47,441 nt of DNA from Candidatus Eiseniibacteriota bacterium (GTDB lineage: Bacteria > Joyebacterota > Joyebacteria > Joyebacterales > Joyebacteraceae). Positions 1 to 47,441 of this stretch are shown in pieces (within the stretch, counting starts at the first letter, position 1; every line of letters starts with the position of its first letter). The position numbers and the translations under genes are program-made. The stretch is taken from positions 1-47,441 of the forward strand of contig JAUVLP010000006.1 of assembly GCA_030600655.1 (NCBI GenBank), in the 5' to 3' direction. Below the pieces are notes generated by a model that was given only the letters and a program-made list of their open reading frames with translations, was not told the DNA's origin and made no database searches.

Positions 1-361
1 ACCCTTACCGAGCTTCCCGGTGATCGTGTAATGAGAGACTGTGCGGCCGATCACGTGCTGCCCCCCAGGTCATCTGATCCGAGTTGCGACCGGTTATTCC
101 GAGCGTTGGACGACAAGACATGGTGAGAGACGCTCACTCAAGCATCGTGCTAATTGTACGCCGAATCAGAGATACCGTAAAGGGTTTTCAGGGGGCGGCT
201 TGCAGGGGAGTATGACGGTGTTCCGGACTCACTTGAGGAGACCTGTGGCGGAATGGAAGCCCTGGTCAAGAGTGCGTGGAAGGTCTGGTCTGGCCCGGCG
301 TTATCGGGTACGATACGAGGCTGTACATTTCAGAATCCCATACCCAGGCGCAGGAGGTAGG
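1..361. other. left-edge stretch with no supported gene
   Basis: No gene is supported here. The frame of the next CDS is open back to base 41, but that part reads as an Arg/Cys/Pro-rich, low-quality protein. The good ribosome binding site (aggaggtagg) lies just before 362. Frame 1 is also open from base 1 to a TGA at 124-126, but 41 residues with no recognisable features are not enough to call a gene tail. The promoter of the 362 gene should lie here; no convincing -35/-10 pair was seen. Confidence 0.5.
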
Positions 362-1228
362 ATGAAGCGGACTACATTTGTGGTCGTGACCGCTTTCGCA
401 GCACTGGTGCTGGCTCAGACGGCCATGGCGACTCCGGTAGTAGGCGTGAGTGCGAACACGCTGCCGCAGGGGACGTTCATGCTGGATACCTGGTATTTCT
501 ACCGGGACTTCACGCGAATCTACAACGACAATCTGGACGGAGACGGTACGGGTGGCTGGAAAGACCTTCCCAATCACGAATTGTTCACACGAGCCTGTTT
601 CGTCCCCAGGATCTACTACGGCGCGACGAATCGGATCACGATACGGGCCGGATTTCCGCTTGAGTACAGGTTCAGCAACCAAGGGTCGGGTGACGACGTG
701 GCGTCCTCCTCAATGGGAATCGGTGACATTGTGATCGATCCCAAGATCCAGATCTACCGTGGTGGCGAGGGATACCCGTGCGTCGCACTCCTCGCCGGTG
801 TACGTCTCCCGACAGGGAATGATAGTTGTGATCCGGCGATCTCTGACGGCACTACCGATTTTGTCGGTGGCCTAGCGGTCACGCACAGAATGGGGAGGAT
901 CGATGGCCACGTCAGTGTCACTTACTGGCTGAATGGTGAGACCGACTCCGGTTACGATATGAAAGACATCTGGGTCGCCAGTATCAGTCTTGAGAATCCG
1001 ATCAACGAGAACTGGAGCCTTCTCTGGGAAGCCAAGGGTTACGCCGGAGAGACGCTGGATGAGTACTATCGCCTCTACGCTTGTCCGGGGGTCTCGTGGG
1101 ACAACGGCGAGCATCTCACGATCGGGGCGAGCACGTTCATTTCCGTGGTCGCGAAAGGTCTTGAGGGTGGGAGCGAGTACGATTTCGAATGGGCGCCGTA
1201 CATCAAGGTTTACTACCGATTTTTCTAG
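362..1228 (+). CDS. outer-membrane beta-barrel protein, Phenol_MetA_deg-like
   Basis: A 288-residue protein with a clear Sec signal peptide (MKRTTFVVVTAF..., cut near ATA/MATP at about residue 22-26). The mature part alternates polar and aromatic/hydrophobic residues in short strands and ends in Phe (VYYRFF), the usual C-terminal signal of BAM-inserted barrels. The block around residues 118-160 (MGIGDIVIDPK... then VRLPTG) resembles the Phenol_MetA_deg / transporter-like outer-membrane family. Those proteins are thought to let small hydrophobic molecules through, but their substrates are mostly untested. The start at 362 is set by AGGAGG seven bases upstream and by the signal peptide. The next genes encode a symporter unit, so a role in taking up the same solute is possible but is inference only. 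Confidence 0.8.
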   Translation: MKRTTFVVVTAFAALVLAQTAMATPVVGVSANTLPQGTFMLDTWYFYRDFTRIYNDNLDGDGTGGWKDLPNHELFTRACFVPRIYYGATNRITIRAGFPLEYRFSNQGSGDDVASSSMGIGDIVIDPKIQIYRGGEGYPCVALLAGVRLPTGNDSCDPAISDGTTDFVGGLAVTHRMGRIDGHVSVTYWLNGETDSGYDMKDIWVASISLENPINENWSLLWEAKGYAGETLDEYYRLYACPGVSWDNGEHLTIGASTFISVVAKGLEGGSEYDFEWAPYIKVYYRFF

Positions 1229-1258
1229 AAGCCGGCGAGAGCCGCCGGGGGGGATGGA

Positions 1259-1393
1259 ATGACAGGACCGTTTGGATTCTCGTGGGGCACCTTCGCCGCG
1301 CTCCTGGTTGTCGCCGGGACCGTTCTCCTGGCCATCGTCTGGGCCGTCATGACTGCGATGCGAGACGATGACACGGGAGGTGGCGATGAGTAA
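1259..1393 (+). CDS. 44-residue single-TM peptide, likely symporter accessory protein
   Basis: A very short reading frame, starting ATGACAGGACCG and ending GATGAGTAA. It encodes one strongly hydrophobic segment (residues about 11-34, FAALLVVAGTVLLAIVWAVM) followed by an acidic tail RDDDTGGGDE. It begins 30 bases after the outer-membrane gene, behind a purine-rich gccgggggggatgga. Its last 8 bases overlap the start of the symporter gene (ATGAGTAA), so the two are probably translationally coupled. Small one-helix proteins encoded just before sodium:solute symporters are known in many bacteria and are thought to be accessory subunits. The overlap and hydrophobic profile support that reading; the role is inferred. 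Confidence 0.7.
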   Translation: MTGPFGFSWGTFAALLVVAGTVLLAIVWAVMTAMRDDDTGGGDE

Positions 1394-2849
1394 CATGGCC
1401 GTCTACTCGACCGTGCTTGCCGCCTACATCGTCGTTCTGGTTGCGATGGGAATTCTGATGGGGCGTCGCACCCGGAACGCTGAGGATTTCTACATCGGAG
1501 GGCGACAGATCGGCCCATGGGTAACCGCCTTCTCCTTCGTTGCAGCCTACTTCAGCTCGGTGGTTATCGTCGGCGGGGGCGCCTTCGGTTACCGCTTCGG
1601 GATGTCCACGCTCTGGGTAGCCGCGTCGAACGTACTCATCGGATGCACGCTTGCCTGGATCGTGCTCGGTCGGCGTCTGTGGGAGTTCACCAAGCGCCTT
1701 GACACGATGACCATCCCTGGTTTCATCGGGAAGCGTTACGGCTCGCGTGAAGCTGAGGTGTTCTCGGCCATCATTGTCTTCGTGTTCATGATCGTATACA
1801 ACGTGAGCGTCCTTGTGGGTATGGGACGCATCATGGAAGGTCTCATGGGGATCCCGTACACGACGGCCGTCATCGTTGCGGGTCTCATTATTCTCATCTA
1901 CGTGTCGATAGGCGGCTACCTCGCCGTTGTCTGGACGAGTTTCGTTCAGGCGTGGATCATGCTGTTCGGACTCTTCCTCCTTGCGTTTGCCGCGCTCGCC
2001 AGAGTGGGAGGATTGACGGCGGCCAATATCCAGCTCGCGGCTATCGATCCGGGTCTTGTCACCACACCCGGAGTGTGGGGGTGGAGCGGCCTCACGTCGT
2101 ATGCCCTCATCGTGAGTCTGGGTGTCTGGGGCATGCCGCAGCTTCTGGTGCGCTTCTACTCCATGAAGAGCACGCGCGTGTTGAGACTGGGAGTGGTTCT
2201 TGCGACCCTCGGTGGCGCCATGGCCATACTCCCGTACATGACCGGCGCGATCAGCCGCATTCTTCTCCCGACGCTTGAGAATCCGGATCTGGCGATTCCC
2301 AAGCTCGCCCAACTCGTTCTGAATCCCTGGGGAGGCGCGATCTTCATGGCGGGAGTCATGGCAGCGGGCATGTCGACGTTTGCGTCGGTTCTGATCATTG
2401 TTTCCGGAGCCATCACAAGGGACCTCCGCGGGAATCAGGAGGATAGGAAAGGCAGGAAGCGCGGACCGCAGAGTGACAGGCGTGATGTCATGATAGGGAG
2501 GGTGGCAAGTCTCGCGGCCGGCCTTATCTCGCTCGTCATAGCCTATCGTCCGCCCGGACTTGTGCTCGTTATCACTGCGTTTGCCTGGGCCGTGATCGCA
2601 TCGGCCTGCCTGTGGCCGGTCGTGCTGGGCGTCTACTGGAAGCGGGCTAACGGCGCGGGTGTATTGTCTTCCATGATAGCGGGTACGGTGGTCGCGCTTG
2701 GATGGATGATCGCAGGGAAGCCGTTCGGTATCCACGGGTTCATCCCGGGCGTTTTCATCTCTCTTGTGGTCCTGATCGTGGTCAGTCTCATGACTCCACC
2801 CCCCGATGCTGCTCTTATCAGCCGGGCGTGGGGCGAAGGTGAGGTGTAG
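1386..2849 (+). CDS. sodium:solute symporter (SSS family)
   Basis: A 487-residue polytopic membrane protein with about 13 hydrophobic segments, the usual size and shape of the SSS family (PutP, PanF and relatives). The N-terminal signature is typical: GRRTRNAEDFYIGGRQIG after TM1, then AAYFSSVVIVGGGAFGYRFG and GGYLAVVWTSFVQAWIM in the middle. It couples Na+ entry to uptake of a small organic solute; the substrate cannot be read from sequence. The start at 1386 is preferred over an ATG 18 bases earlier because GGGAGG at 1375-1380 has the right spacing and it gives the ATGAGTAA overlap with the small TM gene. A polar loop near residues 345-370 (NQEDRKGRKRGPQSDRR) is the main cytoplasmic loop. 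Confidence 0.93.
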   Translation: MSNMAVYSTVLAAYIVVLVAMGILMGRRTRNAEDFYIGGRQIGPWVTAFSFVAAYFSSVVIVGGGAFGYRFGMSTLWVAASNVLIGCTLAWIVLGRRLWEFTKRLDTMTIPGFIGKRYGSREAEVFSAIIVFVFMIVYNVSVLVGMGRIMEGLMGIPYTTAVIVAGLIILIYVSIGGYLAVVWTSFVQAWIMLFGLFLLAFAALARVGGLTAANIQLAAIDPGLVTTPGVWGWSGLTSYALIVSLGVWGMPQLLVRFYSMKSTRVLRLGVVLATLGGAMAILPYMTGAISRILLPTLENPDLAIPKLAQLVLNPWGGAIFMAGVMAAGMSTFASVLIIVSGAITRDLRGNQEDRKGRKRGPQSDRRDVMIGRVASLAAGLISLVIAYRPPGLVLVITAFAWAVIASACLWPVVLGVYWKRANGAGVLSSMIAGTVVALGWMIAGKPFGIHGFIPGVFISLVVLIVVSLMTPPPDAALISRAWGEGEV

Positions 2850-3395
2850 ATGATGGGCGAGAGAACGAAGGCACAGGGTGAGCGCAAGGGCGGGTGGTCG
2901 TCGCAGTCGCTATGGCTCAAGGTCGTTCTGGTTCTGAGTCTGGCGCTGATCGTGATCGGCGTCGTGCGATGCTCCTTTGAATCGACCGCGCCGGTCGCCG
3001 GAACCGTAGGCCGGGTAGCGGTGATGCCTGTTGTGATAGATGCTCCCGAGGGCTACTTCCCGGTGTCGTCGGACTCTGTGGCGGTCGTCGCGGCCCGTTG
3101 GTTCGCGCGGTCATTCGCGAGGGAATCGGGTATCTATGTGGAGGTCGTGGAGTCGCGCGAGAGAATACCGGAGGTGGCGGCCGAGGGGACCGACTTCGAT
3201 GGGCTTGCCTACTTCCAACTCACGAGATCAGGCAATCAGCTTCTCATTCACGGCGAGATAGTTCACTCAGTGACGCGACGTGCGATGGCCACGGTCGACT
3301 ATGACATTCCATCAAGCTTCCTCTATCGTAGAATGACGGAAGCCGGAAGCGAGATGGCTGCGAAGATGGGATACGACAGAGCGGAGGGCAGTTGA
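2850..3395 (+). CDS. membrane-anchored protein of unknown function
   Basis: A 181-residue protein: a short basic cytoplasmic tail, one hydrophobic helix (residues about 24-40), then a soluble domain that would face the periplasm. The Cys after the helix is preceded by Arg (VVRC), so it is not a normal lipobox. The soluble domain has a beta/alpha look (GRVAVMPVVIDAP, then SVAVVAARWFARSFARESGIYVEVVE), reminiscent of domains that compute a per-family 'minimum' lipoprotein-like fold, but no family is recognised. It starts immediately after the symporter stop codon, behind gaaggtgaggtg, and its stop overlaps the next gene's TTG start, so it belongs to the same transcript. Confidence 0.75.
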   Translation: MMGERTKAQGERKGGWSSQSLWLKVVLVLSLALIVIGVVRCSFESTAPVAGTVGRVAVMPVVIDAPEGYFPVSSDSVAVVAARWFARSFARESGIYVEVVESRERIPEVAAEGTDFDGLAYFQLTRSGNQLLIHGEIVHSVTRRAMATVDYDIPSSFLYRRMTEAGSEMAAKMGYDRAEGS

Positions 3396-4279
3396 ACTCC
3401 AGCAGGTTGAGACGTGCGGCAAAGCGCAGGATGCTTCGATGGACGCGGTCGGTGCGCGAGCTCGACCGCGATTCCTACTCGCGCCTTGTTGATTACCATA
3501 TCCATACGAGGCTCTGCGGACACGCAATCGGGGAGCCTGCGGACTACGTCCGGGAGGCGATTCGAAAGGGTCTCGGCGAGATCGGTTTCTCAGACCATAT
3601 GCCGCTACTGCATATCCGTGACGAAGGGCTCACGATGGCCCCGGATGAACTCCCTACCTACGCGGAGCTTGTGCGCGATGTACAGGAATCCGTAGAATCG
3701 ATAGAGATCCGCTTCGGGATCGAGATGGATTACATCCCCGGACAGATGGACGAGGTATGGGAAGCCGCTTCCCCCTACAAATTCGACTACGTCTACGGTG
3801 CGGTACACTATCTGGACGGCTGGGATTTCGGGGACAGCCGGCGACTGTCGAGCTATGTAGGGAAAAGCCCCGATGACATGTACGTCCGCTACTTCGAGGT
3901 CTTCTGTGAGGCAGTGGAGAGGGGAGGCTTCGACATCATGGCGCATCCGGACCTGGTGAAGAAACACGGTGTCTGGACCACCCTCCCTGTCGATGAGATG
4001 TACCGCGAAGCTGCTGAAGTGCTGGCGGAGTACGATGTTGCCATTGAGGTAAACAGCTCCGGTCTTCGCAAGCAGGCGCAGGAACTCTACCCCGCACACG
4101 ATTTCTTGAAGATCTGTGTTGAGCGAGGTGTCGCCGTGACGCTTGGCTCGGATGCTCATGCGCCCCAACAGGTTGGGATGGATTTCGACCTGGCCGTTAA
4201 GCACCTGAAGCGGGCCGGTGTAACCGAGATCGCCACCTTCCAGGACAGAAAGCGCGTCATGAGGCCGTTGGTGTCGTGA
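3392..4279 (+). CDS. PHP-family histidinol phosphatase (HisK/HisJ type)
   Basis: A 295-residue PHP hydrolase. Metal-binding motifs occur in the expected order: HIH at residues 36-38, His44 (CGHA), SDH at 67-69, Glu111 (IEMDYIPG), His139 (GAVHY), His185 (AHPD) and SDAH at 253-256. This set and the order match histidinol-phosphate phosphatases of the PHP family, which carry out the eighth step of histidine synthesis with a trinuclear metal site. The start is TTG at 3392, overlapping the upstream TGA and placed 4 bases after GGAGGGCA; an ATG at residue 14 is a possible alternative. No other his gene is in the window, so a different phosphoester substrate is possible. Confidence 0.88.
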   Translation: MNSSRLRRAAKRRMLRWTRSVRELDRDSYSRLVDYHIHTRLCGHAIGEPADYVREAIRKGLGEIGFSDHMPLLHIRDEGLTMAPDELPTYAELVRDVQESVESIEIRFGIEMDYIPGQMDEVWEAASPYKFDYVYGAVHYLDGWDFGDSRRLSSYVGKSPDDMYVRYFEVFCEAVERGGFDIMAHPDLVKKHGVWTTLPVDEMYREAAEVLAEYDVAIEVNSSGLRKQAQELYPAHDFLKICVERGVAVTLGSDAHAPQQVGMDFDLAVKHLKRAGVTEIATFQDRKRVMRPLVS

Positions 4280-4295
4280 TTTGCTACGTCACATC

Positions 4296-4323
4296 TTGAC
4301 ATTGTGGAAACCTCAGTTGTAAT
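4296..4323 (+). promoter_or_regulatory. sigma-70 promoter with overlapping inverted repeat
   Basis: TTGACA (4296-4301), 16 bases, TGTAAT (4318-4323): one mismatch in total to the -35/-10 consensus. A perfect 8-base inverted repeat, TTGACATT (4296-4303) and AATGTCAA (4321-4328), spans the promoter and could be a repressor site. The start of transcription near 4330 leaves room only for the ATG at 4374, which decides the start of the next gene. Confidence 0.65.
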
Positions 4324-4373
4324 GTCAACGCTCGCGTGTGCGCATGCCCTCTCGAATGATGCGAGGCCGACCG

Positions 4374-5768
4374 ATGAGCGAAGAGCACCAGACCCCCGTA
4401 TCCCGTCCAATAAATCCCATTGCGGCCCTGACGCTTGTCCTCGTGTTTCCCAGGCGGACATTCGAACGGTTGCGTGAGCGTCCGCGTTGGGTGGTGCCTG
4501 TTATCTTCGGCATAGTGTGTGCCCTTGTGAGCGCCGTCTATGCCGTAAGGGGCGGGTTCATGGATTCTTTCATTCACAGCATGGCCCTCCGCAGCGGGCA
4601 CGATCCCGCAACTGTCAGGTCGGGGTTCATCGGGGGCAGCGTTCTCATGGCGGCCGTGGGTGTTCCGCTGATCACACTGCTTGAGGCGCTCTTCTTTGGG
4701 CTTGCTGGACGTCTCATCGGGGGGAAAGCGCGATTCAGCATTGTGTTCAGCGCAGTTGCCTATGCTTCAGTAGTCAGTGGCGTAGGCGCTCTCGCCACGG
4801 CAGGACTCATGAGAATCACACATTCACCCACGGTAGGCGCCAATCTGGCCGTGCTGCTGGGTACGGGAGTGAATCCACTCCTCTGGAGTCTGGCCAGGCA
4901 GCTGGATATATTCTCCCTCTGGTTCTTTATCCTTCTCGGAATCGCGGCGGGACCGGTCTTCGGGCTCGATAAGCGCCGGGCCAGGCGGACTGGCATCCTC
5001 TTCGCGATTATCTATATTCTTGTCATGAGCATCGGAGGGATAGGCAGCGCCGGTGGACTCGACGACCCGTACGAGGACTGGGTGGAGACTGTGACCCCTG
5101 CAGCAGTCTTTCGCCACGAGCCGCATGTTGGCGCTGATGTGCTCATCCGCGCGGGTGAGGCAGCCTCCACGGCTGTTGCAAGGGCAGACGAGATTCTCGG
5201 TCTGAACGAGGAAGGCGTTCCTGTTTCCCTGCGAATAGATATCTATCTTTACGCGTCCCTTGATTCGAAGGAGCGGGCGACCGACAATGGAGAGGTTGCT
5301 CACGGTGTCGACTGGGCGAACACGGTCCACCTTGCATGGACGGACGGTTCTGAACTGGCGCTCACGCGGGAGACCGCCAAGGTGGCGGCTGCGGGAGTTC
5401 TTGGTAAGGTGTATAGTCCGCTTGTCCGCAATGGTTTTGCCTACTACGCGGGTGGTGAATGGGGCGGCACGACGCTGGCCAAGGCTGCTCTCAGTCTTCT
5501 CGAGTCCGGTGATCTACCTTCACTTGCGGAGCTGACGGATTCGGCCTCATACCATCGCCTCAGCAGGCAGAGGTCGGAGCCGGCATCGGGTTCGTTCTTC
5601 GACTTCCTCGCTGAAACCCGTGGGGAAGGAATCGCCCGCGACTTGTATGCGGGAGCGGTCGATCTGGCCGGGCCGGTGGATGCGATGATCGAGCTTGAGC
5701 TGGGAGAATCCCTGAGTTCGCTTGAGGGGAAGTGGATGGACTACCTTCGGACAAGCGGCACGGAATAG
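4374..5768 (+). CDS. Yip1-domain membrane protein fused to a degenerate peptidase-like domain
   Basis: A 464-residue protein. Residues about 15-225 form a Yip1-type membrane domain: NPIAALTLVLVFPRRTFERL is the usual lead-in, followed by about five hydrophobic helices. The remaining 230 residues look like the MA-type (gluzincin) peptidase domain: TVHLAWTDG, a helix, LVRNGFAYYAGG (normally W-x-EG-x-A-x-Y), SLAEL, FFDFLAETRG, and a final SLEGKWMDYL. Where an active enzyme has HExxH this protein reads RETAK, and the downstream Glu is Asn, so the fold may be kept without catalysis. The start at 4374 follows from the promoter at 4296-4323; upstream in-frame ATGs at 4338 and 4344 are too close to it. 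Function unknown. Confidence 0.8.
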   Translation: MSEEHQTPVSRPINPIAALTLVLVFPRRTFERLRERPRWVVPVIFGIVCALVSAVYAVRGGFMDSFIHSMALRSGHDPATVRSGFIGGSVLMAAVGVPLITLLEALFFGLAGRLIGGKARFSIVFSAVAYASVVSGVGALATAGLMRITHSPTVGANLAVLLGTGVNPLLWSLARQLDIFSLWFFILLGIAAGPVFGLDKRRARRTGILFAIIYILVMSIGGIGSAGGLDDPYEDWVETVTPAAVFRHEPHVGADVLIRAGEAASTAVARADEILGLNEEGVPVSLRIDIYLYASLDSKERATDNGEVAHGVDWANTVHLAWTDGSELALTRETAKVAAAGVLGKVYSPLVRNGFAYYAGGEWGGTTLAKAALSLLESGDLPSLAELTDSASYHRLSRQRSEPASGSFFDFLAETRGEGIARDLYAGAVDLAGPVDAMIELELGESLSSLEGKWMDYLRTSGTE

Positions 5769-5847
5769 AGCCAACTTGGAACAGACGGCGCTGCAGAAGG
5801 TTGATTTCATACGAGTGGCACAGTAATCGAATAGACAGGAGGCGCTG

Positions 5848-6525
5848 GTGGGTACTGGTTTCATAGCCACGGTAGGGCAGTCGGGAGCCTTGGGGAGGAT
5901 GATCGTCATCTTCCTGTTCATCATCTCAATCTACTCGTGGGCCATCATTCTCCACAAGTATCTGACTCTTAAGAAGGCCAGATCCGCGTCCGAGCAATTT
6001 CTCACGCGATTCCGGGAAGACCCGGACGGGATGGTCAATCACTACGCGGACAGGCGTGGATTCGGCCCCTCGCCACTGGCGACCGTGTTCGAAGCGGGTA
6101 TGGATGAACTGGCGCTTACCATGGCTGGGGATTCGCTCGGGCGCGGCCTCTCAATCGTCCAGATAGATGGTCTGGAGCGCAGCATGGAGAGGGCGATAGC
6201 GGAGCAAGTCATAGACCTCAGGAAGCACCTGATCGCTCTGTCGACTGTGGTTGGTGGCGCGCCGTTTGTGGGGCTCTTTGGAACGGTGTGGGGTATCATG
6301 GTCGCTTTCACGGCGATGTATGTGACGGGGAGTGCCAGCATAAGCAGCGTGGCTCCCGGTATTTCGGCCGCGCTTACGACGACTGTTGCGGGGCTGGCCG
6401 TGGCGATACCCGCGCTTGCCGGGTACAACTATCTGATGAACCGTGTGAGAACGATGACGATCAGAATGGAGAACTTCTCTTCCGAGTTCATGTCTACGGT
6501 CGAGCGCAACATGGGCGCGAGATAG
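5848..6525 (+). CDS. tolQ: TolQ/ExbB-family proton channel subunit
   Basis: A 225-residue inner-membrane protein with three hydrophobic segments (about 17-38, 133-155, 168-190) and the MotA/TolQ/ExbB core motif GLFGTVWGIM at the start of the second, followed by ISAALTTTVAGLAVAIPAL in the third. TolQ pentamers around a TolR dimer use the proton gradient to drive TolA, which pulls on Pal during outer-membrane constriction at division. The GTG start at 5848 follows AGGAGG (5838-5843) by four bases. It leads the cluster tolQ-tolR-tolA-tolB-pal, and that order is what separates it from the ExbB proteins at 30-32 kb. Confidence 0.94.
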   Translation: MGTGFIATVGQSGALGRMIVIFLFIISIYSWAIILHKYLTLKKARSASEQFLTRFREDPDGMVNHYADRRGFGPSPLATVFEAGMDELALTMAGDSLGRGLSIVQIDGLERSMERAIAEQVIDLRKHLIALSTVVGGAPFVGLFGTVWGIMVAFTAMYVTGSASISSVAPGISAALTTTVAGLAVAIPALAGYNYLMNRVRTMTIRMENFSSEFMSTVERNMGAR

Positions 6526-6550
6526 AGAGTTCGCCTGCAAGGGGAAGAAC

Positions 6551-6961
6551 GTGCGGAGAAGACGGAAGCGCGACAATGACATGGATCCGATCGGCGACAT
6601 CAACGTGACATCGCTGGTCGATATCATGATGGCGCTTCTCATCATCTTCATAATAGTGGCCCCGATGATCGAGCAGGGGATAGATGTGACTCTGCCGACG
6701 GCGGAGCCGCGGAAGATCGATGTCTCGAATGTCGTGACGATAGCGATATCCAGCAACGAGAGAATCTATTTCGAGAACCAGCGCGTGACCCTCGAAGATC
6801 TGCGCGGACGCCTTGAGAACATCCACGCATCCGACGCCGACGCCGCTGTTTTGATCAAGGCCGACGAAGAGATTCAGTACGGTCGCGTTGTTGAAGTGCT
6901 CGACGCCGCAAGAGGCGCCGGCATCTCCAGACTGGCAATGGCCACGGAACCGGCTGAATAG
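6551..6961 (+). CDS. tolR: TolR (ExbD/TolR family)
   Basis: A 136-residue protein with one N-terminal helix. The sequence INVTSLVDIMMALLIIFIIV carries the conserved proton-binding Asp (residue 24). The periplasmic domain has the ExbD/TolR fold (VTIAISSNERIYFENQ, LIKADEEIQYGRVVEVLDAA). It partners TolQ in the proton channel. The GTG start at 6551 sits behind aaggggaag. It is 25 bases after tolQ and one base before the TonB/TolA-like gene, so co-translation is likely. Confidence 0.94.
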   Translation: MRRRRKRDNDMDPIGDINVTSLVDIMMALLIIFIIVAPMIEQGIDVTLPTAEPRKIDVSNVVTIAISSNERIYFENQRVTLEDLRGRLENIHASDADAAVLIKADEEIQYGRVVEVLDAARGAGISRLAMATEPAE

Positions 6962-6962
6962 C

Positions 6963-7670
6963 ATGCCACGATTTCTTGTCATATCGACGATCGTCCACTT
7001 GTTCCTGCTCATCCTCGTGCCGTTCATCCCGGGGCTGCTCGAGGAGGAGATGATGGGGCTCGAGACCTACACCGTGGAGCTCGTCGAACTGAGATCATCC
7101 CCACGGGAGCCGGAGCCGGAGCCCGTGGTGGAGGAAGCGGCTCCTGAGCCTGCACCGGAGCCTGAGCCGGTTGTTGAGGAGCAGATTCCTGACAACCCTC
7201 CGCCGAAGCGCGTGAGACGGGTGACATTCACACCTCCGGCGCGAAGCGAAAAGACACTCGAGGAGCGTCTGGCAGATCGCCTGAAAACTCAGGATGAAAT
7301 GCGTGATGAGCGGGTGGAGCCCGAGGAGACAGCTACGGAGCAGCCCCCGATTACAAGCGCCGTCGTTACCGCTTCTCGCTTCCCCTACAGCTGGTACCTG
7401 TCTATCATCCAGGGTAAGGTGAGATTGAACTGGAAGCAGCCCAGTTCCGTGCTGATAAGCGACGAGAAGCTCTCCACGCAGATCTCATTCAGGATCGATC
7501 GGAACGGGGGCATCGAGGTGGTGACCGTGCGCCGAACGTCGGGTCTTCAGAATGTCGATCAATCTGCAGTGAAGGCGATTCGAAACTCGGCTCCTTTTCC
7601 CCCGCTTCCCGACGATTACATGGAGAACCACCTGGACGTGACCATAGATTTCACGGTCGCAAGGAACTGA
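6963..7670 (+). CDS. TolA-position protein with TonB C-terminal domain
   Basis: A 235-residue periplasm-spanning protein: an N-terminal anchor helix (residues about 4-24), a Pro/Glu-rich linker (PEPEPVVEEAAPEPAPEPEP) and a C-terminal TonB-type domain (GGIEVVTVRRTSGLQNVDQS, then AIRNSAPFPPLP). The place between tolR and tolB and the TolQR partners make it the TolA equivalent, carrying force from TolQR to TolB/Pal. The linker is far shorter than the long helical domain II of Escherichia coli TolA and is TonB-like instead. An in-frame ATG at 6888 lies inside tolR and is not preferred, because the anchor helix begins at 6963. Confidence 0.88.
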   Translation: MPRFLVISTIVHLFLLILVPFIPGLLEEEMMGLETYTVELVELRSSPREPEPEPVVEEAAPEPAPEPEPVVEEQIPDNPPPKRVRRVTFTPPARSEKTLEERLADRLKTQDEMRDERVEPEETATEQPPITSAVVTASRFPYSWYLSIIQGKVRLNWKQPSSVLISDEKLSTQISFRIDRNGGIEVVTVRRTSGLQNVDQSAVKAIRNSAPFPPLPDDYMENHLDVTIDFTVARN

Positions 7671-7738
7671 CTCGGTCGATGAATCACCGGGCTCGGACCG
7701 AAGGTGAATGGTCGCGACCTGATGAAAGGGCGCACCCA

Positions 7739-9043
7739 ATGATACGGAGATTCCACAAAGGCTTCACCATCTCACTCTGTCTATCCGTTCTCCTGTGCGG
7801 TGCATCCGTTGCCGACTCGCAGGTTCATTTCAGCGTATCAAAGGCGTTCGGAGAGAAGGTGATCATTGCAGTGTCGCTCTTCGATGTGGACGGCGGCACC
7901 ATAGTGGCGCCCGAAGACGTTCGCGATGTCCTGCTGTTCGACCTTTCCAACTCCGGCCACTTCAGTCTTATTGGGAACACGGAGTTCGTGGACGAGACCG
8001 AAATCGACGACCGTATTTCGGGGCGGATCGATTTTCAGGAATGGGCGGCACTCGGTGCAGAAATCCTCGTGAAGGGGAAAATAGAGGGAACGCTCTCGGA
8101 AATGTCCATTGAAGCTACGGTGTACGATCTGGCGAAGGGCAAACCAATCTTCGGCAGGCGCTACTCGGGCCGGCACGGTGAGTGGCGGGCTGCCGTCCAT
8201 CACATATCAGATGATATCATCAAGCAGTTGACTGGAGAGGAAGGTATCGCGCAGACCCGGATCGCCTTTGTTTCAAACGTGACCGGGTCCAAGGAGATCT
8301 ACGTGATGGACTACGATGGCGAGAACCTGCGGAGGATTACCCGGGAGAATGCAATTGCCATCTACCCGGATTGGTTCCGCGGGGCGGAGGATCTCATATA
8401 CACGGTGATACGAGACAGTCGTCATGAGACGAGGCGAGTGCACATCGCGACAGGGACAACCTCACCAGTAACCTCCTTTCCCGGCCTTAATGCATTCGCT
8501 GCGCCATCGCCGAGAGGTGAAGAGGTTGTGATGGCCCTCTCCCGAGACGGCAACCCTGAAATCTATAGATTACGAGCGGATGGGAGCGAGCCGCGGCGGT
8601 TGACGTTCGGAAGAAACACTGAGTCCTCGCCATGCTGGTCGCCCGACGGTCGCCGGATAGCATATGTGTCTGATCGTTCGGGTGTGCCCCAGATATACAC
8701 AATGAATGCAACGGGGGGCAGTCCGCAGAGGCTTACGTATCAGGGGCGTTACAACACATCACCGGACTGGTCTCCCAAGGGAGATATGGTCACCTTCACG
8801 TCGAAGATAGATGGAGTGTTCCAGATATGTACGGTTGATGTCGAGAGCAAGGAAATAGTGCGCTTGACGGCGGGGCCCGGAGACAAGGAGGATCCTTCCT
8901 GGGCGAAGGACGGCCGGCACATCGTATACAGTGTGACTCTCAAAGGCGAATCAGATCTGTACATGCTCGATATCTATGAGTTGGAACCTGTAAGGCTCAC
9001 CAGCGGGGCTGGTGACTACCTGAGCCCGGCGTGGTCCGATTAA
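7739..9043 (+). CDS. tolB: Tol-Pal system protein TolB
   Basis: A 434-residue periplasmic protein, close to the usual TolB length. A signal peptide (hydrophobic core ISLCLSVLLCGASVADS) is followed by the alpha/beta N-terminal domain (PEDVRDVLLFDLSNSGHFSLIG) and a six-bladed propeller built from PD40 repeats such as CWSPDGRRIAYVSDRSG, DWSPKGDMVTFTS and WAKDGRHIVYS. TolB binds Pal and is released by TolA. The start at 7739 gives a clean signal peptide; an in-frame ATG at 7679 would add a charged 20-residue leader and is less likely. The ribosome binding site is weak (gatgaaaggg), so coupling to the upstream gene may matter. Confidence 0.95.
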   Translation: MIRRFHKGFTISLCLSVLLCGASVADSQVHFSVSKAFGEKVIIAVSLFDVDGGTIVAPEDVRDVLLFDLSNSGHFSLIGNTEFVDETEIDDRISGRIDFQEWAALGAEILVKGKIEGTLSEMSIEATVYDLAKGKPIFGRRYSGRHGEWRAAVHHISDDIIKQLTGEEGIAQTRIAFVSNVTGSKEIYVMDYDGENLRRITRENAIAIYPDWFRGAEDLIYTVIRDSRHETRRVHIATGTTSPVTSFPGLNAFAAPSPRGEEVVMALSRDGNPEIYRLRADGSEPRRLTFGRNTESSPCWSPDGRRIAYVSDRSGVPQIYTMNATGGSPQRLTYQGRYNTSPDWSPKGDMVTFTSKIDGVFQICTVDVESKEIVRLTAGPGDKEDPSWAKDGRHIVYSVTLKGESDLYMLDIYELEPVRLTSGAGDYLSPAWSD

Positions 9044-9072
9044 GACTCCGGGGCTTGCGAGGAGGAAAGAGA

Positions 9073-9609
9073 ATGCGGAGGTTCGCAGTTCTTCTTATGG
9101 CAGTTGTTCTGTTTGCAGGGGCGATGTTCGTTCTGTCCGGGTGCGGTTCAAGAGAAGACGTGGTCGAGGAACCGATCATAGATCCCACCGTGACAGAGGA
9201 GACCGATGCGCTCACCGGTGATGATCTTCCGCTCTACGAACAGCCGGAAGACGTGGTGTACATCGAACCCGGTTCATCCATCTTCGATGACATACAGTTC
9301 GATTTCGACAGCTACGACATCCTGAGCATGAACGTGGGTACGCTCCAGGAGATTTCGAGATGGCTGACGGAGCACGATGATGTCCGGGTTATGATAGAGG
9401 GACACTGCGACGAGCGTGGTACCAACGAGTACAACATGGCACTTGGCGAGCAGCGAGCTCTGGCTGCACGACGCTATCTCGTTGGTCTTGGAATAGGCGC
9501 GAGCCGCCTCGGGACCGTCAGCTACGGCGAAGAGAGTCCGCTTGATCCAAGAACCACCGAGGATGCGTGGGCGAAGAACAGGCGCGCTCACTTCGTTATC
9601 TCCGAATAG
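9073..9609 (+). CDS. pal: peptidoglycan-associated lipoprotein Pal
   Basis: A 178-residue lipoprotein. The signal ends in the lipobox LSGC (Cys24), followed by an acidic spacer and an OmpA-like domain that binds diaminopimelate of peptidoglycan: IQFDFDSYDI, then VMIEGHCDERGTNEYNMALG, RALAARRYLVGLGI and KNRRAHFVI. It ties the outer membrane to the wall and is the target of the Tol motor. The start at 9073 has a strong GGAGGAAAG site. It is 29 bases after tolB and 13 bases before the LysM lipoprotein gene. Confidence 0.95.
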   Translation: MRRFAVLLMAVVLFAGAMFVLSGCGSREDVVEEPIIDPTVTEETDALTGDDLPLYEQPEDVVYIEPGSSIFDDIQFDFDSYDILSMNVGTLQEISRWLTEHDDVRVMIEGHCDERGTNEYNMALGEQRALAARRYLVGLGIGASRLGTVSYGEESPLDPRTTEDAWAKNRRAHFVISE

Positions 9610-9622
9610 CGGGAGCCGGCGC

Positions 9623-10273
9623 ATGAATGGAATACATGGATTGGCAACAGGCACTCTACGTACCCGCCTTGCCGGCCGAGCGACCGTTACGGTTCTCATG
9701 GTGTTTCTGGTCGGCGTAACGCTGTCCGGATGTGGGACCGGCGGGCTGGCCGTCAAGAAGGACATCTGGGATGCGCAGGATGATTTCGAGCACCGGCAGG
9801 CCGGGCTCTCAGAGAAAGTTCTCAAGATCGACGGGCGCCTGACCGCGCTCGAAGAGGAGATCCAGGTCGTCTCTCATCAGATTGAGGGGCTTTCGCAGAG
9901 GTTGGCTGGCCTGGAGAACGAGTTCGGCAGAGGATTGGAGGCTGTCCGTGACGGACAGCAGCAAATCGGCATAGAGCTGGAGGACCGGATCAGGGCAGTG
10001 GACAGCGGGAGGCAGAGCGATAGGGATGACATGCTTGGGAGGATGAAGATCGTTCTCGAGGAAGTCACCCGTGAGAATCACCTGTTGCGCGAGGAGATGG
10101 ATGCCATCAAGAGTTCGCTGAACGTCGGCTTGGAACACACAGTGCGTCCCGGCGACTCAATCGCGCGCATTGCATCACAGTATGGAACCACAGTAGAGGC
10201 GATCGTGACGGCGAACAATCTGGCCAATCCCGATAGAATTGCAGTCGGCCAGAAGCTCTTCGTTCCTCAGTAG
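9623..10273 (+). CDS. coiled-coil LysM lipoprotein in the CpoB/YbgF position
   Basis: A 216-residue lipoprotein. The lipobox LSGC puts the lipid on Cys37 after a longish basic leader. Residues about 45-165 form a long coiled coil with heptad-like Leu/Ile spacing (LKIDGRLTALEEEIQVVSHQ, then GLSQRLAGLENEFGRGLEAV). The last 45 residues are one LysM domain (TVRPGDSIARIASQYGT ... NPDRIAVGQKLFVPQ), which binds peptidoglycan. As last gene of the tol-pal cluster it occupies the site of cpoB/ybgF. The N-terminal coiled coil resembles the trimerisation part of that protein, but the C-terminal TPR domain is replaced by LysM. A role in coordinating wall synthesis with outer-membrane constriction is inferred. 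Confidence 0.85.
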   Translation: MNGIHGLATGTLRTRLAGRATVTVLMVFLVGVTLSGCGTGGLAVKKDIWDAQDDFEHRQAGLSEKVLKIDGRLTALEEEIQVVSHQIEGLSQRLAGLENEFGRGLEAVRDGQQQIGIELEDRIRAVDSGRQSDRDDMLGRMKIVLEEVTRENHLLREEMDAIKSSLNVGLEHTVRPGDSIARIASQYGTTVEAIVTANNLANPDRIAVGQKLFVPQ

Positions 10274-10275
10274 GG

Positions 10276-10295
10276 GGCTCCCTATGCGGGGAGCT
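10276..10295. terminator. hairpin between convergent genes
   Basis: GGCTCCC (10276-10282) pairs with GGGAGCT (10289-10295) around a six-base loop. It starts just after the LysM gene's stop and includes the stop codon of the minus-strand gene. There is no T-tract on either strand, so it is a possible two-way terminator or simply a stabilising 3' end. Confidence 0.35.
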
Positions 10296-11088
10296 GGAAG
10301 TCGAAAGCTGGATCGAGTTCCTTCAGGAGTTCCGCCTGTTCGAGGAGTCTCTTCTGGACGGCATCTCCGCGGGTCTTCATCCACTCATGGTACGTATCAA
10401 GGAATTCGTTACGCACGCGCTCGACGGCCTGATCACGTTCGACCATCTCGATCTGACGATCCAGATGAAAGAGTTCGCCAGGTGAGTACCTCTTGAGCAG
10501 ATTGAGGTACTGGCCTCTCATGTACATGAGGATCTGCACGTAGTCGTTGAATCCGTCAGACAGCTTCTGAAGTGTGAGTCCGACCTTGCTTGTTCCACAC
10601 GACAGCTTCGTTGCGTATGAGGCAGCGTGAGCGTAGTATGACGCCGCGCGGGCTACGTATGTGTTCCGTGAGGTGTGGAAGATGGCAGGGCGGTTGAACA
10701 CGGGTTTGTCGATCGTGTCGAAGACTGCGATGGACATGAGCAGGAAGTCCGCATTCGCTTTGTAGATCGTGTAGCGCTGTCTGTCGCTTGCAGCCTCCTC
10801 AATCATCCTGAATAGATCGGCATCGCAGGCCGCTATGTACTCAGGCATTGCGGTGATCTGAGATGCGTCCATGTGGGAATTCAGAAGGTGAGCGAGATAG
10901 ACGTTCACGTCCTCATCGTAAACCTCATGGTTTGACTCGATGCCGGTGTGAATCCTGGAGTGCAGGAGACAGTTGAGCATGAAGAAGTACGAAGTCTGAA
11001 CGTCGGTTCCTATCTCAAGCTTGCGACGTATGCTTCGCCGCTTCGTCGCTCGGATCGGTGCATTCTTCAAGGGCTGCCTCTGTTCCAT
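10282..11088 (-). CDS. unrecognised helical protein
   Basis: A 268-residue soluble protein with no family I recognise. It is strongly predicted alpha-helical, with conserved-looking stretches such as RIHTGIESNHEVYDEDVNVY, YVARAASYYAHAASYATKL and FNDYVQILMYMRGQYLNLLK. It ends in an acidic helical tail (LLEQAELLKELDPAFDF). No signal peptide or membrane segment is visible. The start is uncertain: the frame is open back to 11328, but the added part is Cys/Ser-rich and unlike the rest, so the ATG at 11088 (MEQRQPLKN) is chosen; its ribosome binding site is poor. It is the only minus-strand gene between two plus-strand groups and stops 8 bases from the LysM gene. Confidence 0.7.
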   Translation of the reverse strand: MEQRQPLKNAPIRATKRRSIRRKLEIGTDVQTSYFFMLNCLLHSRIHTGIESNHEVYDEDVNVYLAHLLNSHMDASQITAMPEYIAACDADLFRMIEEAASDRQRYTIYKANADFLLMSIAVFDTIDKPVFNRPAIFHTSRNTYVARAASYYAHAASYATKLSCGTSKVGLTLQKLSDGFNDYVQILMYMRGQYLNLLKRYSPGELFHLDRQIEMVERDQAVERVRNEFLDTYHEWMKTRGDAVQKRLLEQAELLKELDPAFDFQLPA

Positions 11089-11325
11089 GGTTTGGTCATC
11101 CGGCGTCGTCGAGCGATTTGTGAACATCCGTGTCTGACTCCAAGATGCAAGGCTCGTGCCACTGAAGACAATCGTGAGCACGAAGTCATTTGGCGGTGTT
11201 GAACTCAGGACGACGGTCTTCCGAATTGTCGTCTTTTGCGCCCAGCAGGGGTGATTCATGCAGGATAGGCACCACATGGAGATCACGATCGGCGCCATGC
11301 AGGAAGGTTTGGAGTTACTTCCTGC

Positions 11326-11343
11326 CACAGTGCGTACACTGTG
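11326..11343. promoter_or_regulatory. 18-base perfect palindromic site in a divergent intergenic region
   Basis: CACAGTG (11326-11332), CGTA, CACTGTG (11337-11343). It lies 40 bases before the amidohydrolase start, in the 295-base gap between that gene and the divergent helical-protein gene. A nearby pair AGGAAG (11301-11306) and CTTCCT (11318-11323) forms a second inverted repeat. Size and place suit a transcription-factor operator. No clear promoter was identified. Confidence 0.4.
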
Positions 11344-11383
11344 TGCTGCGGTGATTGATGCTTCGTAGAAGAGGAGGAGTCGA

Positions 11384-12172
11384 ATGAGGGTAGGCGTGGT
11401 TCAATTCGGGCCGGTGTTCGGCGACGTGGCTGGGAATATGGACCGGGTGTTGGCGCTGCTCGAGCCTCAGGACGCCGAGCTTTTTGTGCTGCCCGAGCTG
11501 GCGTTGTCAGGGTACCTGTTTGAGTCGCGGGAGGAGGCGGAGGCGCTTGCCCAGAAAGCGGACGGTGCGGAGTTCGATGCGCTGGCTACACTTGCTCGCG
11601 ACAAAGGCGCCACGATCATACTGGGGTTCGCCGAGCAGACAGGGGAGGGGTTATTCAACTCCTCGCTCATGCTGACTCCTGGTGGGCGTCGCGACGTCTA
11701 CCGCAAGGTTCAGCTGTTCTACAAGGAACGGGAGGTGTTCCTGCCGGGCGACATGCCGCCCAGAGTGCACGATGTAGCTGGAACTCGTCTCGGGATGATG
11801 ATCTGTTTCGACTGGATATACCCGGAAGTGGCACGTACTCTGGCCCTGGCTGGCGCAGATATCCTGTGCCACAGCTCGAATCTGGTCCTTCCATACTGCC
11901 CCGACGCTATGGTGACGCGGTCGATCGAAAACCGCGTGTTCTCCATGACCGCAAACCGGATCGGCTCTGAGACCCGGGCTGGTGAGGACCTCACCTTCAT
12001 AGGGATGAGTGAGATAGTCTCGCCCTGGGGAGAAATCCTGGTGCGTGCCGGTACCGATTCGGAGGAAGTCCTTGTGATCGATATCGACCCCGCTGCCGCC
12101 AGAGACAAGGCCGTGACGCCGTACAACGACATTCTCAACGACAGACGGACGGACATATACCGTCTCAGCTGA
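11384..12172 (+). CDS. carbon-nitrogen hydrolase (nitrilase superfamily amidohydrolase)
   Basis: A 262-residue cytoplasmic hydrolase with the Glu-Lys-Cys triad of the superfamily at the expected places: Glu38 (VLPELALSGY), Lys108 (YRKVQLF) and Cys141 (MMICFDWIYPE). These enzymes cut non-peptide C-N bonds such as omega-amides, ureas and N-carbamoyl groups by a Cys thioester. The length and the ICFDW context fit the omega-amidase/carbamoylase-like branches; the substrate is not readable. A strong site gaggaggag precedes the ATG by five bases. It stands alone between a divergent gene and a 195-base gap. Confidence 0.9.
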   Translation: MRVGVVQFGPVFGDVAGNMDRVLALLEPQDAELFVLPELALSGYLFESREEAEALAQKADGAEFDALATLARDKGATIILGFAEQTGEGLFNSSLMLTPGGRRDVYRKVQLFYKEREVFLPGDMPPRVHDVAGTRLGMMICFDWIYPEVARTLALAGADILCHSSNLVLPYCPDAMVTRSIENRVFSMTANRIGSETRAGEDLTFIGMSEIVSPWGEILVRAGTDSEEVLVIDIDPAAARDKAVTPYNDILNDRRTDIYRLS

Positions 12173-12207
12173 CTCGGCACGGCAAGGTGGAGGGATGAAC
12201 GCAGCGC

Positions 12208-12223
12208 TGGCATGCTAGTTGCA
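12208..12223 (+). promoter_or_regulatory. sigma-54 (RpoN) -24/-12 promoter
   Basis: TGGCATGCTAGTTGCA matches the TGGCACG-N4-TTGCA consensus at every defined base except one (T for C at position 6), with the invariant GG and GC ten bases apart. Transcription would start near 12235, about 130 bases before the HAMP gene. The upstream activator site was not identified. Confidence 0.6.
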
Positions 12224-12367
12224 CGATTGAGGTCAAGTGTGGGGGTACGCGTCCACCGCATATATGACCAATCTGGTCAGGTAGAGGGGTTGTACGGGGT
12301 CGCCCGTCTCTTCTTGCAGGAGGAGTGCACGGGTGCGGCCGGAAGCTCCTAGAAAACAGTAGGTGTC

Positions 12368-13345
12368 ATGGAACGTTCGGGTCCCAGCATAGAGACGAAG
12401 ATCGTCACACTGGTCGCGGTTGTGCTCATCGTGCACGACCTCGTTCTTCTTGCGATGTATCTATCCGGTGTTGCGCCGGGAGCGATACAGATAGCGCTCG
12501 GTGGTGTGCTCATCATAGCTCTCATCGTGGCTGCCGTCTGGGGCAACTCAGTGGCGCGAGCCATCCACCGTCTTGCTTGGGCATGCAAGGCTGCGCGGAG
12601 TGGTGACACGAACCTCCTGATACAGCTCCCGCGGTCAGACGAGCTTGGCCTCCTGAATGAGGAGATCAATGAGATCATTGTTCGGCTTCGGGATGCGGGG
12701 GAGGCTGGTGCTGATCTAGAGTTGTCGGAAGACGTGGCCGATGCGCTGTCAGATTCAGCCCCTGATCTGCTCAGAGCCTCGCAGGAGATCCTGGTTTCGA
12801 TGAAAGAGCTCAAGGAAGGGGCCGGTGCGGAGGTGTCGATCCTTGGAAGAACGGCCCTCAGGCTTTCCGAGGTGCGCGGTCTTGTGAGTCAGGTGTCCTT
12901 GGGGGGCAGTGGAGGGACGGAGACGCAGGATATCACGGCCAGGCTTCAGTCGATTGGGGGGTTGAGGAGGGAGATCGAGACGCTCTCCGACCGGGTGATG
13001 GATGAAGTGGCGCGTCCGGATATAGACGCCACTGAACTCGCGAGGGCCGTGAACGGTCTCAGAGATGCTTCCAGGATCCTTGCGGATGTCGCTGGACAAG
13101 CAGTGGCCCCGCTCGAGAGACGGGAGGCCGATGCCCACGCCGCCGCGAAGGCGGCGGATCAGATCGCGATCGTTGGCGAAGAGCGGATCGATGCGACCCG
13201 GGTAGCAGAGCTTATGCAGAAGAGCGCTTCCAACGGTATCGGTGCGGCAACAAGGCTTGCATCCTCGCTTCGGCGACTGGGTGTGATTCTCGAGGCGCAC
13301 GCCCAGCGGCAGAGGGCGGAGCGGAGGCGCACCAGGAGGCACTGA
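12368..13345 (+). CDS. HAMP-domain membrane protein without a recognisable output domain
   Basis: A 325-residue protein with two N-terminal hydrophobic helices (about 11-33 and 38-60) separated by only a few residues, so almost no periplasmic sensor. Next comes a HAMP-like linker (AIHRLAWACKAARSGDTNLL ... SDELGLLNEEINEIIVRLRD). The rest is a long Ala/Leu/Glu-rich helical, probably coiled-coil, cytoplasmic region ending in a basic tail (RQRAERRRTRRH). It resembles a chemoreceptor in layout but lacks the conserved MCP hairpin tip and has no kinase, cyclase or phosphodiesterase domain. The closest upstream signal is the sigma-54 promoter at 12208-12223, which suggests control by an enhancer-binding protein. 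The transcript probably ends at the hairpins at 13362-13440. Role unknown; a membrane scaffold is one possibility. Confidence 0.75.
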   Translation: MERSGPSIETKIVTLVAVVLIVHDLVLLAMYLSGVAPGAIQIALGGVLIIALIVAAVWGNSVARAIHRLAWACKAARSGDTNLLIQLPRSDELGLLNEEINEIIVRLRDAGEAGADLELSEDVADALSDSAPDLLRASQEILVSMKELKEGAGAEVSILGRTALRLSEVRGLVSQVSLGGSGGTETQDITARLQSIGGLRREIETLSDRVMDEVARPDIDATELARAVNGLRDASRILADVAGQAVAPLERREADAHAAAKAADQIAIVGEERIDATRVAELMQKSASNGIGAATRLASSLRRLGVILEAHAQRQRAERRRTRRH

Positions 13346-13361
13346 CGGTCCGGTGGCAAGG

Positions 13362-13400
13362 TGTAAACGTCCGTTTACAGTTTTCCGAAAACATGTAAAC
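13362..13400. promoter_or_regulatory. TGTAAACG palindrome plus half-site
   Basis: TGTAAACG (13362-13369), TC, CGTTTACA (13372-13379) is a perfect 18-base palindrome 16 bases after the HAMP gene's stop. A third TGTAAAC lies in direct orientation at 13394-13400. Read as RNA, the palindrome is followed by GTTTT and could be a weak terminator. Read as DNA, three copies of TGTAAAC look like an operator. TTTACA (13374) and TAAACT (13396), 16 bases apart, also form a promoter-like pair. Confidence 0.45.
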
Positions 13401-13415
13401 TCAGTTGACAGCGTG

Positions 13416-13440
13416 GCGCACCCGACGGGTGCGCTTTCTT
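13416..13440 (+). terminator. rho-independent terminator
   Basis: GCGCACCC (13416-13423), loop GAC, GGGTGCGC (13427-13434), followed by TTTCTT. This is a perfect eight-base GC-rich stem with a T-rich tail, 71 bases after the HAMP gene. Confidence 0.8.
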
Positions 13441-14223
13441 CGTTGAGGCGGTTATTGGATCGGCTAACGGGAGAACCCTCCGCAAGTTAGCACTTGCATC
13501 GGACGTACTGAGACACGCGAAACAACGATGGCATGCCCCATGCTCCAACCAGAGAACGTTGGCAGGATCCTCTGGTTTGGGGGCCGGTAGGTGGCGCCGG
13601 CCAAAGCGGCTGTGTCGGCGTCGGGGGGTGAGGATGTGAAGCGGGTGGTGCCTTGCCGGCCCCTGGGCGGGGCAATTCTGACAGGAGATGGCTTGGAGAA
13701 GCCCATTCAGCTCAGCGAGGATGTCGAACTCCTCAACCGCACGCTTCGCAGTGGGGTTCGGTTCGAGATCCGGCGTCCCCCGTCCGGGCTGACGTCCTGT
13801 CAGGGCGACGGGTACCGCCTTCTGATCGGGGCCCTCCACACGGAGCTGAAGGTGGGGCGCTCGGCGAGCGCCGTTTCACTCTTTGTCACAGCTGAGACGA
13901 ATCGTGAGCGTCGGCTCGTACTCGCAACGTGCCTGGCAGACTGCGCCATGGCACTCGGCCTCGGCACCGGTATCTTCTGAGCGCGTCCGGTTCATCGCCG
14001 GCGCTTTCCAAATCTTCCTGGTTCATCATGTTCCTCATTCGTGGGCGATTTCCTGGGCCATCACTGAGGTGAAGCGATTCATCTTGAAGGGTGGGTGGTC
14101 CCGTGAAAGAATGCGATGCAGTAGCTGTTGGCTGCTCTCTTGGGAGATTGCCGGGCACGAGCTGCGCATTGACCGCTTCCATGGAGGAGCGAGCGCAAGC
14201 TTACGCGACATGCTAACTCAGAA
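13441..14223. other. gene-poor stretch between terminator and DUF885 gene
   Basis: About 780 bases in which only one weak candidate gene (13591-13980) is visible. Competing frames on both strands (for example 13375-13839 minus and 13883-14251 plus) read as Arg/Pro/Ser-rich sequence without domain features. Base composition stays GC-rich. No tRNA, transposase remnant or repeat array was recognised. The promoter for the DUF885/M16 pair is probably near 14150-14220 but no good match was found. Confidence 0.5.
13591..13980 (+). CDS. possible small hypothetical protein
   Basis: A GTG-initiated frame of 129 residues with no recognised family. The middle part (GDGLEKPIQLSEDVELLNRT, then LKVGRSASAVSLFVTAETN) looks more protein-like than the competing frames, and it ends LVLATCLADCAMALGLGTGIF-like hydrophobic sequence. 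Against it: no clear ribosome binding site, a Pro/Ser/Ala-rich start, and isolation behind a terminator. It may be a decayed or lineage-specific gene, or chance. Confidence 0.3.
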   Translation: MAPAKAAVSASGGEDVKRVVPCRPLGGAILTGDGLEKPIQLSEDVELLNRTLRSGVRFEIRRPPSGLTSCQGDGYRLLIGALHTELKVGRSASAVSLFVTAETNRERRLVLATCLADCAMALGLGTGIF

Positions 14224-15876
14224 ATGGGAGGCGGTTTGGGCGAGACTCTGAATCAACTGGCGGATCGTTATCTCAACATGATGGTCGAAGACTACCCCGG
14301 GTTCGCAACGTTTCTCGGAATACATGAGCATGATGCCGAACTGGGCAAGTTCACTCCGGACGCGATGGAAGCGAAGTACCAACGACAGCAAGGGCTTTTG
14401 AAAGATCTCGATGCGATAGAACTCACGGGAGAGGGGACCGATGCAGCGATAGACAGGGCAGTGCTGAGAGCGACGCTGAAGAGAGGCATTTTCGAGCACG
14501 AGGTTCTCAGGACGCACGAGCGCATGCCTGGTAGCTATATCGGTGCTGCGCTGGGGGGATGCAACAGCCTTATCGTCAAGGAGTTCGCTCCGATTGAGGA
14601 GCGGGCGGTGAGCCTTCTCGGGCGAATGCGCGGGGTGCCGGACGTTCTCTCAGCGATCGGGCAGAACTGCTGTGATGTCCCGGAGGTGTTTGCGACCGTT
14701 GGCTCTCAAATGGCAGCAGGCGGTGTTGCGTTTATGAATAGCGTCGTCCCGGCCGTTGCTGAGTCGGTGCCTGATCTGAAGGCGGACTTGCTGGCGGCAG
14801 CCGACAAAGCTGCAGCGGCCTTCAACGAGGCGGCCTCGTTGCTCGCTGCGATGGCGGAGTGCGCAACAGAGCCGTTCGCCATAGGGCAAGACAGCTACGA
14901 CTGGCTCCTTCGCGAGTCGCATCTCCTGGATTTCGATGGGCGGGAACTGGCGGACATGGGCCGGGAGATGGTGGCCGATACGAAACAGCAGATCAGCGAT
15001 CTCGCACGTGAGATAGACCCGGATGCATCGTGGCACGAGGTTATGGAGGAACTCAAGGCCGACCACCCCTCCAAGGATGGGCTGAAGGAGCGCTACCTGT
15101 CTGAGATGATGCGAGCCCGCGACTTTGTCATCGAGAAGGAGCTGGTAACTGTTCCTGATGGCGAGAAACTCGACGTAATCGACACACCCGTTTATATTCG
15201 CGCCATCATCCCGTATGCGGCGTATATGCCTCCGGGTCCGTTTGAGGAGCGACAGCACGGTCTCTTCTATGTCACGCCGGTCGACGAGCACCTGTCGCCC
15301 GATGAGCAGGAGTTGCAGCTCCGCGGCCACAGTATCCACACGATCCCGGTGGTAGCGTTGCACGAGGGTTACCCAGGGCATCACCTCCAGCTGGTTCGGG
15401 CGAACGCGTGCGAACGCAGGATCCGAAGGCTCACCTGGAACACGGTCTTCGTTGAAGGGTGGGCGCTCTACTGCGAAGAGATGATGAAGGACGTCGGATT
15501 CTACAGGGACCCCAGAACAAGGCTGGGGCAGCTCAAGGAGACACTCTGGCGAGCGGCACGCATCCTTGTCGACACGGGGTTGCAGACGGGGGAGATGTCG
15601 GTCGAGGAGGGGATCGAGTTCATGATGACGGAAGTCGCGCTCGAGCGCGTCAACGCGACGGCGGAAGTAAAGCGCTACGCGGGTCACCCGACGCAGCCGT
15701 CGAGCTATATGATAGGCAAACGCGCCATCATGAGTATCCGGGAGAAGTACGAAACCGCGGCGGCCGATTCCTTTAACCTCAGGGAATTCCACGACACGCT
15801 CCTCGATCTTGGGAGCCTTCAGCCGAAACTCGTGGAAATCGCGCTCGGTATGAGGAGCGTCGATGAGATCAGATAG
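14224..15876 (+). CDS. DUF885 family metallopeptidase-like protein
   Basis: A 550-residue DUF885 protein, about the family's usual length. The zinc motif HEGYPGHH spans residues 380-387 and the downstream Glu is in EGWALYCEEMM (from residue 411). The overall helical architecture resembles M32/M3-like peptidases; family members are thought to be peptidases but few have been tested. No signal peptide is seen, so it is probably cytoplasmic. The start is uncertain: ATG at 14224 has no ribosome binding site, while TTG at 14236 follows GGGAGG by four bases; both give the same domain. Its last 14 bases overlap the next peptidase gene, so the two form an operon. Confidence 0.88.
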   Translation: MGGGLGETLNQLADRYLNMMVEDYPGFATFLGIHEHDAELGKFTPDAMEAKYQRQQGLLKDLDAIELTGEGTDAAIDRAVLRATLKRGIFEHEVLRTHERMPGSYIGAALGGCNSLIVKEFAPIEERAVSLLGRMRGVPDVLSAIGQNCCDVPEVFATVGSQMAAGGVAFMNSVVPAVAESVPDLKADLLAAADKAAAAFNEAASLLAAMAECATEPFAIGQDSYDWLLRESHLLDFDGRELADMGREMVADTKQQISDLAREIDPDASWHEVMEELKADHPSKDGLKERYLSEMMRARDFVIEKELVTVPDGEKLDVIDTPVYIRAIIPYAAYMPPGPFEERQHGLFYVTPVDEHLSPDEQELQLRGHSIHTIPVVALHEGYPGHHLQLVRANACERRIRRLTWNTVFVEGWALYCEEMMKDVGFYRDPRTRLGQLKETLWRAARILVDTGLQTGEMSVEEGIEFMMTEVALERVNATAEVKRYAGHPTQPSSYMIGKRAIMSIREKYETAAADSFNLREFHDTLLDLGSLQPKLVEIALGMRSVDEIR

Positions 15877-18535
15877 CTCACCATCGAGCCCTTCCGCGGT
15901 TCACAGGGAAGTGCTTCCCAATGGAGTCCGCCTGCTGGTTCGTGAGCTCCGGACCGCTCCGGTCGTTGCCATGAGCCTCTGGGTCGGAACTGGTTCGGCA
16001 GACGATCCTGACGAGCAGGCCGGCCTGGCTCATTTCATCGAGCATATGCTCTTCAAGGATAGCGACCGGCTTGGCCCGGATCTGGCGACCGTTGTCTACG
16101 GGGCGGGTGGATACGTCAATGCAATGACGGGTTGCGACCATACGACATTCTATCAGATCGTGCCGTCCAGCCATTGGCGGGAGGTCTTCGCAGCGCAAGC
16201 CGCCGTGATCGCATTCCCGGTATTCCGGCCGGAAGACGTCAGCGTCGAGCGTGCCGTCATTGTGGAAGAGGCGCGAAGCGCGGAGAGCCGCCCGGACGGC
16301 TTCGTCTGGCGGCGCCTCATGGAAACGGCGTTCAGAGAGCATCCATGCAGACGGCCGATAGTGGGTACTGAGAAGAGCATCGGTTACATAACGTCAGCCA
16401 CGCTCGATGCCCATATGAGAGCACAGTATCGGGGCTCGAACCTGACGCAGGTAGTCGTCGGTAATGTAAAGACAGCTGATGTAGTGGCACTTGCCTACGA
16501 TCATCTTGCGAGGCTCCCGGGTGGGGAGCGACCGCGCCGAGCATTCGGCGGTGAGCCTGAACAGACCGGAACGCGAGCTACTGCACTGACCGGGTCGATA
16601 GTGCAGCCTTACATGTCGCTCGCATTCCACATCCCACACGCGCTTCACGAAGACATCCCTGCACTCGACGCTCTTGCCGGCATTCTCGGGCAAGGGAGAA
16701 GCTCCAGACTTGCGGGCTCACTCCAGCTTTCTCTTGGGCTCGTCAGTGAGATAGGCGCATCGATAGCCGCATTCAGGGATACTGGCCTTCTGGTCATAGG
16801 CTCCGCTCTCGCGACCGTCGATATCGATGCCGTGATCGCGATGGTTTTCCGGGAGATAGGCCTGTTGCACCGGGAACGTGTGTCCACTGCTGAGATGGAG
16901 AAGGGTCTGAGGCGACTCGAGGCAGGATATGTTCTTGAGCACGAGACTGCAGAGACAGTGGCCGGTACGCTTGGATTCTTTGAAACGCTTGGAGACTACC
17001 GCAGGGCCGAGGAGTACGTCGATTCTCTGGGGGCGGTCACCCCTTGTGATATCCAGCGGGTGGCGCAGACGTACCTGACGAGTGAGAGACTCAGCCTGGT
17101 CGAGTACCTGCCGAGCAGGACCGGAGCCTCGGACGGCGACATATCCCGGCGGATCTCAGACATGTTCGATGAGGTTCTATCGACAGACGTGTCGTCGAGA
17201 GAAAGGAATGGCGTCAAGGGAGGACTTGCCGAGGATCCGGGGACATGGGAGACGGACGGTTTCACGCGGCCGATGATAGTTGCAGAGAAGGCGGATAGAA
17301 CCTGCAGGAGAGAGACGCTTCCGTGCGGCGCAACACTTATCACGTGCGAATCTGATGGTCTTCCGCTCGTATCTATCGCTCTCACGTTCAAAGGGGGACA
17401 TGTCGGAGAGCTGGAGGAGAAGGCAGGAATTACCTATCTCACGCAGCGTCTTCTTTCGCGCGGGACCACAGAGCGAACCGGAAGCGAGGTGGCTGAAGCC
17501 ATAGAGGGTCTTGGGACCGGCCTGGCGATCGCGGCAGACCGCGATGCGTTTGGGGTTGGCTCAACAGTGCTTGCGAGATTTTCCGGTGATGCGCTTGACA
17601 TTCTGTCGGAGGTTCTGTCGCGTCCAGCCTTTGGGAACGAACAGCTCGACCTTGTGCGTGGAGAGGTTGACAGTGAGATCGGTGCGATCGAGGATCATCC
17701 TGACAGGCACGCCGCGCTCCTGCTTCTGCCCATGATCTTCAACGAGCATCCGTACGGGAGGTCCCTCAGGGGAACGCGCGAGAGCATTCAAGGAATTACG
17801 ATCAACGACGTGCGAGACCAGCACGCTGGAAACTACTCCGCCTCGAATCTGATCGCCTGCGTAAGTGGGCAGATCTCGAGGGGGAAGGCGCGCGATGCCA
17901 TTGAGAGACTTGCTGAGGGTCTGCCTCGTGGTGGGACTCAGGTGGAAACGGAGAGAGCGAATTCCGTGGCCACAGACCGGCGGGAGGTGATCATTCCTAG
18001 TTCGTCGCAGTCGAAGATAGCGGTGGGCCTGCCGGGAGCCCCGGCAGCGACCGAGGACGGACTGATCCTGCGTTTTCTGGCACGGGCGCTTGGGATGATG
18101 GGAGGACGACTCTGGGTCGCTCTCCGGGAGAGACCACCATTTGCGTACTCGGTGCATTCTACTCATCTATCACTTGCGGCGGGCGGGTCCTTCGCGACAT
18201 TCGTCACTGCGCAGCCCGGGAAAGAGGACGAAACGATCGAGTCGCTCATTGCTGAGCTGAAGCGATTGAGAGAGAACGGACTCGCAGCGGATGAACTGGA
18301 GAGAGCGCAGCGGCATGTGGCAGGGATGCTCGAGATCAGCATGGAACGCGAATCAACGCGGGCGGCCACATACGCGATGGCAGAGCTGCTTGGTCTGGGC
18401 TTCGAGCGCGTGGAGAGGGGGCCGGAGCTCATTCGCAATATAGCCAACGACGATATCGTCCGCGTAGCCGGACAGTATCTGGATCCGTCGCTGGGGTTCT
18501 CCGTCGTCGTGCTCAGAGGAGAGGCGTGCGCCTAG
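15863..18535 (+). CDS. M16 (pitrilysin/insulinase) zinc peptidase, two-domain fusion
   Basis: An 890-residue protein made of two tandem M16 halves. The first has the inverted zinc motif HFIEH (residues 57-61) and the distant Glu about 75 residues later (VIVEEARS), so it should be active. The second half (from about residue 480, TLITCESDGLPLVSIALTFKGG) keeps the fold but reads TYLTQ where the zinc motif would be, as is normal for the inactive half of these clamshell enzymes. M16 peptidases degrade unfolded or short peptides. No signal peptide is evident. It overlaps the DUF885 gene and its stop codon directly abuts that of the minus-strand DUF2723 gene, leaving no room for a terminator. Confidence 0.92.
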   Translation: MRSDSSPSSPSAVHREVLPNGVRLLVRELRTAPVVAMSLWVGTGSADDPDEQAGLAHFIEHMLFKDSDRLGPDLATVVYGAGGYVNAMTGCDHTTFYQIVPSSHWREVFAAQAAVIAFPVFRPEDVSVERAVIVEEARSAESRPDGFVWRRLMETAFREHPCRRPIVGTEKSIGYITSATLDAHMRAQYRGSNLTQVVVGNVKTADVVALAYDHLARLPGGERPRRAFGGEPEQTGTRATALTGSIVQPYMSLAFHIPHALHEDIPALDALAGILGQGRSSRLAGSLQLSLGLVSEIGASIAAFRDTGLLVIGSALATVDIDAVIAMVFREIGLLHRERVSTAEMEKGLRRLEAGYVLEHETAETVAGTLGFFETLGDYRRAEEYVDSLGAVTPCDIQRVAQTYLTSERLSLVEYLPSRTGASDGDISRRISDMFDEVLSTDVSSRERNGVKGGLAEDPGTWETDGFTRPMIVAEKADRTCRRETLPCGATLITCESDGLPLVSIALTFKGGHVGELEEKAGITYLTQRLLSRGTTERTGSEVAEAIEGLGTGLAIAADRDAFGVGSTVLARFSGDALDILSEVLSRPAFGNEQLDLVRGEVDSEIGAIEDHPDRHAALLLLPMIFNEHPYGRSLRGTRESIQGITINDVRDQHAGNYSASNLIACVSGQISRGKARDAIERLAEGLPRGGTQVETERANSVATDRREVIIPSSSQSKIAVGLPGAPAATEDGLILRFLARALGMMGGRLWVALRERPPFAYSVHSTHLSLAAGGSFATFVTAQPGKEDETIESLIAELKRLRENGLAADELERAQRHVAGMLEISMERESTRAATYAMAELLGLGFERVERGPELIRNIANDDIVRVAGQYLDPSLGFSVVVLRGEACA

Positions 18536-21232
18536 CTACTTTGCCACCTGTCTCGGTTTGCCGGTCGCACTCGGCTCGGACTCATCGGTCACGCCATACA
18601 TCCGCCACATTTCCATGAGGCTGTTGAGTTTGTCCGCCTTGCCCATGGTTTGGTAGATCGTCATCAGTGGCGGGTACAGATCGCGTCGCCGAGGCTCCCT
18701 GTTGAGAACGTGTTCGTACGCCTCCATAGCTATCTCATAGTGAGGGCGTGCCGCTTCTGTTTCTCCGCTTCGCTGGAAACCCTCGGCGAGCATCAGATGC
18801 ACGCCTCCGTAGCGCACCCACGCCTCCATGAGATTGGGTTGAGATGCGACAAGTCTGTCAGCGAATGGTAGAGCCTTTTCCGGCTGGAGGAGCCTTGCGG
18901 CGTAGATGGCGACGAGCCCGTTGAGAGCAGGCCCGTAATCGGGCGCGAACTTGAGCGCCCTTGTGTAGAGCATGATTGCCTCGTCCGTCTTCTGGGGGTC
19001 CTGCATTGCTACGAAGCCCAGTCTCGAGAATCCGGCCGCGTAGTTTGTGATGAGTCGCGCTGTGGAAGCGGACTTTTTCACCGTATCCACCACGCGCCAG
19101 TCATCATCGACATCCACGATGCTGTCATAGCGGTAGTTGTTGAAGATGTTGTCCCAGGTTCTCTCCTCATTGACCATGTGGCGCTCCGTCTTCCTCGTCA
19201 GCTTGAAGACCATGCCCTCGAGTTCGACGTTGTCATAGTAGCCCATGAAATCATCGACGGTCACGGCGAAGTAGATGGGGCGCTTGAACTCATTCGTCGC
19301 TATGATGTCGTGAATGGCCAGGTCGCGGAGCGTCACAAGACGTTGCTCCTGCGTATGTGGGTCGCGGGCCCAGAATGGATGCATATCCTCAATGTCTTCA
19401 TACGTGAAGCTGAGCGGCACTCCGCGGTCCTTGAGCTGCTTCAGGTACCAGTTGATCTGGCTGAGTGAGAGATTGACCACGTCGACATCAGGCCGCAGGC
19501 CTTCGACCTGCTGCAGGTACCAGAGAGGGAACGTGTCGTTGTCGCCGTTGGTGATCAGAATAGCGTTCTCGTCCAGAAAGTTCAGCATGTTCCAGCCGTA
19601 GTAGTAGGCGATATAGTTATCGCTGCGGTCGTTCCTCTGGAAATTGCCGATGAATGGTAGTAGCGCGAAGACGACAACGGCCACCGCCAGCAGGTTCCTC
19701 CAGTGCTTCCCAAGTCCCTTTGCCCACTCGACTATCGCGCCGGATCCGATGCCCATCCACAAAGCAAGACCCACGTACGACGGCACCCAGAAGTACTCTC
19801 TGCTCCTCACCTCATGGTCGGAGATGTTCAAATACATCAGAAGCCCGAGTGACGCTATTGCGAACGCGATCGCCATCATCGTGAAAGTCCGCCGGTCCTT
19901 GCGTGCGTGAGTGATGAAACCCCAGAGCGCAAGCAGGTAGGGCGTGATAATGACGAACGGATTCAGCGATGAGGAGAACTGCATCTTGTGATAGCCCCAC
20001 ACGATGCTCAACTGATTCGAGAACGATGTCCTGCGCGGGAAGAACCGCATCGGCTCGTACTGCGCCCGTCGCATGACCTCAAAGACGATCTTCCATGTCT
20101 TTGGGTCGGACTCGTTGATGGCTGGATTGAGTCGAGCACGTATCAGAAGGTACGCGTGGACGGAGAGCGCGATGATGGTGAGGGCAAGAGCGGCAAGGAG
20201 TGAGCGAGCCGGTACCTGTGGCTTGTCTATCACCCCGATCCTTGTCAGGTGCATGAAGAGGTAGATGGCCGCAGCGGAGATCGCCAAGCCAAGAATATAG
20301 ATTCCCGCTCCGCCCTGGCTCTGCGGGGAAGCTGCGTCGTTGCTGTGCTGGGACATTGTGGCGAACAGCAGGACCAACGCGATGACCAGAAGGCTACCCC
20401 ATAACCATGTTGGGAGGGTGGGCGTGAAGACCTTTGCCTTGGATCTCTTTGGCAGCTTGACCGGTTTGGGCCACAGTGCCGGAAGTGCGTAGAAGGCCGC
20501 GAATCCGAGCCCGATAACCCACATGGCTAGAGGGCCGCGCCACCACTCGATGTTTTTTGACAGCAGGACGAAGCCCATCAACAGAGGGACTGCCAGGAGC
20601 ACCGAGCCGATGTAGTTCCTTTCGAAGAGAATCATGAACACCAGAAAGGCAGGTGCCCACAGAAGGCTACCCATGTGGATGCCTATGCCGAGCGCGAGCA
20701 GATAGAAGACCAGATAGAGGTGTTTACGTGTGCGTGGAACTCCCCCCAGCTCCGACCAGCGAAGGACGAGCCAGAGGGTGACGGCCATGAGCAAGACGTT
20801 GGTCGCATAGACCTCGGCCTCGAGGGCGTTCTCCCAGAAGCTGAATGAGAAAGCCATGAAACAACTCGCCGTGATCCCTGTGATGTAGGTGGGGAGTCCA
20901 TCGGCGAAGGAGCGTATTTCGCCTTCCCACCTGCGCGCCATCCCTGCGAGTGCGAAGTAGAAGAAGGATATCGCCAGTGCCGCGGCGAGGACTGACATGA
21001 AGTTGATCGCGACCGCGACGTTTGGAAAGGGGAGGAAGCTGAAGAGGCGGGTCAGGAGCGTGTAGACCGGCGACCCGGGTGGATGTCCAATGCCCAGCGT
21101 GTAGCCTACGGCGATAAACTCGCCATTGTCCCAGAACGCAACGACTGGCGCGGTTGTTAACATGTAGGCGATGAAGGACAGCGCCCCCATTGTCCAGCCG
21201 ATCACGCGATTGGTCCGTCGATGCTGGTACAT
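18536..21232 (-). CDS. DUF2723 polytopic membrane protein with C-terminal TPR
   Basis: An 898-residue protein. Its N-terminal half has about a dozen hydrophobic helices and the DUF2723 signature: AFWDNGEFIAVGYTLGIGHPPGSPVY near residue 33-58 includes the acidic D/E pair typical of GT-C glycosyltransferases. A soluble part follows (ILITNGDNDTFPLWYLQQVE), then TPR-like helices near residues 730-870. DUF2723 proteins are common in FCB bacteria and are proposed protein O-mannosyltransferase-like enzymes using lipid-linked sugars; that activity is inferred. The start at 21232 follows AGAGGAG by seven bases. It is the last gene of the tilS-to-cdaA run and lies 11 bases after cdaA. Confidence 0.9.
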   Translation of the reverse strand: MYQHRRTNRVIGWTMGALSFIAYMLTTAPVVAFWDNGEFIAVGYTLGIGHPPGSPVYTLLTRLFSFLPFPNVAVAINFMSVLAAALAISFFYFALAGMARRWEGEIRSFADGLPTYITGITASCFMAFSFSFWENALEAEVYATNVLLMAVTLWLVLRWSELGGVPRTRKHLYLVFYLLALGIGIHMGSLLWAPAFLVFMILFERNYIGSVLLAVPLLMGFVLLSKNIEWWRGPLAMWVIGLGFAAFYALPALWPKPVKLPKRSKAKVFTPTLPTWLWGSLLVIALVLLFATMSQHSNDAASPQSQGGAGIYILGLAISAAAIYLFMHLTRIGVIDKPQVPARSLLAALALTIIALSVHAYLLIRARLNPAINESDPKTWKIVFEVMRRAQYEPMRFFPRRTSFSNQLSIVWGYHKMQFSSSLNPFVIITPYLLALWGFITHARKDRRTFTMMAIAFAIASLGLLMYLNISDHEVRSREYFWVPSYVGLALWMGIGSGAIVEWAKGLGKHWRNLLAVAVVVFALLPFIGNFQRNDRSDNYIAYYYGWNMLNFLDENAILITNGDNDTFPLWYLQQVEGLRPDVDVVNLSLSQINWYLKQLKDRGVPLSFTYEDIEDMHPFWARDPHTQEQRLVTLRDLAIHDIIATNEFKRPIYFAVTVDDFMGYYDNVELEGMVFKLTRKTERHMVNEERTWDNIFNNYRYDSIVDVDDDWRVVDTVKKSASTARLITNYAAGFSRLGFVAMQDPQKTDEAIMLYTRALKFAPDYGPALNGLVAIYAARLLQPEKALPFADRLVASQPNLMEAWVRYGGVHLMLAEGFQRSGETEAARPHYEIAMEAYEHVLNREPRRRDLYPPLMTIYQTMGKADKLNSLMEMWRMYGVTDESEPSATGKPRQVAK

Positions 21233-21243
21233 CTGTTTCTCCT

Positions 21244-22011
21244 CTAGCTTCCGGTGGTCTCGGCAGGCTTCGGTTTCAGGATCTGTGACAGGCGTTCCCT
21301 GAGATCGCTCAGAGAGACGTCTCTCGATACCTGTCCTCCCAGGGCGAATGATATCTGACCTGTCTCCTCAGATACAACAACTACCAGCGCATCCGTTTCC
21401 TCCGTCAGACCAACACCGGCGCGGTGTCTCGTGCCCAGCGTATGCACATAGTATGGATTCTGAGAGAGGGGCAGGGTGCACCTGGCCGCCACGATCTGGT
21501 TGCCGCTAACAATGACGGCACCGTCATGAAGCGGTGTAAGCGGCGTGAAGATGGAGACGAGCAGGCTTGAGACGACGGGCGCGTTGAGCATTACGCCGGT
21601 CTGGTAGTAATTCATCAGCCGTGCCTCACGCTCAATGACTATCAGTGCTCCAGTCTTCTTTGCAGCCAGAGCCTTCACGGCGGAGACGATGGCGTCTATC
21701 GATTCATGAACCTCGAGCTTTACGAACGGTCTCAGGAATCGGCTTTGTCCCATCTGGGCGAGCATTCTCCTGAAGTCGTCCTGGAACAGGATTATGAAAA
21801 TGATGGCCCACAGTCCCTTGAGTCCCGACATGAGCCAGTTCAGAGCGTCGAATTCGATCCACCGAGCGATGAAACCCACGACGACTATGATAAACAGTCC
21901 CACGAACATCTGCATGGCGCGCCTGCCGCGCAGCAGCAGGAGCAGCTGGTATATGACGAACGAGACTACCGCGACGTCAATGACATCTATGATGATTCTC
22001 GAACCAGTCAC
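21244..22011 (-). CDS. cdaA: diadenylate cyclase CdaA (DacA)
   Basis: A 255-residue c-di-AMP synthase: three N-terminal membrane helices, then the DisA_N catalytic domain with DGA at residues 163-165 (PLHDGAVIV) and RHR at 195-197 (GTRHRAGVGL). Both motifs that bind ATP and metal are intact. c-di-AMP typically controls potassium and osmolyte balance and wall integrity. The GTG at 22011 is preferred because GGAG lies nine bases before it; an in-frame TTG at 22020 directly touches that GGAG. The usual CdaA partner CdaR (YbbR) is not next to it here. It follows folP by about 30 bases. Confidence 0.92.
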   Translation of the reverse strand: MTGSRIIIDVIDVAVVSFVIYQLLLLLRGRRAMQMFVGLFIIVVVGFIARWIEFDALNWLMSGLKGLWAIIFIILFQDDFRRMLAQMGQSRFLRPFVKLEVHESIDAIVSAVKALAAKKTGALIVIEREARLMNYYQTGVMLNAPVVSSLLVSIFTPLTPLHDGAVIVSGNQIVAARCTLPLSQNPYYVHTLGTRHRAGVGLTEETDALVVVVSEETGQISFALGGQVSRDVSLSDLRERLSQILKPKPAETTGS

Positions 22012-22041
22012 GTGAGCCAACTCCGTTCGATGTGTGCCCCG

Positions 22042-23259
22042 CTACTCGGGTGAAGCGATGCAAGCCTCAACCATTTTCACCGCTCGTACCACGGGCTTCA
22101 CGTCGTGTACCCTGACCAATCGAGCGCCCTGCGCAACGGCGTACGCCGTCGCTGCAAGTGTTCCCTCAAGCCTGTCATCGACGGCCAGATCCAGAACGTT
22201 GCCAATGAAGCTCTTCCTCGAGGGCCCGACCAGAATGGGTGCTCCAAGCACCTTGAGTTCTGGGAGCCGCCTGAGGATGGCGAGGTTGTGCTGGGTAGTC
22301 TTTCCGAATCCAATCCCGGGGTCAATGACAATCTGGTCGTCGTCGATGCCGGCCGCTCGAGCTCGTTTCATCGCATCGCTCAGTACACGGGCGATTTCGC
22401 CCATGAGATCGTTGTACCGAGGCGCCTCCTGCATGTCGAGGGGAGAACCCTGGATATGCATCAGAACGCAGGCGGCGCCGAATTTGGCGACGACACCGGC
22501 GATCCCGGGATCGAATGAGAACGCAGAGATATCATTCACGATTGCGGCGCCCGCGTCCAGTGCCTCGGTGGCTACGCGTGATCGGTACGTATCTACCGAT
22601 ATGGGACCCTGCCATTCCTCAGCGAGAGCGCGAATCACCGGAATGACCCGCTTGAGCTCCTCTTCCTCTGAGATGGGTTCGGAACCGGGTCGCGAGGACT
22701 GTCCGCCGACGTCGATTACGTCCGCTCCCTCCTCGATGAGAGTGAGTGCACGAGTCGTTGCCTCAGCCGGGTGCAGGTAGAGGCCTCCATCCGAGAATGA
22801 GTCGGGCGTTACATTCAGTATGCCAACCACATGCACGCGTTTACCTATGTCGAGTGTGAAACTCCGGGCACGCAGGGTGCGTGTTCCGGATACGCGCACG
22901 GCCTTCATGATCTCAGCTATTCGCTCGCCGAGGGATGGAACATCAAACGGTTGGCACGAAAGCCGCTCGACGAGTCTGTCAATCTGAAGAAGTGTTCCCA
23001 TGATGAGCACGTCGCTGGATTCTATGGCATGCGTGAGTACGCTTTTGTGCACCGCGGCCTCGCCCCCCAGGGAGAGCATCTGCTGCTTGAGGATATGCGC
23101 AACCGGGACCGCGACGCCGGAGACCTTGATGACAGCAGTCTCAGCTTTGCCCTGCATTGCGTCTATTCCCCCTTCACAAACACCAATGGCCCGCATCTCG
23201 CGGGCTGCGTCCTCGCGCGACTGAATGAGGATCACACGTGGGGAGAGAACATCGGCCAT
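22042..23259 (-). CDS. folP: dihydropteroate synthase with long N-terminal extension
   Basis: A 405-residue protein. From about residue 140 it is a normal DHPS (TIM barrel): GILNVTPDSFSDGG at 146-159 and later GADVIDVGGQSSRPG, VPVI... and the pterin-binding DPGIGFGK. It joins p-aminobenzoate to the pterin diphosphate in folate synthesis. Usual DHPS length is about 270-290, so some 125 residues are extra. That N-terminal part (VIKVSGVAVPVAHILKQQML, HAIESSDVLIMGTLLQIDRL) looks like a separate small alpha/beta domain, as found in the longer DHPS of some bacteria and archaea. The gene starts two bases after ftsH. Confidence 0.93.
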   Translation of the reverse strand: MADVLSPRVILIQSREDAAREMRAIGVCEGGIDAMQGKAETAVIKVSGVAVPVAHILKQQMLSLGGEAAVHKSVLTHAIESSDVLIMGTLLQIDRLVERLSCQPFDVPSLGERIAEIMKAVRVSGTRTLRARSFTLDIGKRVHVVGILNVTPDSFSDGGLYLHPAEATTRALTLIEEGADVIDVGGQSSRPGSEPISEEEELKRVIPVIRALAEEWQGPISVDTYRSRVATEALDAGAAIVNDISAFSFDPGIAGVVAKFGAACVLMHIQGSPLDMQEAPRYNDLMGEIARVLSDAMKRARAAGIDDDQIVIDPGIGFGKTTQHNLAILRRLPELKVLGAPILVGPSRKSFIGNVLDLAVDDRLEGTLAATAYAVAQGARLVRVHDVKPVVRAVKMVEACIASPE

Positions 23260-23261
23260 GA

Positions 23262-25346
23262 CTACCCTTGAGCTCCACTCTGTCCGGTGTCGTTTGAATC
23301 TCGGTTGGTGTCTCCCCCCCGGTCTCCGGTGTCCCGTGGAGGGTCCGCGATATTATCGGAATCGTTTGCACTTGCCGTTTTGCCGAACAGCTCGTCCACA
23401 TCTGCGCCCGAGAGCGTCTCGCGCTCCAGCAAGGCGCCTGCGAGGAGATCGAGCTTGTCCCTGTTCTCCTCGAGGAGTTTGCGGGCACGCGTCAGAGCGT
23501 CATTGACGAGACGTTTGATCTCCTCATCGATGATAACGGCCGTGGCTTCACTGATTTCCTTCGACCGTGCGATTTCACGCCCGAGGAAGATCTGACGCTC
23601 CTCCCGGCCAAATGTAACCGGACCGAGCTTCTCGCTCATGCCCCACTCGCAAACCATCTGGCGGGCCAGGTCGGTTGCGACACGTAGGTCCTGGGCCGCT
23701 CCTGTCGTGATTTCATCGAAGACAATCTTCTCCGCAGCACGCCCGCCAAGAACGTTGGCGAGACCGTCGAGACAGTAGTGCCTCGGCCAACTGTGTCGCT
23801 CATCGATCGGCAGGAAGTATGTCACACCGAGTGTGTGGCCGCGCGGGATGATAGTGACTTTATGAATAGGGTCGGACCCCGGAATAAGCCAGCTTACAAG
23901 CGCGTGACCCGCCTCATGATAGGCCGTGTTCCTTATCTCCTCTTTGGTCAGGATCATGCTCTTGCGCTCTGTTCCGAGCATCACCTTGTCCTTCGCTTCC
24001 TCGAAATCAGTCATCATCACGGCATCCCGATCCGAACGCGCGGCGAGAAGAGCAGCCTCATTCACGAGATTCGCAAGGTCGGCGCCGGAGAGTCCCGGGG
24101 TGCCCTTGGCGAGTGTTTCGTAGTCAACGTCATCGCCGACCGTCACGCCTTTCGCGCTTACCTTCAGGATTCCCTCTCTGCCCCGGAAGTCCGGACGGTC
24201 TATGATTATCTGGCGATCAAAGCGCCCCGGTCTCAGAAGTGCAGGGTCGAGTACGTCCGGGCGGTTGGTTGCGGCCAGCAGAATAACGCCCTCGTTCGAT
24301 TCGAAGCCGTCCATCTCCACGAGAAGCTGGTTGAGGGTCTGCTCGCGCTCGTCGTGTCCTCCGCCGAGTCCGGAGCCCCTCGTGCGCCCGACGGCATCCA
24401 TCTCGTCGATGAATATGATGCAGGGGGCGTTGGCCTTGCCCTGTTCAAAGAGGTCTCGTACGCGCGATGCGCCGACTCCAACGAACATCTCGACGAAATC
24501 CGACCCGCTGATCGAGAGGAAAGGCACCGCGGCCTCGCCCGCAACAGCCTTTGCCAGGAGTGTCTTGCCCGTGCCGGGAGGGCCTATGAGGAGCGCGCCC
24601 TTCGGGATCTTCCCACCCAGGCGCTGGAATTTCTGGGGGTTTTTCAGGAACTCAACGATCTCCTGGAGTTCCTGCTTGGCTTCCGGAAGCCCTGCTACGT
24701 TATCGAATGTCACATCCGGCCTGTCTTCTGTGAGGAGACGCGCGTTGCTCTTCCCGAAGCTGAAGGCCTTCCCAGGGCCCGAACCTCCGCGCATCGATCT
24801 CATTATGAAGATCCAGAAAGCGATTATGACGGCGATGGGAAGGACTGAGAATAGAATACCTCCCCAGTTCGTTGCAGGAGCCTGTCCTGAAATCGTTGCC
24901 CCGGGGTTATTCTCCTCGACGATGTGGATAAATTCCGGATCCTCCGACAGAAGCCATGACCGGAACTGTGTGAACGGTATCTCCAGACCATCTTCATAAT
25001 CGAGTATTGCGGGAGTGGACAGCTCGCCGATGACAAGGCGCCCATCAATGGAAATCGAGGAGATGTTGCTGCTTCGTACCTCCTCCATCAGTCTCGAGTA
25101 GTCGATCTCGACATCCGTCGGCTGGTTCTGGACATACATCTTCCAGCCGACAATAGCGACGAAGATAAGGAGTATCCACATCAGGAGAGGGCTGCGGGTC
25201 GGTCTCGGCGCCGCCTTCAGCTTCTTGTGAAGTTCCTCGCTCCGGCTCCGGCGGTCGCTCTCGTTCCTGCCGGATCTTTCGCCTGTTGGTTCTCTCTTGC
25301 TGGAGGGCTTCTTCTGGTCTTCGCGCTTTTTTTCGTCGGGTGTCAT
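23262..25346 (-). CDS. ftsH: ATP-dependent zinc metalloprotease FtsH
   Basis: A 694-residue membrane protease. A charged cytoplasmic tail (1-50) is followed by TM1 (53-70), a periplasmic domain, TM2 (162-184), and an AAA domain with Walker A GPPGTGKT (255-262) and Walker [12 protein letters not shown]. The arginine-finger region is RPGRFDRQ and the zinc site HEAGH is at 477-481. It degrades unassembled membrane proteins and short-lived regulators. The N-terminal tail is longer than in Escherichia coli and is Lys/Arg/Glu-rich. The order tilS-hpt-ftsH is conserved in many bacteria and is kept here. The ribosome binding site is gagagcagga. Confidence 0.97.
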
Positions 25347-25456
25347 CTTGTTCCTGCTCTCAGATCAAGGCACTGGAGCCGCATCTGCATATGCACGCCA
25401 TGATACGTGCGGTGGCCGGTCAATGGTCGCCTGCTCTCGGGGAGGGGCGGTGGAAT

Positions 25457-25972
25457 CTAGGGTATTTCCTCTTCCTCAATGATGCATATGTAAGGGAGGT
25501 TCCGGTGTTTCTGGGCGATGTCGAGCCCGTATCCGATGACGAACTTGTCAGGAACGACGAACCCGACGTAGTCCAGCGGAATCTCTACTTCTCTGCGCCC
25601 GCGACGGTCCAGCAGCGTGCATATCTTGACGCTCTTGGGGTGGCGGGTTTCCAGGTTGTCTATGATGTAGCGGAGCGTGTGCCCCGTGTCTATGATGTCC
25701 TCGACGATCAGAATGTGTCTCTGCTCGATGTTGAGCGAGAGATCCTCCAGAATTCTAACAACACCGCTCGATACAGTCTTGTCACCGTAGCTTGAGACCT
25801 CCATGAAATCGACCTCGATCGGAATGCTGATGGTTCTCACAAGATCAGCGAGGAATATGAATCCACCCTTGAGGATGCTCACCATGATCGGTGGATCATC
25901 CGCATAGTCCTTGGAGATGCGGATGCCGAGTTCCTCGACTCTCTCCGCTATCTGCTTCTCTGTAAGCAGCAC
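25457..25972 (-). CDS. hpt: hypoxanthine phosphoribosyltransferase
   Basis: A 171-residue purine salvage enzyme that makes IMP/GMP from hypoxanthine/guanine and PRPP. The PRPP-binding motif ILIVEDIIDTGHTL is clear, preceded by SILKGGFIFLADLVR and followed by VGFVVPDKFVIGYGLD, which covers the base-binding region. The start codon is GTG at 25972, with AAAGG upstream inside the end of tilS (one base separates the genes). A 110-base gap follows before ftsH. Confidence 0.94.
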   Translation of the reverse strand: MLLTEKQIAERVEELGIRISKDYADDPPIMVSILKGGFIFLADLVRTISIPIEVDFMEVSSYGDKTVSSGVVRILEDLSLNIEQRHILIVEDIIDTGHTLRYIIDNLETRHPKSVKICTLLDRRGRREVEIPLDYVGFVVPDKFVIGYGLDIAQKHRNLPYICIIEEEEIP

Positions 25973-25973
25973 C

Positions 25974-27392
25974 TTACCTTTCTTCAGTTTCGGCCTCCGT
26001 GGAATGTGCGACTACTGTGAGAACCCGCTTGGTTTTGCTCGTAACCGGCGCCGCGCCGGCGCGTCTCATCCCGACGACCCAGATGATCCCGGTACCATCG
26101 CAGATGAGAGGAATTTCGTCGCGGAAGCTCCAGGCGATCTTCTCATCTATGAAGAACCGCTTGAGCGCCTTGGTTCCTTCCATTCCGAACGGTTGAAATC
26201 TGTCGCCCTGGCGGCGAGCTCGCACCACCAGCGGCAGAGAAAGCTCGTCAAGATCGAAGTATGCGGTGCCATCGTTCGGTGCGGACACTGTCGTCCCGAA
26301 TTCCTCCCGAGGCATGATCCTGGAGCGGATCTCGAGACGAGCCTCCTGGAAGACCACTGATCCCGGGACCGGAAGCTCGGCTGTTGGGAGCTTCGGCAGC
26401 CCATCGCCCTCCGAGAAGACGATCCGACCGTGGTCGAGCCGCACCTGTATTCTTCCGGGCAGCTCCACCGCTGTGCCGACCTCTCCGCGGATGGCGAGGG
26501 TCAGGACGTTCTCAACATGCTGAAACGGGAGAGCCGCCAGATCCGGCCGCAGATCTGCGACCACACGCCTCACGATATTCCGCCTCAGGCTCTCATCGTA
26601 GTTGCCGAACGTGCCCAAATCAAGGGCCATCTGGCCAATAGTAGTGTTCATGACGACTCTAAGGAGTGCATCATCCGTCAGGCGGCTGTAGTGGACTGCA
26701 ACGCTGCTCATCATGGTCCCGAGATTGACAAGGGAACCTGCGATGTTCGGGTTATAGGTCTCGAGGATGGGGACGAGCTCGTTCCGGACGCGATTACGAG
26801 TATAGTCCGACCCCAGGTTGCTGCTATCAATTCGGTAGTCAAGGTCTCGCTCATTGAGATAGGTCATGATCTCGGAACGCCAGATGTCCAGGACCGGGCG
26901 GATGATGATGTTTTCTCTCTTTGGAGGTATGCCGGCCAGGCCATCCGGACCCGCACCCCTCAGGATGCGCATCAGAACTGTCTCAGACTGATCATCAGCG
27001 TTGTGCCCGAAAGCTATTCGCTGACAGTACTCGAGCTTGGATGTCTTTACGAGGAAGCGATAACGGAGCATGCGGGCCGCCGCCTGCTTCGACATTGCAT
27101 TCGAGAGAAGAAAGCGAGGGACATCCTCGCGGTCGGTGAAGCAGGGGAGACCAAGCTTCGCGGCGAGGTCCTTGACGAACTCCGCGTCAGCGGCGGACTC
27201 ATCGCCACGGAACTGGTGGTCCAGATGTGCAACCTTGAGCTCAAAGCCGAGCTCTTCCTGTAGACCTGCCAGGACATGGAGCATGAAGACGGAGTCCGGT
27301 CCACCTGACACAGCTGCGAGAACGGCATCGCGGACACAGATCATCCCGTGACGGCGGATGGTGTCGCGTATGCGCTGGACGACGTCTGGCAT
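25974..27392 (-). CDS. tilS: tRNA(Ile)-lysidine synthetase TilS
   Basis: A 472-residue N-type ATP pyrophosphatase with the P-loop SGGPDS at residues 29-34 and the typical HLDHQFRGDESAADA and GHNADDQSETVLMRILRG segments. A middle domain and a TilS C-terminal domain follow (RRQGDRFQPFGMEGTKALKR, then FIDEKI). It converts the wobble C of tRNA-Ile(CAU) to lysidine, so the tRNA reads AUA and stops accepting Met. The start at 27392 follows AGAGG. It leads the minus-strand cluster and lies 77 bases downstream of the tRNA gene. Confidence 0.95.
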   Translation of the reverse strand: MPDVVQRIRDTIRRHGMICVRDAVLAAVSGGPDSVFMLHVLAGLQEELGFELKVAHLDHQFRGDESAADAEFVKDLAAKLGLPCFTDREDVPRFLLSNAMSKQAAARMLRYRFLVKTSKLEYCQRIAFGHNADDQSETVLMRILRGAGPDGLAGIPPKRENIIIRPVLDIWRSEIMTYLNERDLDYRIDSSNLGSDYTRNRVRNELVPILETYNPNIAGSLVNLGTMMSSVAVHYSRLTDDALLRVVMNTTIGQMALDLGTFGNYDESLRRNIVRRVVADLRPDLAALPFQHVENVLTLAIRGEVGTAVELPGRIQVRLDHGRIVFSEGDGLPKLPTAELPVPGSVVFQEARLEIRSRIMPREEFGTTVSAPNDGTAYFDLDELSLPLVVRARRQGDRFQPFGMEGTKALKRFFIDEKIAWSFRDEIPLICDGTGIIWVVGMRRAGAAPVTSKTKRVLTVVAHSTEAETEER

Positions 27393-27432
27393 GGAGGCCT
27401 CTTTCTCCCTGAACTGTTGTGTCTAAGAAGTC

Positions 27433-27464
27433 GGCCCTCCGCGCATGACAGCGTCAGGAGGGCC
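27433..27464 (-). terminator. hairpin after tRNA-Met
   Basis: On the minus strand GGCCCTCC and GGAGGGCC (27457-27464 and 27433-27440) form a perfect eight-base stem with a 16-base loop, followed by GACTTCTTAG. It begins 6 bases after the CCA end of the tRNA and fits a terminator with a weak T-tract, placed before tilS. Confidence 0.6.
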
Positions 27465-27469
27465 GAATC

Positions 27470-27546
27470 TGGTAGCGGTGCAGGGATTCGAACCCCGGAC
27501 ACGCGGATTATGATTCCGCTGCTCTAACCGACTGAGCTACACCGCC
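27470..27546 (-). tRNA. tRNA-Met(CAU), elongator type
   Basis: A 77-base tRNA with encoded CCA. It has acceptor arms GGCGGTG and CACCGCT (a G1-U72 wobble), D arm GCTCAGTCGGTTAGAGC, anticodon stem GCGGA/TCCGC with loop ATCATAA (anticodon CAT), and a T arm with loop TTCGAAT. The G1-U72 pair and acceptor sequence match bacterial elongator tRNA-Met rather than initiator (which has an unpaired C1-A72 type end and GGG/CCC anticodon stem). tRNA-Ile2, the TilS substrate, shares the CAT anticodon, so Ile2 is the main alternative, judged less likely. Confidence 0.95.
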
Positions 27547-27597
27547 GTGGTCCTTCGCTGGGTGGAGGATCCCACCACAGATTCATGACACATGAAA

Positions 27598-27626
27598 ATG
27601 ATAGCCAAGTCAGAGTGTCGGGTCAA
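27598..27626 (-). promoter_or_regulatory. strong sigma-70 promoter of the tRNA gene
   Basis: On the minus strand TTGACC (27626-27621), 17 bases, TATCAT (27603-27598): one mismatch to each consensus hexamer and ideal spacing. The predicted start near 27591 is about 45 bases before the mature tRNA. Confidence 0.75.
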
Positions 27627-27762
27627 CCGTAATGGTCCCCCGCGTGCGTAAGTAGAGCACAAATGACCTCTCTGATTGCTAAGCGAGAGTGTTCTCTGCA
27701 GTTACGCTGGTAGCATATACCTTCCATTGAGGGGCACAGAGCAACACCCTGGAGGCTGGAAT

Positions 27763-28992
27763 TTACTGCGGTGCCGGTGACCTGACTGTGGCGAGGAGCT
27801 GGTTCGCCTTCTCGCTCTGCTCCGGGAATCCAGCGGCGCGCTCGAGAGCCCGCACGGCGTCCGCCGTGCGCTCGAGCTGGATGGCGCAGTAGCCCATCAT
27901 GAGATGGGCCCTCGCGACCGTACTGTCCGCCTCGACGCAGTTGCGGTAGGCCTCGTAGGACTCCTCGTAGCCCTTTCTCATAAAGTGCAGATCTCCGAGA
28001 AGCGACCAGAGCCGCGAAGTCGGGTCCCGTTCGAGGGCGTGGTCGAGCGCGGCGAGGGCAGCATCGAAGTCGTACGAAGCCAGATGCGCCGAGGCGAGGC
28101 GCTCGAAGTCCTGCGCGGAGCCACCGCCGGCGAGAGCACGCGCGTAATGGGTGCTCGCCTGAGCCGGCACCCCCACGGTCAGGAAGAGATCCCCGAGCGT
28201 CATCTCCTCCTCGTGGGAGAGTGGGCGTAAGTAGCCGGCTATTGTCAGCATGATCGCGGCCTGGTCGTAGTCGCCTGCGCTCGCGAAGTAGCGGAACCCA
28301 AGTCGCCACGCCTCGGGGTTGTTGCTGTGCTGCGACAGTGCCTCGCTGAGCGCCGCGCGTCCCTTCTCGTCGTCTCCGAGATCGAGATACGCCATGATGA
28401 GAGCACGGTGCCACTCCATCCGGGGCTCGCCGTGCGCACTTGATATGAGCTCCTCCAACATGGGGACGGCCTCGAGAGATCTTCCGTCCATGACCAGTGC
28501 CGCGGCAGCGAAGAAGAGCACGTTGGGTTCTTTCCATTCGCTAACTTCGTACCCACTTGCGAGGGCCGACGCCGCGAGGTCGAATTGCCCCATGTTGTAC
28601 GCGAGCTCTCCCAGGTTGAGCCACCCTTGGGCGAAGAGAGGTTCCATTGCCACGGAGGCTTGGTAGGCGGAGAGAGCCTCCTCCAGATCTCCACGCCTCG
28701 CCCAGCTCAAGGCCAAGTGGAACCGCACCAGGAAGTGATCCTGATCGGGATGCCTGAGGAGAAACCCCGAAATGATGTCTACCGCGGCCTCCGTATTGCC
28801 TTGCTCGCGTTCCTTCTGGGCCTCGAAGAGGACGAGGCGCGCCTCCGCGGGGACATCGGCGACGTCGTCGATCCTCCGCTCGATGATGCCGCCATCCGCG
28901 GCCCACAGAAACCCCACGGGGAGCCACAGGACGAGGGCGAGCCACGCGATGAGCTGAATGCGTGCGGTAGTATTCTGAGAGGTGTTTCTCAT
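27763..28992 (-). CDS. TPR-repeat protein of the TonB cluster
   Basis: A 409-residue protein with one N-terminal hydrophobic stretch (IQLIAWLALVLWLPVGFLWA, ending in a plausible signal cleavage site) and then tetratricopeptide repeats over most of its length, such as ALSYQA-type helices in LEEALSAYQASVAMEP and YEESYEAYRNCVEADSTVAR. It is therefore probably periplasmic. It is the last gene of the operon, its ATG overlapping the tonB stop by four bases (ATGA). TPR proteins occupy the same place in Vibrio TonB2 clusters, where they are thought to help the complex at the wall or outer membrane; the role here is inferred. Confidence 0.88.
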   Translation of the reverse strand: MRNTSQNTTARIQLIAWLALVLWLPVGFLWAADGGIIERRIDDVADVPAEARLVLFEAQKEREQGNTEAAVDIISGFLLRHPDQDHFLVRFHLALSWARRGDLEEALSAYQASVAMEPLFAQGWLNLGELAYNMGQFDLAASALASGYEVSEWKEPNVLFFAAAALVMDGRSLEAVPMLEELISSAHGEPRMEWHRALIMAYLDLGDDEKGRAALSEALSQHSNNPEAWRLGFRYFASAGDYDQAAIMLTIAGYLRPLSHEEEMTLGDLFLTVGVPAQASTHYARALAGGGSAQDFERLASAHLASYDFDAALAALDHALERDPTSRLWSLLGDLHFMRKGYEESYEAYRNCVEADSTVARAHLMMGYCAIQLERTADAVRALERAAGFPEQSEKANQLLATVRSPAPQ

Positions 28993-29612
28993 GTCTGGCT
29001 CAGGTTGAAGTGGATCGTCATCACGATCCAGGCCGTGACTGCTTTCCCCCGGATCTTCCCAGGCGCGAACTTCCACTGCGGCACCGTTCGCCGCACGGCA
29101 TCCTCAAACGTACCGCTAGGACGAGCATCGAGGATCTGCACGTCTCCGACCGTTCCCTCTGTCGTAACCAGCATCCTCACTTGCACCGCTCCCTCGATAC
29201 CACGTTCGCGAGCCGCATACGGATAGGGGGGCGGCACGCGAACGATTGGCTGGGGTGGCTGATCGAGCTCATACGCCTCGAACACGAACTCCTGCGCACC
29301 ACTGATGCCACCCACACCCCCAAGGTCGATCGCAACCCCGAGATCCATGGGCCCCGCGGAACTCAGGTCGGGGCGGAGGACTTCCGGCATGAAGTCGAGC
29401 TTCTCTTTGGGCTTCGGCCTCTCGGGTTGCTTGGTTCTCTCCTCCTCTGGGAGCGAGGGGATCTCGAGTCTCACGAGGTTCACCGCGATCGGGTTGGTCA
29501 TATCCTGGGGAACCCTCCGCTCCCGTAGCAGAAGCGCCGCCAATCCGAACAGAACGAGATTGACGCTGAGAGCCGTCGGCAGGATCCACACGGGGAAACG
29601 ACCAATGCGCAT
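28989..29612 (-). CDS. tonB: TonB energy transducer
   Basis: A 207-residue protein with an N-terminal anchor helix (residues about 8-29), a short Pro/Lys/Glu linker (KQPERPKPKEK) and a C-terminal TonB domain: PPPYPYAARERGIEGAVQVR, DVQILDARPSGTFEDAV and VPQWKFAPGKIRGKAV. The YPYAARERGIEG block is the classical TonB/TolA signature. It carries proton-motive energy from ExbB/ExbD to an outer-membrane receptor; the divergent receptor gene at 33287 is the obvious partner. The linker is short for spanning a full periplasm, as in TonB2-type proteins, which use accessory proteins. ATG overlaps the exbD stop by one base. Confidence 0.92.
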   Translation of the reverse strand: MRIGRFPVWILPTALSVNLVLFGLAALLLRERRVPQDMTNPIAVNLVRLEIPSLPEEERTKQPERPKPKEKLDFMPEVLRPDLSSAGPMDLGVAIDLGGVGGISGAQEFVFEAYELDQPPQPIVRVPPPYPYAARERGIEGAVQVRMLVTTEGTVGDVQILDARPSGTFEDAVRRTVPQWKFAPGKIRGKAVTAWIVMTIHFNLSQT

Positions 29613-30031
29613 CAGGATTCTTCCTCCCGCTTCGCTGCGAGGCTCACGGTCTTGGCGCCGGCCAGCCGACACTGATCCATGACAGTGACAATGGCGCCTG
29701 TTTCGCTCCGCCGGTCGGCGACGATCACGACGCTGCTCTCGGGATCGTCCACGAGAGCACGCTCGATGTGAGCGCGGACACTTCGTATGTCGATCCGTTT
29801 GCCTTCGAAGTAGGCATCGCCCTCCGCTGTCACCCCGATCAAGATGCCGGCGTGCTCCTTGATTTTCGCTGTCGACGCCGTTGCCTTCTGTACATCGATG
29901 CCGGACTCCTTCACGAAGCTCGTTGTGACGGCGAAGAAGATCAGAAGGATGAAGACCATGTCGATCAGCGGTCCGAGGGGGATATCGACACGGTCGTTCT
30001 TGCCGCGCAACGTTCCACGCACGTTTATCAT
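29612..30031 (-). CDS. exbD: ExbD biopolymer transport protein
   Basis: A 139-residue one-helix protein. PLGPLIDMVFILLIFFAVTT carries the conserved proton-channel Asp (residue 24). The periplasmic domain (GILIGVTAEGDAYFEGKRID, SVVIVADRRSETGAIVTVMD) is the ExbD fold. It forms the motor with the two ExbB-type proteins encoded just before it. Start ATG overlaps the exbB stop by four bases. Position next to tonB and a TPR gene separates it from TolR at 6551. Confidence 0.93.
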   Translation of the reverse strand: MINVRGTLRGKNDRVDIPLGPLIDMVFILLIFFAVTTSFVKESGIDVQKATASTAKIKEHAGILIGVTAEGDAYFEGKRIDIRSVRAHIERALVDDPESSVVIVADRRSETGAIVTVMDQCRLAGAKTVSLAAKREEES

Positions 30032-30747
30032 AAGGCCTCACTCTCTATGTAGACTCCGGCTGGAGCGATCTCGCCGATGGCGAGCCCGCCTTCGCGCTGG
30101 TCGATGCACGCGTTCTCGGAACGCAGCCGGTCGGTCAGCGTGCATGATGAGCGACGTACGATGCGAGAGATGATCATCACGTCCTCCTCAAGCTGTGTCG
30201 CGAGTCGCGAAGACCGCTGCAACAGCATGCCGCTCAACAGGAGACCCGGCACGGCTACAAGGAGACCCGCCTCCGTCGTGATGAGAGCGACCGAGATCCC
30301 GCCGGCCATCGCGTTGGCGTTTCCCGTTCCGAACAGCGAGATAACCTGGAAGGTCTCGATCATGCCGAGTACGGTTCCAAGGAGTCCAAGGAGCGGCGCG
30401 ACCGAGACGAGGACACCGATTATGGCGAGGAAGCTGCTGAGTCCGGCCCGTTCGCGCATCGCGCACTGACGAAGGATATCGACGTCCAGCCGTGGGAAGC
30501 CCGATCGTCGGGCGAGGAAGTTCCTGACGAGGCGTGCGCGGAGTCCGTTACCTTCCACGCATACTGCGCCGCTTCGGAGCAGCGTGATTACTTCATCGAT
30601 GGTGATGTCGCCGCGCCTGAGGCTCCGGAGGAAGCTCAGGCGCTCCAACATGAGCGTCCAGAGCACAAGCGACGCGACCGCTAGCGGAACCATGATCCAG
30701 CCGCCCTGTTGCAGGTACTCTAAGGTTCTGCGAAGCACCTCCATCAT
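30028..30747 (-). CDS. exbB: ExbB (MotA/TolQ/ExbB family), short form
   Basis: A 239-residue protein with three hydrophobic segments and the core motif APLLGLLGTVLGMIETFQVI followed by GGISVALITTEAGLLVAVPG. It is the proton-channel subunit that surrounds ExbD. It begins with a membrane helix directly (GGWIMVPLAVASLVLWTLM), unlike the long ExbB encoded upstream. Overlaps of four bases with both neighbours mean tight coupling. Confidence 0.92.
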   Translation of the reverse strand: MMEVLRRTLEYLQQGGWIMVPLAVASLVLWTLMLERLSFLRSLRRGDITIDEVITLLRSGAVCVEGNGLRARLVRNFLARRSGFPRLDVDILRQCAMRERAGLSSFLAIIGVLVSVAPLLGLLGTVLGMIETFQVISLFGTGNANAMAGGISVALITTEAGLLVAVPGLLLSGMLLQRSSRLATQLEEDVMIISRIVRRSSCTLTDRLRSENACIDQREGGLAIGEIAPAGVYIESEAL

Positions 30748-32219
30748 CCATCCATCCTTTCGCGTGTCTCTTTCACTATCGCCCGATCAGTGATCTGCAC
30801 CACTCGATCGGTGCTGCTCGGGCTCCTTTCTTTCAAGATGATGTTTGCAAGATGCACCGCCTTCTCCTCCATCTCGCCGATGATGCCATCAGCGCGGCGG
30901 GAGAGGAACGTGTGGAAGAGCATGATAGGGATTGCGACCGTGAGGCCTATTTCCGTCGTGATGAGGGCTTCGCTGATCCCACCCGACATGAGGCGGGGGT
31001 CGCCGGTTCCGTAGAGCGTTATCACGCGGAAGGTCTCGATCATGCCCGTGACCGTTCCCAGGAGTCCGAGGAGCGGCGCGACGGCTCCGAACACGGCGAG
31101 AATGGGGAGCCCCCGTTCTACCCGCGGGAGTTCACGGAGTATGGCTTCTTGCATGACGCTCTCGAGCGTCATTCTGTCTTCCTCCCTTGCCGAGAGACCA
31201 TCCGCGATCACCTCGATGACAGGCATCTTCCTGGATGCGTGCCTTCGGACGATTGACTCGCAGCCGTCCCAGTCGCCACTCGATGCGAGCGAGGATACTT
31301 CTCCCATGATCCTGCCGGTGTTCCCGTGTACTCTTTTGAGGAAGGCGAACTTGTACACGATGATGAGGAGCGCCGCCAAGCCGAGCGCGAGGATCGGGTA
31401 GACGATCGGGCCGCCGAGAAGGATGTGATCCCGCAAACCCATATCCTGCGTAATTTGCCGGAGCGCTGCGCCCCCGGAGATGTCGATGACGACCGATTCC
31501 TCACGCCCGTCCATGTATCGCTTGAGCAGGCGCTGCATCTTCCGAGAGGGAAGGGCCGATAGGGCAAACAGCTTCTGTTCGCTCTGCGAGTGCGTGAGGA
31601 AGCCAACCTCACGGCCGTCGCCGGTGCGATAGAGAGTGGTGAAAGTACCGAGGGTCATGATGTCGCCGATCTGCTCTTCACCGTTTCGCCCGACGAAGGT
31701 TCCCTCCGAAAAGCCCACCTGTCCCCCGAGCTCCATCTCTTCGAGAAGCACCGCGGCCATGCCTGAGATATCGTCGATGTCCGGGAAATAGCCTTGCCGG
31801 AGGATCTGCCGCAACGGCGCCAATCGCTGCGGCCGGAGCGATGTCAGGGGCGATTGTTCAAGTAGAGCCGAAAGATCGCGCGCCGCGAGACGCACGTTGC
31901 CGGAGATCTCCTTGTACTGTAGCTCTTCCCCTGCCCATCGATCGGCGAGTCTCTCGCGTCGCTTCTCGAGCGCTGCGGCTCTTGCCTCGAGTTCCCCGAG
32001 CCGACTCTCCAGCCTGCGCTCCTCGGCTTCCAGCCTCTCAACTTCGGGCAACAGGGTCGCGCAGTCAGCCAGGATGGCTTCTTCGACCAGCCTCGCGCGC
32101 TCGACCGCTGCCGCACGGTCCATATCGGCTCTTCGCGCCGCTTCCCGGACATCCTGGGCATCCACACTCAGGGACGTAAGCGCGATGACCGCGCCGGCGA
32201 TCAGGAGAAGCTTCTTCAT
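30744..32219 (-). CDS. TtpC-like long ExbB with periplasmic coiled-coil extension
   Basis: A 491-residue protein. A signal peptide (MKKLLLIAGAVIALTSLSVDA) is followed by a long coiled coil (LPEVERLEAEERRLESRLGE, LEKRRERLADRW) and a soluble domain up to about residue 270. Then come three membrane helices with the MotA/TolQ/ExbB core: APLLGLLGTVTGMIETFRVI and GGISEALITTEIGLTVAIPI. This architecture is that of TtpC, the extra ExbB-like subunit of TonB2 systems in Vibrio. The start at 32219 has GGGAGG ten bases upstream and overlaps the DUF3450 stop by four bases; a longer frame upstream lacks a signal. Confidence 0.9.
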   Translation of the reverse strand: MKKLLLIAGAVIALTSLSVDAQDVREAARRADMDRAAAVERARLVEEAILADCATLLPEVERLEAEERRLESRLGELEARAAALEKRRERLADRWAGEELQYKEISGNVRLAARDLSALLEQSPLTSLRPQRLAPLRQILRQGYFPDIDDISGMAAVLLEEMELGGQVGFSEGTFVGRNGEEQIGDIMTLGTFTTLYRTGDGREVGFLTHSQSEQKLFALSALPSRKMQRLLKRYMDGREESVVIDISGGAALRQITQDMGLRDHILLGGPIVYPILALGLAALLIIVYKFAFLKRVHGNTGRIMGEVSSLASSGDWDGCESIVRRHASRKMPVIEVIADGLSAREEDRMTLESVMQEAILRELPRVERGLPILAVFGAVAPLLGLLGTVTGMIETFRVITLYGTGDPRLMSGGISEALITTEIGLTVAIPIMLFHTFLSRRADGIIGEMEEKAVHLANIILKERSPSSTDRVVQITDRAIVKETRERMDG

Positions 32220-32971
32220 GGCTGGATCCTCCCAAGCGGCAGAGCGATGAGCTGCACGGGGCGTATCCGCGAGGCCATCTCGATCGCCCGCGCAATGGTG
32301 CGATCGTACTTGTCGGGAAGTTCCACCCATGTCCACGTCGCGCGATCGAAAGTCCCGGTTTTCGCTCCATCAGGTGTGCGCCAGAAGAGCGCGAGGCGGC
32401 CCACGCGCAGCACGTCGACAAAAATCGGCTCACCGTCAAGCAGGATCTCGTCTTGGCTCACATCCGCGGTCTTGCCGTACTCCATTTCGACCTGCATCGC
32501 CTCGAGGAGTCGCCGTAGCTTTTCAGCACCGGTGACCTCAGGGCGTGCAAACTCCTCGCCGAGCGAAGCGAGCCGGTGCTTGCGTTCATCCCGAAGAAAG
32601 GGGAGGTCGCTTGCGACGGAACCCTCCAGCCTCGCCATGATCACACTGAGCGTGTCCTGAAGGCTCGTCTGGAGGAGTTTCGATTCGTGCATGCGCCGCT
32701 CGAGCTCCGCTGTGCTCTCCTCAAGCCCCACAACTTCTCTTTTTCGAACGCTGATGTGCTCGGCCAGGTACCTCACGTTCGCCTTCGCGGTGCGGTACCG
32801 GGCTTCGAGTTCCGCTTGCTCGGTCGCCCACACATCCCGCTCCTCTTGTGTCCGCTTCTGGATGTCGACCGTTCCGTGCACCGTATCTCGTAGATCGGCG
32901 GAAGTGGATTGTGCTTGCACCTGGCTCGCCGCCACGACCAGGAGCAGCACGACACCTGCCAGCCTGTTCAT
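32216..32971 (-). CDS. DUF3450 family periplasmic coiled-coil protein
   Basis: A 251-residue protein with a signal peptide cut after VQAQ (about residue 21). A coiled coil follows (AELEARYRTAKANVRYLAEH, VGLEESTAELERRMHES), then a globular end (VDVLRVGRLALFWRTPDGAK). That matches DUF3450, a family almost always encoded directly before TtpC-type ExbB genes. It is thought to interact with the TtpC periplasmic domain. First gene of the six-gene operon, with a very strong site AGAAGGAGGA before the ATG. Confidence 0.9.
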   Translation of the reverse strand: MNRLAGVVLLLVVAASQVQAQSTSADLRDTVHGTVDIQKRTQEERDVWATEQAELEARYRTAKANVRYLAEHISVRKREVVGLEESTAELERRMHESKLLQTSLQDTLSVIMARLEGSVASDLPFLRDERKHRLASLGEEFARPEVTGAEKLRRLLEAMQVEMEYGKTADVSQDEILLDGEPIFVDVLRVGRLALFWRTPDGAKTGTFDRATWTWVELPDKYDRTIARAIEMASRIRPVQLIALPLGRIQP

Positions 32972-33016
32972 GCATCCTCCTTCTACTTGGATCCGCGCTT
33001 GCCGCCGGAAGAGCTC

Positions 33017-33045
33017 ACGGTCGGCGGGTGTCCCACCCCGACCGT
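33017..33045. promoter_or_regulatory. long inverted repeat in the divergent TonB/receptor intergenic region
   Basis: ACGGTCGG (33017-33024) and CCGACCGT (33038-33045) are perfect arms, with GGTG/CACC able to extend the stem inside. It lies 46 bases upstream of the DUF3450 gene and 240 bases before the receptor. It could be an operator shared by both units or a leader hairpin of the minus-strand operon. No Fur-box match (GATAAT repeats) was seen in 32972-33286. Confidence 0.4.
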
Positions 33046-33286
33046 CACACCGCAGTTCATCTCAACCGGAGTGCTCAAGACTACAGCTCCAAAGATAACG
33101 CACTCAAGTTAGTGTTCCGTGAATGCCGTGCTGGTTCTCGATTAGGATTTGCCGCTCACCCGAGACGAATTCCTTACGCGGCGCTAGGAATTTCTGAACA
33201 CTGCAGAATTAGACTATCTACGTTCATGCTCGTGCAGACCACCAGCTTTCATCTTGAGAAATGACCGCCAGCAACAAGGAGCCGAC

Positions 33287-36073
33287 GTGATCGATCACAT
33301 GAAGAGAGTCAGGATCGCGGTCCTCGCTATTGCGTTGATTCTTCCAGCCGCCGTGTTTGCCGAGAGCACGTCGCTGCACGGGGCGGTGCGCGATGAGGAG
33401 TCCGGAGAGGGACTGTCGGGCGCGAGTCTGCTTCTCCTGGGCACGACAATCGGCGCTTCTACGGATCTTGACGGCGAGTACCGCATCGATGAGATTCCGC
33501 CGGGCACCTACAACATGAGGGTCTCGTTCGTGGGCTACGAGACGAAGGTCGTACCGAACGTCCGCGTCGAGGCGGGAGAATCGGAGAAGCTCAATGTCGA
33601 ACTCCTGCGCCAAGACGTGGCCGCAGCCAGCTACACGATCGACGATTTCGTCGTTACCGCAGACCGCGTTCTCTCGACGGAGATTGCGCTCATCACGGAA
33701 CGGATGAAGGCGATCACTATCGGTGACGCGATTAGCGCAGAGCGCATCTCCAAGTCACCAGACGGCACGAGCAGCGACGTGCTTAAGCGGGTAACAGGAC
33801 TCTCGGTCGTGGACAACAAGTTTGTGTACGTCAGGGGAACCACCGACCGGTACAGCACAACTTGGCTCGACGGCGTGGCAACGAGCAGCGCCGACACGGA
33901 TGTTGACCGCCGGAGCTTCGCGTTCGACATCTTGCCGGCGTCCCTCCTCGCAAGTGTCGTTATTGTGAAGACCGCAACGCCTGATCTTCCGGGCGACTTC
34001 GCGGGTGGTCTCGTGCAACTGAACACGTGCGACATCCCTGACGGCCGACAGTTCTCGGCATCGTTCTCCTCCGCCTACGATGAGAACACGTCTACAAACG
34101 GCATCCTCCGATCGGAAGGGAGCAGCACCGACTGGCTTGGCGTGGACGACGGCATCCGAGAACTGCCGTCGTACGCGCCCAGTGGGGGCAATAACTATAA
34201 CGAACTTGCGAGGGAGCTTCCCAACACGTGGTCAACGCGGACCGAGAAGGCGCCGCTCAACAGCTCGTGCAGTCTGTCGTACGGTGATCGCATCGACTTC
34301 GGCGCTGAGGATGGCCGTCATGTGCTCGGACTGGTCGCCGGGTTCAAATACGCCAGTTCGTACGAGAGGGTCGAGTTCGTCGAGTCGCCTCACGACACGG
34401 GAGGCTATGAGCTGTACCACAAGGAGGGAACGCGGGACCGATACAAGGTCATCGGGTCCGGGCTTCTGAACCTCGCGTACACTCCCTGCGAAGGACACCA
34501 GTACACCCTGAGGAGCCTCTACATGCGCGACGCCCGCGACCAAGTGAGCTACTCGGAGGGAAGCGTAAACGAGAACAGCGGCCCCGGAGGGAAGACCTAC
34601 ACAATCGAATGGGATGAGCGCTCCAGCTACGGTTTGCAGTTCGGCGGCAGACACGAGCTTGGCTGGCGCCGCGGCGCGGAGCTCCAATGGAAGTTGTTCC
34701 TCTCAAACTCAACGGCGCGCGAGCCCGACCGCAAGCAGGCCGACTTCCAGCTACGCGCCGATGGAACCCACAGTCTGAGCGAGAACAGCCGCACGTGGTC
34801 AGATCTCTACCAGCGCTCGCGTGGCGCGAGGGCCGACTTCACGCTGCCCTTCGGCCGATCGAAGGTGAAGGCAGGCCTGTACATCGAAGACCGCGGCAGG
34901 GAGTACAGGACCGATTCGTTCTTCACCGATACGGGGACCATCCGACCGCCCAACTACTGGATTCGGGTCTGCGGAATCGACACCATTTTCGTGGCCGAGA
35001 ACTACGATGCGAGGAAGCTGACCTTCCGGATCAAGAACACCCACACGGGGGAGTACGATGCCACACACCGACTCGACGCGTACTACATCATGCTTGATCA
35101 TCCATTCTCTCTGGGCTCGTACCGCTTCCGACTCGCCGGTGGCGCGCGCGTAGAGCACTCTCTGCAAGACGTCGCGGCACTGAAGAAGGAAGGCTCTGAG
35201 GAGCCCGTCAACTCGCGCATCGACAAGATGGACGTGCTGCCCTCCATCAACCTTACATACATGCTGACCGAGCGGGCAAACATACGTTTCAGCGCCTTCC
35301 ATTCGGTCAACCGACCGGAGCTTCGCGAAATGGCCGACGTCAAGTACTTCGACTTCAATGAGGGCGCGAACGTCCAAGGCAACCCTGATCTCAAGCGCTC
35401 GGTCATCAAGAACTATGACGTGCGCCTCGAGGCCTTCCCGGGCGGCGACGAGGTGCTCGCAGTCAGCTGTTTCTACAAGGATCTATACGATGCGATCGAA
35501 CTCAAGATGATCCCCTCGTCGGATTACAAGTACGTCAGGACGTGGTTCAACTCGCCGAGGGGATACAACTACGGATTCGAGATCGAGGCGAGAAAGCAGC
35601 TCGGATTCCTCGGGGGGTTCCTCGATGACTTCACGATTGCGGGCAACTATGCATGGGTCCATTCGTCGGTTGAGTACCTCTACGAGTGGCGCTGGCAGGA
35701 TGACGAGGGTGATTGGCACACGGGCCGTGAGATCAGGACCCGTCCGCTCCAGGGACAGTCGCCATGGACGGTGAACCTCACGCTTCTCTACGAGCATCCC
35801 CGGCTTGGCACGTCGGTCAGCGTCCTCTACAACAAGATCGCAAGACGCCTCTACTCCGTGTCCGGTGAGCGGGACGGGGATCTCTGGCAGGAGTCCCGCG
35901 AGGTACTGGATCTTGTGGTGACGCAGAAGCTGTTTGACCAGTGGGAACTCAAGCTCAGCGCGAAGAACCTCATGGCATCGGACGACGTGAAGACGATGGG
36001 CCCCGAGAGGAGCGTACACACCAAGGAATCGCGCGGTGCGGCATATTCTCTCTCGATTGGCTTCGGTCTCTGA
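33287..36073 (+). CDS. TonB-dependent outer-membrane receptor
   Basis: A 928-residue receptor. Signal peptide (VRIAVLAIALILPAAVFAES) is followed by a carboxypeptidase-regulatory-like beta domain (about 27-110; SLHGAVRDEESGEGLSGASL, DLDGEYRIDEIPPGTYNMRV). Next is the plug (ISKSPDGTSSDVLKRVTGLS ... YVRGTTDRYSTTWLDG) and then a long beta barrel rich in aromatic strands, ending SLSIGFGL. The start codon is GTG at 33287, seven bases after AAGGAG, rather than ATG 12 bases later or the open frame from 33254. It is divergent from the TonB operon, which should power it. The plug/regulatory-domain type is the one common in Bacteroidota; substrate unknown, and no iron-regulation site was seen. Confidence 0.92.
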   Translation: MIDHMKRVRIAVLAIALILPAAVFAESTSLHGAVRDEESGEGLSGASLLLLGTTIGASTDLDGEYRIDEIPPGTYNMRVSFVGYETKVVPNVRVEAGESEKLNVELLRQDVAAASYTIDDFVVTADRVLSTEIALITERMKAITIGDAISAERISKSPDGTSSDVLKRVTGLSVVDNKFVYVRGTTDRYSTTWLDGVATSSADTDVDRRSFAFDILPASLLASVVIVKTATPDLPGDFAGGLVQLNTCDIPDGRQFSASFSSAYDENTSTNGILRSEGSSTDWLGVDDGIRELPSYAPSGGNNYNELARELPNTWSTRTEKAPLNSSCSLSYGDRIDFGAEDGRHVLGLVAGFKYASSYERVEFVESPHDTGGYELYHKEGTRDRYKVIGSGLLNLAYTPCEGHQYTLRSLYMRDARDQVSYSEGSVNENSGPGGKTYTIEWDERSSYGLQFGGRHELGWRRGAELQWKLFLSNSTAREPDRKQADFQLRADGTHSLSENSRTWSDLYQRSRGARADFTLPFGRSKVKAGLYIEDRGREYRTDSFFTDTGTIRPPNYWIRVCGIDTIFVAENYDARKLTFRIKNTHTGEYDATHRLDAYYIMLDHPFSLGSYRFRLAGGARVEHSLQDVAALKKEGSEEPVNSRIDKMDVLPSINLTYMLTERANIRFSAFHSVNRPELREMADVKYFDFNEGANVQGNPDLKRSVIKNYDVRLEAFPGGDEVLAVSCFYKDLYDAIELKMIPSSDYKYVRTWFNSPRGYNYGFEIEARKQLGFLGGFLDDFTIAGNYAWVHSSVEYLYEWRWQDDEGDWHTGREIRTRPLQGQSPWTVNLTLLYEHPRLGTSVSVLYNKIARRLYSVSGERDGDLWQESREVLDLVVTQKLFDQWELKLSAKNLMASDDVKTMGPERSVHTKESRGAAYSLSIGFGL

Positions 36074-36283
36074 GCGGTTCACACGATTTTCTGACACTGC
36101 TCCCACACTGGGGACATGGAGTCTTGGTAAAATCTCCCTCGATGCCGAGTTGGTGGCAGGAGGTTCAAACTGTGGACGAGGCTGTGTGCGGAAGGAGGTG
36201 CGCCTGGTCGGAGGAGGCTTCAGCAGTTCTCACAGCACTACGTCAATAGAACACCTTGCGGTTCCATAGAGAGGAGTGTTTCC

Positions 36284-38005
36284 ATGAAGTCATGCATCAA
36301 GACAGGAATCCTGCTGGTCCTGATCCTGAGCACCGTGCTGGGCGCGCAGGCTTTCGCTGGTTGGAAGCCCCAAGTAGTGCTCGGTCCGGGGACCGGTCCG
36401 GTACACGCGGAGGAACCATATCACCAGAGTTGGCACCGCACTCTGTCCGCCGACACGCTCTACGTCCTGACCGGGTTCTACTATGTCGATTCGCTCTACA
36501 CCCTTACGATTCCGGAAGGCACCGTTGTTATGGGCGACACGACCGCAACCCTCGTCGTTGCGCGGGGCGGTAGGATCCACGCCACTGGCAGCGAGGAACG
36601 GCCCGTCGTCTTCACAAGCATGAAGGAGCCGGGGCAGCGGAACCCGGGCGATTGGGGCGGCGTCATCATCCTCGGCAACGCTCCCGTGAACCGCGTCAAC
36701 CCGGTCATCGAGGGAGGTCTCATAGAAGGACGCTTCGGCGGGAACGATCCCGACGATGACTCGGGTGAGTTCTACTACTGTCGGATCGAGTTCCCCGGCC
36801 ACCGCATAGAGGAAGGCAACGAGGTCAACGGCCTCACGATGGGGGGCGTCGGACAGAACACCGAGATCCATCACGTCCAGGTGAGCTACTCGAACGATGA
36901 CAGCTTCGAGTGGTTCGGTGGCAACTGCGACAGTGACTACCTGTGTGTGCTGGGCGGTCTCGATGACGTGTTCGATACTGACTTCGGCCATTCTGGCAGG
37001 CACCAGTTCTGCTTCTGCTTGCGCGATCCCGACTGGTCGGATGCCGAAGGCCAGAGCAACGGCTTCGAATCCGACAGCTACAAGCCCGCTGGGCTGGCTC
37101 CACCGATCACCTCGACGGCATTTGCCAACTGCACCATCGTCGGGCCCGAACGAACCGACGCCCTCGTAGGCAACCTCCCGCCGGGACACGCCTTCGAGTA
37201 CAGTGCTGTGCTGCGTCGCTGCACGAAACACAAGATCCACAACTCGGTCATCATGGGCTTCCCGTGGGGTTTCAGCGTCCGCGACGCCTGTACACAGAAC
37301 TTCGCTCTGACCGACACGATGAACGTGCACTACACGAGCGTTCAGGCAAGCGCCACGCCGAGCGGCTCCTCGAGCATCCACGACGAGGTGCGCTGGGCCG
37401 GGGTGACGGCTTGGTTTGACGCGGAGCCTGGGAATAATCCAACGCAGTCGCAGCCGCGCATGCCGAGTTCGGTCGGCCTCACGGACATGAGCGACCTCAA
37501 TAATCCAAACCCCATTCCTCTGCCAACATCGGAGCTCGTCACCACGCCGGCCAGCTGGGTACACCGGGACGTCGCTGCCTACTTCCAGCAGGTGACATAC
37601 CGCGGAGCCTTTGACCCGTCGCGCGGCATGGAGAGCCAGTGGGCAGCGAAGTGGACGAACTTCGACCCGCAGAACACCGATTACGATCTGGATGCAACCG
37701 GGGTCAATTCCGACGTGCCGCTGGGTGGTAGCAGCATTCTCGGCATCTCCCCGAACCCATTCAACCCGAGGACCATGGTGGCCTTCCGGCTTGGGCAGAC
37801 CTCACCCGTAGACATCGTCATCTACGATGCCGCCGGCCGCGTTGTCAGGACAATTCTCAGGGCCGGCGAGCTGGCGCCGGGAAATCACGAAGTTGCGTGG
37901 GACGGAACCGATGCCGTCGGGAGCAGCGTGGCTTCGGGCGTCTACTTCTGCCGGCTTCAGGCAGGTGAGCACATCGATGTCAGAAGAATGGTTCTTCTGA
38001 AGTAG
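36284..38005 (+). CDS. secreted protein with type IX-like C-terminal sorting domain
   Basis: A 573-residue protein with signal peptide (GILLVLILSTVLGAQAFAG). The body (about 50-460) alternates short strands with Gly/Asn turns and looks like a right-handed beta-helix or related repeat fold (YTLTIPEGTVVMGDTTATLV, RIHATGSEERPVVFTS, GDWGGVIILGNAPVN). It has many Cys (GGNCDSDYLC, FCFCLRD, FANCT), likely disulfides. The last 85 residues are an FlgD-like sorting domain (ILGISPNPFNPRTMVAF ... ASGVYFCRLQ ... RRMVLLK). Such domains guide export through type IX-like secretion and attachment at the surface. RBS gagaggag at 36271. It follows the receptor by 210 bases and is probably its surface partner; that is inference. 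Confidence 0.85.
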   Translation: MKSCIKTGILLVLILSTVLGAQAFAGWKPQVVLGPGTGPVHAEEPYHQSWHRTLSADTLYVLTGFYYVDSLYTLTIPEGTVVMGDTTATLVVARGGRIHATGSEERPVVFTSMKEPGQRNPGDWGGVIILGNAPVNRVNPVIEGGLIEGRFGGNDPDDDSGEFYYCRIEFPGHRIEEGNEVNGLTMGGVGQNTEIHHVQVSYSNDDSFEWFGGNCDSDYLCVLGGLDDVFDTDFGHSGRHQFCFCLRDPDWSDAEGQSNGFESDSYKPAGLAPPITSTAFANCTIVGPERTDALVGNLPPGHAFEYSAVLRRCTKHKIHNSVIMGFPWGFSVRDACTQNFALTDTMNVHYTSVQASATPSGSSSIHDEVRWAGVTAWFDAEPGNNPTQSQPRMPSSVGLTDMSDLNNPNPIPLPTSELVTTPASWVHRDVAAYFQQVTYRGAFDPSRGMESQWAAKWTNFDPQNTDYDLDATGVNSDVPLGGSSILGISPNPFNPRTMVAFRLGQTSPVDIVIYDAAGRVVRTILRAGELAPGNHEVAWDGTDAVGSSVASGVYFCRLQAGEHIDVRRMVLLK

Positions 38006-38099
38006 CATCACCACGATCGAGATCTAGAAGAGGCGGACCGGACTGGTCGGTGTCAAACAGACGCGCACTTGCGACAAGCAGACAATCGACCTCTCCAGA

Positions 38100-38154
38100 C
38101 GAATCCCTGGGGTACCATGCCTCGGGGATTCGCGCGTCCGGGTGCGACGCACCC
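38100..38154. terminator. two hairpins between the secreted-protein gene and clpB
   Basis: CGAATCCC (38100-38107) pairs with GGGATTCG (38125-38132), and GGGTGC (38140-38145) pairs with GCACCC (38149-38154) around GAC. Neither is followed by a T-tract. They lie about 95-150 bases after the stop of the secreted-protein gene and may mark the transcript end or protect it. The second repeats the CACCC/GAC/GGGTG theme of the terminator at 13416 in the opposite arm order. Confidence 0.4.
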
Positions 38155-38216
38155 ACGCACTACGATTCCGGAGTGCGAATCACGGCATCCAAATACGGCA
38201 TTCGGCATCTAATGTA

Positions 38217-38245
38217 TTGAGACTTAACCCGCACAACCCTAGGCT
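38217..38245 (+). promoter_or_regulatory. possible sigma-70 promoter before clpB
   Basis: TTGAGA (38217-38222), 17 bases, TAGGCT (38240-38245). The -35 is good, the -10 only fair. It would leave a leader of about 130 bases before clpB. No CIRCE element and no heat-shock sigma-32 match was found in the 378-base gap. Confidence 0.3.
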
Positions 38246-38383
38246 GTGAGTGTGTCGCCGGAGATCAGGCGGTGCCCCAGGTGGGCCGGTCGTAGCCGAT
38301 GCATAAGTCAGCGGTCGGTACTATCGGATCCGCTGGATCCCACCTCGGATGATGCGGGATTTCCATACATAGGAGGAAGATAA

Positions 38384-40981
38384 ATGAGATTGGATCGCTT
38401 TACGCTCATGGCACAGGAGGCCATTGAGGCCGCCCGAAATCTCGCTATGACTCGAAGTCATCAGGAAATGACGACGGAGCATCTGCTCCATACGCTTCTG
38501 GACCAACATGAGGGTATTGTCATCCCTGTTCTGCAGCGACTTGGCGCGGATATCTCCGGCATCCGGGGAAGGGTGGAGGAAGAGCTGAACAGAGTGCCAC
38601 AGGTTCATGGCGGCGTCGATACGTATGTTTCACCGGCATTCAAATCCGTGCTCGGAACTGCCTGGAATGAGGCGGAACAGCTCAAGGATGAGTTCGTAAG
38701 CACCGAGCATCTTCTGGTCGCCCTTTCCGATGAGAAGGAGTCTCCAGTCGGAGCGATTCTCAGGGAATCGGGCGCCACGCGGGAGAACATTTTCAAGGTC
38801 CTGAAGGATATCCGGGGAGGTCAGAGCGTAACGGATGCCAACCCGGAGGGGAAATACCAGGCGCTCGCGCGCTACAGTCAGGATCTTACCGACCGCGCCC
38901 GTGCCGGAAAGCTCGATCCCGTCATCGGTCGTGACGAGGAGATACGACGAATCATCCAGGTGCTCTCACGGAGAACCAAGAATAACCCCATCCTGATTGG
39001 AGAGCCCGGTGTCGGCAAGACGGCCATCGTCGAGGGACTCGCACAGCGGATCGTAGCAGGTGATGTTCCGGAAGGACTGAAGAACAAGCGTGTCAACGCG
39101 CTCGATATGGGCGCGCTCGTGGCTGGGGCGAAGTACAGAGGGGAGTTCGAGGATCGCATCAAAGCGGTGCTGCGGGAGATAGAGGAGTCCAACGGAGAGG
39201 TCATTCTGTTCATAGATGAAATGCACACGCTCGTCGGGGCGGGGGCGGCTGAGGGGGCGATGGACGCCTCCAACATGCTCAAACCGGCTCTCGCACGTGG
39301 TGAGCTTCACGCTGTTGGTGCGACCACGCTCGACGAGTACAGGAAGCATATCGAAAAGGACGCGGCGCTCGAGCGGCGATTCCAGCCGGTTCTCGTCGGT
39401 GAGCCGACCGTGACGGACGCGATCGCTATTCTGAGAGGTCTCAAGGAGCGATACGAGGTTCACCACGGCGTCCGTATTAAGGACACGGCCCTTGTCGCGG
39501 CTGTGACTCTGTCTCACCGCTACATAACAGACCGGTTCCTTCCGGACAAGGCGATCGACCTGATGGATGAGGCCGCATCCCGTCTGAGAGTGCAGATAGA
39601 TTCGATGCCGGAGGAGCTTGACCAAGTTGAGTGCAAGATTGTGCAGCTCGAGGTCGAGCGCAAGGCGATGATGAAGGAAAAGGACGAGGCTTCGAAGGAA
39701 CGGCTGGCGAAGATAGAGCAGGAGCTGGCGGATCTCAAGGAGCGTTCTTCTGAGATGAAGATCCATTGGGAGAATGAGAAAAGTGCGATAGGAGCGATCC
39801 GCGAGACGAAGGCGGAGATCGAGAGCGCGAAGGTGGAGTACGAACGTGCGGAGCGGCAGGGTGATCTAAACCGGGCAGCGGAGCTTCGCTACGGCACGCT
39901 GGCAGAACTTGAGAAGAGACTCGCCGATGAGAACGCGCGGCTTGCGGAGCTCCAGGAGGACCGCAAGATGCTCAAGGAGGAGGTCGACGAGGACGACATC
40001 GCGGCCGTCGTGTCGGCGTGGACGCGCATCCCCGTGTCGAAGATGCTTGAGGGTGAGAAAGAGAAGCTGCTCAAGATGGAGGACAGACTGAGGCTGCGTG
40101 TCATCGGTCAGGAGGAAGCCGTCCGCGTCGTCTCGGACTCAGTCAGGCGGGCGCGTGCGGGGCTCCAGGATCCGCGTAGGCCGATAGGCTCGTTCATCTT
40201 CATGGGTCCGACAGGTGTGGGAAAGACCGAGCTTGGCCGGGCTGTTGCGGAATTTCTGTTCGATGATGAGGACGCCATGGTTCGGATAGACATGTCTGAG
40301 TTCATGGAGAAGCACTCGGTCGCGCGCCTCATAGGAGCTCCTCCCGGCTACGTCGGCTATGAGGAGGGTGGATATCTCACTGAGGCTGTCCGCCGCCGGC
40401 CGTATTCGGTCATTCTGATCGATGAGATAGAGAAGGCGCACCCGGATGTCTTCAACGTGCTGCTTCAAATCCTGGACGATGGGCGGCTGACGGACGGGCA
40501 GGGGAGAACGGTGGACTTCACCAACACGATCGTCATCATGACATCCAACGTCGGGAGCCAGTTGATCCAGGAACTTGGTGGGAGTGACCACGAAGAAATG
40601 GGCAGGCGAGTGATGGAAGCGCTCCGAGCTCAGTTCCGCCCGGAATTCCTGAACAGGATAGATGAGGTGATCATCTTCAATTCGCTCAATCTTGATGAGA
40701 TCAAGCTCATTGTGGACATTCAGCTCACGCGGTTGCAGGCTCTCCTGGCCGAGCGCAAGGTGAGAGTTGAGCTCACCGATGCTGCGAGAGAGATGGTGGC
40801 TCGCGAGGGATTCGACCCACTCTACGGAGCCAGGCCTCTCAAGCGGGTCCTCCAGCGCAGGGTACAGAACCCGCTCGCAGTGAAGATCCTGGAGGGCGAG
40901 GTGGGGAACGGTGACACGGTGGTTGTGGATGTGAAGGATGGAGAAATGGTGTTTCGGCTATCTTCCGGCGACTCGTGTTAG
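38384..40981 (+). CDS. clpB: ClpB disaggregase
   Basis: An 865-residue AAA+ chaperone of the usual ClpB length. It has an N-terminal Clp repeat domain (residues 1-145), first ATPase with Walker A GEPGVGKT (about 206-213), a long coiled-coil M-domain (about 410-520: [34 protein letters not shown]) and a second ATPase with GPTGVGKT (about 608-615). The M-domain and absence of a ClpP-binding loop separate it from ClpA/ClpC. With DnaK it rescues aggregated proteins after heat stress. It has a strong site, GGAGGA, before the ATG. Its stop codon overlaps that of pfkA on the other strand. Confidence 0.97.
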
Positions 40982-41952
40982 CTCGCCGTGATCTCCGCGA
41001 CACGCAGGAGCTCCAGATCCGTGTCCTTCTTCTCCCAAGCAACGGAAAGGGGAACGAATTTCATCTCGTTGCAGACGACGGCCACCATGCAGTCGGTCTC
41101 TCCAGACATGAGAGCGATAACAGCTTCACGCCCCATGCGGCTTGCAAGGGCTCGATCATAGGAAGTTGGTGAGCCCCCGCGCTGGACGTGGCCGAGCACG
41201 CTCACGCGGTAGTCTGCGCCCGTGCGTTCCCCGATGCCCTTAGCGGCGGCCATTGCGCCACCCTCCAGCGCTCCCTCCGCCACAACGATGATGAGACTCC
41301 CCTTCCCGCGCTCTCGGCCGTCGCTCACTATCTTGCCGATTCGATCGAGATCGACATCGACCTCGGGGATGAGAATGGCCTCCGCTCCACCGGCAAGTCC
41401 AACCTCGAGCGCCAATGCTCCGCAGTGCCGGCCCATGACCTCTATGAAAAAGAGGCGATCGTGCGAGGCCGCGGTGTCACGAATCTTGTCTATCGATTCG
41501 AGCGCTGTGTTGGCGGCAGTGCTGAATCCTATCGTGATATCGGTGCCTGGGATGTCGTTGTCAATGGTTCCGGGAATACCCACTACCCGAAAGCCGTGTT
41601 CCTTCCCGAGCAAGCTGAGGCCTTTGAAGGTCCCGTTTCCGCCGATTCCTACGATGCAGTCGATATCCCTTTCCTTCAGGATTGTCGCGGCGCGGGAACG
41701 AGTCCCTGTCTCGTAGAAATCGAGGCAGCGACTGGTCTTGAGGATCGTGCCACCGAGCTGGATCACATTCGAGACAGACCTTGGTGTCATCTCAACAAAT
41801 TCACTGTCGAGAAGTCCGGAGAAGCCTCGCATGATTCCGGTCACGGTGGTGCCACCTGCGAGAGCCGTTCGCACGACGGCTCTTATGGCCGCATTCATTC
41901 CGGGAGAATCGCCGCCGCTCGTGAGGAGACCGATGTGATTCGCCTGTGGCAT
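40978..41952 (-). CDS. pfkA: 6-phosphofructokinase
   Basis: A 324-residue PfkA-type enzyme: [11 protein letters not shown] (residues 11-21), TIDND with the catalytic Asp (129-133), and MGRHCG in the effector/substrate region. The ATP motif that normally reads GGDGS is GGNGT (104-108) here, so the Mg-ATP Asp is Asn. The Gly after it is the one found in ATP-dependent rather than PPi-dependent enzymes. It makes fructose 1,6-bisphosphate in glycolysis. The start at 41952 follows AAAGGAAG; the frame is open 78 bases further but that part is Cys/Ile-rich and unlikely. A palindrome before the gene may control it. Its stop overlaps clpB's stop by four bases. Confidence 0.93.
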
Positions 41953-41968
41953 AATTTCTTCCTTTCGG

Positions 41969-41988
41969 ATTGTGGTGATCCTCACAAT
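41969..41988 (-). promoter_or_regulatory. palindromic operator candidate upstream of pfkA
   Basis: ATTGTG (41969-41974), eight bases, CACAAT (41983-41988): perfect 6-base arms 17 bases before the pfkA ATG. On the minus strand it reads ATTGTGAGGATCACCACAAT, close in form to lac-type operators bound by LacI-family repressors. A TATTGT at 41990-41985 could be the -10 of the promoter, so a bound repressor would block it. Confidence 0.4.
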
Positions 41989-42051
41989 ACACACGGAAGC
42001 ACAGATCCAGTGCGAGCCTGCCGGATTCACTGCCGTTGTTCCTCGATGTAG

Positions 42052-45000
42052 CTATTTGAGGAGGACCATTTTCCTGGTTGAGGCGAAGCCCGGCGCCACC
42101 ATTCTAGCGAAGTAGATGCCACTTGCAAGCTTCTGGTTCGCTTCGTCGCGGCCGTTCCAGGTGATGAGGTGTGTGCCGGCATCGCAGTGACCCGACACAA
42201 GTGTGGCCACACGCCTGCCGAGGGTGTCGTAGATGGTGAGTTCGATCTCACTGCCCCCGGAGGGCACATCGTAGGAGAGTGTCGTAATGGGATTGAAGGG
42301 GTTGGGGGAGTTCTGCGAAAGGCGAAGAACGTTCGGGACCGTTTCATCACCATCAAGTCGTGGTTCTGCGTCAGGAGGTGCGGTCAGGAAGGGTCCATAG
42401 AGAACGTGGCCCATGAAGATTCGCCCACTTGGAGGAGCGGAGCCCCACCAGTTGCGCCGCGCATAGACCGGGTTCTCTGGTCCATTGTAGTTTGCAACTG
42501 CCGCCACCTGGTTGCCGGTGATGGTATTGTAGCCGGTGTCGGGGTAGAGATCGTCACCGAGATTGGGACTGGATCCTGTGTCGGAAGAAACGCCGATGCG
42601 GTTGCCGGTAATCGTGTTGCCTGTGAACGAGGGATATGCGGTCTTGCGACAGCCTACTCCGTTAGTGGCATTGTCTGTGATTGCACAGCCGGTGAATTTC
42701 GGCGAGGAATTGTTGATGTGGACGCCATCTGAGGCGTTGTTGGATATGTCACATGAGTCAAAGGAAGCAGTGACGAACCGGAGGAATTCGACGCCATTTC
42801 CCGAACTCGTTCCAGAGAACGAGCATCCACTGAATGTGTGGCTTGCCGACCATGTCATCTCCACTCCGGCGAGGTAGTTCTGATCAAATGAACAACCGAC
42901 AATCGTACCGCTGCCGCCACTGAAGTATGCACCTAGGGAATCACAGGCGGAGAAACTCGAACGGGTGATGGTTACCGTGCAAGCGTCCAGATATGCCCCG
43001 AAGCCGTTTCCATCAAGTTGACAGTCGGATACGATCAGGTTGGCCTGATCTCCGGCCAGAGCTACGTCGGCGTCGGCGATCGTGCAGTGGGCAAGCGAGC
43101 CGTTCGATCCGGATCCGAAGTCAAGCCCTCCCCAGCTTCCTCGCTCACCAGTCGGAGCCGCGGAAAAACTTATCCTGTTATCAGAGGTGCCGGCTGCGTT
43201 CAACGTTCCGTCAATCGTGACAGTTGGCGGATCGGTGGATCTGATCGTGATAGCCGTTCCGGGAGCTATCACAAGTATAGCTTCATCCGTGACCAGAACG
43301 TCGCCGGTCAGAACACAGCGTCCCGTCAGAAGAAGATCGGATGTGATATCTCCATTGAGTGGCTGAGCGTAGATGCCGCCGTGTCCAGGCGTGCCTCCAA
43401 TACCGTTCCACTCCGGTGCTGCTGTTTCCGTGCCTGTGCCCCGCATCTCCTGTGCAAACGACAGAGCGTATATCCTGCCGTCCAGGGAAGTCACGCAGAG
43501 TTCGAGGGAGCCGTCCCCATCCAGGTCGATGACTGTGGGAGTACCACACCCGCCCGGGATCGGGATCGGGGGGAAGACCTCATTTCCCGATGCATCAAGC
43601 ACGTGAACGTACCCCGATGCAGAACCGATGACTATCTCCAGAACCTCGTTGCCACAGACATCGGCGATAATGGCAGAGTTGCCTATTGCGTCGCTGAGAG
43701 GTGTCGACCACAAGGGGACACCGGCATCAATCGCGTAAAGGATCCCGGACGACGTGCCTGCGAGTATCTCCGGAACTCCGTCCGCATCCATGTCTGCGAG
43801 AGCGAGTGAAACGACATCGTCGCCCAGCGGCAAGGTCCAGTCAACAGAGCCATCCTCTGAACTGATGCAGTGGAGCTCGGCCCCGCCGCAAATGATCTCC
43901 AGCAAGCCATCATCGTCAGTGTCACCCAGTGCGAGCACTGAAGGAAGTTCCATGTCAACGTAGACCGGCTCCCAGAGGTCGCAGGGCTCACCCCCAACGA
44001 TTGTCACAGCCGTGAGATAGCCAGTCGATGAGACGAAAACGAAATCAGTTCTCCCGTCCATGTTGATATCACCTGCGGCCGGCTGGGATTCGATGTAGGT
44101 GTCTGTCGCAAGCTCATGCGTCCAGATAACCGTGCCGTCCTCGTCGAATGCGGTCAAACTCGAAGGCGCTCCCCACAGTCCCTTCATGGCGACCACGATG
44201 TCGAGATCGGCGTCGGCGTCGGCGTCGGCAATCAGCGGGGAACCTATCGGATCGTCAGTGTTGATATCCCACCGTAGTTCGCCGTCGAAGCTGAAGCATT
44301 TGAGTCCCATTCGGCGAGTGGAGATGATCTCGTCCACACAGTCTCCATCAAGGTCTGCCGCCGCTGGTGCGGTCTCGATCCCGAAGTCGAGCGGGCCGAG
44401 AGACGGATCCGACGTCCATGATATGACTCCGCCCGGCCCGATGCTCGACACGCGGCCCTGTTCATCAAGAACGGCTATCGCGGGACTACCGGGTTCCGTC
44501 GAGGCAACCGTTGCTCCCTCGAGGTGACTGTCGATGTCGGCAGGAAACCCTGGAAGGAGGGGATAGGCGTAGAGGATCCTGGTGAAGGAGTTGTTTCCCT
44601 CATCTGTCTCGACGATCTCATCATTGGGGTCAATCGCTATTTCAATGTTGTGTGCACCTCCGGCGACGGCCGGAACAATGATCTCGATCTCGACGGACGA
44701 CCAACTGTCGATGAACGGAATCGTCTCATCGTAGACATAGGAGCCCGAGGACGAATCATCGCTGAGTCGTACCATGACGGATGACGTCGGGATCACGCTC
44801 TGGTTCGCGACGACGATCACGACAGAAAGATCATCGCCTGCCGTCAGATCCTCCGGGAGCCACGTGGTCTGATGCGGCTTGACCGTCACGTCGACTAGAT
44901 CGCTGGGCGATTCGTCCCACTTGTAGATGAGCGACGGGTCTCCAAACAGGTTGAAATGCCTGACGTATGATACATCGTCCCCAGACTGGAGATGCAGCAG

Positions 45001-46719
45001 CTTGGCGACCGCAAAGGTTTCTCCGAGGAAAAGGCAGTTCTCGTTGAAGGCTGCCTCGTAGATCTTTTTCGTCAGAGTGCGGAACGACCCACCATCGCTG
45101 TATCTGGGCGCTGCCAGACATGCAATGGCGCCGGCGTCCGGCAGGTTGACGAGCTGTTCCGCCAGGCAGTCGTATGATCCGAGCAGGTCCGGCTCTGTGG
45201 TGTTGTCGAGCCAGCCTGTGAGACATGCCATCGATAGAACGATGGGAAGGCGGTCTGTATTGCTGAGTGCGGAGAGATGGGTTGTCCTGAAGGTCTGATA
45301 CCACTCTGAGATCCATCCATCCCCGGCGAAGTTAAGAAACAGGTAACCCTCATTGAAAGCATCAGCCACTGTCATCGCGCAATCGAAATTGGAATCGAAG
45401 TCGTGTCGGTAGATGCGGTTCACTGTGTGATCTACTGGGATGATTTCCTCGTATTCATCGAACAGCGCAACGTAGTCGTCCTTCCCGTTGTAAAAAAGGC
45501 CGCCGATAAGCATCGTCTGATCACGCCACGCGGCTCCTGAAGGAAGCGGCATGTAGTTGCCGACCTTGTTGACTACGGCTGTGAGTTCTTCAATGTTGCC
45601 TACGGAGAGACGACCGAGCATCAGATCTTCGAAGTCATCATCGCCACTCACACATGCGTAGTAGTGATCCGAGGCTACTTCCTGCCCACCGTATCCATCG
45701 TAGGCTGGGATCATGATTGTCTCGTTATCGTCGGCGTACGCATCGCCGACGAGGAGCACAAACCCCAAATAGCCATCACCGAAATGGGCCGCCGAACGGG
45801 TTTCATAGACGGCCTGAATGAACTCGTGGATGCTCTCGGCGTCGCGTCCTCCGACATCCGACATCGAGACGATGCCGACATTCAACCCCAGATATGCGGC
45901 TCGGTGCATTGCAAGCACGTAGATGGCTGCCCCAGAGTTGAACTCATCAGCGACGAGGAAGAGGAAATCTATCTCTCTCTGTTCACAGTCGGCGACGGAG
46001 GCGCAGAACGTCACCGTGCCGCTTGTGCGCGTTTCCGGGTCCGGTCGCCAGGCAAGCGGTGCGTCCGATGGGAGGGTGTAGTTGAGTACTGTGCGCTTGC
46101 AGACGCCTGTGAAGGGTCCTGCGTTTCGGATTGCCACTCCATGAGGTTCGACCGGCACGACATCTATCTCAATGGAGGTGACACGTGCGTTCGGTGTCAG
46201 CGTCTCGATTGCCGCAAGGTCGATTGAAATGACGGCGATCGCTTGAGCGCGTATGTGGGCGATTTGAAGAATGCTCGCGACGCGGGCGGCATCATCTGCC
46301 GGTAGCAATGTGGCCACTGCGTCAACAGTCAGGTTGACTGAGGTGATGCGGGCAGTGTCGCAGTCCGGGATGGCGAGCAGACGAACGACCGATTGTGGCC
46401 GTTCCAGCTCGTCGGAAGTAAGACAAGATAGAGATTGACGCGCGACTGGATGGCCGGCATCAGGGTTCTCAGAGAGAGTGAATTTTAGCGTAGTCTTGGC
46501 GAGAGTACTCTGAGCGGTTTGCAAGGGAGCGCTTGTCAGAGATCTGAAAGCCGGCTGGCACAGTGGGAGTGCGCCTGTTTTCGTGATCTCCCGTTCGGCC
46601 GTTCCTCCTGCGAGTGCTGCTGTTGCTATCAGGGCTGCTGTCAGTGCGCTGACCAGTGGGATGCGAAGGAGCACAGCGACCGCACGGTCGCGCACATAAC
46701 TCCGACTCTCAGGGACCAT
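42052..46719 (-). CDS. giant secreted C25 (gingipain-like) protein, catalytic His replaced
   Basis: About 1555 residues. Signal peptide (VLLRIPLVSALTAALIATAA), a beta-rich N-terminal region, then a peptidase C25 domain (about 240-600). After it come a CARDB-like domain (about 613-720), FG-GAP/VCBS repeats (about 725-1090; DLDGDCVDEIIS, DINMDGRTDFVFV, DMDADGVPEILAG), a Cys-containing right-handed beta-helix (about 1130-1440) and an FlgD-like sorting domain (SPNPFNPITTLSYD ... RKMVLLK). In the C25 core the segment AGDGWISEW aligns with the gingipain GHGSETAW, so the catalytic His is Asp, while Cys of MACLTG is kept 32 residues later. The start at 46719 has AGGAG upstream; ATG at 46767 is the alternative. 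Confidence 0.85.
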   Translation of the reverse strand: MVPESRSYVRDRAVAVLLRIPLVSALTAALIATAALAGGTAEREITKTGALPLCQPAFRSLTSAPLQTAQSTLAKTTLKFTLSENPDAGHPVARQSLSCLTSDELERPQSVVRLLAIPDCDTARITSVNLTVDAVATLLPADDAARVASILQIAHIRAQAIAVISIDLAAIETLTPNARVTSIEIDVVPVEPHGVAIRNAGPFTGVCKRTVLNYTLPSDAPLAWRPDPETRTSGTVTFCASVADCEQREIDFLFLVADEFNSGAAIYVLAMHRAAYLGLNVGIVSMSDVGGRDAESIHEFIQAVYETRSAAHFGDGYLGFVLLVGDAYADDNETIMIPAYDGYGGQEVASDHYYACVSGDDDFEDLMLGRLSVGNIEELTAVVNKVGNYMPLPSGAAWRDQTMLIGGLFYNGKDDYVALFDEYEEIIPVDHTVNRIYRHDFDSNFDCAMTVADAFNEGYLFLNFAGDGWISEWYQTFRTTHLSALSNTDRLPIVLSMACLTGWLDNTTEPDLLGSYDCLAEQLVNLPDAGAIACLAAPRYSDGGSFRTLTKKIYEAAFNENCLFLGETFAVAKLLHLQSGDDVSYVRHFNLFGDPSLIYKWDESPSDLVDVTVKPHQTTWLPEDLTAGDDLSVVIVVANQSVIPTSSVMVRLSDDSSSGSYVYDETIPFIDSWSSVEIEIIVPAVAGGAHNIEIAIDPNDEIVETDEGNNSFTRILYAYPLLPGFPADIDSHLEGATVASTEPGSPAIAVLDEQGRVSSIGPGGVISWTSDPSLGPLDFGIETAPAAADLDGDCVDEIISTRRMGLKCFSFDGELRWDINTDDPIGSPLIADADADADLDIVVAMKGLWGAPSSLTAFDEDGTVIWTHELATDTYIESQPAAGDINMDGRTDFVFVSSTGYLTAVTIVGGEPCDLWEPVYVDMELPSVLALGDTDDDGLLEIICGGAELHCISSEDGSVDWTLPLGDDVVSLALADMDADGVPEILAGTSSGILYAIDAGVPLWSTPLSDAIGNSAIIADVCGNEVLEIVIGSASGYVHVLDASGNEVFPPIPIPGGCGTPTVIDLDGDGSLELCVTSLDGRIYALSFAQEMRGTGTETAAPEWNGIGGTPGHGGIYAQPLNGDITSDLLLTGRCVLTGDVLVTDEAILVIAPGTAITIRSTDPPTVTIDGTLNAAGTSDNRISFSAAPTGERGSWGGLDFGSGSNGSLAHCTIADADVALAGDQANLIVSDCQLDGNGFGAYLDACTVTITRSSFSACDSLGAYFSGGSGTIVGCSFDQNYLAGVEMTWSASHTFSGCSFSGTSSGNGVEFLRFVTASFDSCDISNNASDGVHINNSSPKFTGCAITDNATNGVGCRKTAYPSFTGNTITGNRIGVSSDTGSSPNLGDDLYPDTGYNTITGNQVAAVANYNGPENPVYARRNWWGSAPPSGRIFMGHVLYGPFLTAPPDAEPRLDGDETVPNVLRLSQNSPNPFNPITTLSYDVPSGGSEIELTIYDTLGRRVATLVSGHCDAGTHLITWNGRDEANQKLASGIYFARMVAPGFASTRKMVLLK
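44207..44229. repeat. in-frame hexanucleotide repeat in the C25 gene
   Basis: The unit TCGGCG is repeated almost four times (44207-44229). It encodes a DADADAD run in an FG-GAP repeat whose Asp-x-Asp-x-Asp pattern binds calcium. Changes in copy number would add or remove Asp-Ala pairs without a frameshift. Confidence 0.6.
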
Positions 46720-46782
46720 TCTGCTTTGTTGCTCCTGCCTGGATGCAGTGTGGTCTTCGTCCGCCATCTGGATTGGTAAAGC

Positions 46783-46829
46783 CTGAGTCCGCCGGAACCT
46801 TCATACCTGTGAAAAACCGGCGGACTCAG
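46783..46829 (-). terminator. perfect 13-base inverted repeat between two minus-strand genes
   Basis: CTGAGTCCGCCGG (46783-46795) and CCGGCGGACTCAG (46817-46829) with a 21-base loop. It begins 31 bases after the stop of the right-edge gene and would end its transcript (the sequence after the stem is GCTTTACC, a poor T-tract). It ends 64 bases before the chosen start of the C25 gene. Confidence 0.6.
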
Positions 46830-46859
46830 TTCTGTCCCCAAACCAGTGCTCTTGTGTTG

Positions 46860-47441
46860 CTACTGGTACAGAGCCTTGATGGCGCCCCAGCTGATGCTCT
46901 CGACAGGAGTCGAGCAGTCGTCGAGCCAGAGGTACATTCCGAAGTTCCAGGTCTCATACGTGTCCGGGCAGTTCTTCGTGTACGTACCAAAGAAATTACC
47001 TGTTCCACAGAGACCGTCGTAGTAGCCAGTGCCTTCACGGATGATAATGACAAGACCGGACAGACTGCCGGCGCAGAACTCACCCTCGTCGAGTACCTGG
47101 TTGTTGTTCGTATCCTCGACCTGAATCTCAAGCGTCAGGACGCCCGTCATTGTTCCGCCGTTGGTGTCGTCGATGATGTCGATAGAACTCATCTCGGACA
47201 TACCGTGGCTCGTGTCAAGATAGCCCTTCCAGTATCCGGGCGTACCTGCCGTGTAGTTGGCAGCGTAGAAGGTGTCCCAGATGTGCTGGTACCTGAGAAC
47301 CGGATCGGTCGGCCAACCCGCGTCCGGAACGGTAATCGTCCAGGAACCATCAACAATATTCCCACCCGGATCCATGGCACCCACGAACGTCGGAGGGCTG
47401 TCCATGAAATCTCCGTTGCCTACTCCGAAGAACCAGATGAA
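46860..47441 (-). CDS. partial extracytoplasmic protein, 5' end off the window
   Basis: The last 193 residues of a gene that enters from the right edge: the frame is open up to base 47441 (FIWFFGVGNGDF precedes the first Met). The visible part is rich in Gly, Asp, Thr and aromatic residues (TVPDAGWPTDPVLRYQHIWD, VEDTNNNQVLDEGEFCAG). It has four Cys, and NNNQVLDEGE resembles a calcium-binding EF-hand/dockerin-like loop. It ends SWGAIKALYQ and has no MVLLK-type sorting domain. No family is recognised. Probably secreted, judged from composition only. Confidence 0.75.
   Translation of the reverse strand, partial: FIWFFGVGNGDFMDSPPTFVGAMDPGGNIVDGSWTITVPDAGWPTDPVLRYQHIWDTFYAANYTAGTPGYWKGYLDTSHGMSEMSSIDIIDDTNGGTMTGVLTLEIQVEDTNNNQVLDEGEFCAGSLSGLVIIIREGTGYYDGLCGTGNFFGTYTKNCPDTYETWNFGMYLWLDDCSTPVESISWGAIKALYQ

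Follow-up and report, generated by a model that had tools for sequence, protein, structure and literature searches.

At positions 27763-38005 of the window, the 47,441-nt stretch of Candidatus Eiseniibacteriota DNA analysed here, six minus-strand motor genes (27763-32971) lie divergent from the genes for a TonB-dependent receptor and a secreted protein. This arrangement raises the question of whether the eight genes work as one uptake unit and, if so, what the unit takes up. From gene content, gene order, co-occurrence, linkage to phosphate genes and promoter boxes, we consider it likely that they form an outer-membrane phosphate-starvation uptake unit with a private motor.

The motor and its two surface partners

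All eight genes were found where the original prediction had placed them, and the overlaps in the motor operon were re-measured. In the order DUF3450-TtpC-ExbB-ExbD-TonB-TPR, neighbouring genes overlap by 4 bases (32216-32219, with ATG 32219 inside the DUF3450 stop overlap), 4 bases (30744-30747), 4 bases (30028-30031), 1 base (29612, in the sequence TGATG) and 4 bases (28989-28992); the starts of the TPR and TtpC genes were corrected to 28992 and 32219, respectively. The motor had been called a complete TonB2/TtpC type, and Pfam matches and gene order agree with this, since TtpB, TtpC, ExbB, ExbD, TonB and TtpD homologues are all present in the order that characterizes the type. Of 20 distant DUF3450 loci, most preserve this order. 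We rejected a Tol-Pal identity for the motor because the locus does not show the tolQ-tolR-tolA-tolB order with TolB, and a separate tol operon is located at 5848-9043 of the window. A PDB sequence search with the DUF3450 protein found no relatives, and a TtpC protein search of plasmids at E <= 1e-30, a plain search for which TtpC is too divergent, returned one Aeromonas record only.

Table 1 Features of the eight-gene locus in window coordinates
Feature	Position	Strand	Details
ttpD-like TPR gene, 409 aa	27763..28992	-	many TPR families above cut-offs; cf. Vibrio TtpD2
tonB, 207 aa	28989..29612	-	TonB_C PF03544 7.8e-20; ATG 29612
exbD, 139 aa	29612..30031	-	PF02472 1e-25
exbB, 239 aa	30028..30747	-	PF01618 1.2e-25; 4-base overlap
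ttpC-like gene, 491 aa	30744..32219	-	DUF3450-like N-terminal part PF11932 1.5e-8 (weak); MotA_ExbB PF01618 1.4e-32
ttpB-like gene (DUF3450), motor accessory protein, 251 aa	32216..32971	-	PF11932 3.4e-63; homologue class of Vibrio TtpB2
Candidate regulator box, motor promoter	33105..33124	-	TTCAC-N6-CTAACTTG, 11-bp period; CTAACTTG identical in three genera
Candidate regulator box, receptor promoter	33172..33200	+	CCTTACG N4 GCTAGGA N4 CTGAACA, three half-sites, 11-bp period; conserved across genera, non-coding DNA
Candidate -10 element, receptor promoter	33210..33215	+	TAGACT; identical in all eight aligned loci
TonB-dependent receptor, 924-928 aa	33287..36073	+	regulatory-like domain PF13620/PF13715, plug PF07715, barrel PF00593
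ElpS/FII-family secreted protein (putative), 573 aa	36284..38005	+	signal peptide, beta-strand-rich core (about 25-470), C-terminal sorting domain (about 484-573)

The receptor, with its CarboxypepD_reg, Plug and barrel domains, also gives a TIGR01782-like match of 229 bits, which is under the cut-off of that model. It probably starts at GTG 33287, with AAGGAG 5 nt upstream, or at ATG 33299.

The secreted protein matches FlgD_ig (2e-10), its tail matches the type A sorting domain of the type IX secretion system (TIGR04183, 28.9 bits, cut-off 23), and in the AlphaFold2 model (pLDDT 87.8) the predicted tail resembles those of FlgD, PorZ, PorU and NucA in the PDB. The organism's own genome encodes homologues of SprA (SprA_N, 3e-24) and PorV (2e-27); therefore, a type IX route is available for the predicted type IX-like export. 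In tblastn searches, the protein matched proteins of Indioceanicola (1e-37) and Sphingomonas (2e-21), both within ElpS-receptor-T2SS neighbourhoods. It appears to be a member of the ElpS/"FII" family, to which it is linked through these relatives rather than by alignment to CC0170 or Fjoh_0546. The family core has two display modes, a sorting-domain tail as here or a lipobox.

The predicted core consists of short regular strands, and such a beta-rich protein might act on or bind a glycan, so that the unit would take up polysaccharide or other organic carbon and its phosphate link would be secondary, for example through phosphorylated glycans. Receptors with regulatory-like and plug domains are typical of glycan uptake, and FI/FII proteins were reported to be similar to plant-cell-wall-degrading enzymes (PMC8115612). 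However, the fold search gave no convincing relative or enzyme match for the core (best TM 0.21), with only the tail matching well, and a PDB sequence search with the core returned only a weak sorting-tail match. The eight-gene unit contains no glycoside hydrolase or SusD gene, and the linkage to Pho genes described below repeats across phyla. We consider a glycan role unlikely.

Distribution of the motor, the receptor and the secreted protein

Among 20 genomes of the Ca. Eisenbacteria family, the motor is present in nine, and the secreted protein was found in exactly those nine (9/9 versus 0/11 in the others). Three genera keep the identical divergent eight-gene order (loci L025-L031) at receptor identities of 52-98%, whereas the outer flanks (TilS/FtsH and ClpB/PFK) are common only within the window's genus, which argues that the eight-gene set did not arise by chance. 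In a fourth genus (L032), the motor lies at the end of its contig, and a different contig encodes the secreted protein.

Outside this family, the receptor gene lies directly upstream of the secreted-protein gene in 54 of 62 informative loci (46 clean and 8 with slightly overlapping stop-to-stop frames), and the placement beside a TonB-dependent receptor gene that marks ElpS/FII proteins is seen in the window as well. The pair is an old module, widespread in Bacteroidota, Ignavibacteria and Proteobacteria. In most of these loci the motor is unlinked; therefore, the motor is an optional part of the module. Motor and pair are linked again in Krumholzibacteriota, as they are in a number of separate motor lineages, and on the TtpC tree the motors linked to the secreted protein require at least three changes, indicating that the ligand is not set by the kind of motor. 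The full set of eight genes also occurs in Pseudoalteromonas and Alteromonas, and the window organism is therefore not alone in having it. The original view of the motor, receptor and secreted protein as one unit is partly supported, motor and secreted protein co-occurring strictly in the family, but the pairing is neither new nor specific to this organism.

The motor and the pair could instead be adjacent by accident, with the motor serving other receptors of the cell. This would account for Bacteroidota pairs without a linked motor and for DUF3450 motors without the pair. It fits poorly with the strict co-occurrence in the family, with the same linkage in Krumholzibacteriota and the separate motor lineages, and with the same box type on both divergent promoters, and we regard it as very improbable. 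By analogy, the private motor would power the divergently adjacent, co-inherited receptor.

Linkage to phosphate genes

When recurring neighbours were ranked without prior choice in the informative loci outside the family, Pho-type families took most of the top places after the pair itself: a histidine kinase with an OmpR-type regulator, PstS, PstB, PstC/A, a metallophosphoesterase, a phosphate porin and PhoU. Bacteroidota loci share glycosyltransferase and PhoBR-type genes. For many loci of the family, however, no Pho neighbour was seen in the flanks examined. In a sister genus, porin-pstSCAB-phoU adjoins the unit, and pstS is present in all nine unit-bearing genomes compared with 2/11 of the others (p = 3e-4). 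The window itself has no Pho genes; these lie on another contig of the same genome, with PstS, PstC and PhoU above equivalog cut-offs.

The promoter elements point in the same direction. A matrix trained on the promoter boxes of the unit finds pst and phoB promoters, and with it each of eight pst/porin upstream regions outscored its 300 shuffled versions as well as 281 ordinary stretches. The boxes are strong in sister genera and weak or degenerate in the window's own genus: when this genus was excluded from training, the receptor box came second across 47 kb, and the motor box fell outside the top four. The motor-box pattern is also found upstream of pstS in the organism's own genome. Genome-wide, the exact pattern has three matches, and the reversed control also has three; the count is therefore uninformative and only placement matters, two of the three matches lying before the motor and before pstS. 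No convincing E. coli-type Pho box was found in the window's own intergenic region. In gammaproteobacterial versions of the unit, by contrast, 7 of 18 canonical Pho-box matches fall within the short upstream windows on the sense strand (p about 9e-7).

The ligand is probably a phosphorus compound because the ElpS/FII relatives in Caulobacter and Flavobacterium are made on phosphate starvation and the Alteromonas copy lies behind phoB-phoR. The "unknown ligand" of the original prediction is an incomplete description, as neighbourhoods, promoter boxes and published relatives all point to phosphorus. A literature search of limited reach found no paper joining ExbB, a TonB receptor, phosphate limitation and the Pho regulon.

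These results bear on an iron or siderophore role. The motor has the same six protein types as the Vibrio TonB2 system (TtpB2, TtpC2, ExbB2, ExbD2, TonB2 and TtpD2), which is iron-induced and required for siderophore use and in which TtpB2 and TtpD2 are indispensable for transport (PMC6957404). In contrast to that iron-siderophore system, for which no ElpS-type partner was reported (PMC6957404), the eight-gene unit contains no siderophore genes, its receptor and secreted protein appear to come from a family tied to phosphate starvation, both its neighbours and its boxes are Pho-type, and the TtpC tree separates motor from ligand by the changes noted above. We rejected iron as the default role and find it hardly credible for this unit.

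Proposed mechanism and comparison with known systems

For the phosphate-starvation unit, we infer regulation, transport direction, ligand class and contact between the two surface proteins as follows. At low phosphate, a PhoB-type regulator would turn on both divergent promoters, as their shared boxes suggest. The type IX system would export the ElpS/FII-family protein, to be retained at the cell surface, where it may capture or present a phosphorus-containing compound or aid a phosphatase in doing so. The paired receptor would bring the product into the periplasm, powered, as homology to Vibrio TonB2 suggests, by the TtpB-TtpC-ExbB-ExbD-TonB-TtpD motor, and phosphate would then pass through PstSCAB, which is present elsewhere in the genome. 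More tentatively, TtpC motors, so far known only from iron uptake, may on several occasions have become the private engines of a receptor that scavenges phosphorus. In these members of the FCB group, the partner of the receptor would be a beta-helix-like protein, displayed by the type IX route, which passes a large phosphorus compound, such as a phosphorylated polymer, on to the receptor; we hold this fuller version to be possible rather than probable.

In Caulobacter crescentus, the gene for ElpS (CC0170), which is made on phosphate starvation, likewise adjoins a TonB-dependent receptor gene (CC0171) and type II secretion genes (PMC2996285), an order shared by Indioceanicola and Sphingomonas. 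ElpS differs in being a lipoprotein with T2SS-dependent release, and no motor was reported in its cluster. ElpS itself is not a phosphatase and uptake by CC0171 was not demonstrated (PMC2996285), which we count against the phosphorus reading. In Flavobacterium johnsoniae, the receptor Fjoh_0545, with Plug, CarboxypepD_reg-like and OMP_b-brl_3 domains, is encoded beside the lipoprotein FII (Fjoh_0546) in a phoBR cluster, and both are induced by phosphate depletion (PMC8115612). Judged by neighbourhood and description rather than alignment, Fjoh_0546 would be homologous to the window's secreted protein; it is a lipoprotein instead of carrying a type IX tail, and a linked TtpC motor was not reported (PMC8115612).

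The closest likeness, the same eight families, is found, for example, in Pseudoalteromonas donghaensis (D0907_RS17320-17355) and on Alteromonas macleodii pBGP9 (ALTBGP14_RS19855-19890), the Alteromonas order being phoB-phoR-pstS-like-oxygenase-ElpS-like-receptor-motor. Unlike the window, these clusters keep all eight genes on a single strand and have E. coli-type Pho-box matches upstream, and no type IX tail was detected on their secreted proteins. The eight-gene set already exists in ocean bacteria, for example Alteromonas; what is new here is its type IX-displayed, divergent layout outside Proteobacteria, together with evidence suggesting that TtpC motors also serve phosphorus. If the fuller version above holds, the unit would provide an active outer-membrane phosphorus route, unlike the passive phosphate porins. 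One receptor-plus-partner module spans Bacteroidota, Ignavibacteria, Krumholzibacteriota, Eisenbacteria and Proteobacteria; its partner protein is exported in different ways (type IX tail, lipoprotein or T2SS-linked), and its private motor is optional. It bears on the question of the cargo of the phosphate-starvation TonB receptors of many bacteria, which is directly testable in a tractable host because Pseudoalteromonas has the whole eight-gene set.

A conserved eight-gene unit

The window makes up contig C57 in a draft genome of 2.6 Mb and 99% completeness; the named relatives of this genome are Candidatus Eisenbacteria/Effluviviaceae metagenome genomes. On re-reading the window, we found the six minus-strand motor genes and their overlaps exactly as in the original prediction and confirmed both plus-strand genes, the TonB-dependent receptor and the secreted protein; the finding is real and was well described. 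Because the window carries a separate tol operon in complete order, the TtpC genes represent a second motor and not the Tol system. Elsewhere, the window encodes a CdaA-type c-di-AMP synthase and a TMEM260-like O-mannosyltransferase.

Among the 20 Ca. Eisenbacteria genomes compared (the family), nine contain the DUF3450/TtpC motor, and the secreted protein occurs in exactly those nine (Fisher p = 6e-6, with shared ancestry left uncorrected). Three genera keep all eight genes side by side in the window's divergent order; in a fourth the contig stops after the motor and the secreted protein lies on another contig. The order is constant while the flanking genes vary from genus to genus; therefore, the unit is preserved as a block. 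In two sister genera, a small additional gene for a secreted product separates the receptor gene from that of the secreted protein. This extra gene is absent from the window's genus, its product has a dockerin-like end in other genera (..DLDGDGAVTPIDLSNFAG..), and the two copies checked have no Pfam match. Two long Eisenbacteria secreted-protein copies (loci L051 and L053) belong to pairs without a linked motor, one of them with the receptor split into two frames.

Features of the window and of loci in other genomes (L-numbers; coordinates within the locus)
Feature	Location	Strand	Remark
tolQ-tolR-tolA-like (TolA/TonB_2)-tolB operon	window 5848-9043	+	separate from TtpC set
TMEM260-like O-mannosyltransferase	window 18536-21232	-	
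CdaA-type c-di-AMP synthase	window 21244-22020	-	adjoins dihydropteroate synthase and FtsH
C25 (gingipain-type) peptidase	window 42052-46767	-	1571 aa
Small secreted protein	L026:2943-3623		190-230 aa (all six)
Small secreted protein	L028:5141-5797		
Small secreted protein	L029:10060-10626		
Small secreted protein	L030:13722-14405		
Small secreted protein	L051:4124-4744		
Small secreted protein	L053:7872-8492		
Long secreted-protein copy	L051:4779-7874		about 1030-1050 aa (both)
Long secreted-protein copy	L053:8476-11622		

A recurrent pair with an optional motor

Scanning the genomes of 84,980 species with the secreted-protein core, sorting tail removed, gave 231 relatives, and the best 80, which we read, come from Bacteroidota, Ignavibacteria, Krumholzibacteriota and Eisenbacteria. 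Outside the family, 54 of the 62 informative loci encode a receptor of the same kind immediately upstream and in the same orientation. Among these best 80 of 231, a linked motor occurs only in Eisenbacteria and, again in the divergent order, on one Krumholzibacteriota contig (L055). The receptor and secreted-protein pair forms the conserved core, and the motor is optional. A Bacteroidia group (L069, L078, L091, L093, L095, L100) has the secreted lipoprotein without any adjacent receptor; in five surveyed loci, four of them in this group, a DUF4349 gene is present instead.

A strong DUF3450 gene was found in 25 of 386 genomes, and 16 of the 25 lie outside the family. Of 20 loci read from outside it, most retain the motor gene order; four of the 20 also encode the secreted protein, and three of those four the receptor too. 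On the TtpC tree, motors linked to the secreted protein do not form one clade; their distribution requires four changes, of which at least three are forced, far below the 9.9 for shuffled labels. The same pair is thus coupled to different motor lineages; this speaks for a functional link between motor and pair and shows that the ligand is not fixed by the type of motor.

A probable link to phosphate

The ligand had been called unknown; neighbours, promoter repeats and published phosphate-starvation proteins point instead to a Pho-type module, with a phosphorus compound as the probable ligand. When recurring neighbours outside the family were ranked without prior choice (one representative per cluster Pfam-checked), the top groups after the pair and frame-shadow ORFs were a histidine kinase with OmpR-type regulator, PstS, PstB, PstC/A and metallophosphoesterase, with Porin_O_P and PhoU among those lower down. 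In the sister genus g4, the unit's contig runs on into porin-pstS-pstC-pstA-pstB-phoU (porin and PstS Pfam-checked, the others assigned by position and likeness to the window genome's operon). That operon, phoR-pstSCAB-phoU, lies on another contig (C52), and its PstS, PstC and PhoU exceed equivalog cut-offs. PstS is present in 9/9 family genomes with the unit versus 2/11 without.

Between the divergent genes lie 327 bp in which direct repeats of ~7 bases recur at an 11-bp period on either side. They are conserved across three genera, and on the receptor side TAGACT follows downstream. PhoB/PhoP boxes have this 11-bp-period layout. A matrix trained only on the unit's repeats picks, in the same genomes, spaces upstream of pstS, porin and phoB; each of eight such regions tested formally outscored all of its 300 shuffles, and every one outscored all 281 control stretches. 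When the window's genus is excluded from training, the window's receptor box comes no higher than second in 47 kb and the motor box does not stand out, so that Pho-type regulation of this copy is suggested. In an independent test in another phylum, seven of 18 canonical Pho-box matches in six gammaproteobacterial loci lie on the sense strand no more than 450 bp upstream of the gene for the secreted protein or for DUF3450 (p about 9e-7).

Putative relatives of the pair, Flavobacterium Fjoh_0545/0546 (PMC8115612) and Caulobacter ElpS (PMC2996285), are made on phosphate starvation. In L114, L119, L075, L079 and L106, metallophosphoesterase and glycosyltransferase genes recur next to the pair (the one glycosyltransferase checked is Glyco_trans_1_3), resembling lipid remodelling of the PlcP/Agt type under phosphate starvation.

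Display and comparison with known systems

Relatives display the core in alternative ways, by lipobox or sorting tail: of 90 sorted by a crude rule, 45 carry a lipobox without a tail, 35 a tail without a lipobox, four apparently both and six neither. AlphaFold2 models the secreted protein with confidence (mean pLDDT 87.8, 42 sequences); the C-terminal 90 residues match FlgD as well as the type IX tails of PorZ, PorU and NucA, and the core, of many short strands, gave no convincing relative in a PDB fold search. SprA and PorV homologues are present in the genome. The C25 peptidase near the unit, with CARDB, a right-handed beta-helix and a FlgD-like tail, is likely type IX cargo.

The unit is best read as an ElpS/receptor module of the Pho type that has a TtpC motor of its own, its ligand class and transport being predicted. 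The pairing was put forward as new; however, tblastn of plasmid records, which added Proteobacteria as relatives, revealed motor, secreted protein and receptor together in Pseudoalteromonas (4/4 records read) and Alteromonas. In Indioceanicola and Sphingomonas, the secreted protein and receptor lie with type II secretion genes, the same arrangement as published for the Caulobacter ElpS locus (PMC2996285). The set therefore already occurs in Alteromonadales, and the window holds a version of it from a little-known phylum, with divergent genes and type IX display.
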